Below, in pieces: positions 1-64,000 of a stretch of 64,000 nucleotides of DNA. Position 1 is the stretch's first letter. Each line of letters starts with the position of its first letter. The stretch is from Thunnus maccoyii (lineage: Eukaryota > Chordata > Actinopteri > Scombriformes > Scombridae): positions 1,187,001-1,251,000 of the forward strand of contig NC_056545.1 in the NCBI RefSeq assembly GCF_910596095.1, in the 5' to 3' direction. The notes under the pieces are model-generated. The model searched no databases, was not told where the DNA came from, and was given only the letters and a program-made list of their open reading frames with translations. The translations under genes and the position numbers were made by a program.

Positions 1-680
1 GACTTGTCAATCACAACGTAGCCACACCCTAAAGCATACCTGCTTTATCATCTATTTTACTCCAAATGGGACCATAATTTACAAAATGAACATCATACTG
101 TATTGAAAAAGACTTTAAGCTGATTGTGACCATAAACTCATCAGGAAAGTGTTTACTGAGGTAATAAATCAAGAGAGAAGTAGGGTCATTCTCTCATAGA
201 CTTCCATACAATCAGACTTCTTTATGGAGCCAGCTTTGCAGGTTTAAGGCACCTCCGCATTGGTTTCACTTTTCACTCGTTTGGTCCACTCTGTAGCCTT
301 GGTTGCTAAGGTGGTTGCTAAGGCGTCCCATGTGTTGTCCTCTCTCATATTTAATATCTGATTCAGCCCCAACATGTGAACACAGAAGTGAAATCCTGCT
401 ACTATAGTAGCAGGGGGAAGCTTCCTGAAGCTGACCAATCAGAACAGAGTGGGCTCATCAGGAGGCGGGGCTAAACGGCCTGTTTCAGACAGAGGCTGAA
501 CTGAGGGGCTGCATAAAGGACCAGTAGAAGATAAATAAGGAGTTTTTAACTGGAAATCATGCAAAGATATTCCAGTAGAGCCCCAGAATATAAATATAGA
601 GCTGGAAATATTCGGAATATCTGTCCTTTTAACAGTTTCAGCTACAGTTTTTCAGTGGAAGCAACATTACATATTCTTAC

Positions 681-2778
681 CTGTGAGTCCCACACATGGC
701 CTCAGGCCTCCAGATGAAGTGACCATCTCTGTAAGCGCAGATGGCGTTCGGGTCGTCAGTCAGCAAAGGATATTCTGAGAACAGCTCCTGATTGGCTGGG
801 CTGTGGACCAGCACAGCGTACATCACTTCCTGTTTGTACAGGACGGTCTTGAACACCCGCATGACGGGCTGAGTGCTGGAACAAAGCTGGAGGAAATAAA
901 ACAGGATTTAATAGAGTCACACAACAACCAGATTCTTACAGGTGTGACATAAACTGTTGTCACTTAAACACATCGTTCAACTGCAGACTGACTCAACAGC
1001 TACACATACAGTCTTGCTCATAAGTCTACATAACCTGGCAGAATCTGTAAGATGTGAACCATTCATAGTGTCTATAGTTGTGACCATAAAGTTCAATTCA
1101 GTAACAGCTTTTTTCTGGCAACTTGACCGCGCAGCTCATTTTTGTTCAAGTACCTCCTTATTGTTCAGCTTGAAACAGCCACATGCAACTCTCAGCTGAA
1201 GTTGCATTTGGGTTTTTCTTTGCAACCTGAACAATTTTTCTGGCAGTTGTGGCTGAAATCTTTGTTGGTCTACCTGTCTGTGGCTCAGTATCAACAGAAC
1301 CCTTCATTTTCCACTTCTCTATCAGAGCTTGAACACTACTGATTGGCATTTTCAAATCTTTGGATATCTTTTTATATCCTTTTCCTGGTTTATAAAGTTC
1401 AACTCCCTTTTCTGGCAGGTCTTTGACAGTTCTTTTGCTTTCCTCATGGCTCAGTATCCAGTAAAGTCAGAGCAGCACTGGATGAAATGTGCAGAAACTC
1501 ATTGACTATTTATACACAGACACTAATTAAAATCAAACTAGTCACAGGTGTGGAAACTTACCTAAACTAACCCTATCCCTTCATAGCCATTTAAACCTGT
1601 GTGCGTCAACTTGTGCGTATATTATCAGGTCAAACATTCAAGGGTATGTCAACTTTTGATCAGCACTATTTTGGTGATTTCAGTTATCATTATGCTGTAA
1701 AAAGGGCAAAAACAATTATGTGAAAATTAATGGCTTCACTTGACCACTATCATTAAATAAAACAAAAGTTTTCAGCATGATCAGTCATTTTTTTTCCAAA
1801 ATATGGCCGATATTTCACAAATTCTACCAGGGTGGAACAACTGTATGAACTCAGAGTAATTCAGCAAAATCTGACGGCATTTTACTTCAACCTACAACCT
1901 TATAACTGCTTCACAGCAACAAATCCTGCTGGTTCAGAAGAAGGAAGTGAGATACGACTCTGAGACTAAAGACATCGGTAAACCACAAGATGAGGCTGAT
2001 CTCTAAAGTACAGACAGGACTGTAAAAGTGAAACTAAACTCCAAACCACAGAGACTCAGTTAGAAGATACAAAAGACTTTTATATTTCATTTATAAACCT
2101 ACTGAGAGCTCAGAGACTTTTATATAATCTTTTATCCTTCATGCATTCATATGACATTATTTCATCCCAAAGATTTATAAACTTTTACTCAGAGTACATT
2201 TCAAATGAGCTGCTTTTAGTTGGATGTCAGTAAAGTGTACTTCGGTACTCTTTCCTCCTCTGCTAGTCAAATATTAACAGACCCTGTCAGGTTTGTACCT
2301 GCTGGCTGTAGGCCGTCAGCAGCTCCTCCAGGGGGAAGGTGAAGCGGTACGAGCCCAGCCTGGAGGAGTCCAGTAAGGCAGGCGAGGTGGCGAACTTCCC
2401 CAGAAAGTTTTGCTGTCTCTGGATCTGCTCCTCCGTCCGGTCTGGGTAGATCTGCTCCAGGAGCCTCCTCTCAGCTGACTGTATGTCCTCAGGTCTCACC
2501 ATCAGACTCCACCACACCAGCCTCGGAGACTCCTCAGAGTCCGGGTCACAGAAACCTTTAACCCACCTGATGCCTTGTAATCCAACTCCAGTTGTGTCGT
2601 GTTTTAAATGAGTCACATGAAACTCTGGTCGGGGGTACTCCGGGATGTTTTCATTGAAGAGATACCTTTTTTTTTTGTTTTCCAAATCTTTAGTTTTCTC
2701 TTTCAAATCACTTAGTTTCAGGTGCTGACCTTTACAAAAGTCTTCAGTATGTCCTCTTCTGGTGACCCGTCTTTCCAT
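681..2778 (-). CDS. Gene U, left copy: unrecognised teleost protein, 5' part (exons 1-2)
   Basis: Two coding exons of a gene I do not recognise; the 3' exons lie beyond the left edge of the window. Exon 1 is 2299-2778 (160 codons, ATG in the context accATGG, donor CAG|GTACAA). Exon 2 is 681-886 (206 nt, acceptor CTCCAG, donor CACAG|GTAAG). Exon lengths and phases match the complete copy at 16644-21117. The two proteins share long identical blocks such as PRPEFHVTHLKHDTTG and VRPEDIQSAERRLLEQIY. The N-terminus differs: here MERRVTRRGH, there MEKHVEGRGY. An in-frame ATG at 2797-2799 lies upstream, but the accATGG start is shared with the other copy, so I prefer it. No signal peptide or membrane segment is visible. 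The protein looks soluble and its function is unknown. The intron carries a Tc1-like insertion absent from the other copy. Confidence 0.8.
1009..1843 (-). mobile_element. Degenerate Tc1/mariner-like element with TA target duplication
   Basis: The element starts CAGTCTTGCTCATAAG at 1009 and ends at 1843. It is flanked by TA on both sides (1007-1008 and 1844-1845). Its inner ends both carry versions of a CCTGGCAGAATCTGT / ACAAATTCTACCAGGG terminal repeat. On the minus strand at about 1160-1480 it encodes only a helix-turn-helix N-terminal piece of a Tc1-like transposase (GRPTKISATTARKI is visible). The catalytic half is gone. The corresponding intron position in the right-hand gene U copy (TA at 17601-17602) is uninterrupted, so this insertion post-dates the inverted duplication. 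Confidence 0.85.
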
Positions 2779-2950
2779 GGTCAGGTGATAAAAAGACAAA
2801 TTAAAAGTCTTTAAACTGTCTTTACTGTTGTCTCTCCTCTGTTATCTGACAGCACAGTGCTGAACAAATATGAAGCCACTCCCATTTCATCTTGTAAAGA
2901 GACTCTTCATGATGATGTCACACTGGGGAGGAATCAACAAGAGAAATGTT
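2779..2950 (-). promoter_or_regulatory. Putative promoter / 5' UTR of gene U, left copy
   Basis: The sequence just upstream of the start codon is conserved with the upstream sequence of the right copy (16500-16643). Shared blocks, read on the coding strand, are a TGAYGTCA-type CRE-like site, GGGAGTGGCT, and CAGCACTGTGCTGT followed by GATAACAGAG. Because both copies derive from one duplication, conservation alone does not prove function. No TATA box stands out. Confidence 0.35.
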
Positions 2951-3331
2951 TGAAGTTATGAGAATTTCTCCGTTCCTTTCCATCCTTTCTCTTTTAATGC
3001 CGTTCCTTTAAGCAAACAGCCCACACACAACATTTTATACTTCCAACCTTCGCCCAACACAACCGTCAACACACTTCACTGTCTGCAGACACCTGTTTCC
3101 TGTAAGATAACAATTCCACATGTCGTGTCTGTCTTGTACAGTTTCCAGATCTTGTATTTAGTTCCACTTTTCCAACAATCATTTCTTTAGAATCAGGATC
3201 ACCATGTCCGATGCACTTCAGATAACCTTTTCTATTCCTTCTTCACCAGCAGACGAGACACTTACTTTGTCAACAGAAACAAGGTGTGAGACCTCTTACT
3301 GGAAACAGAAACAATGTGGTCGCAACGTATA

Positions 3332-4319
3332 CAGTGAGAGACACAAGTATTCAACACGTCTACATTTCTTTCAGCAAACATATTTCCGGTACAGCTACTC
3401 ACTTGCAAATAAGACCAGACATTGGTATTAACTCAATAAAGCAACACAGCTAAAGAAACCACAACATTCTAATCAATAAAAAAAAGTTATGTACATTAAA
3501 CTCCAAAAACCTTCACAACAAGATTGTTGAGCAACATAGGAATATCTAAATGTTCCCATAAGCACCACTGGCAGCATCACTCCACCATCAACCGGCGATG
3601 CACAGGAGTTCCTCAGAAGACTGCTGACCGGGCAGAAAATTAGTCAGAAGAAGAAGAAGAACCACTCGAAAAGAGCTCCAGAAAGACCTGGATGAAGCGG
3701 GTACATTTGTCACGGAGGAAACATTAGGTAATGCACTCCATACACAACATTTGGAGAAACCTGTAGATTACTGGAAGAATGTGGTGTGGTCAGATGAAAT
3801 AACACTAGGTGCCATGTTTGGAGGAGAAATGGTTCTGCATATGACCCTAAAAACACCGACAGTGAAGTTCAGAGGTGGAAGCTTTATGGTACCGGCAGAA
3901 TCCACACTGTTTAAGGGGAGATGAATGGAGTCGTGTCTATTCTTGAGAAGAATCTGTTGCCATCCAGCAGGACGATGAGGATGAGACGCAGCTGGACCTT
4001 CCAACAGGACAAAGATCCAAAACACACCGCAGAGGAGACTCAACTGGTTCCAGAGAAAGACAATAAAGGTGTTGGACAGGTCCAGTCAGTCACAAGACTT
4101 GAGCCCATTAGAACATTTATGGAAGGAACAAAAGGTTCACCAGCGGCCCCCGAAATCCTCAACATCTGAAGACTGTTTAGAAGAACAGAATAAAAACCCC
4201 CCTGAACACTGTGAGAGATTAGTTTCTTCACACAGGAAGCATCTTGAAGCTGTCATTGCAAACAAAGGTTTCTCCACCAAGTATCAACCACATCTCACTT
4301 ACTTTTTTCTTGTGTCCTT
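3332..4319 (+). pseudogene. Degenerate Tc1/mariner transposase copy
   Basis: The left end CAGTGAGAGACACAAGTATT follows a TA at 3330-3331 and looks like a Tc1 terminus. Downstream, shifting frames carry Tc1 transposase signatures: a VVWSDE block near 3780, [13 protein letters not shown] near 4005, and [13 protein letters not shown] near 4092. Several frameshifts and stops separate them, so no protein can be made. The right end is unclear; it runs into the L2 tail at about 4320. The insertion is absent from the right arm of the inverted duplication. Confidence 0.75.
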
Positions 4320-4770
4320 CAAATTCAATCAATCAATCAATCAATCAATTTTTATTTATATAGCGCCATATCACAACAGAAGTCATCTCAAGGCACTTTT
4401 CACATAGAGCAGGTCAAGACCGTACTCTTTAATTTACAGAGACCCAACAATTCCCCCATGAGCAGCACTTGGCGACAGCGGTAAGGAAAAACTCCCCTTT
4501 AACGGGTAGAAACCTCAAGCAGACCTCGGCTCTTGGTGGGCGGCCATCTGCTTTGACCGGTTGGGTTGAGAGAGAGAAAGAAAGAGGGAAAGGGGGAGGG
4601 GGGACAGAAGAAAAACAATCACAACAACAACAACAACAACAACAACAAGCACAAGCAGCAACAGCCAGGGAAGGATGCCATCAGGACTGTGAAGGACCAC
4701 GAAGGTTCGGCCCGGGACTCAGGTTTTCCTGTGAGATGAGAAAGCACAAAAAACTCCGGGGAAATTCAAT
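4320..4770 (-). mobile_element. L2-family LINE, 3' end only
   Basis: This is the 3' UTR and tail of an L2 LINE on the minus strand, heavily 5'-truncated. It begins with a (CAAT)n array, the reverse complement of the (ATTG)n tail, at 4326-4349. It then carries the same landmarks as the two longer L2 copies at about 30000 and 39300: TATATAGCGCCATATCACAA, the block CCCCTTTAACGGGTAGAAAC, and a (CAA)n tract at about 4623-4646. The CAA tract gives a spurious polyglutamine reading frame. Confidence 0.85.
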
Positions 4771-5299
4771 GCCCATAATTATTTTATTGATTGGAATGTT
4801 ATGGTTTCTTTAGCTGTGGTCTGAATTTCATATGAATATCTGTACTGGAAATACATTTCCTGAGTGCATCATGTTCTTTTAAAGGCAAAATTGAGTTTAA
4901 TACACTTCTACACTTGATTAATGATCATTAAAGTATCAATAAAATAATACAGTAATTTCTCCAACAGCACACTTCTGATATTTTTTCCACCACAATGTGT
5001 TTAATGTTAAAGTTTCAGTCGTGGTTGAAGGTTTGGTGACCTGGTGTTACTATGGTACATATGAAGGACAGAAGATGTTGTTTGGAGGATGATAGTTCTT
5101 GTCAACAAATCTTCATGTTTGGATCCAAACCAACAATGAACTGATCTACTGACAAGTATTGTGTGTGTATCAAAGCTGATATATCTGATTCCAACCTCTT
5201 GACTTTATACTACATTGTTAGTTTCTCAAAGAACTTCAGTACAAAGTGCTGATAATTCTTAATAATACTTTTACTTATTATTATTTGACAGATTAATCA

Positions 5300-7680
5300 A
5301 TAATGTAATTAATGGTTAGTTGCAGCTTTCGGTTTCCAAACAGCAGCAAAGATGATGGAGCTGTTTCACCTCACTGTGTTTCTAAAAGGGAGGGTTTTTA
5401 TTGGTTCTTTATCTAAAGTAAACACAGTATCTCTTTTACCTCTGGTGACCTTCGACCTCTGTTCTAGTATCTTTCAGCCCTGATGGAGCTGCAGCTGATC
5501 CAGATGTCAGATAATTGAGGCGGAGTGTAAACATCAGCTGTGAGTGTCTCTGAGTAAATATTAGGACAGATTACAGAACAGGTTTACAGTCTGACTCTCA
5601 GCTGCAGGAGTTCACATGTTTGTTTGGTTTCAAACACGACTCGGACCTTCGTTAGTTATTTAATCTTCAGACAGAAACTGATGGTCTGTTACTGCTGAGC
5701 GAGGCTGAACTACCGACAAACAAAACAGGAACACAAAAAACCACTAATTCAACTTGTAACACTGAGCAACAAGGATCCAACGATCTCTCTTCACATCACA
5801 AACTCTTTGTTGATATCCGGTTTCATCCTGATGAAGGTCACCTGTTCACGAGGAGCTGAATGTCTCTGAGATTTCGTCACCGAGCCTCCACAGTGACACT
5901 ACTGCCCCCCCCCCACTATCAGGACCATGCAGAGACCTTTAGAGGGGCAGGTGCTCCAAGTTAAAGAGGGGCACATGGAACAAGACTTTTATAGCAACTC
6001 TTATTCAAACAGAATATAACAGAATCTTACAACAAATCACATCATATTATATGATTTTCCCCACATGCTGTAATGGGGGTGGGGGACAATGACGATGACT
6101 ATGACTATGATTCTCTCTCGTTTGTGTCTGTGTGTGTGTTCTGTTGGCAGTATCTTGTTCTTTTAGTAAACAAGCCTGACTTCATTTTAGAATCAATTAA
6201 ACCCTTCCATGCATGGTGGTCACTACAGTGGACAGCTGTTCAAAAGCCGTTTTCTTATTTATATGCATGGGGTTTTGATGGTATAGTTGCACATCAGTGG
6301 ACTCTAGTGTGTCAACCCATACGCTGCCATCCACTGGTCAGTCCTTGTAAGTGCAGCACAAATTGCCGGCCGGAAATGCTCAACAGCTCAGGAACATCTT
6401 GTTAATCCTTCTATAGTAATAGACCCTCGCAGGTAAATGAAATTTAATAATAATTTAGTAATACAATTGTTAAAATTTCCAAGTATTGATTTTATGATGG
6501 GAGAAAATGACATTTGATCATCTGTCCACTAAGTTGGACAAACTCCTTGAAAAATACGTTCAAATATTTTTTTTTATGTCTAAAGAGGAATAAAAACACT
6601 CACACCTACAATTATAGGATGGCCAATGGAATATTTAACTTACAGATTCACATGTAAAACAGCAGTTTTCTTTAAGATTTGGACACCCTTCTTCTGGTGA
6701 AAGACTCACAACTATTGTCTTAAAGAGAACGATCGATTGCAATACAGTTAATTGGCAATTCAGGTCATAAGGTCAGATTTCTATTTGCTTGGTGATCAAA
6801 TGTCAGGTATTTATTATTATTATTATTATCATTTTGTCTTACTAAAGTTGTTGGGAATTTTAAGTACTTTAATTTGTAATTCTCTCAAGACTGTTAGTTG
6901 TGATGGATTGAGCGTGTATATGTTTATATGTTTACTGTATGCCTGTACAACTGCGTGCAATTATTTTTCCGAGTAGGTGGTGAGCTATGTATATATCTCA
7001 TGTCAAAGATTTCAGTAAGATGTGTAACTTTTGTGGCCATTGTTTGTAGTGTTTGTTTTTGTATGTTTATGAAAAAAATCCTGACTGAGGTTCATCCTGC
7101 ATCATAATTCATGCATGAAAGGAATAAAGTCACAGCAGTCACACTCAACGGTCTCATCTCAGATGTTCCTGTGTAACCCCAACACCCCCAACATGAAATC
7201 ATTGTCTGTCATCAGCAATAACAGACACACGTAGCAATCCGAACATTCACTTAACAAAAACAAAGAGCAGAAACATTCATAAACCGAATGTGACGACACA
7301 TCAGACTGTGCAGATCAGCCATGGTACTAAAAACAATAGTGATACATTTCTACCTCATAACCATCACTTCGTAGTATGTTGAGCATCACCGGCGTGACGT
7401 AAGGCTCACATGTTCTACCTGACGGGGAACATAGTACAGTTGCTGTGCTGTTGAGGGGGTTGCTGGGGAGGGTTAGGGTGCATGTCACCTCGCTTCCCTC
7501 ACTCCCGTCTCTTCACGAGGACGGAGGAAGTTAATTCACCAAACGAGACGTCCTCGCCCTGCAGTCTGTGGTCCTCAATCACTCCAGCGTCACTCTGAGA
7601 CGACAAGTACTCATGACACACGTCACCCTAAATGTCAAATATGTAGAAGTCAGCTCTAAATGTGTAGAAACTTATTAAGT
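5300..7680. other. Gene-poor interval between left arm and PGAP2
   Basis: I see no supported gene here. It holds a C-homopolymer tract near 5906-5915, a (TTA)n microsatellite near 6808-6830, and AT-rich sequence. A 110-codon open frame at 6073-6405 begins in a low-complexity GAC/GAT stretch and shows no recognisable domain or splice context, so I did not call it. Confidence 0.5.
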
Positions 7681-7689
7681 AACAGTTTA

Positions 7690-8040
7690 ACGAGAGCCCA
7701 GTATTTGTATTTGTATCATTGGACGTCTGGATCTTAAGTTATCAGAGAAATAAACTGGACAAACGTTAGCAGCAGCTCGGCTAACAGCCCCTCCAGGAAG
7801 TCCGGTGGTCACCGAACATCGTCGGAGAAACACTGATTGTTTAGGTGAAACAGCTTTAATTAGTATTTTTAACAATTTTAATCTCTTGTAATCTCTTGTA
7901 ATCCTATCCCGGTGAAGCTGGTTATTTAACAACGAAGACAACAACTCCCATGATCCCTTGCTACTTCACACCGTCATCACACGCCTAGCGGCTGAAATGA
8001 CATATTGTGTGTTTAACTGAACTATTTTGCCTGTTGTAGA
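7690..8040 (-). repeat. MITE-like interspersed repeat, 3' of PGAP2
   Basis: This segment is the reverse complement, with high similarity, of part of 62670-63050. Shared blocks include CAGCCGCTAGGCGT, GTGTGAAGTAGCAAGGG, ATCATGGGAGTTGTTGTC and TCACCGGGATAGGATTA. It has no coding capacity that I can support. The adjoining 8010-8070 also resembles 61985-62050, suggesting two short repeat families side by side. The transposon class is not assigned. Confidence 0.65.
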
Positions 8041-8294
8041 ATATAAATAGAGCTGGAAATGTGCAGCGTGTGTCTCCTTTGAATAGCCGGAGGAGCAGCG
8101 AGTTCACTGACTGTAACGATGAGCATCATATTAACATCGACAGAAACATGAGAAAGAAAGACGGCAGGTGTTGTTGGAACGTTCAGGATAAAGTTTAATC
8201 TCTTTAAAATGTTCAGAAATGTAAAACAAAGTTTCTTTGTGTCCTTTTGGGGTTTTTTTTTTTTTTTTTTATAAAGTCACCAGGTGACGTGAGC

Positions 8295-11200
8295 TCAGTA
8301 TCGCTTGTCTTCAGGCGGCGTGGCCACCGTCACCTCTTTGGTCCCAAAGTCCCAGAAGGCCGTCATGTGGAAGGCCATGTTGGAGAAAACCACCAGGTAC
8401 TCGAAGAAGGCGAACAGCGTGTAGACTGCGGGAGGGACAGCAGAGAGACACTCAGCACGGTGACGGCTTTCAAACAGCTTTCAAACACACGGCGGGACAA
8501 ACACTTACTTCCTGTTTCACAGAAGTTGTTGTGGCGTCTGAAGAAGTACGCGGCAGCCAGACAACAGCTGACGTTAAACAGGAAGAGACGCAGCTTCCAG
8601 CGGTATGATGTCACTTCCTGAGACAGACAGATGGAGAGAGAGAGAGAGAGAGAGAGGGGAAATAATGTTTTCATCTGTTTCACATCTGGACACACGTTCA
8701 GGTTTCATCAGGACCCTCATCCACATGGACTAGAACAAACAAAACCTTCTCCAGCACCCCCAAATCCTCCTTGGACCTCTAAAGGACCCTTAAATGTAGT
8801 CAAGCAGTCCTTGAAACCCCACAAAGACCACTAGTGTCTGCATAACAACCACTGTACACCCCCTCAGGCACCCATGGGACACCTTGAAGAAGCAGCACAA
8901 ACTCCAGGACCCTAAAACCTCCTGTGAGCCTCCAAAAGAACATCTTAAAGGTCCCTTAAAAAACCTCCACATAACACTCCTGCAACCTCCTCAAGGACCA
9001 TGTGATCACACAAGACCTCTTCAAGGACCCCTCAGAGATCCTTGAATGTCCTCAAGCACTCCTTGAAACTCTTTAAGCACCACAAACTCTCCTGAGAACC
9101 TGAATCTGGATGCAATAAAACCTGCTATCAGCTCTGCGGCGAGTTATTTGTGTCTATTTCAGATGTTTTATGAGACATTTTGTTTATTTGTTTATTTGTT
9201 TATTTATAGAATGATTTTCTGGTAAATGACAGGAACGACTCATCAGGAGATGAAGGGTTTTCTTTACCTCGGGGTTCACGGAGTGTCTCTTGATCACATG
9301 CCACAGCTTGCACGTACTGAGCATGTGCAGCAGCGAGCTCGCCATGAAGACGATGAAACCGTTTTTATGAACACCTGCGGACACAAACAGACGCATCGGA
9401 GTCAATATTCATCATCAACAGACGCTAGATTCCCTGGAGTCAACAACAACAACAAAATAAACACATCCGCTCAGCAGCAGCAGCTGTGTTGTGACTCACT
9501 GTATGTCTCGTTGGACGACACGTATGTGAGCAGCAGCAGTCCCGTGTTCTCGGCGAGGCTGCAGAGCAGCGTCAGTCCGCTCAGCAGCAGCTCCGGCAGC
9601 TTGGAGGCGAAGCGGCCGCGGTAGAAGTTGAAGTAGGCGGCGGACAGCAGGTAGCGCGGCGCCGAGTGAAGCCCGATGCAGCAGCGCCAGATGTAACGCT
9701 CCGGCACGCGGCTGATGGCGGCGCTGATGGACGGGAGGTAGTTGGACACCTGGAACGGACGATCATCCGTTAATCTGTTAATTATCTGACACCTTAACGA
9801 CTAAAGAAACCTGAAGATATTCACATTTAAGAAGCTGGAAGCAGAAAATCTTTGCTTTAAAAATGTCACATGTGATGATAAACTGAATATCTGAGGTTTG
9901 GAACCGTTGATGAGACATTTAAAGACATCAAACGAACATTTCATGTCGTTTACAGAACAAACGATTCATCAATAAAATAACAGACAGATGAATTAATGAT
10001 GTTTTGGTCCTAAATGATGTAAACGTCGGTCAGCTGACAGCAGCAGGAAACAGAACGGCTGGTTTCCTGTTTCTGAACACACAAACCGTCTCTGACTATC
10101 TGCAGAACTATAATATTATGGGATGTAGTTGCAGGGAAAGTCGTGAGTGTTTCAGCTGTTTGTTCACGTGTTACATGGATGGATTGATTTACTGAAGAGG
10201 AACAGTGTTTTTATTTTTAACCCTTTTTTATACTTGTGTACTTTTTCCCGCCTCAGCAGCGTCTCGTTAGCACATCTGGTTGTTTCTTGACTATAAAAGT
10301 GTTGGATGTCCCAAAACTTTCTGAGAATAAATCAGAAATAATTATTTTTGCTCATCTAAAGCAGTAGTCCCCCAACCCCGACGTTTTATTTATTATCTAA
10401 GTCTGAACGATGTTTTATTTTGAAAAATAACCAAATTCTCAAACCAGGTGGATCCAGCGTGTCTATGTAAATGACGGCGGCCTTACAGGTACGTTGGAGA
10501 CAACGACGCTGCCCGAGATCACAACAGCACTCAAAACCCTGTCGCCATTTCACGACATCCTGTCTGTGTGAAGCGCCGTTTTCTGCAGGAGCAGACCGGA
10601 CGTAAGCGACACACTTCGGGCGTCATCGTCTCCCTACATCCTCGCTGCAGAGAAACAAGCTCAGAGCTCCCGCTGAGTTGTATTTTTCATGCACTTTATA
10701 TTTGTTTTTCTGGTGTATCTTATTTTGAAGGCATGTTTAAACGTTACTATAGTGACCAGAGTGTGTTAGGGGGCAGAGAGGATGTTGTTGGCGCAATGTT
10801 ATACTAATAAAGTTGCACACAAGTTCACAGTGGATTCAGGTTTATTATTATATTTAGAAAATACCACAGTATTTATACCGGTCGTATCATTTTAGTTTGT
10901 TGTATTTATCTGCAGCACCTCCGTGAAAATATTGTCTGACATTAAACCGGTCTGCGGTGCAAAAAAGGTTGGGGACCTCTGACCTAAAGTCCACACCAAT
11001 GTTACAGAAACATCAGAGCTCTGCAGCCAGAAACCTGCCGGAGATTTCTGACAGTGACTCACGTTTGAAAATTACAAAAGTCAATCAGTCGTGTTTTTAT
11101 CAGCTGAAGGTTGAACCTGCTTTACATCATCTCTGCTGGATTATTGTATTCTTTATCTTTAGACTTTAAACTAATACAAGACAAGACGGATCTTTAAAAA

Positions 11201-11674
11201 AGGTCTTTGTTTTGTTGATAGCACTGTTTTATTTCCAACACGTCTTATCTGTTTTATTACTGTTGTATTAAAGTCTTATATTAGGTGTATTTTATTCTGC
11301 TTTATTTCATTTTAACTGTCAGATTTTGCTGTTTAATTGTAAAACTTAAATGTTTTAACCATGTAAAGCACTTTGTAACTGTGTTTTGAAAAGTGTTGTA
11401 TCAATAAAGTTTATTATTATAAATATGATTCATAAAAATGAAGAATAAAACCAGACTTTTCCTTTAAATCTAATCTGACGTCCTGGTTTCCGTGTGACGA
11501 CTTACGCGACAGTGTGTGTATGTTGAGTCCTCAAAGTGGTACATGAGCGCCAGGGAGAGGCAGGCGATGAGGCCGGTCAGAGGCAGCAGCACCGTCGCCA
11601 CGGCGAAGCTGGTGAAAGGCAACCGGATGAGGGGCCGGTCCCGGTCCAGGCTGCCGTACGGCCCCTGGAGCATC
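8295..11674 (-). CDS. pgap2: PGAP2, post-GPI-attachment to proteins factor 2
   Basis: PGAP2 (FRAG1) is a multi-pass membrane protein of the Golgi/ER. In the known family it acts in fatty-acid remodelling of GPI anchors and is needed for stable surface display of GPI-anchored proteins. Coding exons on the minus strand are 11506-11674 (ATG at 11671-11673), 9500-9749, 9268-9374, 8509-8617 and 8295-8425 (stop TGA at 8295-8297). All have GT-AG borders and phases join cleanly to give 254 aa, the usual family length. Diagnostic blocks are [13 protein letters not shown] near the N-terminus, [53 protein letters not shown] and [16 protein letters not shown] near the C-terminus. Hydrophobic stretches fit several membrane spans. 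An ATTAAA at 8194-8199 (minus strand) could serve polyadenylation. The introns carry MITEs and a 47-bp minisatellite. No disabling change is seen. Confidence 0.95.
10362..10981. mobile_element. Non-autonomous hAT-like element in a PGAP2 intron
   Basis: A 620-bp element with imperfect terminal inverted repeats: left CAGTAGTCCCCCAACC, right GGTTGGGGACCTCTG. It is flanked by an almost perfect 8-bp target duplication, ATCTAAAG on the left (10354-10361) and ACCTAAAG on the right (10982-10989). The 8-bp duplication and CAG...CTG ends fit the hAT superfamily. It has no transposase remnant that I can read. Confidence 0.8.
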
Positions 11675-11811
11675 CTGGACAAACACACGTTGGATCAGCA
11701 CACAAATACCTGACGACGTTTAAATGATTGATTCATACTTAATAAACAGAACTCATCCTGAATCACATGATCACTGTTTTCACCCCTAAATGTTAATCTG
11801 TCATACATAAA

Positions 11812-12002
11812 GTACATAAGTATTATGAGCTTGATGTAGTTAAAGTATTGCAGTAAAAGTACATAAGTATTATGAGCTTGATGTAGTTAAAGTATTGCAG
11901 TAAAAGTACATCAGTATTATGAGCTTGATGTAGTTAAAGTATTGCAGTAAAAGTACATAAGTATTATGAGCTTGATGTAGTTAAAGTATTGCAGTAAAAG
12001 TA
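11812..12002 (+). repeat. 47-bp minisatellite, four copies, PGAP2 intron 1
   Basis: A unit of about 47 bp containing TATTATGAGCTTGATGT and AAAGTATTGCAGTAAAAGTA is repeated four times with almost no divergence (one ATAAG to ATCAG change in one unit). The same unit, in reverse orientation, occurs upstream of the TIM genes at 22200-22416 (about 4.5 copies), 31505-31577 (2), 42706-42823 (3) and 48562-48588 (1). Confidence 0.9.
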
Positions 12003-12154
12003 GTGGTTTGGTCCCTCTGACTGATATATTATTATATATGACATCATTAGATTATTAATAGTGAAGCATCAGTGTTAGAGCAGCATGTTACTGTTGTAGC
12101 TGCTGGAGGTGGAGCTAGTTTACACTACTTTATATACAGTTAGCTAGTTTAGTC

Positions 12155-12486
12155 CAGTGGTTCCCAACCTAGGGGTCGGGCCCCTCCAAAGGGTCAGCAG
12201 ATAAATCTGAGGGGTGGTGAGATGATTAATGGGAGAGGAAAGAAGAAAAAACAAAGTTCTGATACACAAATCTGTTTTCAGTTTTTGGACTTTTTCTCTA
12301 ATCTTTGATTTTTGCTGAAATATTGGATCATTTGAACATTTATTGAAATGAAAGCATGTGAGAAGTTTAGAGGGAAAAATCACTATTTGGTGGAGCTGTT
12401 AACAACTCATAGACATGTGAAATGTGACCCCGACTACACACTGCTTTTTGTAAGACGTCAAAAGACAAAAAGGTTGGAAACCACTG
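12155..12486. mobile_element. Non-autonomous hAT-like MITE, PGAP2 intron 1
   Basis: A 332-bp element with terminal inverted repeats CAGTGGTTCCCAACCT and AGGTTGGAAACCACTG (the right copy has one change). The flanks GTTTAGTC and GTTTCATC match at six of eight positions, consistent with an aged 8-bp hAT target duplication. Confidence 0.8.
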
Positions 12487-12977
12487 GTTTCATCTTTAAC
12501 AATGTGTTGTATTTTAAAAGCTTGTTATATTATCCATTGTGTCAAATCTTCATCTGAAAAGTAACTAAAGCTGTCAAATAAATGTAGTGGAGTAGAAAGT
12601 ACAATATTTCCCTCTGAAATGTAGAAAGTAGCATCACATGGAAATACTCAAGTAAAGTACAAGTACACTGTGTTTCTTGTCATTTGGGACATCAGACGGT
12701 TATATTTATAACAAATACACATGTAAACATATAAATGATTCTGTGATCAACACAGAACCTTCTGTTTGGGTAGATTATATGAAAGCCGAACTGTAGATCA
12801 GTAAAAAAGACTTTTTGTCGTTAAAAACCAGCGTTCATCTCTGACATTCAGCGAGGAAACTTTTACAATGACCTGAATAATAAACGGACTTTGGCAGCCG
12901 CACTTCCTGGACGCTGTTTCTGACCGTTAGCTCTGGACCGGGTGCAGATGTGTCCGGTTACACCGTGAAACACTCAC

Positions 12978-13130
12978 CTGTACGGTTCTCCAGGCTGGCC
13001 CGGTCAGCTGCTCCGCTTCTCACACATTAATGAGACATTTAAGCAGCTTTAGCTTCAGTTTAATCCTGTTAGCTCAGGTTAGCCGCTGTAGCTAAAGTTA
13101 ACGTTAGCATAGCGCAGACCAGTTACGTCG
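12978..13130 (-). other. pgap2: PGAP2 non-coding first exon and promoter region
   Basis: On the minus strand a good donor, CCGTACAG|GTGAGTG, ends an exon at 12978. The first coding exon has its acceptor just one base before the ATG (TTTGTCCAG|GATG), so a separate 5' UTR exon is required, and this is the best candidate. The surrounding sequence is less AT-rich than its neighbours and holds several TAGCT-type motifs. The transcription start is not defined; the right end is a guess. Confidence 0.5.
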
Positions 13131-13387
13131 GAACTTAAAGTCTGATTTAACGTGAAATGTAGTTTTAAATGTGATAAACGGTTTGTTGGCCAAATCTCTA
13201 ACTTCTCTACAGCTGCTCTGATCAGTTTAATGTCGCTGTCATACTTCATATATCGATCTTTTCTGTTACTTTATGATTCTCTGCCCGACTCGGAGACGCA
13301 CTTTGCTCTACGTCAAGCTAGCTACAATTCAGTAAACAACTTCCGGTCATCTTATTTACTACTTCCGCTTTGGTAAAACAAGAATTC

Positions 13388-14010
13388 AGGTGTTTTTTAC
13401 TTACAAACTGTGTCTTAAACTAACAGTCAGGTGTCCATATGAGCAGTGAAAGAGGTTTTCCTCGCTGTAATCATTCCTCCTGTTCATACTGGATATTAAA
13501 AGATCCTTCAAATGTGCTTTCAATGGAAGTGATGGAGGATAAAATCCACAGTGTGTCCACACAGTCATTTAAAAGTCTGTGTGAAGCTTCTATTCAGCTT
13601 CATCAGTCTGAGTTAGTCATATCAAGTGGATATCTGACACATTTACAGTCTTTTTAGCATCAGATTCCCTCTTTGTGTTTCCTCGGACAGTGTTTCCCTG
13701 TTGAGCTACAGGTGGAAGTATAGTAACAAAAAGAGGGACTTTGGCACTAAAAAGACTGTAACGTTGAAAGATATCTACTTGATTTGACTCATTTGGACGC
13801 TGAAGCTTCATATTAGCTTCAGATAAACTTTTAAATACATTTTTGCACAGAAGGAGGACTGTGGATTTTGTCCCCATCACTTCCATTGTAAGGTCATTAT
13901 GAAGGGATCTTATAGTGGTCAGTATGAACAGGAGGAATGATTACAGCAAGAAAAACAGGTTCAATGTTCGTTTGGGCTCCTGACTGTTGGTTTAAGACAC
14001 ACTTGAAAAA
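13388..14010. mobile_element. Long-TIR MITE (about 0.6 kb)
   Basis: The outer parts are long inverted repeats of roughly 100 bp. The left arm has GTGTCTTAAACTAACAGTCA and then CGCTGTAATCATTCCTCCTG. The right arm has the reverse complement CAGGAGGAATGATTACAGC and then CTGACTGTTGGTTTAAGACAC. The interior is non-coding. I cannot assign a superfamily from the ends. Confidence 0.75.
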
Positions 14011-14929
14011 CTGAATCCGTCCTTTAAGTAGAATTAGCAAAAACCTGGCTGTAAACAATAACATTTAAGTAAAAGTATTATTAAGAATCATCAGCAATTT
14101 GTCCTGAAGTTCTTTAAGAATTTAACAATGTAATATAAAGTCAAGAGGTTGTGATATGTACACAGTAAAAGTTACTGGGTTAAATGTTACCCAGTTCGGG
14201 TGAATAAAGCAGCGACACAATACTGAGTTACTGTTACAGAAAACCTCTCGAGACAAGAGGCTGTTTGATACGGAGCCTCTAAAGTCCTGAAAGATGATAA
14301 TTAACTATGAATTCATGTTTCATGAATTACAACCTTTATTAATGACTTATAATATTTAATAACTGCAGGCCTGATGACTGAGTGAATGAGACTCATCAAG
14401 CAATTTACTATTTACACCTAAGAACTTATCACTGAATCTTTTTTTGGGTGAAACTAGAAGACAAAAAGGTGAAATAACACATTGAATGTTTCAGTAGGAT
14501 GAAGTAAAACATGTAATAGTTCCAGTTTAGTATCAACACAACAACTAAATGCTGAGACTGTATTCATATTGGAGGTTTTGTGTTTGTCCCTGAACAAACG
14601 ACCAAATAGACCGTTATAAATCGTCATCATAAACGATTATGAATAATCAGTAAAGAGTTCGATGCTTCACATTTTCTAAGTCATCAGGTCAGCAGTTATG
14701 TTCAAGTCTTTAATGAAAATAATGAAAGTCTGCAGTCCAAATGTTAGTACATTGTTAATTATGATAATAATTGTTCATTACTTCTTGTTGACAAGAAGAA
14801 AAATATATAAAATCACCAGAATATTATCCTCCAAACAACGTCTTCTGTCATTTATATGGGGCGTTGTAGTATTAAACCACCTGCTGTTACCATGGTAACA
14901 AAAAGTCACCAAACCTTCAACCAGGACTG

Positions 14930-15140
14930 AGAGCACATTTTGGCACTTTTGGGGTTAATTCACCAGACCTGACATGCGTGCCAAATTTGGTGAGTTTTTG
15001 AGCATGTTTAGGGGGTCAAATTTAAGTTTGAAGTGGTGTAATAATAAAGAAAGAAACAATAGGGTCCTCGCCCAAAAGGCAGAGGACCCTATTGTTCACA
15101 GTAGTCCTCTGCCTTTTGGGCTCAGTCCCTAATAATTGTT
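14930..15140. repeat. Hairpin-forming repeat
   Basis: An 18-bp perfect inverted repeat, GCCCAAAAGGCAGAGGAC at 15070-15087 and its reverse complement at 15104-15121, encloses a 16-base loop. A second, overlapping palindrome pairs CAATAGGGTCCTC with GAGGACCCTATTG. The preceding stretch (AAATTTGGTGAGTTTTTGAG) looks like a dispersed fish repeat. The local block appears inserted between duplicated sequences of the right arm. Class unassigned. Confidence 0.6.
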
Positions 15141-16499
15141 AATTACTTCTTATTGACAAGAAGAAAAATATAGAAAATCACCAGATTTATTATCCTCCAC
15201 ACAACAGGTAGTTCACCGTAGTATTAAACCACCTGCTGTTACCATGGTAACAACAAGTCACCAAACCTTCAACCAGGACTGAAACTTTAACATTAAGCAC
15301 ATTGTGGAGGGAAAAAATGATATTAGAAGGGTGCTGTTGGAGAAATTACTATATTATTGTGTTAATACTTTGATGATCATTAATCAAGTGTAGAAGTGTA
15401 TTAAACTGACCAATTTTGCCTTTAAAAGAACATGATTCACTCTTGACCTTATTTATGACCTTTTATCTGTTGTAACCACATTGTTTCTGTTTTAAATAAG
15501 ATGTCTTGCAGCTTGTTTGTGTTGACAAACAAAGTGTCTCGTCTGTTCAGAAAGAAGGAATAGAAAAGGTTATCTGAAGTGCATCAGACATGGTGACCCT
15601 GATTCGAACGCAGTGATCGTTGGAGAAGAGGAATTAAATACAAGATCTGGATATAATATTTAAAATATATTTATACATTTAAGTAGTGGAAAGTTGTTTT
15701 AAATATAAGTTTCCATTATATTTAGTTGAGTACAGTTTTGTATTTGTACTTCTTGCAGTCGTCCAGCAGATGGTGCTGTTTCTCTCAATAGGACAGTGAT
15801 TCCCAAATGTTTTCTAGAGGTGCAGAGCCTCCTTATGGGTAAAAAAAACAAAAAACAAAACAACACATATCAGACAAGTGCTTGCAACCTCCTACATAAT
15901 TTAATTAATTTAGTTAGTACAGACCTACAACTTGTGTGTGTGACATCTTACTAAAAAACAAAATAAGGAACAAGTCACTTATTAGAGCGAAAGCATTAAA
16001 AGTGACACCGCAGCGTGCATGTTCTAAATTTCCATACAAATTTGAATCAGAATCATTTGATATCTGTCTTATTCATTACCACTGCTGTGTTACCATGGTA
16101 ACAACAGGTCACCAAACCATCAACCAGGACTGAAACTTTAACATTAAGCACATCTTCCTTTTACTTTCAATCAGCTCGCACCAGATACTGGAACATTAAA
16201 CGTTTTACAGCTGATTAACCTTCGGTGAATGTTTATCAGTCATCGTCATGCCACACAGTGAGCTTCATCTGCTGCTTTATTGGCTCAGCTCACAGGAACA
16301 ACAAGCAACTGATGATCTTAAAGTGAGAAGAACTGAATGTAAAGCACATGTTCTTCTGTCCACAACATGTACAATAAAACTATACTAGACAGATAAAACT
16401 AAGATTATAGTTCCGTCTGTCCAGGAAAGAAACGGAGAGCAGATGGAAAGGAGAGGAACAGAAAAATTCTCATAACCTAAAACATTTTTCTTGTTATTC

Positions 16500-16643
16500 T
16501 TGACTCCTCCCCAGTGTGACGTCATCATGACATAACAAATCAAAAGATAAAATGGGAGTGGCTCTTTATCAAAGTTCATAATAGTTCAGCACTGTGCTGT
16601 TGCTGGATAACAGAGAAGAGAAAAGAGACAGTGTCACCTGACC
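16500..16643 (+). promoter_or_regulatory. Putative promoter / 5' UTR of gene U, right copy
   Basis: Contains a perfect CRE-like TGACGTCA at about 16517, GGGAGTGGCT at about 16554, and CAGCACTGTGCTGT followed by GATAACAGAG just before the accATGG start. The same blocks precede the left copy, where the CRE-like site reads TGATGTCA. The transcription start is not determined. Confidence 0.35.
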
Positions 16644-19600
16644 ATGGAAAAACACGTTGAGGGAAGAGGATATATTACCCACGTTTATTACACTTATAAC
16701 AGTCAGCACCTGAAACTGGGTGATTTGAAAGAGAAAGCGAGAGAGAGAGACTTAGTAAACAAACGTCTCTTCAAAGAATACATCCCGGCGTACCCCCGAC
16801 CAGAGTTTCATGTGACTCATCTGAAACACGACACAACTGGAGCTGGATTAGAAGGAATCAGACGGGATAATGGTTTCCGTGACCCGGACCCTGAGGAGTC
16901 TCCGAGGCTGCTGTGGTGGAGTCTGATGGTGAGACCTGAGGACATACAGTCAGCTGAGAGGAGGCTCCTGGAGCAGATCTACCCAGACCGGACGGAGGAG
17001 CAGATCCAGAAACAGCAAAGCTTTCTGGGGAAGTTCGCCACCTCGCCTGCCTTCCTGGACTCCTCCAGGCTGGGCTCGTACCGCTTCACCTTCCCCCTGG
17101 AGGAGCTGCTGACGGCCTACAGCCAGCAGGTACAAACCTGACAGGGTCTGTCAACACCCCAGAACCATAGTACACTTTACTGACATCCAACTAAAAGCAG
17201 CTCATTTGAAATGTACTCTGAGTAAAAGTTTACTTTGTTATAAATCTTTGGGATGAAATAAAGTCATATGAATATATGAAGGATAAAAGATTATGTAAAA
17301 GTCTCTGAACTCTCAATAAGTTTATAAATGAAATATAAAAGTCTTTTGTATCTTCTAACTGAATCTCTGTGGTTTGGAGTTTAGTTTCACTTTTACAGTC
17401 CTGTCTGTACTTTAGAGATCAGCCTCATCTTGTGGTTTACTGATGTCTTTAGTCTCAGAGTTGTATCTCACTTCCTGCTTCTGTTTCACAATAAAAGATT
17501 TCCATCTGTGAACCAGCAGGGTATTTTATTGTGAAACAGTTACAGGGTTGTAGTGTTGAAGTAAAATGCCGTCAGATTTTGCTGAATTACTCTGAGTTCA
17601 TATGTGTATCTGTTGATCTGCAGTTGAAGGATGTGTTTAAGTGACAACAGTTTATGTCACACCTGTTAGAATCTTCTATTAAATCCTGTTTTATTTCCTC
17701 CAGCTTTGTTCCGGCGCTCAGCCTGTCATGCGGGTGTTCAAGACCTTCTTGTACAAACAGAAGGTGATGTACGCTGTGCTGGTCCACAGCCCAGCCAATC
17801 AGGAGCTGTTCTCAGAATATCCTTTGCTGACTGACGACCCGAACGCCATCTGTGCTTACAGAGATGGTCGCTTCATCTGGAGACCTGAGGCCATGTGTGG
17901 GACTCACAGGTAAGAATATGTAATGTTGCTTCCACTGAAAAACTGCATTTCAAACTGTTAAAGGACACATTCTGCACATTTCCAGGTCCTACAGTTTCAG
18001 ATCTCCAGTTAAAAAAACTCCTTATTTATCTTCTACTGGTCCTTTATGCAGCCCCTCAGTTCAGCCTCTGTCTGAAACAGGCCATTTTAGCTCCTGTCTC
18101 TTTAAGGCCCGCCTCCTGATGAGCCCACTCTGTTCTGATTGGTCAGCTTCAGGAAGCTTCCTCCGGCTCCGGAGGCTACGTAAACAAACTATAGTAGCAG
18201 GATTTCACTTCTTTTTCTCCTTCTTTACTCCAAATGTCAACTTCTCAAATCCATCCGTACATGTTGGAGCTGAACAACACATGGAAACGCCTTAGCAACC
18301 ACCTTAGCAACCAAGGCTACAGAACGGATGCATGTTTATGGACACGTGACAAGCTGATGTCATCTTGTCAGGAAAGTAAAAAAAAACATCTCAAATGAAG
18401 CTTCTAGGGCAACTGAAACCTGGGCTTTGTCTTACAGGCAGCATTCCTACATACGTTCACCACCACCAAGTTTGACCATGTTTAACATCTGACATCAGAA
18501 CAGGATATAAATAACAGAAAATCACAAAAACCAGAATATGAAACCTTTAAGTATTTTAATATGTTGAGTCTTTAGACTGTGATCAGGGTGATGGTGGGGC
18601 TCTAGAATTACTCACCTCTATCTCCTCTGTCTTTTTAAATTATTTGAAATGTTGAAATTGGCGGCTACAGAGCGAGCGGTGTTGAGGTTGTACTCGTTAC
18701 TACGTCACACCAGAAAGTCAAATCAAATCTGCAGGAAGCTTCAGCATGAGTCCACCGCCGCCCAGCGACACGCTGAGTGTTTACGTAGCTTCTGTAGTCG
18801 CAGTTTCATCTTCAATCTGTGGATGAAGTTTTAAAACACGGTTTCTTTCTGTTACTGAACTAAAGGAATATAATATATCTGTGCTAAAGCTAAGCAATAG
18901 CGACCTCCGGCTACTTTGTAAGGAAACTTAGACAAGATCTCACCCTTCATTCAGGATCAGACTCCACTTCATAGATGCTATATACTGTCTTACATCTCCA
19001 GCTGTAGTCATTACTGCAGGTTAACATCATAGACTGTATAAAAATATGGACGTAGTTACCGTTACGTCACCCGTTGGTTTCTGAAGAGCGGTTGTGAAGC
19101 TCAAAGCGAGCCGCTCTGGCCGTCGCCATCTTGGCAGTGCGTGACGCTGCCTAACTCCCAGCCAATCAAAAATGAGCAAAGAGAGCGGCTGGCGGACCTG
19201 TCACTCAAAACAGCCATGTCCTTCATTATGCAGAACTTTACGGCTTAATAAAATTTAAACAAGTGAGTTATAAAAAAAATTCACCCCCCGTACAGTTGTC
19301 ATGAAAGAGGAAATTAGCTACAGAGACCAAAACCGTTGTTTGTACCAGGCTGTAAACATGTTTATTTCTGCTGTAAGGTTGGACATTTTAACATGGGGGT
19401 CTATGGGGATTGACTCGCTTTTGGAGCCTCAAGTGGCCGTTCAAGGAACTGCACTTTTTGGCTTCATTTTTCAGCCTCGGAGGTTGCCGCTTGGTTAACA
19501 TGCTGCTTTTGTTAAGCCCTATTCTGATTGGCTGGGGGTGAAGGTGGGGGCTCATTAATGATGCAGATTTCATGTAAACAGCTTCAGAAACAGCCTGCTG

Positions 19601-21117
19601 GAGAACAGAGAGGTATCTGGGCTGTAAGGAAAGATGGATTTAGATAAATCTAAACAACTGTTGGTGAATAAAATATCACAGATATTTTTAAAATAGACTC
19701 AGTGTTTATAAAAATTAATCAAAAAGGTCATGATACCAGATCTTTAAAAACATCTCCACTGCAGCACAGGGAACACTCTGTGACAGTGACACCTCAATGC
19801 TTTGGTAATAATTATAGTTAAACAAAAGAACAAAACACTTACTAACTAACTAAAATAAAATTTAAGTTTATTAGTTTTGTAGTTTATTAAATGTGTTGTT
19901 TCTGTTTGCTTTTTGTCTTTGTGTCAGTCAGGAGTTGGTCCTCAGACAAGATGAAAAGCAGGTGGAAGTGATGGAGCTGTTTGGACGTGACTGTGAGTTT
20001 TACGTTTGGGATGATGTCGCCATCGCCCTGCACGTGGAGGATGGACAGGTACGATCATTCATCTGTACAGAGAAAATATCTTTTCACCATTTCAGTTCAC
20101 GTTCTACACATGAATTGCACAATGTGGGTTTGGGAAAGCAGATTATGATATTTTTACACCGAATATCTTTAACTGTGACTTTCCTTTGCAGAAAATAAGT
20201 TGTTACATAAATTAAATTAATGTATTTCATATTTCTTTACCAGAATAAAAAGGAAACACTCAAGTAAAGTATACATGTGTGATCAAATGATCGCATTCAT
20301 ATACATTTGTTTTGATAGTCTCGGCTTATTTCCTAATATAAAAACTTGAGCCGAGAATCCAAAGTGACACACAAATATTTAAACTAAACATTAATTTTGT
20401 CCAATATGTGTGATGTAAATCTACTCAACACTGTTCTCTGCAATGAAAACGTGTTTGGTATGATTCAGTGTCACTGGATTGTTGTTATGCATAAATCACA
20501 GTGTCATCTGCATACACTTAACACACCACCTCTTAGCAGCTTTCAGGTGAATCATTTATTGATATATCAACAGAGGAGCAAAGGGCCCAGTATTGAGCCT
20601 TGTGGTACACCCCATTTACAATTTACCATTTACTAACTACTCTGTATTGTGCTGTGACATTGTTTGATTGGTAGATGTGTCCTGTTCTTTTAGTGTGTGC
20701 ATTTTAATTATATGTACCACACATTTTATAAGACATGTAATTTTATTGTTATTACTTATTCTAGTTAATGGTTGCCTTTTTAACATCTGGCCAGGGACAA
20801 CTAACTCTGGCTCATTTACAGCTCTGTTTTCAGTTGATTGAAATGGTGCCCCAGACTTAAAAATTGGGGTTATTACAGCCGTTTTGTGGAAACACTTGTT
20901 GTGCCGCTCGTCATCTTGTTCTGTTCTTCTGTTTTAGGTGCTGACGTTTGGTAGTGACCGACTGAAAGAAAACCTCACCTACTGTGAGACAGGAACACGT
21001 CTAATCAGACCTGAAGAAGAGTTTCGTGATTTCGAGGACGCTACAGATCTTGTTAAAAAGTTGTGGCCCGAATATCCGTCACCACTGGAGCGCTCGCTGA
21101 ACATTCATGCTTCCTAA
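16644..21117 (+). CDS. Gene U, right copy: complete four-exon gene for an unrecognised 330-aa protein
   Basis: Exons are 16644-17129, 17704-17909, 19928-20048 and 20938-21117 (TAA at 21115-21117). All borders are GT-AG and phases agree (0, 2, 0), giving 330 aa. The start sits in accATGG and is shared with the left copy. The N-terminus (about 1-45) is charged, followed by the block PRPEFHVTHLKHDTTG. The centre has LLWWSLMVRPEDIQ and LGSYRFTFPLEELLTAY. Exon 2 has VMRVFKTFLYKQKVMYAVLV and CAYRDGRFIWRPEAMC. Exon 3 ends FYVWDDVAIALHVEDGQ. The C-terminus is LWPEYPSPLERSLNIHAS. No signal peptide, membrane segment or catalytic motif is evident. I recall similar predicted proteins in other fishes only as uncharacterised. 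Intron 2 holds a dispersed repeat. Two further copies of exon 4 lie downstream at 30331 and 39580. Confidence 0.85.
19028..19498 (+). repeat. Dispersed fish repeat in gene U intron 2
   Basis: The block running from CATAGACTGTATAAAAATAT to GGAGGTTGCCGCTTGG has the look of a common percomorph interspersed element, including GTCTATGGGGATTGACTCGC and TTTGGAGCCTCAAGTGG. I recognise it as repetitive from general familiarity. Terminal repeats were not found and the open frames on both strands show no domain. Confidence 0.5.
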
Positions 21118-21639
21118 TTTAGTCATGAAGGGGAAACTTTGTATTTACAATATTTAGTATTTGATCAGGATTCTGTGTTTGCTAATTTTGGTATGAAATA
21201 ATAATAATAATTTATATTTTTAAAATAATGCTTTACGGCTCAGATGGTTGCCATAGCACCACCAACAGGAAGACTGTTCCTACAGTTTAGTCACTTTAGA
21301 AGAGAGTAGAGCGTTCTGCCGAGTTTAGTGCTTTTTCATTCATGTTGAGGCCATTTGTTTGTCAAAAAAATGCAAGCGTGAAAAAAAAAGATTTAAAAAA
21401 GTCTTTAAGTTACTCATTATTTGTAGAATGCAGATGTCTTGGCAAGTGAATTTACATTTAAATATCATGCAGATGGAAAGGTGACTTGTAGAGTGTCTTT
21501 AAGCGCTTTACAGTTAAAATGAAGCATCAGTTGAGAAGGTGGTGTAATATCTATATGTCCTTAGTGAGAAGGATGAAGGTTGTTTAGATGAATGTTCTGC
21601 CCACCTAGGGGTCATTATGTAGCTTAATGTTAGCTTTAA

Positions 21640-21895
21640 TGTGCAAAAGATGTTTTTTCATGTTATCCAGATGTTTTTCAGTGTCTTGCCAAAGCATTCT
21701 TAACGCTGGTTAATAAACTAATTTCAACCTTTTTATGGAGCGACAAAAAATCTAGAATACAGAAAGAATTTGAAGATGGGACTCTTATTAATATGTTTTA
21801 TAGGAACACCTCCAATATTAGACAGTTTTTAACACTTGAGGATGCTGAAACATACTTTTATAACAAGCCACATAGATTAACATGAAGCTGTTTTG
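21640..21895 (+). pseudogene. Short LINE-like coding remnant downstream of gene U
   Basis: An open stretch reads LVNKLISTFLWSDKKSRIQ then LTLEDAETYFYNKPHRLT and a stop. The first block resembles the C-terminal region of some L1-like reverse transcriptases (the NKFIW..K.PRI type), which is a weak match. The same remnant is at 40300-40488 with an internal deletion. In unit B (about 30870) most of it has been deleted. No promoter or splice signals of its own. Confidence 0.35.
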
Positions 21896-22194
21896 TGGAA
21901 CTCCCTTAAAGAAATACCTTTTTAATCAAACTTAATCAGTTCTTACATGTTTATCTTTGCTATTTATGTCATGTTTCCTGTTGGGTTTTTTGGTATTGTT
22001 TAAAAATCTTCATTCAACCATTGTATGTTAATCATGTTCTATAAAGTCTTTTGCATCTTTACTTTGAAATCTGCTGTGCAAATAAAATAATACATCATAC
22101 CTCCGTTTATGGTCCTGTCGATCAGTGTCAAAAAATTCATATTAAATCGATTTTGATTCAATATATATATAAAACATTTACTCAAGTACTGTAC

Positions 22195-22416
22195 TTGTAG
22201 TGATTAACTACATCAAGCTCATAATACTTATGTACTTTTACTGCAATACTTTAACTACATCAAGCTCATAATACTTATGTACTTTTACTGCAATACTTTA
22301 ACTACATCAAGCTCATAATACTTATGTACTTTTACTGCAATACTTTAACTACATCAAGCTCATAATACTTATGTACTTTTACTGCAATACTTTAACTACA
22401 TCAAGCTCATAATACT
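22195..22416 (-). repeat. 47-bp minisatellite upstream of TIM gene 1
   Basis: Five occurrences of CATCAAGCTCATAATACTT at 47-bp spacing, with near-identical units. It is the reverse complement of the minisatellite at 11812-12002. The same position upstream of the other TIM genes has 2, 3 and 1 copies. Confidence 0.9.
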
Positions 22417-23438
22417 TGTCTGTTGTGTTTACATGAGTGTTTGTTTACGTGAGAATGTCACCGACATTTTAACCAACATGATGCCAAAATTAACAGCATG
22501 GCTTCTTGTGTCTGAGGCAAATAATCCGTCTGCCTGTTTCAGCAGGTTGTTTCTAGAAGCTTTCAGCATTTTGATAAATTCAGTCTTCACTAACCACTGC
22601 TAAGGGAACACCCAGTACATAGACGGCACGTTAGGGAACATGAAACAGGTGATTTACTGCTTGTTTTTAATGTCATTTAGTAAACAGTGATAAGAAAACA
22701 TCATTAAACTCTGAGGGAACATTACTAATGACGGCCTTGCATCAAACGCAAAAGCAAAAAACTCAGTCCGAGCTGTCTTAAGTCAGTCTTTTTCTCGTCT
22801 TGATGTTCCAATAACGTCAAACATGTTTAATATTATCCTAAGTCTTCAGTTTTGGCTCATGCAATTAGTGAAGTTCAATGACATGAACATTGTCAATGAC
22901 TAGGCATGCAGCAAACAGGAAGCAGCAAACTGGGTGTTACTGTAACAGCTGAAAAAACTAAACTCAAATACCATCACACACACATGATGGACAGTGAGTT
23001 AACAATGTAATTAGCTGGTGTTTAATTGGCATGTATCTGATCCACCAACCAGCATGTATTTTAAACACACAAGAGTCCAAACTAAAGCTGGAGGACGAGA
23101 ATTCAGTTTTCTCATTTAATTTAATTTAATTTATTTTAATTTCCATTTCATCTTGTTTTATCGATTTTATTCTTCCTGTTTGTATGTTTTGTGTTTATCT
23201 CTTGTTTTATGTCTTTTTGTAAAGCAGTTTGAGCTGCTGCAGGTTATTTTTTGTGACCTTGTGGGGCTGAAAACTCAGCATGTGTTTCGGCAGACGACAC
23301 GTTCATTACTTCTGAGGTCTGATGTGTGACTTCCTCTCACATTCTGACCTCAAGGTGAAGTGTTCACATTTCTGGACAGTTGAGTCTCAAATTAACTGAT
23401 AAAACAGGAAATGTTCATGTGTCAGTTTGATGTTGATC

Positions 23439-25693
23439 ATGAAGACTGTGAGCAGGTTGCTGATCGTTCTCCTCACAGGTACTCTGCTCTTTAACTTTCT
23501 ATAACTCGGACTTCACACTGACTTTATGTAATATGAGACAGTTAGAGACAGTTTCTGTGGTGTGTTTATATGAAACAACAGATTTTAGCTGCTAACAGAC
23601 CTGAAAGTGTTGAAGTGTCTCTTTGTGTCTTCAGTCATTGAACGCAGCTGCAGCAGCATGAAGGTTGTTGGTCGAGCAGGTGAGGACGTCACTCTGCCGT
23701 GTAAATATGACTTCAAGTATAACGGAGCGAGGTCAGCTTGCTGGGGTCGAAGAGAAATACCAAATGCAGGCTGCAACAACCAGATCATCTCCACAGACGG
23801 ACTTAAAGTGATAGAATCAACCAGAGTTTCCAGCAGGTATCAGTTACTGGGACGACTGGAGGATGGAGATGTTTCTCTGACAATCCTGAACACCACAGAA
23901 GAAGATTCTGGATTGTACGGATGCATGGTGGAGATACCTGGGTGGTTCAATGATGAAAAACATCACATTGATCTGATCATTGAGAAAGGTAAGAAATGGT
24001 TTTTATAAAAGAATAAAGTTTGTGCAGGAAGTTACTTGAAGGACGGAGATTCATAAACTAATGTTCAGTGTTCAGAGGTTTGATGTTATCAATTAATCTA
24101 CCAATTACATTCTTGATTCATTGATTTTTCTTCAGTTCATAAAATGTCAGTAAATTGTGAAAAATGTCCAACACAAGTTCCTGGTTTTGTTTGACCAACG
24201 CCTCTTTTGTTAAGACGAAGACGAAAATTATTCTATTGATGTTAGAGAGAGACGAGCTGGCTGAAACGTGTCAGAATGATGAAGATTTTACACCTCAGAG
24301 GTTTTAGAATAAAAGTCGTAACTTCTGAGCATGAACTCGCTGTCTGACATGTGAACAAACTGCTGCTGCTGTTTCTCTGCAGACGACACGTTCAGCATTT
24401 CAGAGGTTTGATGTGTGACTGATAAAACAGGAAGGGTTCATGTAGGGACGTGACTGGGATGGATGCAAAACCAAAACCAAAATCAACTTCTCTTTTAGTG
24501 ACAGAAAATATTTTGTCAATTGATTCATCATTTAACTCATTTTTTCTAGCAAACATGCAGAACATTCATCATTTCCAGCTTCTTAATTGTGAAGATTTGC
24601 TGCTTTTCTTTGTCGTTTGTGACAGTAAACCCTCCAGCCTCGACCACAGCAGCCACCACAACAGCGAGAGGAAGTCAAGTCACACTGGTTGAAGAGGTGA
24701 GTTGAAGTCAGTATTTAAAATAAGTTTATAAGACAAGTTTTATTTTAGGTTTTGATCCAGTGACTCATCTGATTCCTGCAGTGCATCAAACAGCAGTTCA
24801 TCTCTGAAACAAACAAACAAACAAACAGCAGTCCAAACACGAAAAATTAGTTGTCGTTGAGTCCAGCTTTAAATCCAGAAACTTCAGAATGGTTCCAAAT
24901 GTTGAAGTTTTCTCCAGAGTCTCTTCTCTCAGAGTGAATTGTCTCCAGATGTTGTGATGAAGTCGTTTCATCCAGTTGTTTAAAAGCAGAGAAACTGATT
25001 TTCACTCCTTTAACATCAGTTATTTGACTGTAAACGTATCAACCAGAAGAGTTTTCTGTCCTCACTTTTAAACCAAAAGTAGAGAAAACATGTGAGTTCC
25101 CGCTCAAACTTTACATCTATCAGAGAACTCGTCCACAAGCCGTCTGATGTTTAAAACATTATTTTAATGTGAAACAGTTTCCAGGTGTGTTTTAGAGACG
25201 TCTGTCATAAAACAGGTGAATCTATTTTCAGCTGACAAACAACCAAACTGCTTCACTGCCAACATCTGGTGAGAAGGACACACTGCTAGAGATTAAACTA
25301 GTCCAATAACACAAAACCAGTCATCAACTAGTTTCATAATTGATTTATTGTTTGAGTCTTTTTGAAGTAAAAATGCCAAAATTTTCTATCTCCAGATTCT
25401 CAGATATGAAAATTTGCTGCTTGTGTCTAATTTTCTCACAGTAAACTGAATCTGACAAAACAAATGTTTATATTTTGATCTTTGATAAGATGTTTGTTGT
25501 TTAGAGTTTAGTTCATCTGTGTGTGATAATAATAACAAATATAATTCTAACTGAACAAAAAACATTTGTTTGTTTGTTTGTTGACAGTTGTGTGCTCAGC
25601 AGGTAAACAATCTGCAGATCTTCATCGGAAACACAGTGAAACTCTTCATCATCTTCCTCATACCTGCACTGCTGCTGATAGCTGCTTACAGTC

Positions 25694-25741
<48 letters not shown>

Positions 25742-26029
25742 CACCTCAGGTCCTGTTATTCTTCATATAATAGAAATGATTAGAAGATGAATGTAGTTTA
25801 TTGCATCGAGACACTTTGACTACAGTCGTTCTACACTTTACTCATTGATTTGTTAACATTAAAGAAATTAATTAACAGAAATTGCAACTGTATGCAAACA
25901 TAAAGAGATCCTCAAGTTTATATAAACACTGAGTGTAACTACACACTCTGATCATTTAAGAACTTCAAACTTTAAATACTTTTTATTTTAAAAGGAAGCA
26001 AACATGTTCATTATTATATACATGAAGGT

Positions 26030-26092
<63 letters not shown>

Positions 26093-26549
26093 TTTCCTTC
26101 TGTAACAATGTTGTGAATGTAAATTAATGTCAGTTTATCTGATTACAGTCGTGTCATTAAAGCTTTTTTCAATCTGACTTTGAGACACAGAAACACAAAA
26201 GACAAGAAGCTTCATAAAGCAACAGTCTGTTTATTTACAGCAGCATAAAAAACAGACAACAGTTCATGTTTCACAGCAGCTCCATGTCACATTATTTTCA
26301 TCTGTTTACAGAAATAATCTGATTTTCAATCGATCGTCGCCCTCATGAGGCCAAATTACATCATTACATCATGAAAACTAAACTAAACTTTTACTTTCAT
26401 CAACTTTAAGGAAACAAAACTACAATCATTTAAAACTGATCAAAGTTTTATTTTTATTTCATGTGTCTGCAGGAGTGTGGAGGACCAATCAGAGCACAGC
26501 GACTGACAGGAGGCAGAACCAATCAGAAGAGAGGGACAGCTCTGTGTAG
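23439..26549 (+). CDS. TIM-family receptor 1 (HAVCR/TIMD4-like), complete
   Basis: Exons: 23439-23478 (signal peptide), 23635-23988 (IgV), 24626-24696 (Thr-rich stalk), 25588-25690 (transmembrane), 26473-26549 (tail, TAG). Phases join cleanly and give 214 aa. Mammalian TIM proteins are type I membrane receptors that bind phosphatidylserine and act in apoptotic-cell uptake and immune regulation. The IgV domain shows VTLPCKYD, ACWGR, SSRYQLLGRLEDGDVSLTI, DSGLYGC and the ligand motif WFND (in GWFNDEKHH). It has four cysteines where mammalian TIM IgV domains have six. The stalk is only about 24 residues (STTAATTTARG), much shorter than mammalian mucin regions. The membrane span is LFIIFLIPALLLIAAY. 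The tail has no tyrosine and ends DSSV, a class I PDZ-ligand pattern. The transmembrane exon lacks three codons present in the other copies. A polyadenylation signal AATAAA is at 26692-26697. Confidence 0.87.
25697..25744 (+). repeat. (AC)n microsatellite at the donor of the TIM1 transmembrane exon
   Basis: The AC run begins only about six bases after the exon 4 donor (TTACA|GTCAGTACAC). Equivalent runs follow the same donor in the other TIM genes at about 34876-34917, 47646-47686, 52085-52128 and 59948-60016. They create spurious (HT)n and (CV)n reading frames. Confidence 0.95.
26031..26088 (+). repeat. (AT)n microsatellite, TIM1 intron 4
   Basis: A near-perfect AT run in the intron before the tail exon. 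Orthologous positions in TIM4 (about 47966-48010), TIM5 (52350-52386) and TIM6 (60484-60530) also carry AT runs. TIM2 lacks it and has a different intron 4 segment (about 35109-35370), part of which is shared with TIM6 at 60210-60340. Confidence 0.95.
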
Positions 26550-27454
26550 AAACCTTACTGTTGTTGAATAATGTTTAGTAAAGGTTTGATGCCCTGAAAC
26601 AACAACTGAAAGAATTCATTCTACAATGTCATTTGTAGATTGAGTTTAAAATTTGACTTGAGTTTCGTGATTTCAGTGTTTGCTGGGAACAAATAAAGTC
26701 CTTGAAAAAAATCCAAAAGTCCAAGAATAAAGCTGGAGGATCAGCATTCAGTTTTTAATTCAGCTTAATTTAATTTGGGGTTCCATTTCATCTTGTTTTA
26801 TCTGCTATGTTATTCTTTTTAAATCCTGTTTATGTGATTTGTGTTTATCTCTTGTTTTGATGTCTTTTTGCAAAGCAAAAGCTGCTGCAGGTCATTTTTT
26901 ACAGTGTAGTGGAGCTGAAGACTCGTTCAGTACTTCTGAGGTTTGATGTGTGACCTCCTCTCAGGATGTTTAGACCTCAGTGTGAAGTGTTACCATCTCT
27001 GGATATACACACATACACATGCTCCCACTTGCATGTATTTTCACTGTACATAGTTGTTGTTTTATGTATGTTTGCTTAGGTAGAATTAGATTTTGGGATA
27101 TTGGTTTATTGATCAAAGCATCTGCTAAGTTTGTTGACTCTGCTATTGTTTAATAAACATTGTAATATCTTTAAAGAGAAGTCTTTCGTCATTATTATTA
27201 TTATGCATTGTGAAAAGTTGCTGATTGAATTCAAACCTTCTTTGTTCACTTGTGAATGTTGAAATCCCTCAGATATTAGCATTCTAGGTGAACTCTTTTA
27301 TGAGACTACCTTATTGTCTGGTTATTGGTCCCAGTTTCCAGGTGGTGCCCCATTTTTATTAATACATATTAATAATTTATTAACTTTAATCATTCATAAT
27401 TATATCTGATAATTATTATTAATTATTGCTAATAACCAGCCATGCTCCTCACAG

Positions 27455-27638
27455 ACCCAACACTTGATGCCCTGTGTGAGGCTCTCTAACAGTTGGTGCC
27501 CCGTGTGAGGCTCTCTAACAGTTGGTGCCCCGTGTGAGGCTCTCTAACAATTGGTGCCCCGTGTGAGGCTAACTAACAGTTGGTGCCCCATGTGAGGCTC
27601 TCTAACAGTTTGTGCCCCGTGTGAGGCTCTCTAACAGT
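27455..27638 (+). repeat. 29-bp tandem repeat, about six copies, downstream of TIM1
   Basis: The unit is GGTGCCCCGTGTGAGGCT followed by CTCTAACAGTT, 29 bp, with small differences between copies (CCGTGT, CCATGT, CTGTGT). The same array occurs at 36722-36875 (about five copies) and 53757-53935 (about six). A single related GGTGCCCCATTTTTATT lies about 110 bp upstream in each unit. Confidence 0.9.
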
Positions 27639-28122
27639 GTGATGTAAATCTACTCAACACTGTTCTCTGCAATGAAAACGTGTTTGGTATGATTCAGTGT
27701 CACTGGATTGTTGTTATGCATAAATCACAGTGTCATCTGCATACACTTCACACACAACCTCTTAACAGCTTTCAGGTGAATCATTTATTTATATATCAAC
27801 AGAGGAGCAAAGGACCCAGTATTGAGCCTTGTGGTACACCCCATTTACAATTTACCATTTACTAACTACTCTGTATTGTGCTGTGACATTGTTTGATTGG
27901 TAGATGTGTCCAGTTTTCAGTGTGTGCATTTTAATTATATGTACCATACATTTTATAAGACATGTAATTTTATTGTTATTAGTTATTCTAGTTAAAGGTT
28001 GCCTTTTTAACATCTGGCCAGGGACAACTAACTCTGGCTCATTTACAGCTCTGTTTTCACTTGATTGAAATGGTGCCCCAGACTTAAAATTTGGGGTTAT
28101 TACAGCCGTTTTGTGGAGACAC

Positions 28123-30288
28123 GGCAGTAAATCCTGACATATATCTGGACTGTTTTTCTCCAGTAGACTTGTCTGAACTAACTTCAATGATTTGTTCAGC
28201 TAAACCATCAACCTGTCTCTTAGATCCCATCCCAACTAGGCTGCTTAAGGAAGCCTTACCCTTAGGGAGCACTTCTTTACTAGATATGATCAATTTGTCT
28301 TTAGTAACAGGCTATGTACCACATTCCTTTAAAGTAGCTGTAATTAAACCTCTTCTTAAGAAGCCTACTCTTGATCCAGGTGTTTTAGCCAATTATAGAC
28401 CTATATCTAACCTTCCATTTCTATCCAAGATCCTTGAGAAAGCAGTCTCTAATCAGTTATGTGACTTTCTACATAACAATAGTTTATTTGAGGATTTTCG
28501 GTCAGGATTTAGAGGCATCATAGCACAGAGACAGCACTGGTGAAAGTCACAAATGACCTCCTAACTGCATCGGACAAAGGATTTGTCTCTATACTTGTCC
28601 TGTTAGATCTTAGTGCTGCATTCGACACAATTGACCATCAAATCCTTTTGCAGAGACTAGAACATTTAATTGGCATTAAAGGAACTGCATTAAGCTGGTT
28701 TAAGTCCTATTTATCAGACCGATTTCAGTTTGTACATGTTAATGATGAATCCTCCGTGAAGGCAAAAGTTAGACACGGAGTTCCACAAGGTTCTGTACTT
28801 GGACCAATTCTATTCACCTTGTATATGCTTCCTTTAGGTAATATCATTAGGAAACACTCCATAAATTTTCATTCTTACGCAGATGACACCCAATTATATT
28901 TATCAGTGAAGCCAGATGAACCCAATCAGTTAAACAAACTCCAAACATGCCTTAACGACATAAAGACCTGGATGACCTGCAATTTTCTACTACTAAATTC
29001 AGATAAAACTGAAGTTATTGTGCTTGGCCCTAAACACCTTAGAAACACATTATCTAATGATAAAGCTACTCTGGATGGCATTACCCTGGCCTCCAGCACC
29101 ACCGTAAGGAATCTGGGAGTTATCTTTGATCAGGATATGTCCTTAAACTCCCACATAAATCAAATCTCAAGGACTGCCTTTTTTCACTTACGTAATATCA
29201 CAAAAATCAGGCACATCCTGTCCCTAAAAGATGCAGAAAAACTAGTTCACGCATTTGTTACTTCTAGGCTGGATTATTGCAATTCCTTATTATCAGGCTG
29301 CCCTAACAAGTCTCTAAAGACTCTCCAGAATGCAGCTGCACGTGTACTGACTAAAACTAGAAAAAGAGATCACATTTCTCCCATTTTATCTTCACTACAT
29401 TGGCTTCCTGTAAAATTTAGAATAGAATTTAAAATCCTTCTCCTAACTTACAAAGCCCTTAATGGTCAGGCACCATCATATCTTGAAGAGCTCATAATAC
29501 CGTATTATCCCACTAGAACACTGTGCTCCCAGTATGCAGGCTTACTGGTGGTTCTTACAGTCTTTAAAAGTAGAATGGGAGGCAGAGCCTTCAGCTATCA
29601 GGCTCCTCTTCTATGGAACCATCTACCGGATTCAGTCCGGGGTGCAGACACCCTCTCTATGTTTAAGAGTAGGCTTAAAACTTTCCTTTTTGATAAAGCT
29701 TATAGTTAGGGCCGACCAGGCTCGCCTTGGATCAGCCCTTAGTTATGCTGCTATAGGCCTAGACTGCTGGGGGACTTCCCATGATGCACTGAGCTCCTCT
29801 CTCCTCCTCCTCCTCTCCATCTGTATGCATTCATGTAACATCAATGCATGTCACTAACTTTGCTTCTTCCCCGGAGTTTTTTGTGCTTTCTCATCTCACA
29901 GGAAACCCTGGGTTCTGGGCCGAGCCTTCGCGGTCCTTCACAATCCTGATGGAATCCTTCCCTGGCTATTGCTGCTTGTGCTTCTTGTTGTTGTGATTGT
30001 TTTTCTTCTGTCCCCCCTCCCCCTTTCCCTCTCTCTTTCTCTCTCTCAACCCAACCGGTCAAAGCAGATGGCCGCCCACCAAGAGCCGGGGTCTGCTTGA
30101 GGTTTCTACCCGTTAAAGGGGAGTTTTTCCTTACCGCTGTCGCCAAGTGCTTGCTCATGGGGGAATTGTTGGGTCTCTGTAAATTAAAGAGTACGTTCTT
30201 GACCTGCTCTATGTGAAAAGTGCCTTGAGATGACTTCTGTTGTGATATGGCACTATATAAATAAAAGTTGATTGATTGATTGACTGAC
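28123..30288 (+). mobile_element. 5'-truncated L2-family LINE, copy 1
   Basis: Encodes most of a reverse transcriptase domain: VIKPLLKKP, LANYRPISNLPFLSKILEK, LLDLSAAFDTIDH, GVPQGSVLGPILFTLYM, the catalytic YADDTQLYL, and a C-terminal PLLWNHLPDSVR block. A frameshift near 28505-28520 splits the frame (ORFs 28091-28543 and 28540-29709). The endonuclease part is missing. The 3' UTR has the CCCGTTAAAGGGGAG block and ends in a (GATT)n tail at about 30270-30285, typical of fish L2. The same frameshift is present in the copy at 37359-39531, so both descend from one insertion that was duplicated with its unit. Unit A's own upstream flank (about 20895) lacks the element. Confidence 0.9.
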
Positions 30289-30330
30289 TTGTTGTGCTGC
30301 TCGTCATCCTGTTCTGTTCTTCTGTTTTAG

Positions 30331-30510
30331 GTGCTGACGTTTGGTAGTGACCGACTGAGAGAAAACCTCACCTACTGTGAGACAGGAACACGTCTAATCA
30401 GACCTGAAGAAGAGTTTCGCGATTTTGAGGAAGCCACGGATCTTGTTAAAGAGTTGTGGCCCAAATATCCGTCACCACTGGAGCGCTCGCTGAACATTCA
30501 TGCAACCTAA
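30331..30510 (+). pseudogene. Duplicate of gene U terminal exon (copy 2)
   Basis: A 180-nt copy of exon 4 of gene U, with an intact acceptor (CTGTTTTAG|GTGCTG), an open frame from VLTFGSDRLRENL to NIHAT, and a TAA stop. It has no copies of exons 1-3 upstream within its unit. It is either a relic of the segmental duplication or an alternative last exon of gene U about 10 kb upstream. The frame shows only conservative changes (FEEATDLVKELWPKYP), with no disabling mutation. Confidence 0.75.
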
Positions 30511-32401
30511 TTTAGTCATGAAGGGGAAACTTTGTATTTACAATATTTAGTATTTGATCAGGATTCTGTGTTTGCTAATTTTGGTATGAAATAATAATAA
30601 TTTATATTTTTAAAATAATGCTTTACAGCTCAGTTGGTTGCCATAGCACCACCAACAGGAAGATTGTTCCCACAGTTTAGTCACTTTAGAAGAGAGTAGA
30701 GCGTTCTGCCGAGTTTAGTGCTTTTTCATTCATGTTGAGGCCATTTGTTTGTCAAAAAATGCAAGCGTGAAAAAAAAAGATTAAAAAAAGTCTTTAAGTT
30801 ACTCATTATTTGTAGAATGCAGATGTCTTGGCAAGTGAATTAACATTTAAATATCATGCAGATGGAAAGGTGACTTGAGGATGCTGAAACATACTTTTAT
30901 AACAAGCCACATAGATTAACATGAAGCTGTTTTGTGGAACTCCCTTAAAGAAATACCTTTTAAATCAAACTTAATCAGCTCTTACATGTTTATCTTTGCT
31001 TTTATGTCATGTTTCCTGTTTGGTTTTTTGGTATTGTTTAAAAATCTTCATTCAACCATTGTATGTTAATCATGTTCTGTAAAGTCTTTTGCATCTTTAC
31101 TTTGAAATCTGCTGTGCAAATAAAATAATACATCATACCTCCGTTTATGGTCCTGAAAAAAAATTTTCATTCAACTGAATGATTAAATAAACTTGAACAC
31201 AGAGGCGGAAAGTACTCAAATACATGTACCTAAGTGCTGAGCTTAAGTACAATTTTTAGGTACTTTACTTGAGTATTTCCATTTGATGCTACTTTATGCT
31301 TTACTCCACTACATTTATTTAGTTAGTCATCAGATCTCAATTTTATGAGTAAAACAGATAATGATTTAAATCACTTTGTAGAGATCTTTTTCCTCTTTGA
31401 CATTCAAAGGTCTTTTTCTGTCGATCAGTGTCAAAAAATTCACATTAAATCGATTTTGATTCAATATATATATAAAACATTTACTCAAGTACTGTACTTG
31501 TAGTGATTAACTACATCAAGCTCATAATACTTATGTACTTTTACTGCAATACTTTAACTACATCAAGCTCATAATACTTGCCTGTTGTGTTTATATGCGT
31601 GTCTGTTTACGTGAGAATGTCACCGACATTTTAACCAACATGACGCCAAAATTAACAGCATGGCTTCTTGTGTCTGAGGCAAATAATCTGTCTGCCTGTT
31701 TCAGCAGGTTGTTTCTAGAAGCTTTCAGCATTTTGATAAGTCCAGTTTTCACTAACCACCGCTAAGGAAACACCCAGTACATAGACGGCACGTTAGGGAA
31801 CATGAAACAGGTGATTTACTGCTTGTTTTTAATGTCATTTAGTAAACAGTGATAAGAAAACATCATTAAACTCTGAGGGAACATTACTAATGACGGCCTT
31901 GCATCAAACGCAAAAGCAAAAAACTCAGTCCGAGCTGTCTTAAGTCAGTCTTTTTCTCGTCTTGATGTTCCAATAACGTCAAACATGTTTAATATTATCC
32001 TAAGTCTTTAGTTTTGGCTCATGCAATTAGTGAAGTTCAATGACATGAACATTGTCAATGACTAGGCATGTTTAATTTAATTTAATTTATTTTAATTTGC
32101 GATTCCATTTCATCTTGTTTTATCGATTTTATTCTTCCTGTTTGTTTGTTTTGTGTTTATCTTTTGTTTTGATGCCTTTTTGTAAAGCAGTTTGAGCTGC
32201 TGCAGGTCATTTTTTGTGACCTTGTGGGGCTGAAAACTCAGAATGTGTTTCAGCAGACGACACGTTCAGTACTTCTGAGGTCTGATGTGTGACTTCCTCT
32301 CACATTCTGACCTCAGTGTGAAGTGTTCACATTTCTGTACACTTTAGTCTCAAACTGACTGATAAAACAGGAAATGTTCATGTGTCAGTTTGATGTTGAT
32401 C

Positions 32402-34872
32402 ATGAAGACTGTGAGCAGGTTGCTGATCGTTCTCCTCACAGGTACTCTGCTCTTTAACTTTCTATAACTCTGACTTCACACTGACTTTATGTAATATGAG
32501 ACAGTTAGAGACAGTTTCTGTGGTGTGTTTATATGAAACAACAGATTTTAGCTGCTTACAGACCTGAAAGTGTTGAAGTGTCTCTTTGTGTCTTCAGTCA
32601 TTGAACGCAGCAGCAGCATGAAGGTTGTTGGTCGAGCAGGTGAGGACGTCACTCTGCCGTGTAAATATGACTTCAAGTATAACGGAGTGTTGTCAGCTTG
32701 CTGGGGTCGAGGATCAATACCAAGGTTTGGCTGCAACAACCAGATCATCTCCACAGACGGACGTAAAGTGATAGAATCAACCAGAGTTTCCAGCAGGTAT
32801 CAGTTACTGGGACGACTGGAGGATGGAGATGTTTCTCTGACGATCCTGAAAACCACAGAAGAAGATGCTGGACTGTACGGATGCTTGGTGGACATACCTG
32901 GGTGGTTCAATGATGAAAAACATCACATCGATCTGATCATTGAGAAAGGTAAGAAATGTTTTTTATAAAAGAATAAAGTTTGTGCAGGAAGTTACTTGAA
33001 GGACGGAGATTCATAAACTAATGTTCAGTGTTCAGAGGTTTGATGTTATCAATTAATCTACCAATTACTTTCCTGATTCATTGATTTTTGTTCAGTTCAT
33101 AAAATGTCAGTAAATTGTGAAAAATGTCCAACACAAGTTCCTGGTTTTGTTCGACCAACAGTCCAAACCCCAAAGATCTTTATTATCATAGAGGAGCAGA
33201 AAACTAGAAAATCTTCATGTTTATGAAGCTGGAATCAGTGAATTTTTTGTTGGAAATTTTCTGAACTGATGATTCAACTGTTACAATTTTATGTTCTTAA
33301 ACCTAAATGACCAAATGTTTGTCACGTCCTCCAGAAGAAGTTTTTCTGATCTGCCGCCTCTTTCGTTAAATGTCTGATGAAGTTTAGGAAACGAAAATTA
33401 TTCTATTGATGTTAGAGAGAGACGAGCTGGCTGAAACGTGTCAGAATGATGAAGATTTTACACCTCAGAGGTTTTAAAATGAAAGTCGTAACTTCTGCTT
33501 TTACTTCTGAACATGAACTCGCTGTCTGACATGTGAACAAACTGCTGCTGCTGTTTCTCTGCAGACGACACATTCAGTACTTCTGACGTTTGATGTGTGA
33601 CTGATAAAACAGGAAGGGTTCATGTAGGGACGTGACTGGGATGGATGCAAAACCAAAACCAAAGTCAACTTTTAGTGACAGAAAATAATCAATTCATTTA
33701 TCATTTAACTCATTTTTTCTAGCAAACATGCAGAACATTCATCATTTCCAGCTTCTTAATTGTGAAGATTTGCTGCTTTTCTTTGTCGTTTGTGACAGTA
33801 AACCCTCCAGCCTCGACCACAGCAGCCACCACAACAGAGAGAGGACGTCATGTCACACTGGTTGAAGAGGTGAGTTGAAGTCAATAGTTAAAAAATAAGT
33901 TTATAAGACAAATTTCATTTTAGGTTTTGATCCAGTGACTCATCTGATTCCTGCAGTGCATCAAACAGCAGTTCATCTCTGAAACAAACAAACAAACAGC
34001 AGTCCAAACACGAAAAATTAGTTGTTGTTGAGTCCAGCTTTAAATCCAGAAACTTCAGAATGGTTCCAAATGTTGAAGTTTTCTCCAGAGTCTCTTCTCT
34101 CAGAGTGAATTGTCTCCAGATGTTGTGATGAAGTCATTTCATCCAGTTGTTTAAAAGCAGAGAAACAGATTTTCACTCCTTTAACATCAGTTATTTGACT
34201 GTAAACGTATCAACTAGAAGAGTTTTCTGTCCTCACTTTTAAACCAAAAGTAGAGAAAACATGTGAGTTCCCGCTCAAACTTTACATCTATCAGAGAACT
34301 CGTCCACAAGCCGTCTGATGTTTAAAACATTATTTTAATGTGAAACAGTTTCCAGGTGTGTTTTAGAGACGTCTGTCAGAAAACAGGTGAATCTATTTTC
34401 AGCTGACAAACAACCAAACTGCTTCACTGGCAACATCTGGTGAGAAGGACACACTGCTAGAGATTAAACTAGTCCAATAACACAAAACCAGTCATCAACT
34501 AGTTTCATAATTGATTTATTGTTTGAGTCTTTTTGAAGTAAAAATGTCAAAATTTTCTGTCTCCAGATTCTCAGATATGAAAATTTGCTGCTTGTGTCTA
34601 ATTTTCTCACAGTAAACTGAATCTGACAAAACAAATGTTTATATTTTGATCTTTGATAAGATGTTTGTTGTTTAGAGTTTAGTTCACCTGTGTGTGATAA
34701 TAATAACAAATATAATTCTAACTTAACAAAAAACATCATTTGTTTGTTTGTTGACAGTTGTGGAGCGCACCTGCTCAGCAGGTAAACAATCTGCCCATCT
34801 TCATCGGAAACACAGTGAAACTCTTCATTGTCTTCCTCATATCTGCACTGCTGCTGATAGCTGCTTACAGTC

Positions 34873-34919
<47 letters not shown>

Positions 34920-35780
34920 CAGGTCCTGTGATTCTTCATATAATAGAAATGATTAGAAGATGAATGTAGTTTATTGCATCGAGACACTTTGACTACAGTC
35001 GTTCTCCACTTTACTCATTGATTTGTTAACATTAAAGAAATTAATGAACAGAAATTGCAGCTGTATGCAAACATAAAGAGATCCTCAAGTTTATATAAAC
35101 ACTGAGTGTTATTATTAAAGATGGCTCTGAATTAGTCATCAAATCCATTTCTGTACTTTTAGCTTTTTAATATCTTCAGATATGTGATCTGGTGTCAAAC
35201 ACGTCCTCTGGATGAAATGATAAAATGGACCCATCCTGTCAAACCACCTGTTAAAAGACACCAGAATACAGGAAATGACATCTACTCTGTTAAAAATGCT
35301 TCCTACGCCCACGTTTGAGTCATACGCTTCTATTTTAATCAATACATCTGTCTACAAGACTCTACAAGACTTATTAAAGCTTTTTCAATCTGACTTTGAG
35401 ACACAGAAACACAAAAGACAAGAAGCTTCATAAAGCTTAAATAAATAAATAAACAGTCTGTTTATTTACAGCAGCATAAAAACCAGACAACAGTTCATGT
35501 TTCACAGCAGCTCCATGTCACATTATTTTCATCTGTTTACAGAAATAATCTGATTTTCAATCGATCGTCGCCCTCATCAGGCCAAATTACATCATTACAT
35601 CATAAAAACTAAACTAAACTTTTACTTTCATCAACTTTAAGGAAACAAAACTACAATCATTTAAAACTGATCAAAGTTTTATTTTTATTTCATGTCTCTG
35701 CAGGCGCGTGGAGGACCAATCAGAGCACAGTGACTGACAGGAGGCAGAACCAATCAGAAGAGAGGGACAGCTCTGTGTAG
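32402..35780 (+). CDS. TIM-family receptor 2 (HAVCR/TIMD4-like), complete
   Basis: Exons: 32402-32441, 32598-32948, 33799-33869, 34758-34869 and 35704-35780 (TAG). Phases agree and the product is 216 aa. The signal exon encodes MKTVSRLLIVLLT, identical to gene 1. The IgV domain has CKYDFKYNGVLSACW, the CC' loop GRGSIPRFGC and the intact WFND motif. The stalk reads STTAATTTERGRHVTLVEE, the membrane exon LFIVFLISALLLIAAY. The tail begins with an altered splice codon (SAW instead of RVW) and keeps the DSSV end. AATAAA at 35935-35940. Intron 2 is longer than in gene 1 because it keeps a block around 33160-33380 that gene 1 has lost. Confidence 0.87.
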
Positions 35781-36721
35781 AAACCTTACTGCTGTTGAAT
35801 ATTGTTTAGTAAAGGTTTGATGCCCTGAAACAACAACTGAAAGAATTCATTCTACAATCTCATTTGTAGATTGAGTTTAAAAGCTTAAAAGCAGTTTGAC
35901 TTGAGTTTCGTGATTTCAGTGTTTGCTGGGAACAAATAAAGTCCTTGAAAAAAATCCAAAAGTCCAAGAATAAAGCTGGAGGATCAGCATTCAGTTAATT
36001 CAGTTTAATTTAATTTGGGGTTCCATTTCATCTTGTTTTATCTGCTATTTTATTCTTTTTAAATCCTGTTTATGTGATTTGTGTTTATCTATTGTTTTGA
36101 TGTCTTTTTGCAAAGCAGTTTGAGCTGCTGCAGGTCATTTTTTACAGTGTAGTGGAGCTGAAGACTTAGTGTGTTTCAGCAGACGACACGTTCAGTACTT
36201 CTGAGGTTTGATGTGTGACCTCCTCTCAGGATGTTTAGACCTCAGTGTGAAGTGTTACCATCTCTGGATATACACACATACACATGCTCCCACTTGCATG
36301 TATTTTCACTGTATATAGTTATTGTTTTATGTATGTTTGCTTAGATAGAATTAGATTTTAGGATATTGGTTTATTGATCAAAGCATCTGCTAAGTCTGTT
36401 AACTCTGCTATTGTTTAATAAACATTGTTATATCTTTAAAGAGAAGTCTTTTGTCATTATTATTATTATATATTGTGAAAAGTTGCTGATTGAATTCAAA
36501 CCTTCTTTGTTCACTTGTGAATGTTGACATCCCTCAGATATTAGCATTCAAGGTGAACTCTTTTATGAGACTACCTTATTGTCTGGTTATTGGTCCCAGT
36601 TTCCAGGTGGTGCCCCATTTTTATTAATACATATTAATAATTTATTAACTTCAATCATTCATAATTATATCTGATAATTATTATTAATTATTGCTAATAA
36701 CCAGCCATGCTCCTCACAGAC

Positions 36722-36875
36722 CCAACACTTGGTGCCCTGTGTGAGGCTCTCTAACAGTTGGTGCCCTGTGTGAGGCTCTTTAACAGTTGGTGCCCCGCGT
36801 GAGGCTCTCTAACAGTTGGTGCCCAGTGTGAGGCTCTCTAACAGTTGGTGCCCCGTGTGAGGCTCTCTAACAGTG
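36722..36875 (+). repeat. 29-bp tandem repeat downstream of TIM2
   Basis: About five units of the GTGCCC(C/T)GTGTGAGGCTCT type, the duplicate of the array at 27455-27638, with one fewer unit and its own base changes (CCCGCGTGAGG in one unit). Confidence 0.88.
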
Positions 36876-37358
36876 TGATGTAAATCTACTCAACACTGTT
36901 CTCTGCAATGAAAACGTGTTTGGTATGATTCAGTGTAACTGGATTGTTGTTATGCATAAATCACAGTGTCATCTGCGTACACTTCACACACAACATCTTA
37001 ACAGCTTTCAGGTGAATCATTTATTTATATATCAACAGAGGAGCAAAGGACCCAGTATTGAGCCTTGTGGTACACCCCATTTACAATTTACCATTTACTA
37101 ACTACTCTGTATTGTGCTGTGACATTGTTTGATTGGTAGATGTGTCCTGTTTTCAGTGTGTGCATTTTAATTATATGTACCATACATTTTATAAGACATG
37201 TAATTTTATTGTTATTAGTTATTCTAGTTAAAGGTTGCCTTTTTAACATTTGGCCAGGGACAACTAACTCTGGCTCATTTACAGCTCTGTTTTCAGTTGA
37301 TTGAAACGGTGTCCCAGACTTAAAAATTGGGGTTATTACAGCCGTTTTGTGGAGACAC

Positions 37359-39531
37359 GGCAGTAAATCCTGACATATATTTGGACTGTTTTTCTCCAGT
37401 AGACTTGTCTGAACTAACTTCAATGATTTGTTCAGCAAACCTGTCTCTTAGATCCCATCCCAACTAGGCTGCTTAAGGAAGCCTTACCCTTAGTGAGCAC
37501 TTCTTTACTAGATATGATTAATTTGTCTTTAGTAACAGGCTATGTACCACAGTCCTTTAAAGTAGCTGTAATTAAACCTCTTCTTAAGAAGCCTACTATT
37601 GATCCAGGTGTTTTAGCCAATTATAGACCTATATCTAACCTTCCATTTCTATCCAAGATCTTTGAGAAAGCAGTCTCTAATCAGTTATGTGACTTTCTAC
37701 ATAACAATAGTTTATTTGAGGATTTTCAGTCAGGATTTAGAGGCATCATAGCATAGAGACAGCACTGGTGAAAGTCACAAATGACCTCCTAACTGCATCG
37801 GACAAAGGATTTGTCTCTATACTTGTCCTGTTAGATCTTAGTGCTGCATTCGATACAATTGACCATCAAATCCTTTTGCAGAGACTAGAACATTTAATTG
37901 GCATTAAAGGAACTGCATTAAGCTGGTTTAAGTCCTATTTATCAGACCGATTTCAGTTTGTACATGTTAATGATGAATCCTCCATGAAGGCAAAAGTTAG
38001 ACACGGAGTTCCACAAGGTTCTGTACTTGGACCAATACTATTCACCTTGTATATGCTTCCTTTAGGTAATATTATTAGGAAACACTCCATAAATTTTCAT
38101 TGTTACGCAGATGACACCCAATTATATTTATCAGTGAAGCCTGATGAACCCAATCAGTTAAACAAACTCCAAACATGCCTTAACGACATAAAGACCTGGA
38201 TGACCTGCAATTTTCTACTACTAAATTCAGATAAAACTGAAGTTATTGCGTTTGGCCCTAAACACCTTAGAAACACATTATCTAATGATAAAGCTGCTCT
38301 GGATGGCATTACCCTGGCCTCCAGCACCACCGTAAGGAATCTGGGAGTTATCTTTGATCAGGATATGTCCTTTAACTCCCACATAAATCAAATCTCAAGG
38401 ACTGCCTTTTTTCACTTACGTAATATCACAAAAATCAGGCACATCCTGTCCCTAAAAGATGCAGAAAAACTAGTTCACGCATTTGTTACTTCTAGGCTGG
38501 ATTATTGCAGTTCCTTATTATCAGGCTGCCCTAACAAGTCTCTAAAGACTCTCCAGCTGGTCCAGAATGCAGCTGCACGTGTTCTGACTAAAACTAGAAA
38601 AAGAGACCACATTTCTCCCATTTTAGCTTCACTACATTGGCTTCCTGTAAAATTGAGAATAGAATTTAAAATCCTCCTAACGTACAAAGCCCTTAATGGT
38701 CAGGCACCATCATATCTTGAAGAGCTCATAATACCGTATTATCCCACCAGAACACTGCGCTCCCAGTATGCAGGCTTACTGGTGGTTCCTACAGTCTTTA
38801 AAAGTAGAATGGGAGGCAGAGCCTTCAGCTATCAGGCTCCTCTTCTATGGAACCATCTACCGGATTCAGTCCGGGGTGCAGACACCCTCTCTATGTTTAA
38901 GAGTAGGTTTAAAACTTTCCTTTTTGATAAAGCTTATAGTTAGGGCCGACCAGGCTCGCCTTGGATCAGCCCTTAGTTATGCTGCTATAGGCCTAGACTG
39001 CTGGGGGACTTCCCATGATGTACTGAGCTCCTCTCTCCTCCTCCTCCTCTCCATCTGTATGCATTCATGTAACATCAATGCATGTCACTAACTTTGCTTC
39101 TTCCCCGGAGTTTTTTTGTGCTTTCTCATCTCACAGGAACCCCTGGGTTCTGGGCCGAGTCTTCGCGGTCCTTCACAATCCTGATGGAATCCTTCCCTGG
39201 CTATTGCTGCTTGTGCTTGTTGTTGTTGTTGTGATTGTTTTTCTTCTGTCCCCCCTCCCCCTTTCCCTCTCTCTTTCTCTCTCTCTTTCTCTCTCTCAAC
39301 CCAACCGGTCAAAGCAGATGGCCGCCCACCAAGAGCCGGGGTCTGCTTGAGGTTTCTACCCGTTAAAGGGGAGTTTTTCCTTACCGCTGTCGCCAAGTGC
39401 TGCTCATGGGGGAATTGTTGGGTCTCTGTAAATTAAAGAGTACGGTCTTGACCTGCTCTATGTGAAAAGTGCCTTGAGATGACTTCTGTTGTGATATGGC
39501 GCTATATAAATAAAGATTGATTGATTGATTG
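37359..39531 (+). mobile_element. 5'-truncated L2-family LINE, copy 2
   Basis: Near-identical to the element at 28123-30288, at the same place in the next unit. It shares the frameshift between the two halves of the reverse transcriptase and adds its own stop just before it (GCATAG at about 37750). A deletion near 37435 removes several bases present in copy 1. The longest frame is 37768-38943, with the YADDTQLYL motif. The (GATT)n tail is at about 39514-39530. Confidence 0.9.
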
Positions 39532-39579
39532 ACTGACTTGTTGTGCTGCTCGTCATCCTGCTCTGTTCTTCTGTTTTAG

Positions 39580-39759
39580 GTGCTGACGTTTGGTAGTGAC
39601 CGACTGAGAGAAAACCTCACCTACTGTGAGACAGGAACACGTCTAATCAGACCTGAAGAAGAGTTTCGCGATTTTGAGGAAGCTACAGATCTTGTTAAAG
39701 AGTTGTGGCCCAACTATCCGTCACCACTGGAGCGCTCGCTGAACATTCATGCATCCTAA
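39580..39759 (+). pseudogene. Duplicate of gene U terminal exon (copy 3)
   Basis: Third 180-nt copy of gene U exon 4, again with an intact acceptor, open frame and TAA. It differs from copy 2 at only a few positions (LWPNYP, NIHAS). As with copy 2, no upstream gene U exons accompany it. Confidence 0.75.
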
Positions 39760-40299
39760 TTTAGTCATGAAGGGGAAACTTTGTATTTACAATATTTAGT
39801 ATTTGATCAGGATTCTGTGTTTGCTAATTTTGGTATGAAGTAATAATAATAATTTATATTTTTAAAATAATGCTTTACGGCTCAGATGGTTGCCATAGCA
39901 CCACCAACAGGAAGACTGTTCCTACAGTTTAGTCACTTTAGAAGAGAGTAGAGCGTTCTGCCGAGTTTAGTGCTTTTTCATTCATGTTGAGGCCATTTGT
40001 TTGTCAAAAAAATGCAAGCGTGAAAAAAAAGATTAAAAAAAGTCTTTAAGTTAGTCATTATTTGTAGAATGCAGATGTCTTGGCAAGTGAATTTACATTT
40101 AAATATCATGCAGATGGAAAGGTGACTTGTAGAGTGTCTTTAAGCGCTTTACAGTTAAAATGAAGCATCAGTTGAGAAGGTGGTGTAATATCTATATGTC
40201 CTTGGTGAGAAGGATGAAGGTTGTTTAGATGAATGTTCTGCCCACCGTGGGGTCATTATGTAGCTTAATGTTAGCTTTAATGTGCAAAAGATGTTTTTT

Positions 40300-40488
40300 T
40301 TCATTTTATCCAGATGTTTTTCAGTGTCTTGCCAAAGCATTCTTAACATTGGTTAATAAACTAATTTCAACCTTTTTATGGAGCGACAAAAAATCTAGAA
40401 TACAGAAAGAATTTGAAATGCAGAAAGAGTTTTTAACACTTGAGGATGCTGAAACATACTTTTATAACAAGCCGCATAGATTAACATG
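40300..40488 (+). pseudogene. Short LINE-like coding remnant, second copy
   Basis: Duplicate of the remnant at 21640-21895, retaining FLWSDKKSRIQKEF and then, after an internal deletion, FLTLEDAETYFYNKPHRLT. Same weak resemblance to an L1-like C-terminal region. It is part of the segmental unit and not an independent insertion. Confidence 0.35.
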
Positions 40489-41036
40489 AAGCTGTTTTGT
40501 GGAACTCCCTTAAAGAAATACCTTTTAAATCAAACTTAATCAGTTCTTACATGTTTATCTTTGCTATTTATGTCATGTTTCCTGTTGGGTTTTTTGGTAT
40601 TGTTTAAAAATCTTCATTCAACCATTGTATGTTAATCATGTTCTGTAAAGTCTTTTGCATCTTTACTTTGAAATCTGCTGTGCAAATAAAATAATACATC
40701 ATACCTCCATTTATGGTCCTGAAAAAAAAATTTCATTCAACTGAACGATTAAATAAACTTGAACACAGAGGCGGAAAGTAATCAAATACATGTACCTAAG
40801 TGCTGAGCTTAAGTACAATTTTTAGGTACTTTACTTGAGTATTTCCATTTGATGCTACTTTATGCTTCTACTCCACTACATTTATTTAGTTAGTCATCAG
40901 ATCTCAATTTTATGAGTAAAACAGATAATGATTTAAATCACTTTGTAGAGATCTTTTTCCTCTTTGACATTCAAAGGTCTTTTTCTGTCGATCAGTGTCA
41001 AAAAATTCACATTAATCGATTTTGATTCAATATATA

Positions 41037-42666
41037 CAGTACAGACCAAAAGTTTGGACACACCTTCTCATTCAATGAGTTTCCTTTCTTTTCATGACTA
41101 TTGACATTGTAGATTCACACTGAAGGCATCAAAACTATGAATTAACACATGTGGAAATATGTACTTAACAAAAAAGTGTAAAACAACTGAAAATACGCCT
41201 TATATTCTAGTTTCTTCAAAGTAGCCACCTTTTGCTCTCATTACTGCTTTGCACACACTCTGCATTCTCTTGATGAGCTTCAAGAGGTAGTCACCTGAAA
41301 TGGTTTTCACTTCACAGGTGTGCCCTGTCAGGTTTAATAAGTGGGATTTCTTGCCTTATAAATGGGGTTGGGACCATCAGTTGTGTTGTGCAGAAGTCAG
41401 GTGGATACACAGCTGATAGTCCTACTGAATAGACTGTTAGAATTTGTATTATGGCAAGAAAAAAGCAGCTAAGTAAAGAAAAACGAGTGGCCATCATTAC
41501 TTTAAGAACTGAAGGTCAGTCAGTCCGAAAAATTGGGAAAACTTTGAAAGTGTCCCCAAGTGCAGTCGCAAAAACCATCAAGCGCTACAAAGAAACTGGC
41601 TCACATGAGGACCGCCCCAGGAAAGGAAGACCAAGAGTCACCTCTGCTGCGGAGGATAAGTTCATCCGAGTCACCAGCCTCAGACATCGCAGGTTAACAG
41701 CAGCTCAGATTAGAGACCAGGTCAATGCCACACAGAGTTCTAGCAGCAGACACATCTCTAGAACAACTGTTAAGAGGAGACTGTGTGAATCAGGCCTTCA
41801 TGGTAGAATAGCTGCTAGGAAACCACTGCTAAGGACAGGCAACAAGCAGAAGAGACTTGTTTGGGCTAAAGAACACAAGGAATGGACATTAAACCAGTGG
41901 AAATCTGTGCTTTGGTCTGATGAGTCCAAATTTGAGATCTTTGGTTCCAACCACCGTGTCTTTGTGCGACGCAGAAAAGGTGAACGGATGGACTCTACAT
42001 GCCTGGTTCCCACCGTGAAGCATGGAGGAGGAGGTGTGATGGTGTGGGGGTGCTTTGCTGGTGACACTGTTGGGGATTTATTCCAAATTGAAGGCATACT
42101 GAACCAGCATGGCTAACACAGCATCTTGCAGCGGCATGCTATTCCATCCGGTTTGTGTTTAGTTGGACCATCATTTATTTTTCAACAGGACAATGACCCC
42201 AAACACACCTTCAGGCTGTGTAAGGGCTATTTGACCAAGAAGGAGAGTGATGGGGTGCTGCGCCAGAAGACCTGGCCTCCACAGTCACCGGACCTGAACC
42301 CAATCGAGATGGTTCGGGGTGAGCTGGACCGCAGAGTGAAGGCAAAAGGGCCAACAAGTGCTAAGCATCTCTGGGAACTCCTTCAAGACTGTTGGAAGAC
42401 CATTTCAGGTGACTACCTCTTGACGCTCATCAAGAGAATGCCAAGAGTGTGCGAAGCAGTAATCAAAGCAAAAGGTGGCTACTTTGAAGAAACTAGAATA
42501 TAAGACATATTTTCAGTTGTTTCACACTTTTTTGTCAAGTATATAATTCCACATGTGTTAATTCATAGTTTTGATGCCTTCAGTGTGAATCTACAATTTT
42601 CATAGTCATGAAAATAAAGAAAACTCTTTGAATGAGAAGGTGTGTCCAAACTTTTGGTCTGTACTG
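41037..42666 (+). mobile_element. Near-complete Tc1/mariner element
   Basis: The element runs from CAGTACAGACCAAAAGTTTG to its reverse complement ending GGTCTGTACTG, flanked by TA on both sides (41035-41036, 42667-42668). Terminal inverted repeats extend well over 100 bp with few differences (ACACCTTCTCATTCAA, TTGATGCCTTCAGTGTGAAT). The same site is empty, as an uninterrupted ATATATATAAAACATT run, at about 22160, 31465 and 48525. The insertion is therefore younger than the tandem duplication. Confidence 0.95.
41451..42503 (+). pseudogene. Tc1 transposase with one in-frame stop
   Basis: A Tc1-family transposase for DNA cut-and-paste at TA sites. The N-terminal helix-turn-helix DNA-binding region reads SVRKIGKTLKVSPSAVAKTI, with the GRPR linker (in RKGRPRVTSA) after it. 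The catalytic acidic blocks are all present: LWSDESKFEIFG (about residue 157), FQQDNDPKHT, and SPDLNPIE. A single TAA at 42114-42116 interrupts the frame. Both halves are otherwise in the same frame and together give the usual length of about 350 codons. The copy is therefore recently dead, or just able to produce a truncated protein lacking the second and third catalytic residues. Confidence 0.92.
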
Positions 42667-43852
42667 TATATAAAACATTTACTCAAGTACTGTACTTGTA
42701 GTGATTAACTACATCAAGCTCATAATACTTATGTACTTTTACTGCAATACTTTAACTACATCAAGCTCATAATACTTATGTACTTTTACTGCAATACTTT
42801 AACTACATCAAGCTCATAATACTTGCCTGTTGTGTTTACATGCGTGTTTGTTTACATGAGAATGTCACCGACATTTTAACCAACATGACGCCAAAATTAA
42901 CAGCATGGCTTCTTGTGTCTGAGGCAAATAATCTGTCTGCCTGTTTCAGCAGGTTGTTTCTAGAAGGTTTCAGCATTTTGATAAATCCAGTTTTCACTAA
43001 CCACCGCTAAGGAAACACCCAGTACATAGACGGCACGTTAGGGAACATGAAACAGGTGATTTACTGCTTGTTTTTAATGTCATTTAGTAAACAGTGATAA
43101 GAAAACATCATTAAACTCTGAGGGAACATTACTAATGACGGCCTTGCATCAAACACAAAAGCAAAAAACTCAGTCCGAGCTGTCTTAAGTCGGTCTTTTT
43201 CTCGTCTTGATGTTCCAATAACGTCAAACATGTTTAATATTATCCTAAGTCTTCAGTTTTGGGTCATGCAATTAGTGAAGTTCAATGACATGAACATTGT
43301 CAATGACTAGGCATGCAGCAAACAGGAAGCAGCAAACTGGGTGTTACTGTAACAGCTGAAAAAACTAAACTCAAATACCATCACACACACATGATGGACA
43401 GTGAGTTAACAATGTAATTAGTTGGTGTTTAATGGGCATGTATCTGATCCACCAACCAGCATGTATTTTAAACACACAAGAGTCCAAACTAAAGCTGGAG
43501 GACGAGAATTCAGTTTTCTCATTTAATTTAATTTAATTTATTTTAATTTGTGGTTCCATTTCATCTTGTTTTATCGATTTTATTCTTCCTGTTTGTTTGT
43601 TTTGTGTTTATCTTTTGTTTTGATGCCTTTTTGTAAAGCAGTTTGAGCTGCTGCAGGTCATTTTTTGTGACCTTGTGGGGCTGAAAACTCAGCATGTGTT
43701 TCAGCAGACTACACGTTCAGTACTTCTGAGGTCTGATGTGTGACTTCCTCCCACATTCTGACCTCAGTGTGAAGTGTTCACATTTCTGGACAGTTGAGTC
43801 TCAAATTAGCTGATAAAACAGGAAATGTTCATGTGTCAGTTTGATGTTGATC

Positions 43853-46800
43853 ATGAAGACTGTGAGCAGGTTGCTGATCGTTCTCCTCACAGGTACTCTG
43901 CTCTTTAACTTTCTATAACTCTGACTTCACACTGACTTTATGTAATATGAGACAGTTAGAGACAGTTTCTGTGGTGTGTTTACATGAAACAACAGATTTT
44001 AGCTGCTTACAGACCTGAAAGTGTTGAAGTTTCTCTCTTTGTGTCTTCAGTCATTGAACGCAGCAGCAGCTGGAGCAGCATGAAGGTTGTTCGTCGAGCA
44101 GGTGAGAACATCACTCTGCCGTGTAAATATGACATCAAGAAACACGGAGCGAGGTCAGTTTGCTGGGGTCGAGGATCAATACCAAGGTTTGGCTGCAACA
44201 ACCAGATCATCTCCACAGACGGACATAAAGTGATAGAATCAACCAGAGTTTCCAGCAGGTATCAGTTACTGGGACGACTGGAGGATGGAGATGTTTCTCT
44301 GACGATCCTGAAAACCACAGAAGAAGATGCTGGACGGTACACATGCAGAGTGCTGATACCTGGGCCGTTCAATAATGAAAAACATCACATTGAGCTGATC
44401 ATTGAGAAAGGTAAGAAATGGTTTTTATAAAAGAATAAAGTTTGTGCAGGAAGTTACTTGAAGGACGGAGATTCATAAACTAATGTTCAGTGTTCAGAGG
44501 TTTGATGTTATCAATTAATCGACCAATTACTTTCTTGATTCATTGATTTTTGTTCAGTTCATAAAAAGTCAGTGAATTGTGAAAAATGTCCAACACAAGT
44601 TCCTGGTTTTGTTCGACCAACAGTCCAAACCCCAAAGATCTTTATTATCATAGAGGAGCAGAAAACTAGAGAATCTTCATGTTTATGAAGCTGGAATCAG
44701 TGAATGTTTTGTTGGAAATCTTCTGAACTGATGATTCAACTGTTACAATTTTATGTTCTTAAACCTAAATGACCAAATGTTTGTCACGTCCTCCAGAAGA
44801 AGTTTTTCTGATCTGCCGCCTCTTTCGTTAAATGTCTGATGAAGTTTAGGAAACGAAAATTATTCTATTGATGTTAGAGAGAGACGAGCTGGCTGAAACG
44901 TGTCAGAATGATGAAGATTTTACACCTCAGAGGTTTTAAAATGAAAGTCGTAACTTCTGAACATGAACTCGCTGTCTGACATGTGAACAAACTGCTGCTG
45001 CTGTTTCTCTGCAGACGACACGTTCAGCACTTCTGAGGTTTGATGTGTGAAGTGTTCACATCTCTGGACAGTTGAGTCTCAAATTAGCTGATAAAACAGG
45101 AAATGTTCACATTTCTGTACACTTTAGTCTCAAACTGACTGATAAAACAGGAAATGTTCATGTGTCAGTTTGATGTTGATCATAAAGACTGTGAGCAGGT
45201 TGCTGATCGTTCTCCTCACAGGTACTCTGCTCTTTAACTTTCTATAACTCTGACTTCACACTGACTTTATGTAATATGAGACAGTTAGAGACAGTTTCTG
45301 TGGTGTGTTTACATGAAACAACAGATTTTAGCTGCTTACAGACCTGAAAGTGTTGAAGTGTCTCTTTGTGTCTTCAGTCATTGAACGCAGCAGCAGCAGC
45401 AGCAGCATGAAGGTTGTTGGTCGAGCAGGTGAGAACATCACTCTGCCGTGTAAATATGACTTCAAGTATTACGGAGTGTTGTCAGCTTGCTGGGGTCGAG
45501 GATCGCTACCACTTTCAGGCTGCAACAACCAGATCATCTCCACAGACGAACATAAAGTGATAGAATCAACCAGAGTTTCCAGCAGGTATCAGTTACTGGG
45601 ACGACTGGAGGATGGAGATGTTTCTCTGACGATCCTGAACACCACAGAAGAAGATGCTGGACTGTACGGATGCTTGGTGGACATACCTGGGTGGTTCAAT
45701 AATGAAAAACATCACATTGATCTGATCATTGAGAAAGGTAAGAAATGTTTTTTATAAAAGAATAAAGTTTGTGCAGGAAGTTACTTGAAGGACGGAGATT
45801 CATAAACTAATGTTCAGTGTTCAGAGGTTTGATGTTATCAGTTAATCTACCAATTACTTTCTTGATTCATAGATTTTTGTTCAGTTCATAAAATGTCAGT
45901 GAATTGTGAAAAATGTCCAACACAAGTTCCTGGTTTTGTTCGACCAACAGTCCAAACCCCAAAGATCTTTATTATCATAGAGGAGCAGAAAACTAGAAAA
46001 TCTTCATGTTTATGAAGCTGGAATCAGTGAATTTTTTGTTGGAAATTTTCTGAACTGATGATTCAACTGTTACAATTTTATGTTCTTAAACCTAAATGAC
46101 CAAATGTTTGTCACGTCCTCCAGAAGAAGTTTTTCTGATCTGCCGCCTCTTTCGTTAAATGTCTGATGAAGTTTAGGAAACGAAATTATTCTATTGATGT
46201 TAGAGAGAGACGAGCTGGCTGAAACGTGTCAGAATGATGAAGATTTTACATCTCAGAGGTTTTAAAACAATAGTCGTAACTTCTGAACATGAACTCGCTG
46301 TCTGACATGTGAACAAACTGCTGCTGCTGTTTCTCTGCAGACGACACGTTCAGCATTTCAGAGGTTTGATGTGTGACTGATAAAACAGGAAGGGTTCATG
46401 TAGGGATGTGACTGGGATGGATGCAAAACCAAAACCAAAGTCAACTTCTCTTTTAGTGACAGAAAATATTTTGTCAATCAATTCATCATTTAACTCATTT
46501 TTTCTAGCAAACATGCAGAATATTCATCATTTCCAGCTTCTTAATTGTGAAGATTTGCTGCTTTTCTTTGTCGTTTGTGACAGTAAACCCTCCAGCCTCG
46601 ACCACAGCAGCCACCACAACAGAGAGAGGACGTCATGTCACACTGGTTGAAGAGGTGAGTTGAAGTCAGTAGTTAAAAAATAAGTTTATAAGACAAGTTT
46701 TATTTTAGGTTTTGATCCAGTGACTCATCTGATTCCTGCAGTGCATCAAACAGCAGTTCATCTCTGAAACAAACAAACAAACAGCAGTCCAAACACGAAA

Positions 46801-47643
46801 AATTAGTTGTCGTTGAGTCCAGCTTTAAATCCAGAGACTTCAGAATGGTTCCAAATGTTGAAGTTTTCTCCAGAGTCTCTTCTCTCAGAGTGAATTGTCT
46901 CCAGATGTTGTGATGAAGTCATTTCATCCAGTTGTTTAAAAGCAGAGAAACTGATTTTCACTCCTTTAACATCAGTTATTTGACTGTAAACGTATCAACC
47001 AGAAGAGTTTTCTGTCCTCACTTTTAATCCAAATGTAGAGAAAATATGTTGGTTCTCTCTCAAACTTAACACCCCATCTGCTATCTGATTTTTAGAACAT
47101 TATTTTAATGTGAAACAGTTTCCAGGTGTGTTTTAGAGACGTCTGTCAGAAAACAGGTGAATCTATTTTCAGCTGACAAACAACCAAACTGCTTCACTGC
47201 CAACATCTGGTGAGAAGGACACACTGCTAGAGATTAAACTAGTCCAATAACACAAAACCAGTCAGCAGTTAGTTTTATAATTGATTTATTGTTTGAGTCT
47301 TTTTGAAGTAAAAATGTCAAAATTTTCTGTCTCCAGATTCTCAGATATGAAAATTTGCTGCTTGTGTCTAATTTTCTCACAGTAAACTGAATCTGACAAA
47401 ACAAATGTTTATATTTTGATCTTTGATAAGATGTTTGTTGTTTAGAGTTTAGTTCATCTGTGTGTGATAATAATAACAAATATAATTCTAACTGAACAAA
47501 AAACATTTGTTTGTTTGTTTGTTGACAGTTGTGGAGCACACCTGCTCAGCAGGTAAACAATCTGCACATCTTCATCGGAAACACAGTGAAACTCTTCATT
47601 GTCTTCCTCATATCTGCACTGCTGCTGATAGCTGCTTACAGTC

Positions 47644-47688
<45 letters not shown>

Positions 47689-47970
47689 CAGGTCCTGTGA
47701 TTCTTCATATAATAGAAATGATTAGAAGATGAATGTAGTTTATTGCATCGAGACACTTTGACTACAGTCGTTCTCCACTTTACTCATTGATTTGTTAACA
47801 TTAAAGACATTAATTAACAGAAATTGCAGCTGTATGCAAACATAAAGAGATCCTCAAGTTTAAATAAACACTGAGTGTAACTACACTCTGATCATTTAAG
47901 AGCTTCAAACTTTAAATATTTTTTATTTTAAAAGGAAGCAAACATGTTCATTATTATATACATGAAGGTC

Positions 47971-48021
<51 letters not shown>

Positions 48022-48560
48022 TTTTCCTTCTGTAACAATGTTGTGAATGTGAATTAATGTCAGTTTATCTGATTACAGTCGTGTCATTAAAGTTTTTTTC
48101 AATCTGACTTTGAGTCACAGAAACACAAAACACAAGAAGCTTCATAAAGCAACAGTCTGTTTATTTACAGCAGCATAAAAACCAGACAACAGTTCATGTT
48201 TCACAGCAGCTCCATGTCACATTATTTTCATCTGTTTACAGAAATAATCTGATTTTCAATCGATCGTCGCCCTCATGAGGCCAAATTACATCATTACATC
48301 ATGAAAACTAAACTAAACTTTTACTTTCATCAACTTTAAGGAAACAAAACTACAATCATTTAAAACTGATCAAAGTTTTGTTTTTATTTCATGTGTCTGC
48401 AGGAGTGTGGAGGACCAATCAAAGCACAGCGACTGACAGGAGGCAGAACCAATTTGACATTCAAAGGTCTTTTTCTGTCGATCAGTGTCAAACAATTCAT
48501 ATTAAATCGATTTTGATTCAATATATATATAAAACATTTACTCAAGTACTGTACTTGTAG
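43853..48560 (+). CDS. TIM-family receptor 3/4: predicted fused gene with two IgV domains
   Basis: Exons: 43853-43892 (signal), 44051-44410 (IgV-a), 45378-45737 (IgV-b), 46584-46654 (stalk), 47529-47640 (transmembrane), 48403-48560 (tail). All junctions are in phase, including IgV-a to IgV-b, for about 366 aa. IgV-a has no stalk, membrane or tail exons of its own. The duplicated signal exon between the two IgV exons (45182-45221) has ATA in place of ATG and, having been a first exon, no acceptor. Skipping it is therefore the simple reading. IgV-a has the ligand loop PGPFNNEK and IgV-b PGWFNNEK, both altered from WFND. IgV-b has a run of serines (ERSSSSSS). The tail loses the DSSV end: after RRQNQF it reads into repeat sequence and ends QVLYL. 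Separate genes or single-domain splice forms are possible; transcripts would decide. Confidence 0.7.
45182..45221 (+). pseudogene. TIM signal-peptide exon with lost start codon
   Basis: Identical in sequence to the signal exons of genes 1-3 and 5 except that the ATG is ATA. The donor (CACAG|GTACTC) remains. It lies about 1.33 kb after the working signal exon of copy 3, showing that a signal-plus-IgV segment was duplicated in tandem. Confidence 0.85.
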
Positions 48561-49611
48561 TGATTAACTACATCAAGCTCATAATACTTGCCTGTTGTGT
48601 TTACCTGAGTGTTTGTTTACATGAGAATGTCACTGACATTTTAGCCAACATGATGCCAAAATTAACAGCATGGCCTCTTGTGTTTGGTCTTTCTGAGGCA
48701 AATAATCCGTCTGCCTGTTTCAGCAGGTTGTTTCTAGAAGCTTTCAGCATTTTGATAAGTCCAGTTTTCACTAACCACCGCTAAGGAAACACCCAGTACA
48801 TAGACGGCACGCTGGGAACATGAAACAGGTGATTTACTGCTTGTTTTTAATGTCATTTAGTAAACAGTGATAAGAAAACATCATTAAACTCTGAGGGAAC
48901 ATTACTAATGACGGCCTTGCATCAAATGCAAAAGCAAAAAACTCAGTCCGAGCTGTCTTAAGTCAGTCTTTTTCTCGTCTTGATGTTCCAATAACGTCAA
49001 ACATGTTTAATATTATCCTAAGTCTTTAGTTTTGGCTCATGCAATTAGTGAAGTTCAATGACATGAACATTGTCAATGACTAGGCATGCAGCAAACAGGA
49101 AGCAGCAAACTGGGTGTTACTGTAACAGCTGAAAAAACTAAACTCAAATACCATCACACACACATGATGGACAGTGAGTTAACAATGTAATTAGTTGGTG
49201 TTTAATGGGCATGTATCTGATCCACCAACCGGCATGTATTTTAAACACACAAGAGTCCAAACTAAAGCTGGAGGACGAGAATTCAGTTTTCTCATTTAAT
49301 TTAATTTAATTTATTTTTATTTGTGATTCCATTTCATCTTGTTTTATCAATTTTATTCTTCCTGTTTGTTTGTTTTGTGTTTATCTCTTGTTTTATGTCT
49401 TTTTGTAAAGTAGTTTGAGCTGCTGTAGGTCATTTTTTAAGTGTAGTGGAGCTGAAGACGCAGAAGAGGAAACATTCAATACTTCTGAGGTCTGATGTGT
49501 GACTCCCACCCACATTCTGACCTCAGTGTGAAGTGTTCACATTTCTGTACAGTTGAGTCTCAAACTGACTGATAAAACAGGAAATGTTCATGTGTCAGTT
49601 TGATGTTGATC

Positions 49612-52082
49612 ATGAAGACTGTGAGCAGGTTGCTGATCGTTCTCCTCACAGGTACTCTGCTCTTTAACTTTCTATAACTCTGACTTCACACTGACTTTAT
49701 GTAATATGAGACAGTTAGAGACAGTTTCTGTGGTGTGTTTACATGAAACAACAGATTTTAGCTGCAAACAGACCTGAAAGTGTTGAAGTGTCTCTTTGTG
49801 TCTTCAGTCATTGAACGCAGCAGCAGCAGCATGAAGGTTGTTGGTCGAGCAGGTGAGAACATCACTCTGCCGTGTAAATGTGACATCAAGAAACACGGAG
49901 CGTTGTCAGTTTGCTGGGGTCGAGGTTCAATACCAAGGTTTGGCTGCAACAACCAGATCATCTCCACAGACGGACATAAAGTGATAGAATCAACCAGAGT
50001 TTCCAGCAGGTATCAGTTACTGGGACGACTGGAGGATGGAGATGTTTCTCTGACGATCCTGAAAACCACAGAAGAAGATGCTGGACGGTACGGATGCTTG
50101 GTGCACATACCTGGGTGGAACAATGATGAAAAACATCACATTGATCTGATCATTGAGAAAGGTAAGAAATGGTTTTTATAAAAGAATAAAGTTTGTGCAG
50201 GAAGTTACTTTAAGGACGGAGATTCATAAACTAATGTTCAGTGTTCAGAGGTTTGATGTTATCAATTAATCTACCAATTACTTTCTTGATTCATTGATTT
50301 TTGTTCAGTTCATAAAATGTCAGTGAATTGTGAAAAATGTCCAACACAAGTTCCTGGTTTTGTTTGACCAACAGTCCAAACCCCAAAGATCTTTATTATC
50401 ATAGAGGAGCAGAAAACTAGAGAATCTTCATGTTTATGAAGCTGGAATCAGTGAATTTTTTGTTGGAAATTTTCTGAACTGATGATTCAACTGTTACAAT
50501 TTTATGTTCTTAAACCTAAATGACTAAATGTTTGTCACGTCCTCCAGAAGAAGTTTTTCTGATCTGCCGCCTCTTTCGTTAAATGTCTGATGAAGTTTAG
50601 GAAACGAAAATTATTCTATTGATGTTAGAGAGAGAAGAGCTGGCTGAAACGTGTCAGAATGATGAAGATTTTACATCTCAGAGGTTTTAGAATAAAAGTC
50701 GCAACTTCTGAACATGAACTCGCTGTCTGACATGTGAACAAACTGCTGCTGCTGTTTCTCTGCAGACGACACATTCAGCACTTCTGACGTTTGATGTGTG
50801 ACTGATAAAACAGGAAGGGTTCATGTAGGGACGTGACTGGGATGGATGCAAAACCAAAACCAAAGTCAACTTTTAGTGACACAAAATATTTTGTCAATCG
50901 ATTCATCATTTAACTAATTTTTTCTAGCAAACATGCAGAACATTCATCATTTCCAGCTTCTTAATTGTGAAGATTTGCTGCTTTTCTTTGTCGTTTGTGA
51001 CAGTAAACCCTCCAGTCTCGACCACAGCAGCCACCACAACACAGAGAGGACGTCATGTCACACTGGTTGAAGAGGTGAGTTGAAGTCAGTAGTTAAAAAA
51101 TAAGTTTATAAGACAAGTTTTATTTTAGGTTTTGATCCAGTGACTCATCTGATTCCTGCAGTGCATCAAACAGCAGTTCATCTCTGAAACAAACAAACAA
51201 ACAGCAGTCCAAACACGAAAAATTAGTTGTCGTTGAGTCCAGCTTTAAATCCAGAGACTTCAGAATGATTCCAAATGTTGAAGTTTTCTCCAGAGTCTCT
51301 TCTCTCAGAGTGAATTGTCTCCAGATGTTGTGATGAAGTCGTTTCATCCAGTTGTTTAAAAGCAGAGAAACAGATTTTCACTCCTTTAACATCAGTTATT
51401 TGACCGTAAACGTATCAATCAGAAGAGTTTTCTGTCCTCACTTTTAAACCAAAAGTAGAGAAAACATGTGAGTTCCCGCTCAAACTTTACATCTATCAGA
51501 GAACTCGTCCACAAGCCGTCTGATGTTTAAAACATTATTTTCTTGTGAAACAGTTTCCAGGTGTGTTTTAGAGACGTCTGTCAGAAAACAGGTGAATCTA
51601 TTTTCAGCTGACAAACAACCAAACTGCTTCACTGCCAACATCTGGTGAGAAGGACACACTGCTAGAGATTAAACTAGTCCAATAACACAAAACCAGTCAT
51701 CAACTAGTTTCATAATTGATTTATTGTTTGAGTCTTTTTGAAGTAAAAATGTCAAAATTTTCTGTCTCCAGATTCTCAGATATGAAAATTTGCTGCTTGT
51801 GTCTAATTTTCTTACAGTAAACTGAATCTGACAAAACAAATGTTTATATTTTGATCTTTGATAAGATGTTTGTTGTTTAGAGTTTAGTTCATCTGTGTGT
51901 GATAATAATAACAAATATAATTCTAACTGAACAAAAAACATTTGTTTGCTTGTTTGTTTGTTGACAGTTGTGGAGCACACCCGCTCAGCAGGTAAACAAT
52001 CTGCACATCTTCATCGGAAACACAGTGAGACTCTTCTTCATCATCATCGTACCTGCACTGCTGCTGATAGCTGCTTACAGTC

Positions 52083-52129
<47 letters not shown>

Positions 52130-52348
52130 CAGGTCCTGTGATTCTTCATATAATAGAAATGATTAGAAGATGAATGTAGTTTATTGCATCGAGACACTTT
52201 GACAACAGTCGTACTCCACTTTACTCATTGATTTGTTAACATTAAAGAAATTAATTAACAGAAATTGCAGCTGTATGCAAACATAAAGAGATAAATACTT
52301 TTTATTTTAAAAGGAAGCAAACATGTTCATTATTATATACATGAAGGT

Positions 52349-52389
<41 letters not shown>

Positions 52390-52846
52390 TTTCCTTCTGT
52401 AACAATGTTGTGAATGTGAATTAATGTCAGTTTATCTGATTACAGTCGTGTCATTAAAGTTTTTTTCAATCTGACTTTGAGTCACAGAAACACAAAACAC
52501 AAGAAGCTTCATAAAGCAACAGTCTGTTTATTTACAGCAGCATAAAAACCAGACAACAGTTCATGTTTCACAGCAGCTCCATGTCACATTATTTTCATCT
52601 GTTTACAGAGATAATCTGATTTTCAATCGATCGTCGCCCTCATGAGGCCAAATTACATCATTACATCATGAAAACTAAACTAAACTTTTACTTTCATCAA
52701 CTTTAAGGAAACAAAACTACAATCATTTAAAACTGATCAAAGTTCTGTTTTTATTTCATGTGTCTGCAGGAGTGAGGAGGACCAATCAGAGCGCAGTGAC
52801 TGACAGGAGGCAGAACCAATCAGAGGAGAGGGACAGCTCTGTGTAG
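49612..52846 (+). CDS. TIM-family receptor 5 (HAVCR/TIMD4-like), complete
   Basis: Exons: 49612-49651, 49808-50161, 51004-51074, 51968-52079 and 52770-52846 (TAG). Phases agree; product 217 aa. The IgV domain begins ERSSSSMKVVGRAGENITLPC. It has an extra cysteine (CKCDIKKHG, where the other copies have CKYD), giving an odd cysteine count, and its ligand loop is WNND instead of WFND. The NIT sequon could be glycosylated. The stalk reads STTAATTTQRGRHVTLVEE. The membrane exon has LFFIIIVPALLLIAAY. The tail keeps DSSV (RVRRTNQSAVTDRR at its start). AATAAA at 52989-52994. It lies directly after the truncated tail of copy 4, with the intervening unit sequence deleted. Confidence 0.86.
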
Positions 52847-53756
52847 AAACCTTACTGCTGTTGAATAATGTTTAGTAAAGGTTTGATGCCCTGAAACAAC
52901 AACTGAAAGAATTCATTCTACAATCTCATTTGTAGATTGAGTTTAAAATTTGACTTGAGTTTCGTGATTTCAGTGTTTGCTGGGAACAAATAAAGTCCTT
53001 GAAAAAAATCCAAAAGTCCATGAATAAAGCTGGAGGATCAGCATTCAGTTTTTAATCCAGTTTAATTTAATTTGTGGTTCCATTTCATCTTGTTTTATCT
53101 GCTATTTTATTCTTTTTAAATCCTGTTTATGTGATTTGTGTTTATCTCTTGTTTTGATGTCTTTTTGCAAAGCAGTTTGAGCTGCTGCAGGTCATTTTTT
53201 ACAGTGTAGTGGAGCTGAAGACTCGTTCAGTACTTCTGAGGTTTGATGTGTGACCTCCTCTCAGGATGTTTAGACCTCAGTGTGAAGTGTTACCATCTCT
53301 GGATATACACACATACACATGCTCCCACTTGCATGTATTTTCACTGTACATAGTTGTTGTTTTATGTATGTTTGCTTAGGTAGAATTAGATTTTGGGATA
53401 TTGGTTTATTGATCAAAGCATCTGCTAAGTTTGTTGACTCTGCTATTGTCTAATAAACACTGTTATATCTTTAAAGAGAAGTCTTTTGTCATTATTATTA
53501 TTATGCATTGTGAAAAGTTGCTGATTGAATTCAAACCTTCTTTGTTCACTTGTGAATGTTGACATCCCTCAGATATTAGCATTCTAGGTGAACTCTTTTA
53601 TGAGACTACCTTATTGTCTCATTATTGGTCCCAGTTTCCAGGTGATGCCCCATTTTTATTAATACATATTAATAATTTATTAACTTTAATAATTCATAAT
53701 TATATCTGATAAATATTATTAATTATTGCTAATAACCAGCCGTGCTCCTCACAGAC

Positions 53757-53935
53757 CCAACACTTGGTGCCCCGCGTGAGGTTCTCTAACATTTGGTGCC
53801 CCGTGTGAGGCTCTCTAACAGTTGGTGCCCCATGTGAGGCTCTCTAACATTTGGTGCCCCGTGTGAGGCTCTCTAACAGTTGGTGCCCCATGTGAGGCTC
53901 TCTAACAGTTGGTGCCCCATGTGAGGCTCTCTAAC
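53757..53935 (+). repeat. 29-bp tandem repeat downstream of TIM5
   Basis: About six units of the TGGTGCCCC(G/A)TGTGAGGCT type, matching the arrays at 27455 and 36722. The array ends abruptly at a junction with TIM intron-derived sequence (53936 onwards). Confidence 0.88.
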
Positions 53936-54460
53936 AATGAAGATTTGCTGCTTTTCTTTGTCGTACGTGACAGCAAACTGAACATTTTGGGGTTCTGAAC
54001 TGTTGGTCACTGAATTGTTTTCTCCAGAGTCTCTTCTCTCAGAGTGAATTGTCTCCAGATGTTGTGATGAAGTCGTTTCATCCAGTTGTTTAAAAGCAGA
54101 GAAACTGATTTTCACTCCTTTAACATCAGTTATTTGACTGTGAACGTATCAACCTGAAGAGTTTTCTGTCCTCACTTTTAATCCAAAAGTAGAGAAAATA
54201 TGTTAGTTCTCTCTCAAACTTAACACCCCATCTGCATGCTATCTGATTTTTAAAATATTATTTTAATGTGAAACAGTTTCCAGGTGTGTTTTAGAGACGT
54301 CTGTCAGAAAACAGGTGAATCTATTTTCAGCTGACAAACAACCAAACTGCTTTACTGCCAACATCTGGTGAGAAGGACACACTGCTAGAGATTAAACTAG
54401 TCCAGTAACACATGGAAAATGCCAAAATTGTCTGTCTCCGGATTCTCATTTATGAAGACC
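53936..54460 (+). pseudogene. Relic of a further TIM copy (intronic sequence only)
   Basis: Starts GAAGATTTGCTGCTTTTCTT, which in intact TIM genes lies just before the stalk exon. It continues into the decayed AAACTGAACATTTTGGGGTTCTGAACTG form and then the TIM intron 3 sequence (CCAGAGTCTCTTCTCTCAGA, CATCTGGTGAGAAGGACACA). No IgV, stalk or membrane exon is left. It points to a seventh TIM unit largely removed by deletion. Confidence 0.7.
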
Positions 54461-55371
54461 AACAAGTTTAAACCCAGCAAACACTGAGACTAGGTATACA
54501 ATGTGCCAATATTTCCAACTCATTGTGGACGATTGCCGATGCCAAGACCAATATTTGCACATATTTTTTTTCCATCTGACTGAGGAGACTATTATGCATG
54601 CAAGCTGGCTTTAACTGTTTGTGTTCAGATTAAACAAACCAGATTCAACTTGTTAATTTGTGAGCTTTAGTGGAGACAGGCTAGCTGTTACCACCTGTTT
54701 ACAGTCTTTATGCTAAGCTAACCTAACCGGCTGCTAGCTGTAGCTTCATATTTAGCATACAGACATGAGAGAGGAATCAATCTGATCAATTAACTCTGCA
54801 AGAAACAGAATGAACTTTGATCATTTATGCTGAAATTATTAAATTTAGATATTTATTTAATTTAAGAGAAAACTTGATTTCTTGACTCCTGGAGTCTAAA
54901 CATATTAGTTTAATTTACCTGTTTATATATTAATTTACTTTTTGTTTGTTTGTTTAGTCTATAGTTTTGCTGCAGTTTAACTTTGTTATTTTATTTGGGT
55001 CTTTGTATAATTATTGATTGATAGGAATGCATTTATTGTTCCAATAAGTACATTTATGATAAGATCAAACAGCGTTCAGTTTTTTGATTTCATTTATTTT
55101 AATTTGGGGTCCATTTCATCTTATTTTATCTGCTATTTTATCCTTTTTAAATTCTGTATGTGATTTGTGTTTATCTCTTGTTTTATGTCTTTTTGTAAAG
55201 CGGTTTGAGCTGCTGCAGGTCATTTTTAAGTGTAGTGGAGCTGAAGACTCAGAAGAGGAAATGTTCAGTACTCTTGGCGTTTGATGTGTGAAGTGTTCCC
55301 ATCTCTGGACAGTTGAGTCTCAAACTGACTGATAAAACAGGAAATGTTCATGTGTCAGTTTGATGTTGATC
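54460..55371 (+). other. Spacer before TIM6
   Basis: AT-rich sequence without a supported gene. The last 300 bases match the upstream sequence of other TIM genes (TTCATCTTATTTTATCTGC, TTGAGCTGCTGCAGGTCATT, AACAGGAAATGTTCATGTG), so they may hold the shared TIM promoter and 5' UTR. The 47-bp minisatellite seen before other copies is absent here. Confidence 0.5.
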
Positions 55372-58300
55372 ATGAAGACTGTGAGCAGGTTGATGATCGT
55401 TCTCCTCACAGGTACTCTGCTCTTTAACTTTCTATAACTCTGACTTCACACTGACTTTATGTAATATGAGACAGTTAGAGACAGTTTCTGTGGTGTGTTT
55501 ATATGAAACAACAGATTTTAGCTGCTAACAGCCCTGAAAGTGTTAAAGTTTCTCTCTTTGTGTCTTCAGTCATTGAACGCAGCAGCAGCAGCATGAAGGT
55601 TGTTGGTCGAGCAGGTGAGAACATCACTCTGCTGTGTAAATATGACATCAGGTATAACGGAGCGAGGTCAGCTTGCTGGGGTCGAGGATCAATACCACTT
55701 TCGGGCTGCAACAACCAGATCATCTTCACAGACGGACGTAAAGTGATAGAATCAACCAGAGTTTCCAGCAGGTATCAGTTACTGGGACGACTGGAGGATG
55801 GAGATGTTTCTCTGACGATCCTGAACACCACAGAAGAAGATGCTGGACGGTACGGATGCAGAGTGGACATATATGGCTGGTTCAATGATCAAAAACATCA
55901 CATTGATCTGATCATTGAGAAAGGTAAGAAATGTTTTTTATAAAAGAATAAAGTTTGTGCAGGAAGTTACTTGAAGGACGGAGATTCATAAACTAATGTT
56001 CAGTGTTCAGAGGTTTGATGTTATCAGTTAATCTACCAATTACTTTCTTGATTCATTGATTTTTGTTAAGTTCATAAAATGTCAGTAAATTGTGAAAAAT
56101 GTCCAACACAAGTTCCTGGTTTTGTTCGACCAACAGTCCAAACCCCAAAGATCTTTATTATCATAGAGGAGCAGAAAACTAGAAAATCTTCATGTTTATG
56201 AAGCTGGAATCAGTGAATTTTTTGTTGGAAATTTTCTGAACTGATGATTCAACTGTTACAATTTTATGTTCTTAAACCTAAATGACCAAATGTTTGTCAC
56301 GTCCTCCAGAAGAAGTTTTTCTGATCTGCCGCCTCTTTCGTTAAATGTCTGATGAAGTTTAGGAAACGAAATTATTCTATTGATGTTAGAGAGAGACGAG
56401 CTGGCTGAAACGTGTCAGAATGATGAAGATTTTACACCTCAGAGGTTTTAAAACAATAGTCGTAACTTCTGCTTTTACTTCTGAACATGAACTCGCTGTC
56501 TGACATGTGAACAAACTGCTGCTGCGGTTTCTCTGCAGACGACACGTTCAGCATTTCAGAGATTTGATGTGTGACTGATAAAACAGGAAGGGTTCATGTA
56601 GGGACGTGACTGGGATGGATGCAAAACCAAAACCAAAATCAACTTCTCTTTTATTGACAGAAAATATTTTGTCAATTGATTCATCATTTAAGCCATTTTT
56701 TCTAGCAAACATGCAGAACATTCATCATTTCCAGCTTCTTAATTGTGAAGATTTCCTGCTTTTCTTTGTCGTTTGTGACAGTAAACTGAATATTTTGTGG
56801 TTCTGAACTGTTGGTCAGAAAAAAACGAGACATTTGAAGACGTCTGCTTGGACTTTAAGTTGTGACAGACATTTACTGACATTCTCTGTCAAAATTGGAA
56901 ACCTCTTCTCCTCATCTGCTCCCATCACCTGCGGAGTCCCTCAAGGCTCCATTTTAGGGCCCATCCTATTCACCTTATACATGCTCCTTCTTGGCTCCAT
57001 CTTCAATAAGCACAATATCTCCTATCATTGCTACGCAGATGATACACAGTTATACCTCCCATTAGAACCTGGTGATGACAATGATAACGCAGTTAGGTCC
57101 CTTCTTGACTGCGTCCTGGACATACAAAATTGGATGGCACAAAACTATCTTCAGTTAAATGCTAGTAAGACTGAAGTGGTTTTATTTGGTCCGACTCCAG
57201 TGGGAGTATAGCTAATCTCTTAGGGCCCCTGGCCCCTTACCTTCATTCTCATGCCAGAAATCTCTGTGTTATTTTTGATTCGGCTCTAAAATTTGATAAA
57301 CAAATTAATTCTGTTGTCAAAGGTTGTTATTTCCAGCTACGAAACATTGCCAAATTGAAACCGCTCCTCTCATTCAATGACTTGAAGACTGTCACAACCG
57401 CTCTGATTTCCTCCCATCTGGACTACTGCGATGCCCTTTATTTGAGTGTTAGCCAGTCTTCCCTGTCCCGCTCACAACTAGTGCAGAACGCTGCTGCTCG
57501 GCTAATATCTGGCACAAGGAAGAGAGACAGCATCACACCTATATTGGCCTCCCTGCATTGGTTACCAGTCAAGTATAAGACTGAGTTTAAGGTTCTTTTA
57601 TTTGTTTTTAAGGCTCTACATGGCATGGCGCCCCAGTACATCTCAGAGCTCATCTGCCCCCTTCACAACACCAGATCTCTTAGATCCTCAGGGGTCCGTT
57701 TCACAAAGCAGGTTTAGTGAAAACTCAGAGTTTGTTAACCCTGAAATGAGGGAAACTCTGAGTTTTCCATTTCAAAAAGGGAGGTAACTCAAACCAGAGA
57801 AAGAGGGATAACTCTAGCCTGTTTCAGAGAGAGGGGTAACTTAAGCTCTCGGTCAGTTACCGTAGCAACAGACTCTATGAACCTAACCTGGTCGGGACCA
57901 GGTTTTTCTCAATGAACCTCGAGTTTCTCTCAGTCTCCGCCCTCTTTCAGAGCCACACACTCCATTTGATTTCCTCATTCATTCAGTCAGCAGGCGAGTT
58001 TTGGCGTAGCCTAGTTCTGCCGTCTGTCATTTAAAAAAATCATTAAAACAATCAGTGTCAGTATATTAGAAGTCCATTAGGCACAGTAACATTTTTCACT
58101 AACATGGCATGTCCTTTTGATAACGATCCCATGGATGAAGGTGCAGCATTACTGCGCAGAGAATTAAATATTCGTTGAGAGATGGTTATCAGACCGCGGC
58201 ATAGATGTTCTAGCATTTTCAGACAATTATCTTTTTGAGCGGTACCGTTTCACGTCACAGTCCATCATCTACATACACAACCGAATCCGTCCTTACATTT

Positions 58301-59945
58301 GCAACATTACCAATCGTAGTCATGCTCTCACATCCCAGCAGATATTGTGTGTTGCGCTGCGTTTCTTTGCAAACGGAAGTTTTTTGTACAATGTCGTAGC
58401 CAGCCACTGGCCTTCCTATAGTCTGGCTTAGGGCCAGCTCCTCTGCCTCCGTTAGAGGTGGCGGTGCTGGACCACCACCCGTTTTACGGACATCTGCCTT
58501 CTTTCTGTTGGCTGAGTAGAAGTCTGTGTTAGTTTAAATAGGCTTAATTATTTAAAAGAACATGATGTAGATGAGAAGACATTTATGTGTGTGAAACCAG
58601 CATTATGTTGGGGATAAAACAACTGCACAGTCAAACAGCCACTTAATATTTACTTTACAATGTAAAAATGATCAAAATGAGGTTCCCCCATGAGATCATG
58701 CCGAGGTCTCACCTGTTTGAACAATGTTTTTATATTTTATCCTAAACTGCTGCCAAGTGCGCTTCTCCCTCGCGGGATTGGATCTAAATGAAATAAATTA
58801 ATAGGCGACCAATCAAGCAGTTTTCCTCTGTAATATTATTGTGATTGCAAAGGACCACATTTAAACTTAGGCATTGACCCGAGCAGCGATGTTCTCCCAC
58901 GCCGTCTCCCTCTCTTTTGCAGCTGCAGCGGTGTTGCACTTCTTTTTGAAAACATGTTCAAACTCGCCGTATTATCGCATTAAGATTTCTAGTTCTAGTG
59001 GGGTGAAAAACGCCGCCCTCCTCTTCCCCGTTGCTATGGTGACTCGTTGAATCGGGGCTCCATTGATGCTGGCTTTTTATAGTTGTGGTGCACGCGCTTA
59101 ACTCCAGGTGAAACTACTCCGAGTTGAATAAACTGACTCAAATCATCTGTTCTGGAACCGGAAACTCAGAGTTTCCTATCTCAGAGTAGATCAACTCAGA
59201 GTTCAGGATTAGACTCGGAGTTTGTTGAACCTGCTTTGTGAAACGGACCCCTGGTCAACTGTTGCTGAGGGGTGACCGTGCATTTGCTGTAGCTGCCCCA
59301 AAACTTTGGAACAGCTGACATCTTGGATTTAAGTGTTCCCCTTCCCGAGACACTTTTAAGGCCAAACTAAAGACTCACTTGTTCACTCGGGCCTTTGACT
59401 GTCGTTAAAACCCAGTGTTCTACTATTATTTGTTTTCTGTTTGTTCTTGTTTCCTGTTTGCTGTTACCCTGTCGTGTTGTTTTAATTTATTCCTGATATC
59501 TTATTGTTCAGCACTTTGGTCAACTGTGGTTGTTTTTAAATGTGCTTTATGAATAAATATGATTTGATTTGACATTTTATAAACCAGACAGAAAATACTA
59601 AACAAGATAATGAAAACTATGTTTAGCTCCAGCCTCAACCACAGCAGCCACCACAACAGAGAGAGGAAGTGATGTCACCCCGTGGAGAGGAAGTGATGTC
59701 ACAGTCGTATGTGAAACCACAGAGCCCACAGTGACACTGGTTCAGGAGGTGAGTTGAAGTCAGAATTTAAAAGAAATCAGTTAATGAGACAAGTTTCATT
59801 TTCATCATTTGTTTGTTTGTTTGTTGACAGTTGTGGAGCGCACCTGTTCAGCAGGTAAACAATCTGCACATCTTCATCGGAAACACAGTGAGACTCTTCA
59901 TCATCATCCTCATACCTGCACTGCTGCTGATAGCTGCTTACAGTC

Positions 59946-60018
<73 letters not shown>

Positions 60019-60480
60019 CAGGTCCTGTGATTCTTCATATAATAGAAATGATTAGAAGATGAATGTAGTTTATTGCATCGAGACACTTTGACTACAGTCG
60101 TTCTCCACTTTACTCATTGATTTGTTAACATTAAAGAAATTCATTAACAGAAATTGCAGCTGTATGCAAACATAAAGAGATCCTCAAGTTTAAATAAACA
60201 CTGAGTGTTATTATTAAAGATGGCTCTGAATTAGTCATCAAATCCATTTCTATACTTTTAGCTTTTTAATATCTTCAGATATGTGATCTGGTGTCAAACA
60301 CGTCCTCTGGATGAAATGATATGATGACATCTGTCTACAAGACTTCTGTCTTATTATGAAAAGATATCCATGTATTGATCGTGTTGATTGGTTTCTCACT
60401 CTGATCATTTAAGAGCCTCAAACTTGAAATACTTTTTATTTTAAAAGGAAGCAAACATGTTCATTATTACATACATGAAG

Positions 60481-60534
<54 letters not shown>

Positions 60535-60994
60535 CTTTTTCCTTCTGTAACAATGTTGTGAATGTGAATTAATGTCAGTTTATCTGATTACAGTCATGTC
60601 ATTAAAGCTTTTTTCAATCTGACTTTGAGACACAGAAACACAAAAGACAAGAAGCTTCATAAAGCAACAGTCTGTTTATTTACAGCAGCATAAAAACCAG
60701 ACAACAGTTCATGTTTCACAGCAGCTTCATGTCACATTATTTTCATCTGTTTACAGAAATAATCTGATTTTCAATCGATCGTCGCCCTCATGAGGCCAAA
60801 TTACATCATTACATCATGAAAACTAAACTAAACTTTTACTTTCATCAACTTTAAGGAAACAAAACTACAATCATTTAAAACTGATCAAAGTTCTGTTTTT
60901 ATTTCATGTGTCTGCAGGAGTGTGGAGGACCAATCAGAGCACAGCGACTGACAGGAGGCAGAACCAATCAGAAGAGAGGGACAGCTCTGTGTAG
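55372..60994 (+). CDS. TIM-family receptor 6 (HAVCR/TIMD4-like), complete, with transposon-filled intron 2
   Basis: Exons: 55372-55411, 55570-55923, 59627-59748, 59831-59942 and 60918-60994 (TAG). Phases agree; product 234 aa. The signal exon has one change (SRLMIVLLT). IgV reads ITLLCKYDIRYNG where others have TLPC; the ligand loop is YGWFNDQK with WFND intact. The stalk exon is longer than in other copies (122 against 71 nt) and contains a repeated RGSDVT and an extra cysteine (VVCETTEPTVTL). Its acceptor is TTTAG|CTCCAGCC; the acceptor used by other copies survives at 56781 but leads to an immediate in-frame TGA. Intron 2 is 3.7 kb because of a LINE with a nested Harbinger element. The tail ends DSSV. 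A candidate AATAAA is at 61118-61123. Confidence 0.85.
56880..59575 (+). mobile_element. Rex1/L2-like LINE fragment, split by a Harbinger element
   Basis: Reverse transcriptase sequence with GVPQGSILGPILFTLYM and the catalytic YADDTQLYL at about 57030, then SSHLDYCDALYLSV, SGTRKRDSITPILASLHWLP and, after the nested element, RGDRAFAVAAPKLWN at about 59264. Frames are broken at several points (ORFs 56834-57211 and 57355-57717). The 3' end has a GATTTGATTTGA tail at about 59561. It differs clearly from the two L2 copies in this window, so it is an independent insertion, specific to TIM6 intron 2. The 5' end is truncated. Confidence 0.85.
57691..59251. mobile_element. PIF/Harbinger-like DNA transposon nested in the LINE
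   Basis: About 1.56 kb with near-perfect terminal inverted repeats GGGGTCCGTTTCACAAAGCA and TGCTTTGTGAAACGGACCCC. With the repeat taken as GGGTCC, the flanks are CAG and CTG, fitting a 3-bp CTG target duplication with one side mutated. Inside, on the plus strand, about 58104-58395 encodes the N-terminal part of a Harbinger nuclease (FERYRFTSQSIIYIHNRIRP, then ALRFFANGSFLYNV) with a stop in the first part. On the minus strand, about 58860-59000 encodes the other Harbinger protein's Myb/SANT-like end (FKKKCNTAAAAKERETAWEN). Both genes are broken. Confidence 0.85.
59948..60016 (+). repeat. (AC)n microsatellite at the donor of the TIM6 transmembrane exon
   Basis: The longest of the five AC runs at this position, about 69 bases, beginning about six bases after the donor. 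Confidence 0.95.
60484..60530 (+). repeat. (AT)n microsatellite, TIM6 intron 4
   Basis: AT run at the position equivalent to 26031-26088 of TIM1. Confidence 0.92.
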
Positions 60995-60999
60995 AAACC

Positions 61000-62660
61000 T
61001 TACTGCTGTTGAATAATGTTTAGTAAAGGTTTGATGCCCTGAAACAACAACTGAAAGAATTCATTCTACAATCTCAAAGCTAACTCTCACATTTATATTT
61101 ATCAAACTCAACGTGGAAATAAAATTCATATTTTCAAACATTTAGTTCATTTAAATTCCTCAAACTCACTTTTAAAAGATGGCCGACACATAACAACGTT
61201 TTCCTTTTATATTATTGCATCACTTTTATATTTCCTTTTTATATGATCATTTTATGGTGTTTTATTTCATTGTATTGTCATAACTCTGCTTCTATTTAGT
61301 GCTTTTATCTTTTTTATATTCAAGCTTTGTTGTTTTACTGATATTTTATCTGCTTCACACCAGCTTCTTATTTGTTTATATATATGAAATTATTTCTTTT
61401 ACTTTGCACTTGCTTGAACTTGATCTGTTTTAATGTCTGGGCTCAGTGTGGTGGAGCCTAATGTTTTGTTTTGTTTTATTATTATTATTATTATTATTAT
61501 CAGAAATTGGTGAAAGACTCCAGTGTCGATGGACTTTATGAAAAATAAAATATCATATTTCACATTAATGTTTTCACAAAGGAAATATTATTAAATACGT
61601 GTTGAATGACTCTTCTGTCATGTTGGATCATTTATTGTTAACAGGAACCAATCAACTGAAAACTTTTCACATATTTACAAAGAGACAGTTTTCATCATTT
61701 ATTGATCGGTTTGTGATGAGTTGATTGATTCATTTCTGCCTTAATGATTATTAGAGAAATGAAAATCCAAATCTCACAGTTTTCATGGATTTAAATTAGT
61801 TTAATGCATCAATTAAATCATTTTGATTTGTGTTAACTTCATGAGATTATTTTTTTAATTCTGGTGCACACATCCAGTTTTCATTTTTATGTGTTAAAAT
61901 GTGTCTGTAGTTCAGGTGTGTCAGTGATGTTAATATGAGGCTCATCGTTCAGTAATAATTACAGACTGTTTGTCAGACTCCTGCCATTTAAAGGGGACAT
62001 ATGCTGCACATTTCCAGCTCTATATTTATATTCTACAACAGGCAAAATAGCTCAATCAAGTTCCCTCTTTGTACTAATCTGTCCCCTGGTGGATAAACTG
62101 TTTTAATCTTACAGGTAAACACAAAGAACACAAACAAGTAACCCTTTAAAGAATGGATTTTAATGGTGCTGCTATTAATAATTAATGAAAACGGAGAGAG
62201 TTTTCAGGTTTGGAGAAGTCGGGATGTTTGGATTTAACGTATCTGGGCCTTCAGCAGCTCTGTACCTGCACCTCCTAAACCACCAAACTACAGCTCCACG
62301 CTGGAGGAACCAGCTGCTCACACTCTTTCCTCACTTTTACTGTTTCAGCTTGATTTTCTGACTGAATGTTAAACCTTTAAACACAACATCAGTTATTATT
62401 AGACGACACACACGCACACACACCAGCAGCTCAGTGTTTGTGTGTATTAGCTTGTTCAGTGATTTGATAGTGAAATGATGACGGCCTCCTCACAAACCCT
62501 GAAAACACACACCCTGTTACATCTGCTTACAACGGCTCTTCAACCAAAACTGGACCAGACCTGATATTCATTAGAAGGAGAAACTGACAGTTACTCATGA
62601 ATATCTGTATTACAAACATGTGCACATGTCAGCTTAAAAGCAGTTTGATTTGAGTTTCAT
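61000..62660. other. Gene-poor interval after the TIM array
   Basis: Similarity to the TIM downstream units stops at about 61075. The remainder is AT-rich, with a (TTA)n microsatellite at about 61478-61500 and a short repeat at 61985-62050 that matches the reverse complement of 8010-8070. I see no supported coding exon. Confidence 0.5.
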
Positions 62661-62664
62661 GTTT

Positions 62665-63470
62665 TAAACGCACAATATGTAATTTCAGCCGCTAGGCGTC
62701 TCAATCAAAACAATAACAACAGACGGAGTGTGATGACGGTGTGAAGTAGCAAGGGATCATGGGAGTTGTTGTCTTTGTCGTTAAATAACCAGCTTCACCG
62801 GGATAGGATTACTCCAGTGTTCATCATTCAGGATGTTTTTACCCGCAGAGGTCTCCTCCTCTCCAGAACAAACGGACCCGGAGATTACAGGTAAAAACAC
62901 TGAATAAAACTGTTTCACCTAAAAAATCAGTGTTTCTCCGACGATGTTTGGTGACCACCAGATGTCTGGTACGGGCTGTTAGCCGAGCTGCTGCTAACGT
63001 TTGTTCAGTTTATTTCTCTGATAACTTAAGATCCAGACGTCCAATGACTAAAATCCTTCTTCCAGCTAAAAGATATAGTTAAAAACCACCTAAATTTATC
63101 ATGAAAATGTGGCTTAAAACTGAATAAAAGTCCATTTATAACAGTTTGTGTGGAACAATCACAACGCCGATGTATTATCTTGTATGTGTGTAAGTTACTC
63201 TTTGGTAGACGCCATTGTAGCGGACAAACACAGCGCCGCCGTATGCATCTGGTGCGTGTTTACTCTTTGGTAGAGGAGGTATGACGTCATCGACAGGCGA
63301 CCAAATGAAACGGTCCGTTACTTTGATTAAATTACAGATTTCTCTGGGTTTGAAACTTGTTGGAAACATTTGGGATAATGTAAGTACACAACTCAACAAC
63401 ATATATAACACAGGTCTAGTTGTTTTTAGACATTTTAATGTGGAATAATTACATATTATACCTTTAAATG
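62665..63470. mobile_element. MITE of about 0.8 kb
   Basis: The ends are imperfect inverted repeats: left TTTAAACGCACAATATGTAA, right TTACATATTATACCTTTAAA. The left half matches the minus-strand copy at 7690-8040. The element lacks a transposase. The TTTAAA at both outer edges could hide a TTAA target site, as in piggyBac elements, but that is only a possibility. Confidence 0.65.
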
Positions 63471-64000
63471 TTATGTAGATGTCGTGGTTTTTGTCATCTG
63501 ACTGAGTCCACTGATACTGCATTACACCTCACATTCACTCACAGCATCTATCTAACATATTTCTCTGCTCCTCAGGCTGATCTATACAGTGAGTAACGTG
63601 TTGGTTGTGGTTCGTAGTGATGAACCTACAGAGAATTATCAGAGACTCTGCAGCTCCTCTCGGCTTTACGGAGCTTTATAGTGAGTTTCAGCTCATTGTT
63701 TATCTGTCCGGCTGCAACTTTTACTGTTCTGGTTCACTCTCAGCGTCTCATAGCGTCGTTTTCAGAGAAAAAGCTGTAAAAAAAATGCACTGTACACTAC
63801 CTGCTCAGCACCAAACGGCAAACAGACAGTCAGCTGTAGATTGTTATTCCTGCTAAGTGATGATTGATTGATTGATAGACTTTTTTATGTTATGAAAGTT
63901 ATGAAAGATAAAACACAATAAAGCTAGAAAGCTTATTTCGATTGTGGTCCTTAATCGAGGGGGGGCGTATAATTTTACAACACCGACAACATCACAATAA
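63471..64000. other. Right edge, no supported gene
   Basis: Contains a short (TGAT)n run at about 63860-63880. An 83-codon frame at 63605-63856 has no recognisable domain. A coding exon of a gene continuing beyond the window cannot be excluded. Confidence 0.4.

Follow-up and report, generated by a model that had tools for sequence, protein, structure and literature searches.

The locus raises the question of whether two neighbouring TIM-like genes of Thunnus maccoyii can give one receptor with two tandem IgV domains. The window (the whole stretch of 64,000 nucleotides that was analysed, composed of A, C, G and T only) contains a tandem TIM-like cluster with six signal and IgV exon pairs and five stalk, transmembrane (TM) and tail sets; these rear sets were counted by blastn, and the IgV exons were found by tblastn as well. 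The repeats are ~90-97% identical to each other, and this is a young TIM-like receptor cluster in this fish, in which copy 3 (43844-44410) directly precedes copy 4 without a rear of its own. Gene models were made by joining exons at the located splice sites, with splice scores serving as a rough guide only. Here it is proposed, as the best explanation and one that is somewhat favoured, that two adjacent TIM-like genes have fused at 43.8-48.6 kb, with copy-3 transcripts giving a two-IgV receptor.

Exon anatomy of copies 3 and 4

As had been predicted, copy 3 has a signal and an IgV exon without stalk, membrane or tail; the search for remnants of these between 44411 and 45172 returned none, with 8-10-base matches only. 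The donor of its signal exon (CAG/GTACTC) leaves one base over (phase 1). The IgV exons of the cluster differ in length by multiples of three only.

Features of copies 3 and 4, the proposed fusion (positions in the window)
Feature	Position	Strand	Description
Signal exon, copy 3	43844..43892	+	ATG codons at 43844 and, in frame, at 43853; reads MLIMKTVSRLLIVLLT
IgV-a exon, copy 3	44051..44410	+	360 nt, phase 1-1; FG loop GPFNN; Pfam V-set 9e-12
Intronic AATAAA	44434..44439	+	24 nt past the IgV-a exon end
Likely recombination junction, gene 3/gene 4	45002..45050	+	49 bases with matches to intron 2 as well as to the promoter region
Possible composite exon made by the fusion	45015..45221	+	Cryptic acceptor at 45015 and copy-4 signal-exon donor; in-frame stop
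Signal exon, copy 4	45173..45221	+	ATG TTG ATC ATA AAG; start codon retained at 45173
IgV-b exon, copy 4	45378..45737	+	360 nt, phase 1-1; FG loop GWFNN; Pfam V-set 1.5e-10
Stalk exon, copy 4	46584..46654	+	VNPPASTTAATTTERGRHVTLVEE; short, threonine-rich
Transmembrane exon, copy 4	47529..47640	+	Found by blastn; in frame
Last exon, copy 4	48403..48560	+	48403-48453 common to other genes, then spacer-derived frame to TAG at 48558-48560

The original prediction held that copy 4 has everything except a start codon, its signal exon having ATA where the others have ATG. This substitution is real and unique among the six copies, but it affects only the second ATG; each of the six has a further in-frame ATG nine bases upstream (ATG TTG ATC AT[G/A] AAG), and in copy 4, which reads MLIIKTVSRLLIVLLT from this codon, its persistence rules out start-codon loss. 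The remaining ATG has a weak context (T at -3), the lost one having had A at -3, and the start of copy 4 may thus be weakened rather than lost. Because the in-frame ATG remains, copy 4 would still be able to act as an independent one-IgV gene.

The rear of copy 4 includes a stalk of about 24 residues, whose mucin-like nature is putative, followed by TM and tail exons in frame, with a hydrophobic stretch seen by eye. The last exon matches those of the other genes for 51 bases only and continues into sequence that elsewhere is spacer, which rules out a complete copy 4. The tail of genes 1, 2 and 5, which has no tyrosine, ends in QNQ-SEERDSSV and the stop codon, whereas in copy 4 the QNQ is followed by 35 spacer-encoded residues, with loss of the normal C-terminus and poly(A) signals. 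From the copy 4 stop to 49000 there is no AATAAA and one ATTAAA (48883); another ATTAAA, seen by eye at 48501, lies inside the extended frame. Such a break in the last exon could be a sign that the gene is decaying.

Splicing and predicted products

The IgV exons begin and end in phase 1, as had been anticipated, and in-silico splicing of sig3-IgV3-IgV4-stalk-TM-tail gives an open frame of 369 aa. Both IgVs, the stalk and the TM are without stop or frameshift, and the IgV splice sites score well and are near-identical between copies. Since these sites score well and no rear exon lies between the two IgV exons, transcripts initiated at copy 3 would by default be spliced in frame to the two-IgV product. 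The copy-4 signal exon, being a first exon, has only a cryptic acceptor (45015), so that joining of IgV3 to IgV4 in these transcripts would likewise be the default. The fused protein would be a membrane receptor, presumably expressed at the surface, with two IgV domains connected by a short VIERSSSSSS linker, and transcripts starting at copy 4 would use the ATG at 45173 and encode a receptor of the ordinary one-IgV kind. The open frame alone is weak evidence, because 45% of simulated exons are still open after 16 random changes; the two-IgV product is a prediction that we consider slightly more probable than not.

Copy-3 transcripts might instead end up as soluble or truncated products through the intronic AATAAA and the cryptic acceptors. 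In all six copies the AATAAA is found at an equal distance after the IgV exon, with an in-frame stop ahead of it, and read-through of the IgV-a donor would give a soluble form ending in EKGKKWFL and a stop codon. This, together with the in-frame ATG of copy 4 and ~170 bp of promoter homology kept upstream of it, with a doubled GATAAAACAGGAA element, is what would be expected of two separate outputs and no fused protein, namely a one-IgV receptor from copy 4 and a secreted single-IgV decoy from copy 3. Such a division is considered less probable, since the same AATAAA is present in genes with rears, where its conservation may reflect near-identical introns only, the IgV donor is strong (11 bits on a rough scale), the ATG context of copy 4 is weak and its distal upstream region has been replaced by intron sequence.

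As a rough guide, the cryptic acceptors at 45015 and 45222 score 9.8 and 10.4 bits, respectively, and that of IgV-b 9.4. These acceptors would also fit a dying fusion, that is, a pseudogene or a source of mostly unproductive RNA carrying the composite exon, an aberrant tail and no normal poly(A) site, to which the break at 48453 with its spacer read-through, the stretch to 49000 lacking AATAAA, the weakened start of copy 4 and the replacement of the metal-site Asp in both IgVs can be added. Decay of this kind is judged unlikely, as neither IgV, nor the stalk, nor the TM has acquired a stop or frameshift, all length differences of the IgV exons preserve the frame, and the comparison of copy 3 with copy 5 counts 17.8 nonsynonymous to 2.2 synonymous changes, a skew apparently beyond the expectation for simple decay.

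Probable origin of the proposed fusion

In the proposed course of events, a promoter relic within intron 2 of gene 3 recombined with the gene 4 promoter, an exchange that would have removed the stalk, membrane and tail exons of gene 3 and left [sig3-IgV3][sig4-IgV4-stalk-TM-tail]. Intron 2 contains a promoter-like block in the intact genes and likewise in relatives on contig C4.

Partial duplication, the origin first suggested for the locus, is less likely. The nearest match of the IgV-a exon is copy 5 (93.4%) and that of the IgV-b exon copy 2 (95.6%), with 91.1% identity between the two, and block identities give the same nearest copies. A sister relationship of copies 3 and 4 is rejected on the IgV exons (p 0.0039) as well as on the whole front block (p 0.018). 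The introns alone do not settle the matter: the intron tree, built on five copies with copy 1 left out of this and the intron 2 comparison owing to its rearranged intron 2, does not reject a clade of copies 3 and 4 (p 0.107), and in the same data the row nearest to copy 3 is copy 4. In sliding windows the nearest copy shifts along the block, copy 4 being the nearest to copy 3, alone or tied, in 4 of 12. Because the intron tree and the sliding windows partly favour this pairing, in-place duplication with later exon divergence or gene conversion is a possible origin; the sequence comparisons as a whole indicate that it was probably a deletion between two neighbouring genes.

The same arrangement would result from an assembly artefact in which the rear of gene 3 and the upstream region of gene 4 had been collapsed out of a near-identical tandem array. 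Although the high identity of the repeats and the position of the junction inside a shared 49-base segment are compatible with this, it is very improbable, considering that the assembly is in few, long pieces (782 Mb, 54 contigs), the window has no ambiguous bases, and copies 3 and 4 differ by ~6-7% over 1.2-1.4 kb, above the residue of a one-allele collapse.

IgV divergence and comparison with other TIM receptors

When IgV-b was compared with the PDB, the 15 best-scoring of 20 distinct sequences (E up to 0.001) were TIM-1, -2, -3 or -4, the best solved structures being TIM-1 2or8 (5e-30) and TIM-4 3bi9 (2.4e-26). The IgV domain is thus homologous to that of the TIM (HAVCR) family, with Pfam V-set matches for both domains, and the predicted product of gene 4 is a single-pass membrane protein with a cytoplasmic tail whose end is formed by spacer-encoded residues. 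An AlphaFold2 model of IgV-b, with six near-identical rows as input, had a mean pLDDT of 57 and was set aside. The fish locus is like mammalian TIM-1/TIM-4 (HAVCR1/TIMD4) in IgV sequence and in the signal-IgV-stalk-TM-tail order, but the mammalian proteins have only one IgV, with six cysteines, whereas the fish domains have four and a short stalk. In all six copies other residues stand in place of the CC' loop Cys and of the first Cys of YCC, so that these copies lack the equivalent of the human C52-C104 pair (pairing as stated in PMC9611583) and the full set of three disulfides; copies 1 and 5 carry an additional Cys at another position.

The two-IgV architecture had been thought to be undescribed among TIMs; however, according to Hu et al. 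2016 (PMC4913284), chicken TIM4L (chTIM4L0/L1/L2) already has isoforms with two IgV domains, supported by cDNA cloning, RT-PCR and blotting of transfected cells. There, one gene with two similar IgV exons also makes isoforms skipping one IgV, the two domains differ from each other in only 8 aa and are separated by a linker derived from exons 3 and 4 and a portion of exon 5, and two phosphatidylserine sites are mentioned by the authors. Like this gene, the fish locus pairs two similar IgV exons whose in-frame splicing would yield a single membrane protein. In contrast to chicken, its IgVs, with a further promoter-like stretch and another signal exon located in the interval, differ in 16% of residues, would join directly and both carry NN instead of ND, and the fused form is predicted from the gene alone. 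No fish TIM with two IgVs was noticed among the matches listed from open-access papers, and one may nevertheless be in print. If expressed, the fish product would be another two-IgV TIM besides that of chicken, probably of independent origin, and recombination of adjacent genes within such a young cluster would have produced a bivalent receptor in one step.

The FG loop reads PFNN in IgV-a and WFNN in IgV-b, WFND in copies 1, 2 and 6 and WNND in copy 5, so that neither fused IgV has the WFND metal-dependent phosphatidylserine site. Because NN for the metal-binding ND occurs only in these two, the other eight of the ten TIM IgVs found in the genome having ND, their calcium-dependent binding of phosphatidylserine is expected to be weaker, and they may have another ligand.

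More broadly, variation among the cluster copies is ~fourfold higher in IgV exons than in introns, and 32 of 35 variable IgV codons alter the amino acid (exon counts leave out the part before the M of SMKVV, a serine repeat). Omega over the six IgV copies, with frames open, is ~2.6, assuming one tree and ignoring gene conversion; with kappa under omega 1 set at six values only, the best fit was -848.93, against -845.21 with omega free. Amino-acid-level change in the IgV exons outpaces any intron change, and many of the changes fall in the loops making up the phosphatidylserine pocket of the mammalian proteins. Diversification of this pocket is a testable oddity in a family whose members are mostly portrayed as receptors of a single conserved lipid. 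Tentatively, and with considerable doubt, the fused product could be a bivalent receptor in which both IgVs have moved beyond calcium-dependent phosphatidylserine binding to recognise novel, perhaps pathogen-derived, ligands, one chain combining two different specificities and the cluster being under diversifying selection in its ligand-binding loops.

Four TIM-like genes outside the cluster (C8:14.177, C8:14.187, C13:0.925 and C13:1.168 Mb) have a similar TIM IgV sequence and, unlike the fused IgVs, all keep FND. The third cysteine pair is absent from the two C8 genes and C13:0.925 Mb, as in the cluster, whereas C13:1.168 Mb keeps six cysteines and has its IgV split in two exons. Because this neighbour has all six and the cluster IgVs do not, "TIM-like" is the safe name for the latter. 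The 9,500 bases upstream of C13:0.925 Mb read N, and the two C8 IgVs are about 11 kb apart.

Layout of the TIM-like cluster

The window (C13:1187001-1251000; 64,000 bases, A, C, G and T only, from a 782-Mb genome in 54 contigs) contains TIM-like receptor genes clustered in tandem, with six fronts (signal and IgV exons, c1 to c6) versus five rears (stalk, transmembrane and tail exons, located by blastn). A tblastn query of the window with IgV-b, the IgV of copy 4, gave no further match below E 4.7 beyond the six IgV copies. Both IgV domains of the proposed copy 3-copy 4 fusion match Pfam V-set (9e-12 and 1.5e-10), and the top solved structures for IgV-b are TIM-1 (5e-30) and TIM-4 (2.4e-26). 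The name TIM-like is used for the fusion because the six-cysteine set and the WFND site, both tested, are not retained in it.

Coordinates of TIM-like fronts, of TIM IgV domains elsewhere in the genome and of related sequences on C4
Feature	Location	Strand
c1 signal and IgV front	window 23430-23988	
c2 signal and IgV front	window 32393-32948	
c3 signal and IgV front	window 43844-44410	
c4 signal and IgV front	window 45173-45737	
c5 signal and IgV front	window 49603-50161	
c6 signal and IgV front	window 55363-55923	
TIM IgV outside the window, no third cysteine pair	C8:14176747	
TIM IgV outside the window, no third cysteine pair	C8:14187466	
TIM IgV outside the window, no third cysteine pair	C13:925501	
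Relatives of TIM intron 2 with promoter-like block, and of tail exon	C4:29635456-29636103, 29649563-29650342, 29665264-29666392	minus

Within 56807-59680, gene 6 has a stalk region unlike that of the other genes, with an unrelated acceptor side, and reverse-transcriptase-looking frames (by eye) between its IgV and stalk exons (56807-57714); a Pfam search with the frame at 57175-57714 gave no match.

Anatomy and predicted products of the proposed copy 3-copy 4 fusion

As predicted, copy 3 has no rear of its own, since the 762 bases after its IgV exon (44411-45172) contain no match longer than 8-10 bases to the stalk, transmembrane or tail exons. The IgV exons of copies 3 and 4 are phase-compatible (each 360 nt, phase 1-1), and the copy 3 signal exon, IgV-a (the IgV of copy 3), IgV-b and the gene 4 rear, joined in silico, form an open frame of 369 aa. 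The IgV-exon splice sites are almost identical in all six copies, with a donor of 11.0 bits and acceptors of 9.4-10.4 bits, good values on a rough scale; on the same scale, the signal-exon donor is weak (4.3 bits). This anatomy is real and interpretable, and the two-IgV product is a prediction from sequence: the copy-3 promoter with default splicing would give a two-IgV receptor. Competing outcomes include skipping of IgV-b, which leaves an open frame of 249 aa, and a soluble copy-3 form through the AATAAA found 24 nt past the IgV exon end in all six copies. Truncated forms could also arise if the copy-4 signal-exon donor were used with a cryptic acceptor located at 45015 (9.8 bits, rough scale), a combination that introduces an in-frame stop, or if splicing used an acceptor-like sequence located at 45222 (10.4 bits, rough scale).

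The original prediction also held that copy 4 was complete except for a lost start codon, and neither part stands, as an in-frame ATG is still present at 45173 and the last exon is broken at 48453. All six signal exons start ATG TTG ATC AT(G/A) AAG, and in five of them a pair of in-frame ATGs is spaced by nine bases; copy 4, reading MLIIKTVSRLLIVLLT from 45173, has lost the second alone (ATG to ATA). Initiation in copy 4 may be weaker because the ATG it keeps has the poorer context (T at -3, versus A for the one lost); in all six copies, an out-of-frame ATG precedes the first ATG by 13 nt. With the ATG at 45173, copy 4 can still be an independent gene, and transcription from its promoter would yield a one-IgV receptor in competition with the two-IgV product.

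The last exon of gene 4 shares 51 bases with the other genes, to 48453, and continues into sequence that elsewhere in the window is spacer (31396-31503, 22115-22200). Genes 1, 2 and 5 end in QNQSEERDSSV*, versus QNQ and 35 spacer-encoded residues in gene 4. Genes 1, 2 and 5 each carry two AATAAA no more than 500 nt from the start of the tail exon, versus one in gene 6; between the gene 4 stop and 49000 there is no AATAAA and a single ATTAAA (48883), a second ATTAAA (48501) lying, by eye, within the extended frame. The RDSSV* end, which is missing from the fusion gene, presumably resembles a PDZ-binding end.

A TIM with two IgV domains, which the original prediction did not place among described TIM proteins, is known from chicken TIM4L0/L1/L2, where exon 5 encodes the second IgV and the linker comes from exons 3 and 4 plus part of exon 5 (PMC4913284); this gives the predicted architecture a precedent. 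The same source describes isoforms without the second IgV, chicken lines that differ by RT-PCR, transfected cells yielding a product of molecular weight 100,000, and retention of two-IgV ectodomain Fc fusions in the endoplasmic reticulum (PMC4913284). Compared with chicken TIM4L as described there, the tuna fusion is predicted to join IgV to IgV directly, has a promoter-like stretch and a signal exon between the domains, has more diverged domains (84% identity), carries NN at both metal sites and has a broken last exon.

The metal-dependent phosphatidylserine site of human TIM-1 is its WFND motif, where flavivirus infection is reportedly abolished by N114D and D115A and pseudotyped virus entry was reduced by D115G (PMC9611583). 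At least 10 TIM IgV domains with E no higher than 0.001 were found in the genome (six in the window, one at C13:0.925, two on C8 and one in a split gene at C13:1.168). Among those found, eight keep ND, and only IgV-a (PFNN) and IgV-b (WFNN) have NN. From this we infer reduced calcium-dependent lipid binding by both domains, although the change is Asp to Asn, unlike the reported substitutions. Both partners of the third disulfide (the CC' loop Cys and the first Cys of YCC) are absent together in nine of the ten found, the split gene (C13:1168k) retaining the pair.

Proposed origin of the fusion

The junction at 45002-45050 matches intron 2 as well as the promoter region. Intron 2 of the intact genes contains a shortened promoter-like block ahead of the stalk exon, which is longer in relatives on C4 (29.636 and 29.666 Mb, minus strand), where a tail-exon copy is also recognisable; tblastn over 50 kb of C4 gave no convincing TIM IgV (lowest E 0.004, for a 25-aa match on the other strand). 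These C4 relatives are possibly relics of an older cluster. The blocks in intron 2 and on C4 suggest that an old promoter persists as a relic within intron 2 and can recombine with a real promoter. Exchange of the gene 3 relic with the gene 4 promoter would have deleted the gene 3 rear.

The nearest copy to IgV-a is copy 5 and that to IgV-b is copy 2, and tests reject a c3+c4 clade both for the IgV exon (p 0.0039) and for the entire front block (p 0.018; support for c3+c5 92/98), in line with a deletion between neighbours. The partial duplication originally predicted is disfavoured by these regions; however, c3+c4 is not rejected when only the introns of five copies are used (p 0.107), copy 4 there being nearest to copy 3. 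The nearest copy changes in sliding windows along the front block, which points to gene conversion or a mosaic ancestry. Deletion between neighbouring genes is the likely, though not proven, origin.

Diversification of the IgV exons

The six IgV exons (23635-55923) form a diversifying TIM-like cluster, of interest at least equal to that of the fusion. The IgV exons (DIVERSIFYING) vary about fourfold more than the introns, with 53/330 variable sites versus 7/156 in intron 1 (six copies; Fisher p 0.00018) and 46/330 versus 15/499 in intron 2 (five copies; p 6e-9). Among 110 codons, 35 are variable, and the amino acid is altered in 32 of these. dN exceeds dS in all 15 pairs, which are not independent, barely so in c2-c4 (ratio 1.04), and a codon model gives omega 2.60 (lnL -845.21) versus -848.93 for the best fit at omega 1, a 2lnL difference of about 7.4. 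The changes are clustered, leaving an invariant run of up to 28 residues (random placement p 0.0004), and 22 of the 32 variable residues fall in stretches 17-27, 32-37 and 86-100 (numbered from the M of SMKVV), a grouping made post hoc, after the data were seen. Aligning them to the solved TIM structures, we take these stretches to be BC, CC' and F-FG parts; the phosphatidylserine pocket of mammalian TIMs is built from the CC' and FG loops (PMC9611583, PMC6914781).

Spacers between TIM copies contain reverse-transcriptase frames at 28513-29706 (Pfam RVT_1) and 37741-38940, almost identical by eye, and a Tc1-like transposase frame at 41433-42113 (Pfam HTH_Tnp_Tc3_2). Two open frames, one of 184 aa at 2290-2841 (minus) and one of 176 aa at 16611-17138 (plus), are similar by eye, and their Pfam search gave no match. 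An exon-like frame at 9474-9800 (minus; Pfam Frag1/DRAM/Sfk1, 1.6e-16) belongs to an ordinary neighbouring gene.
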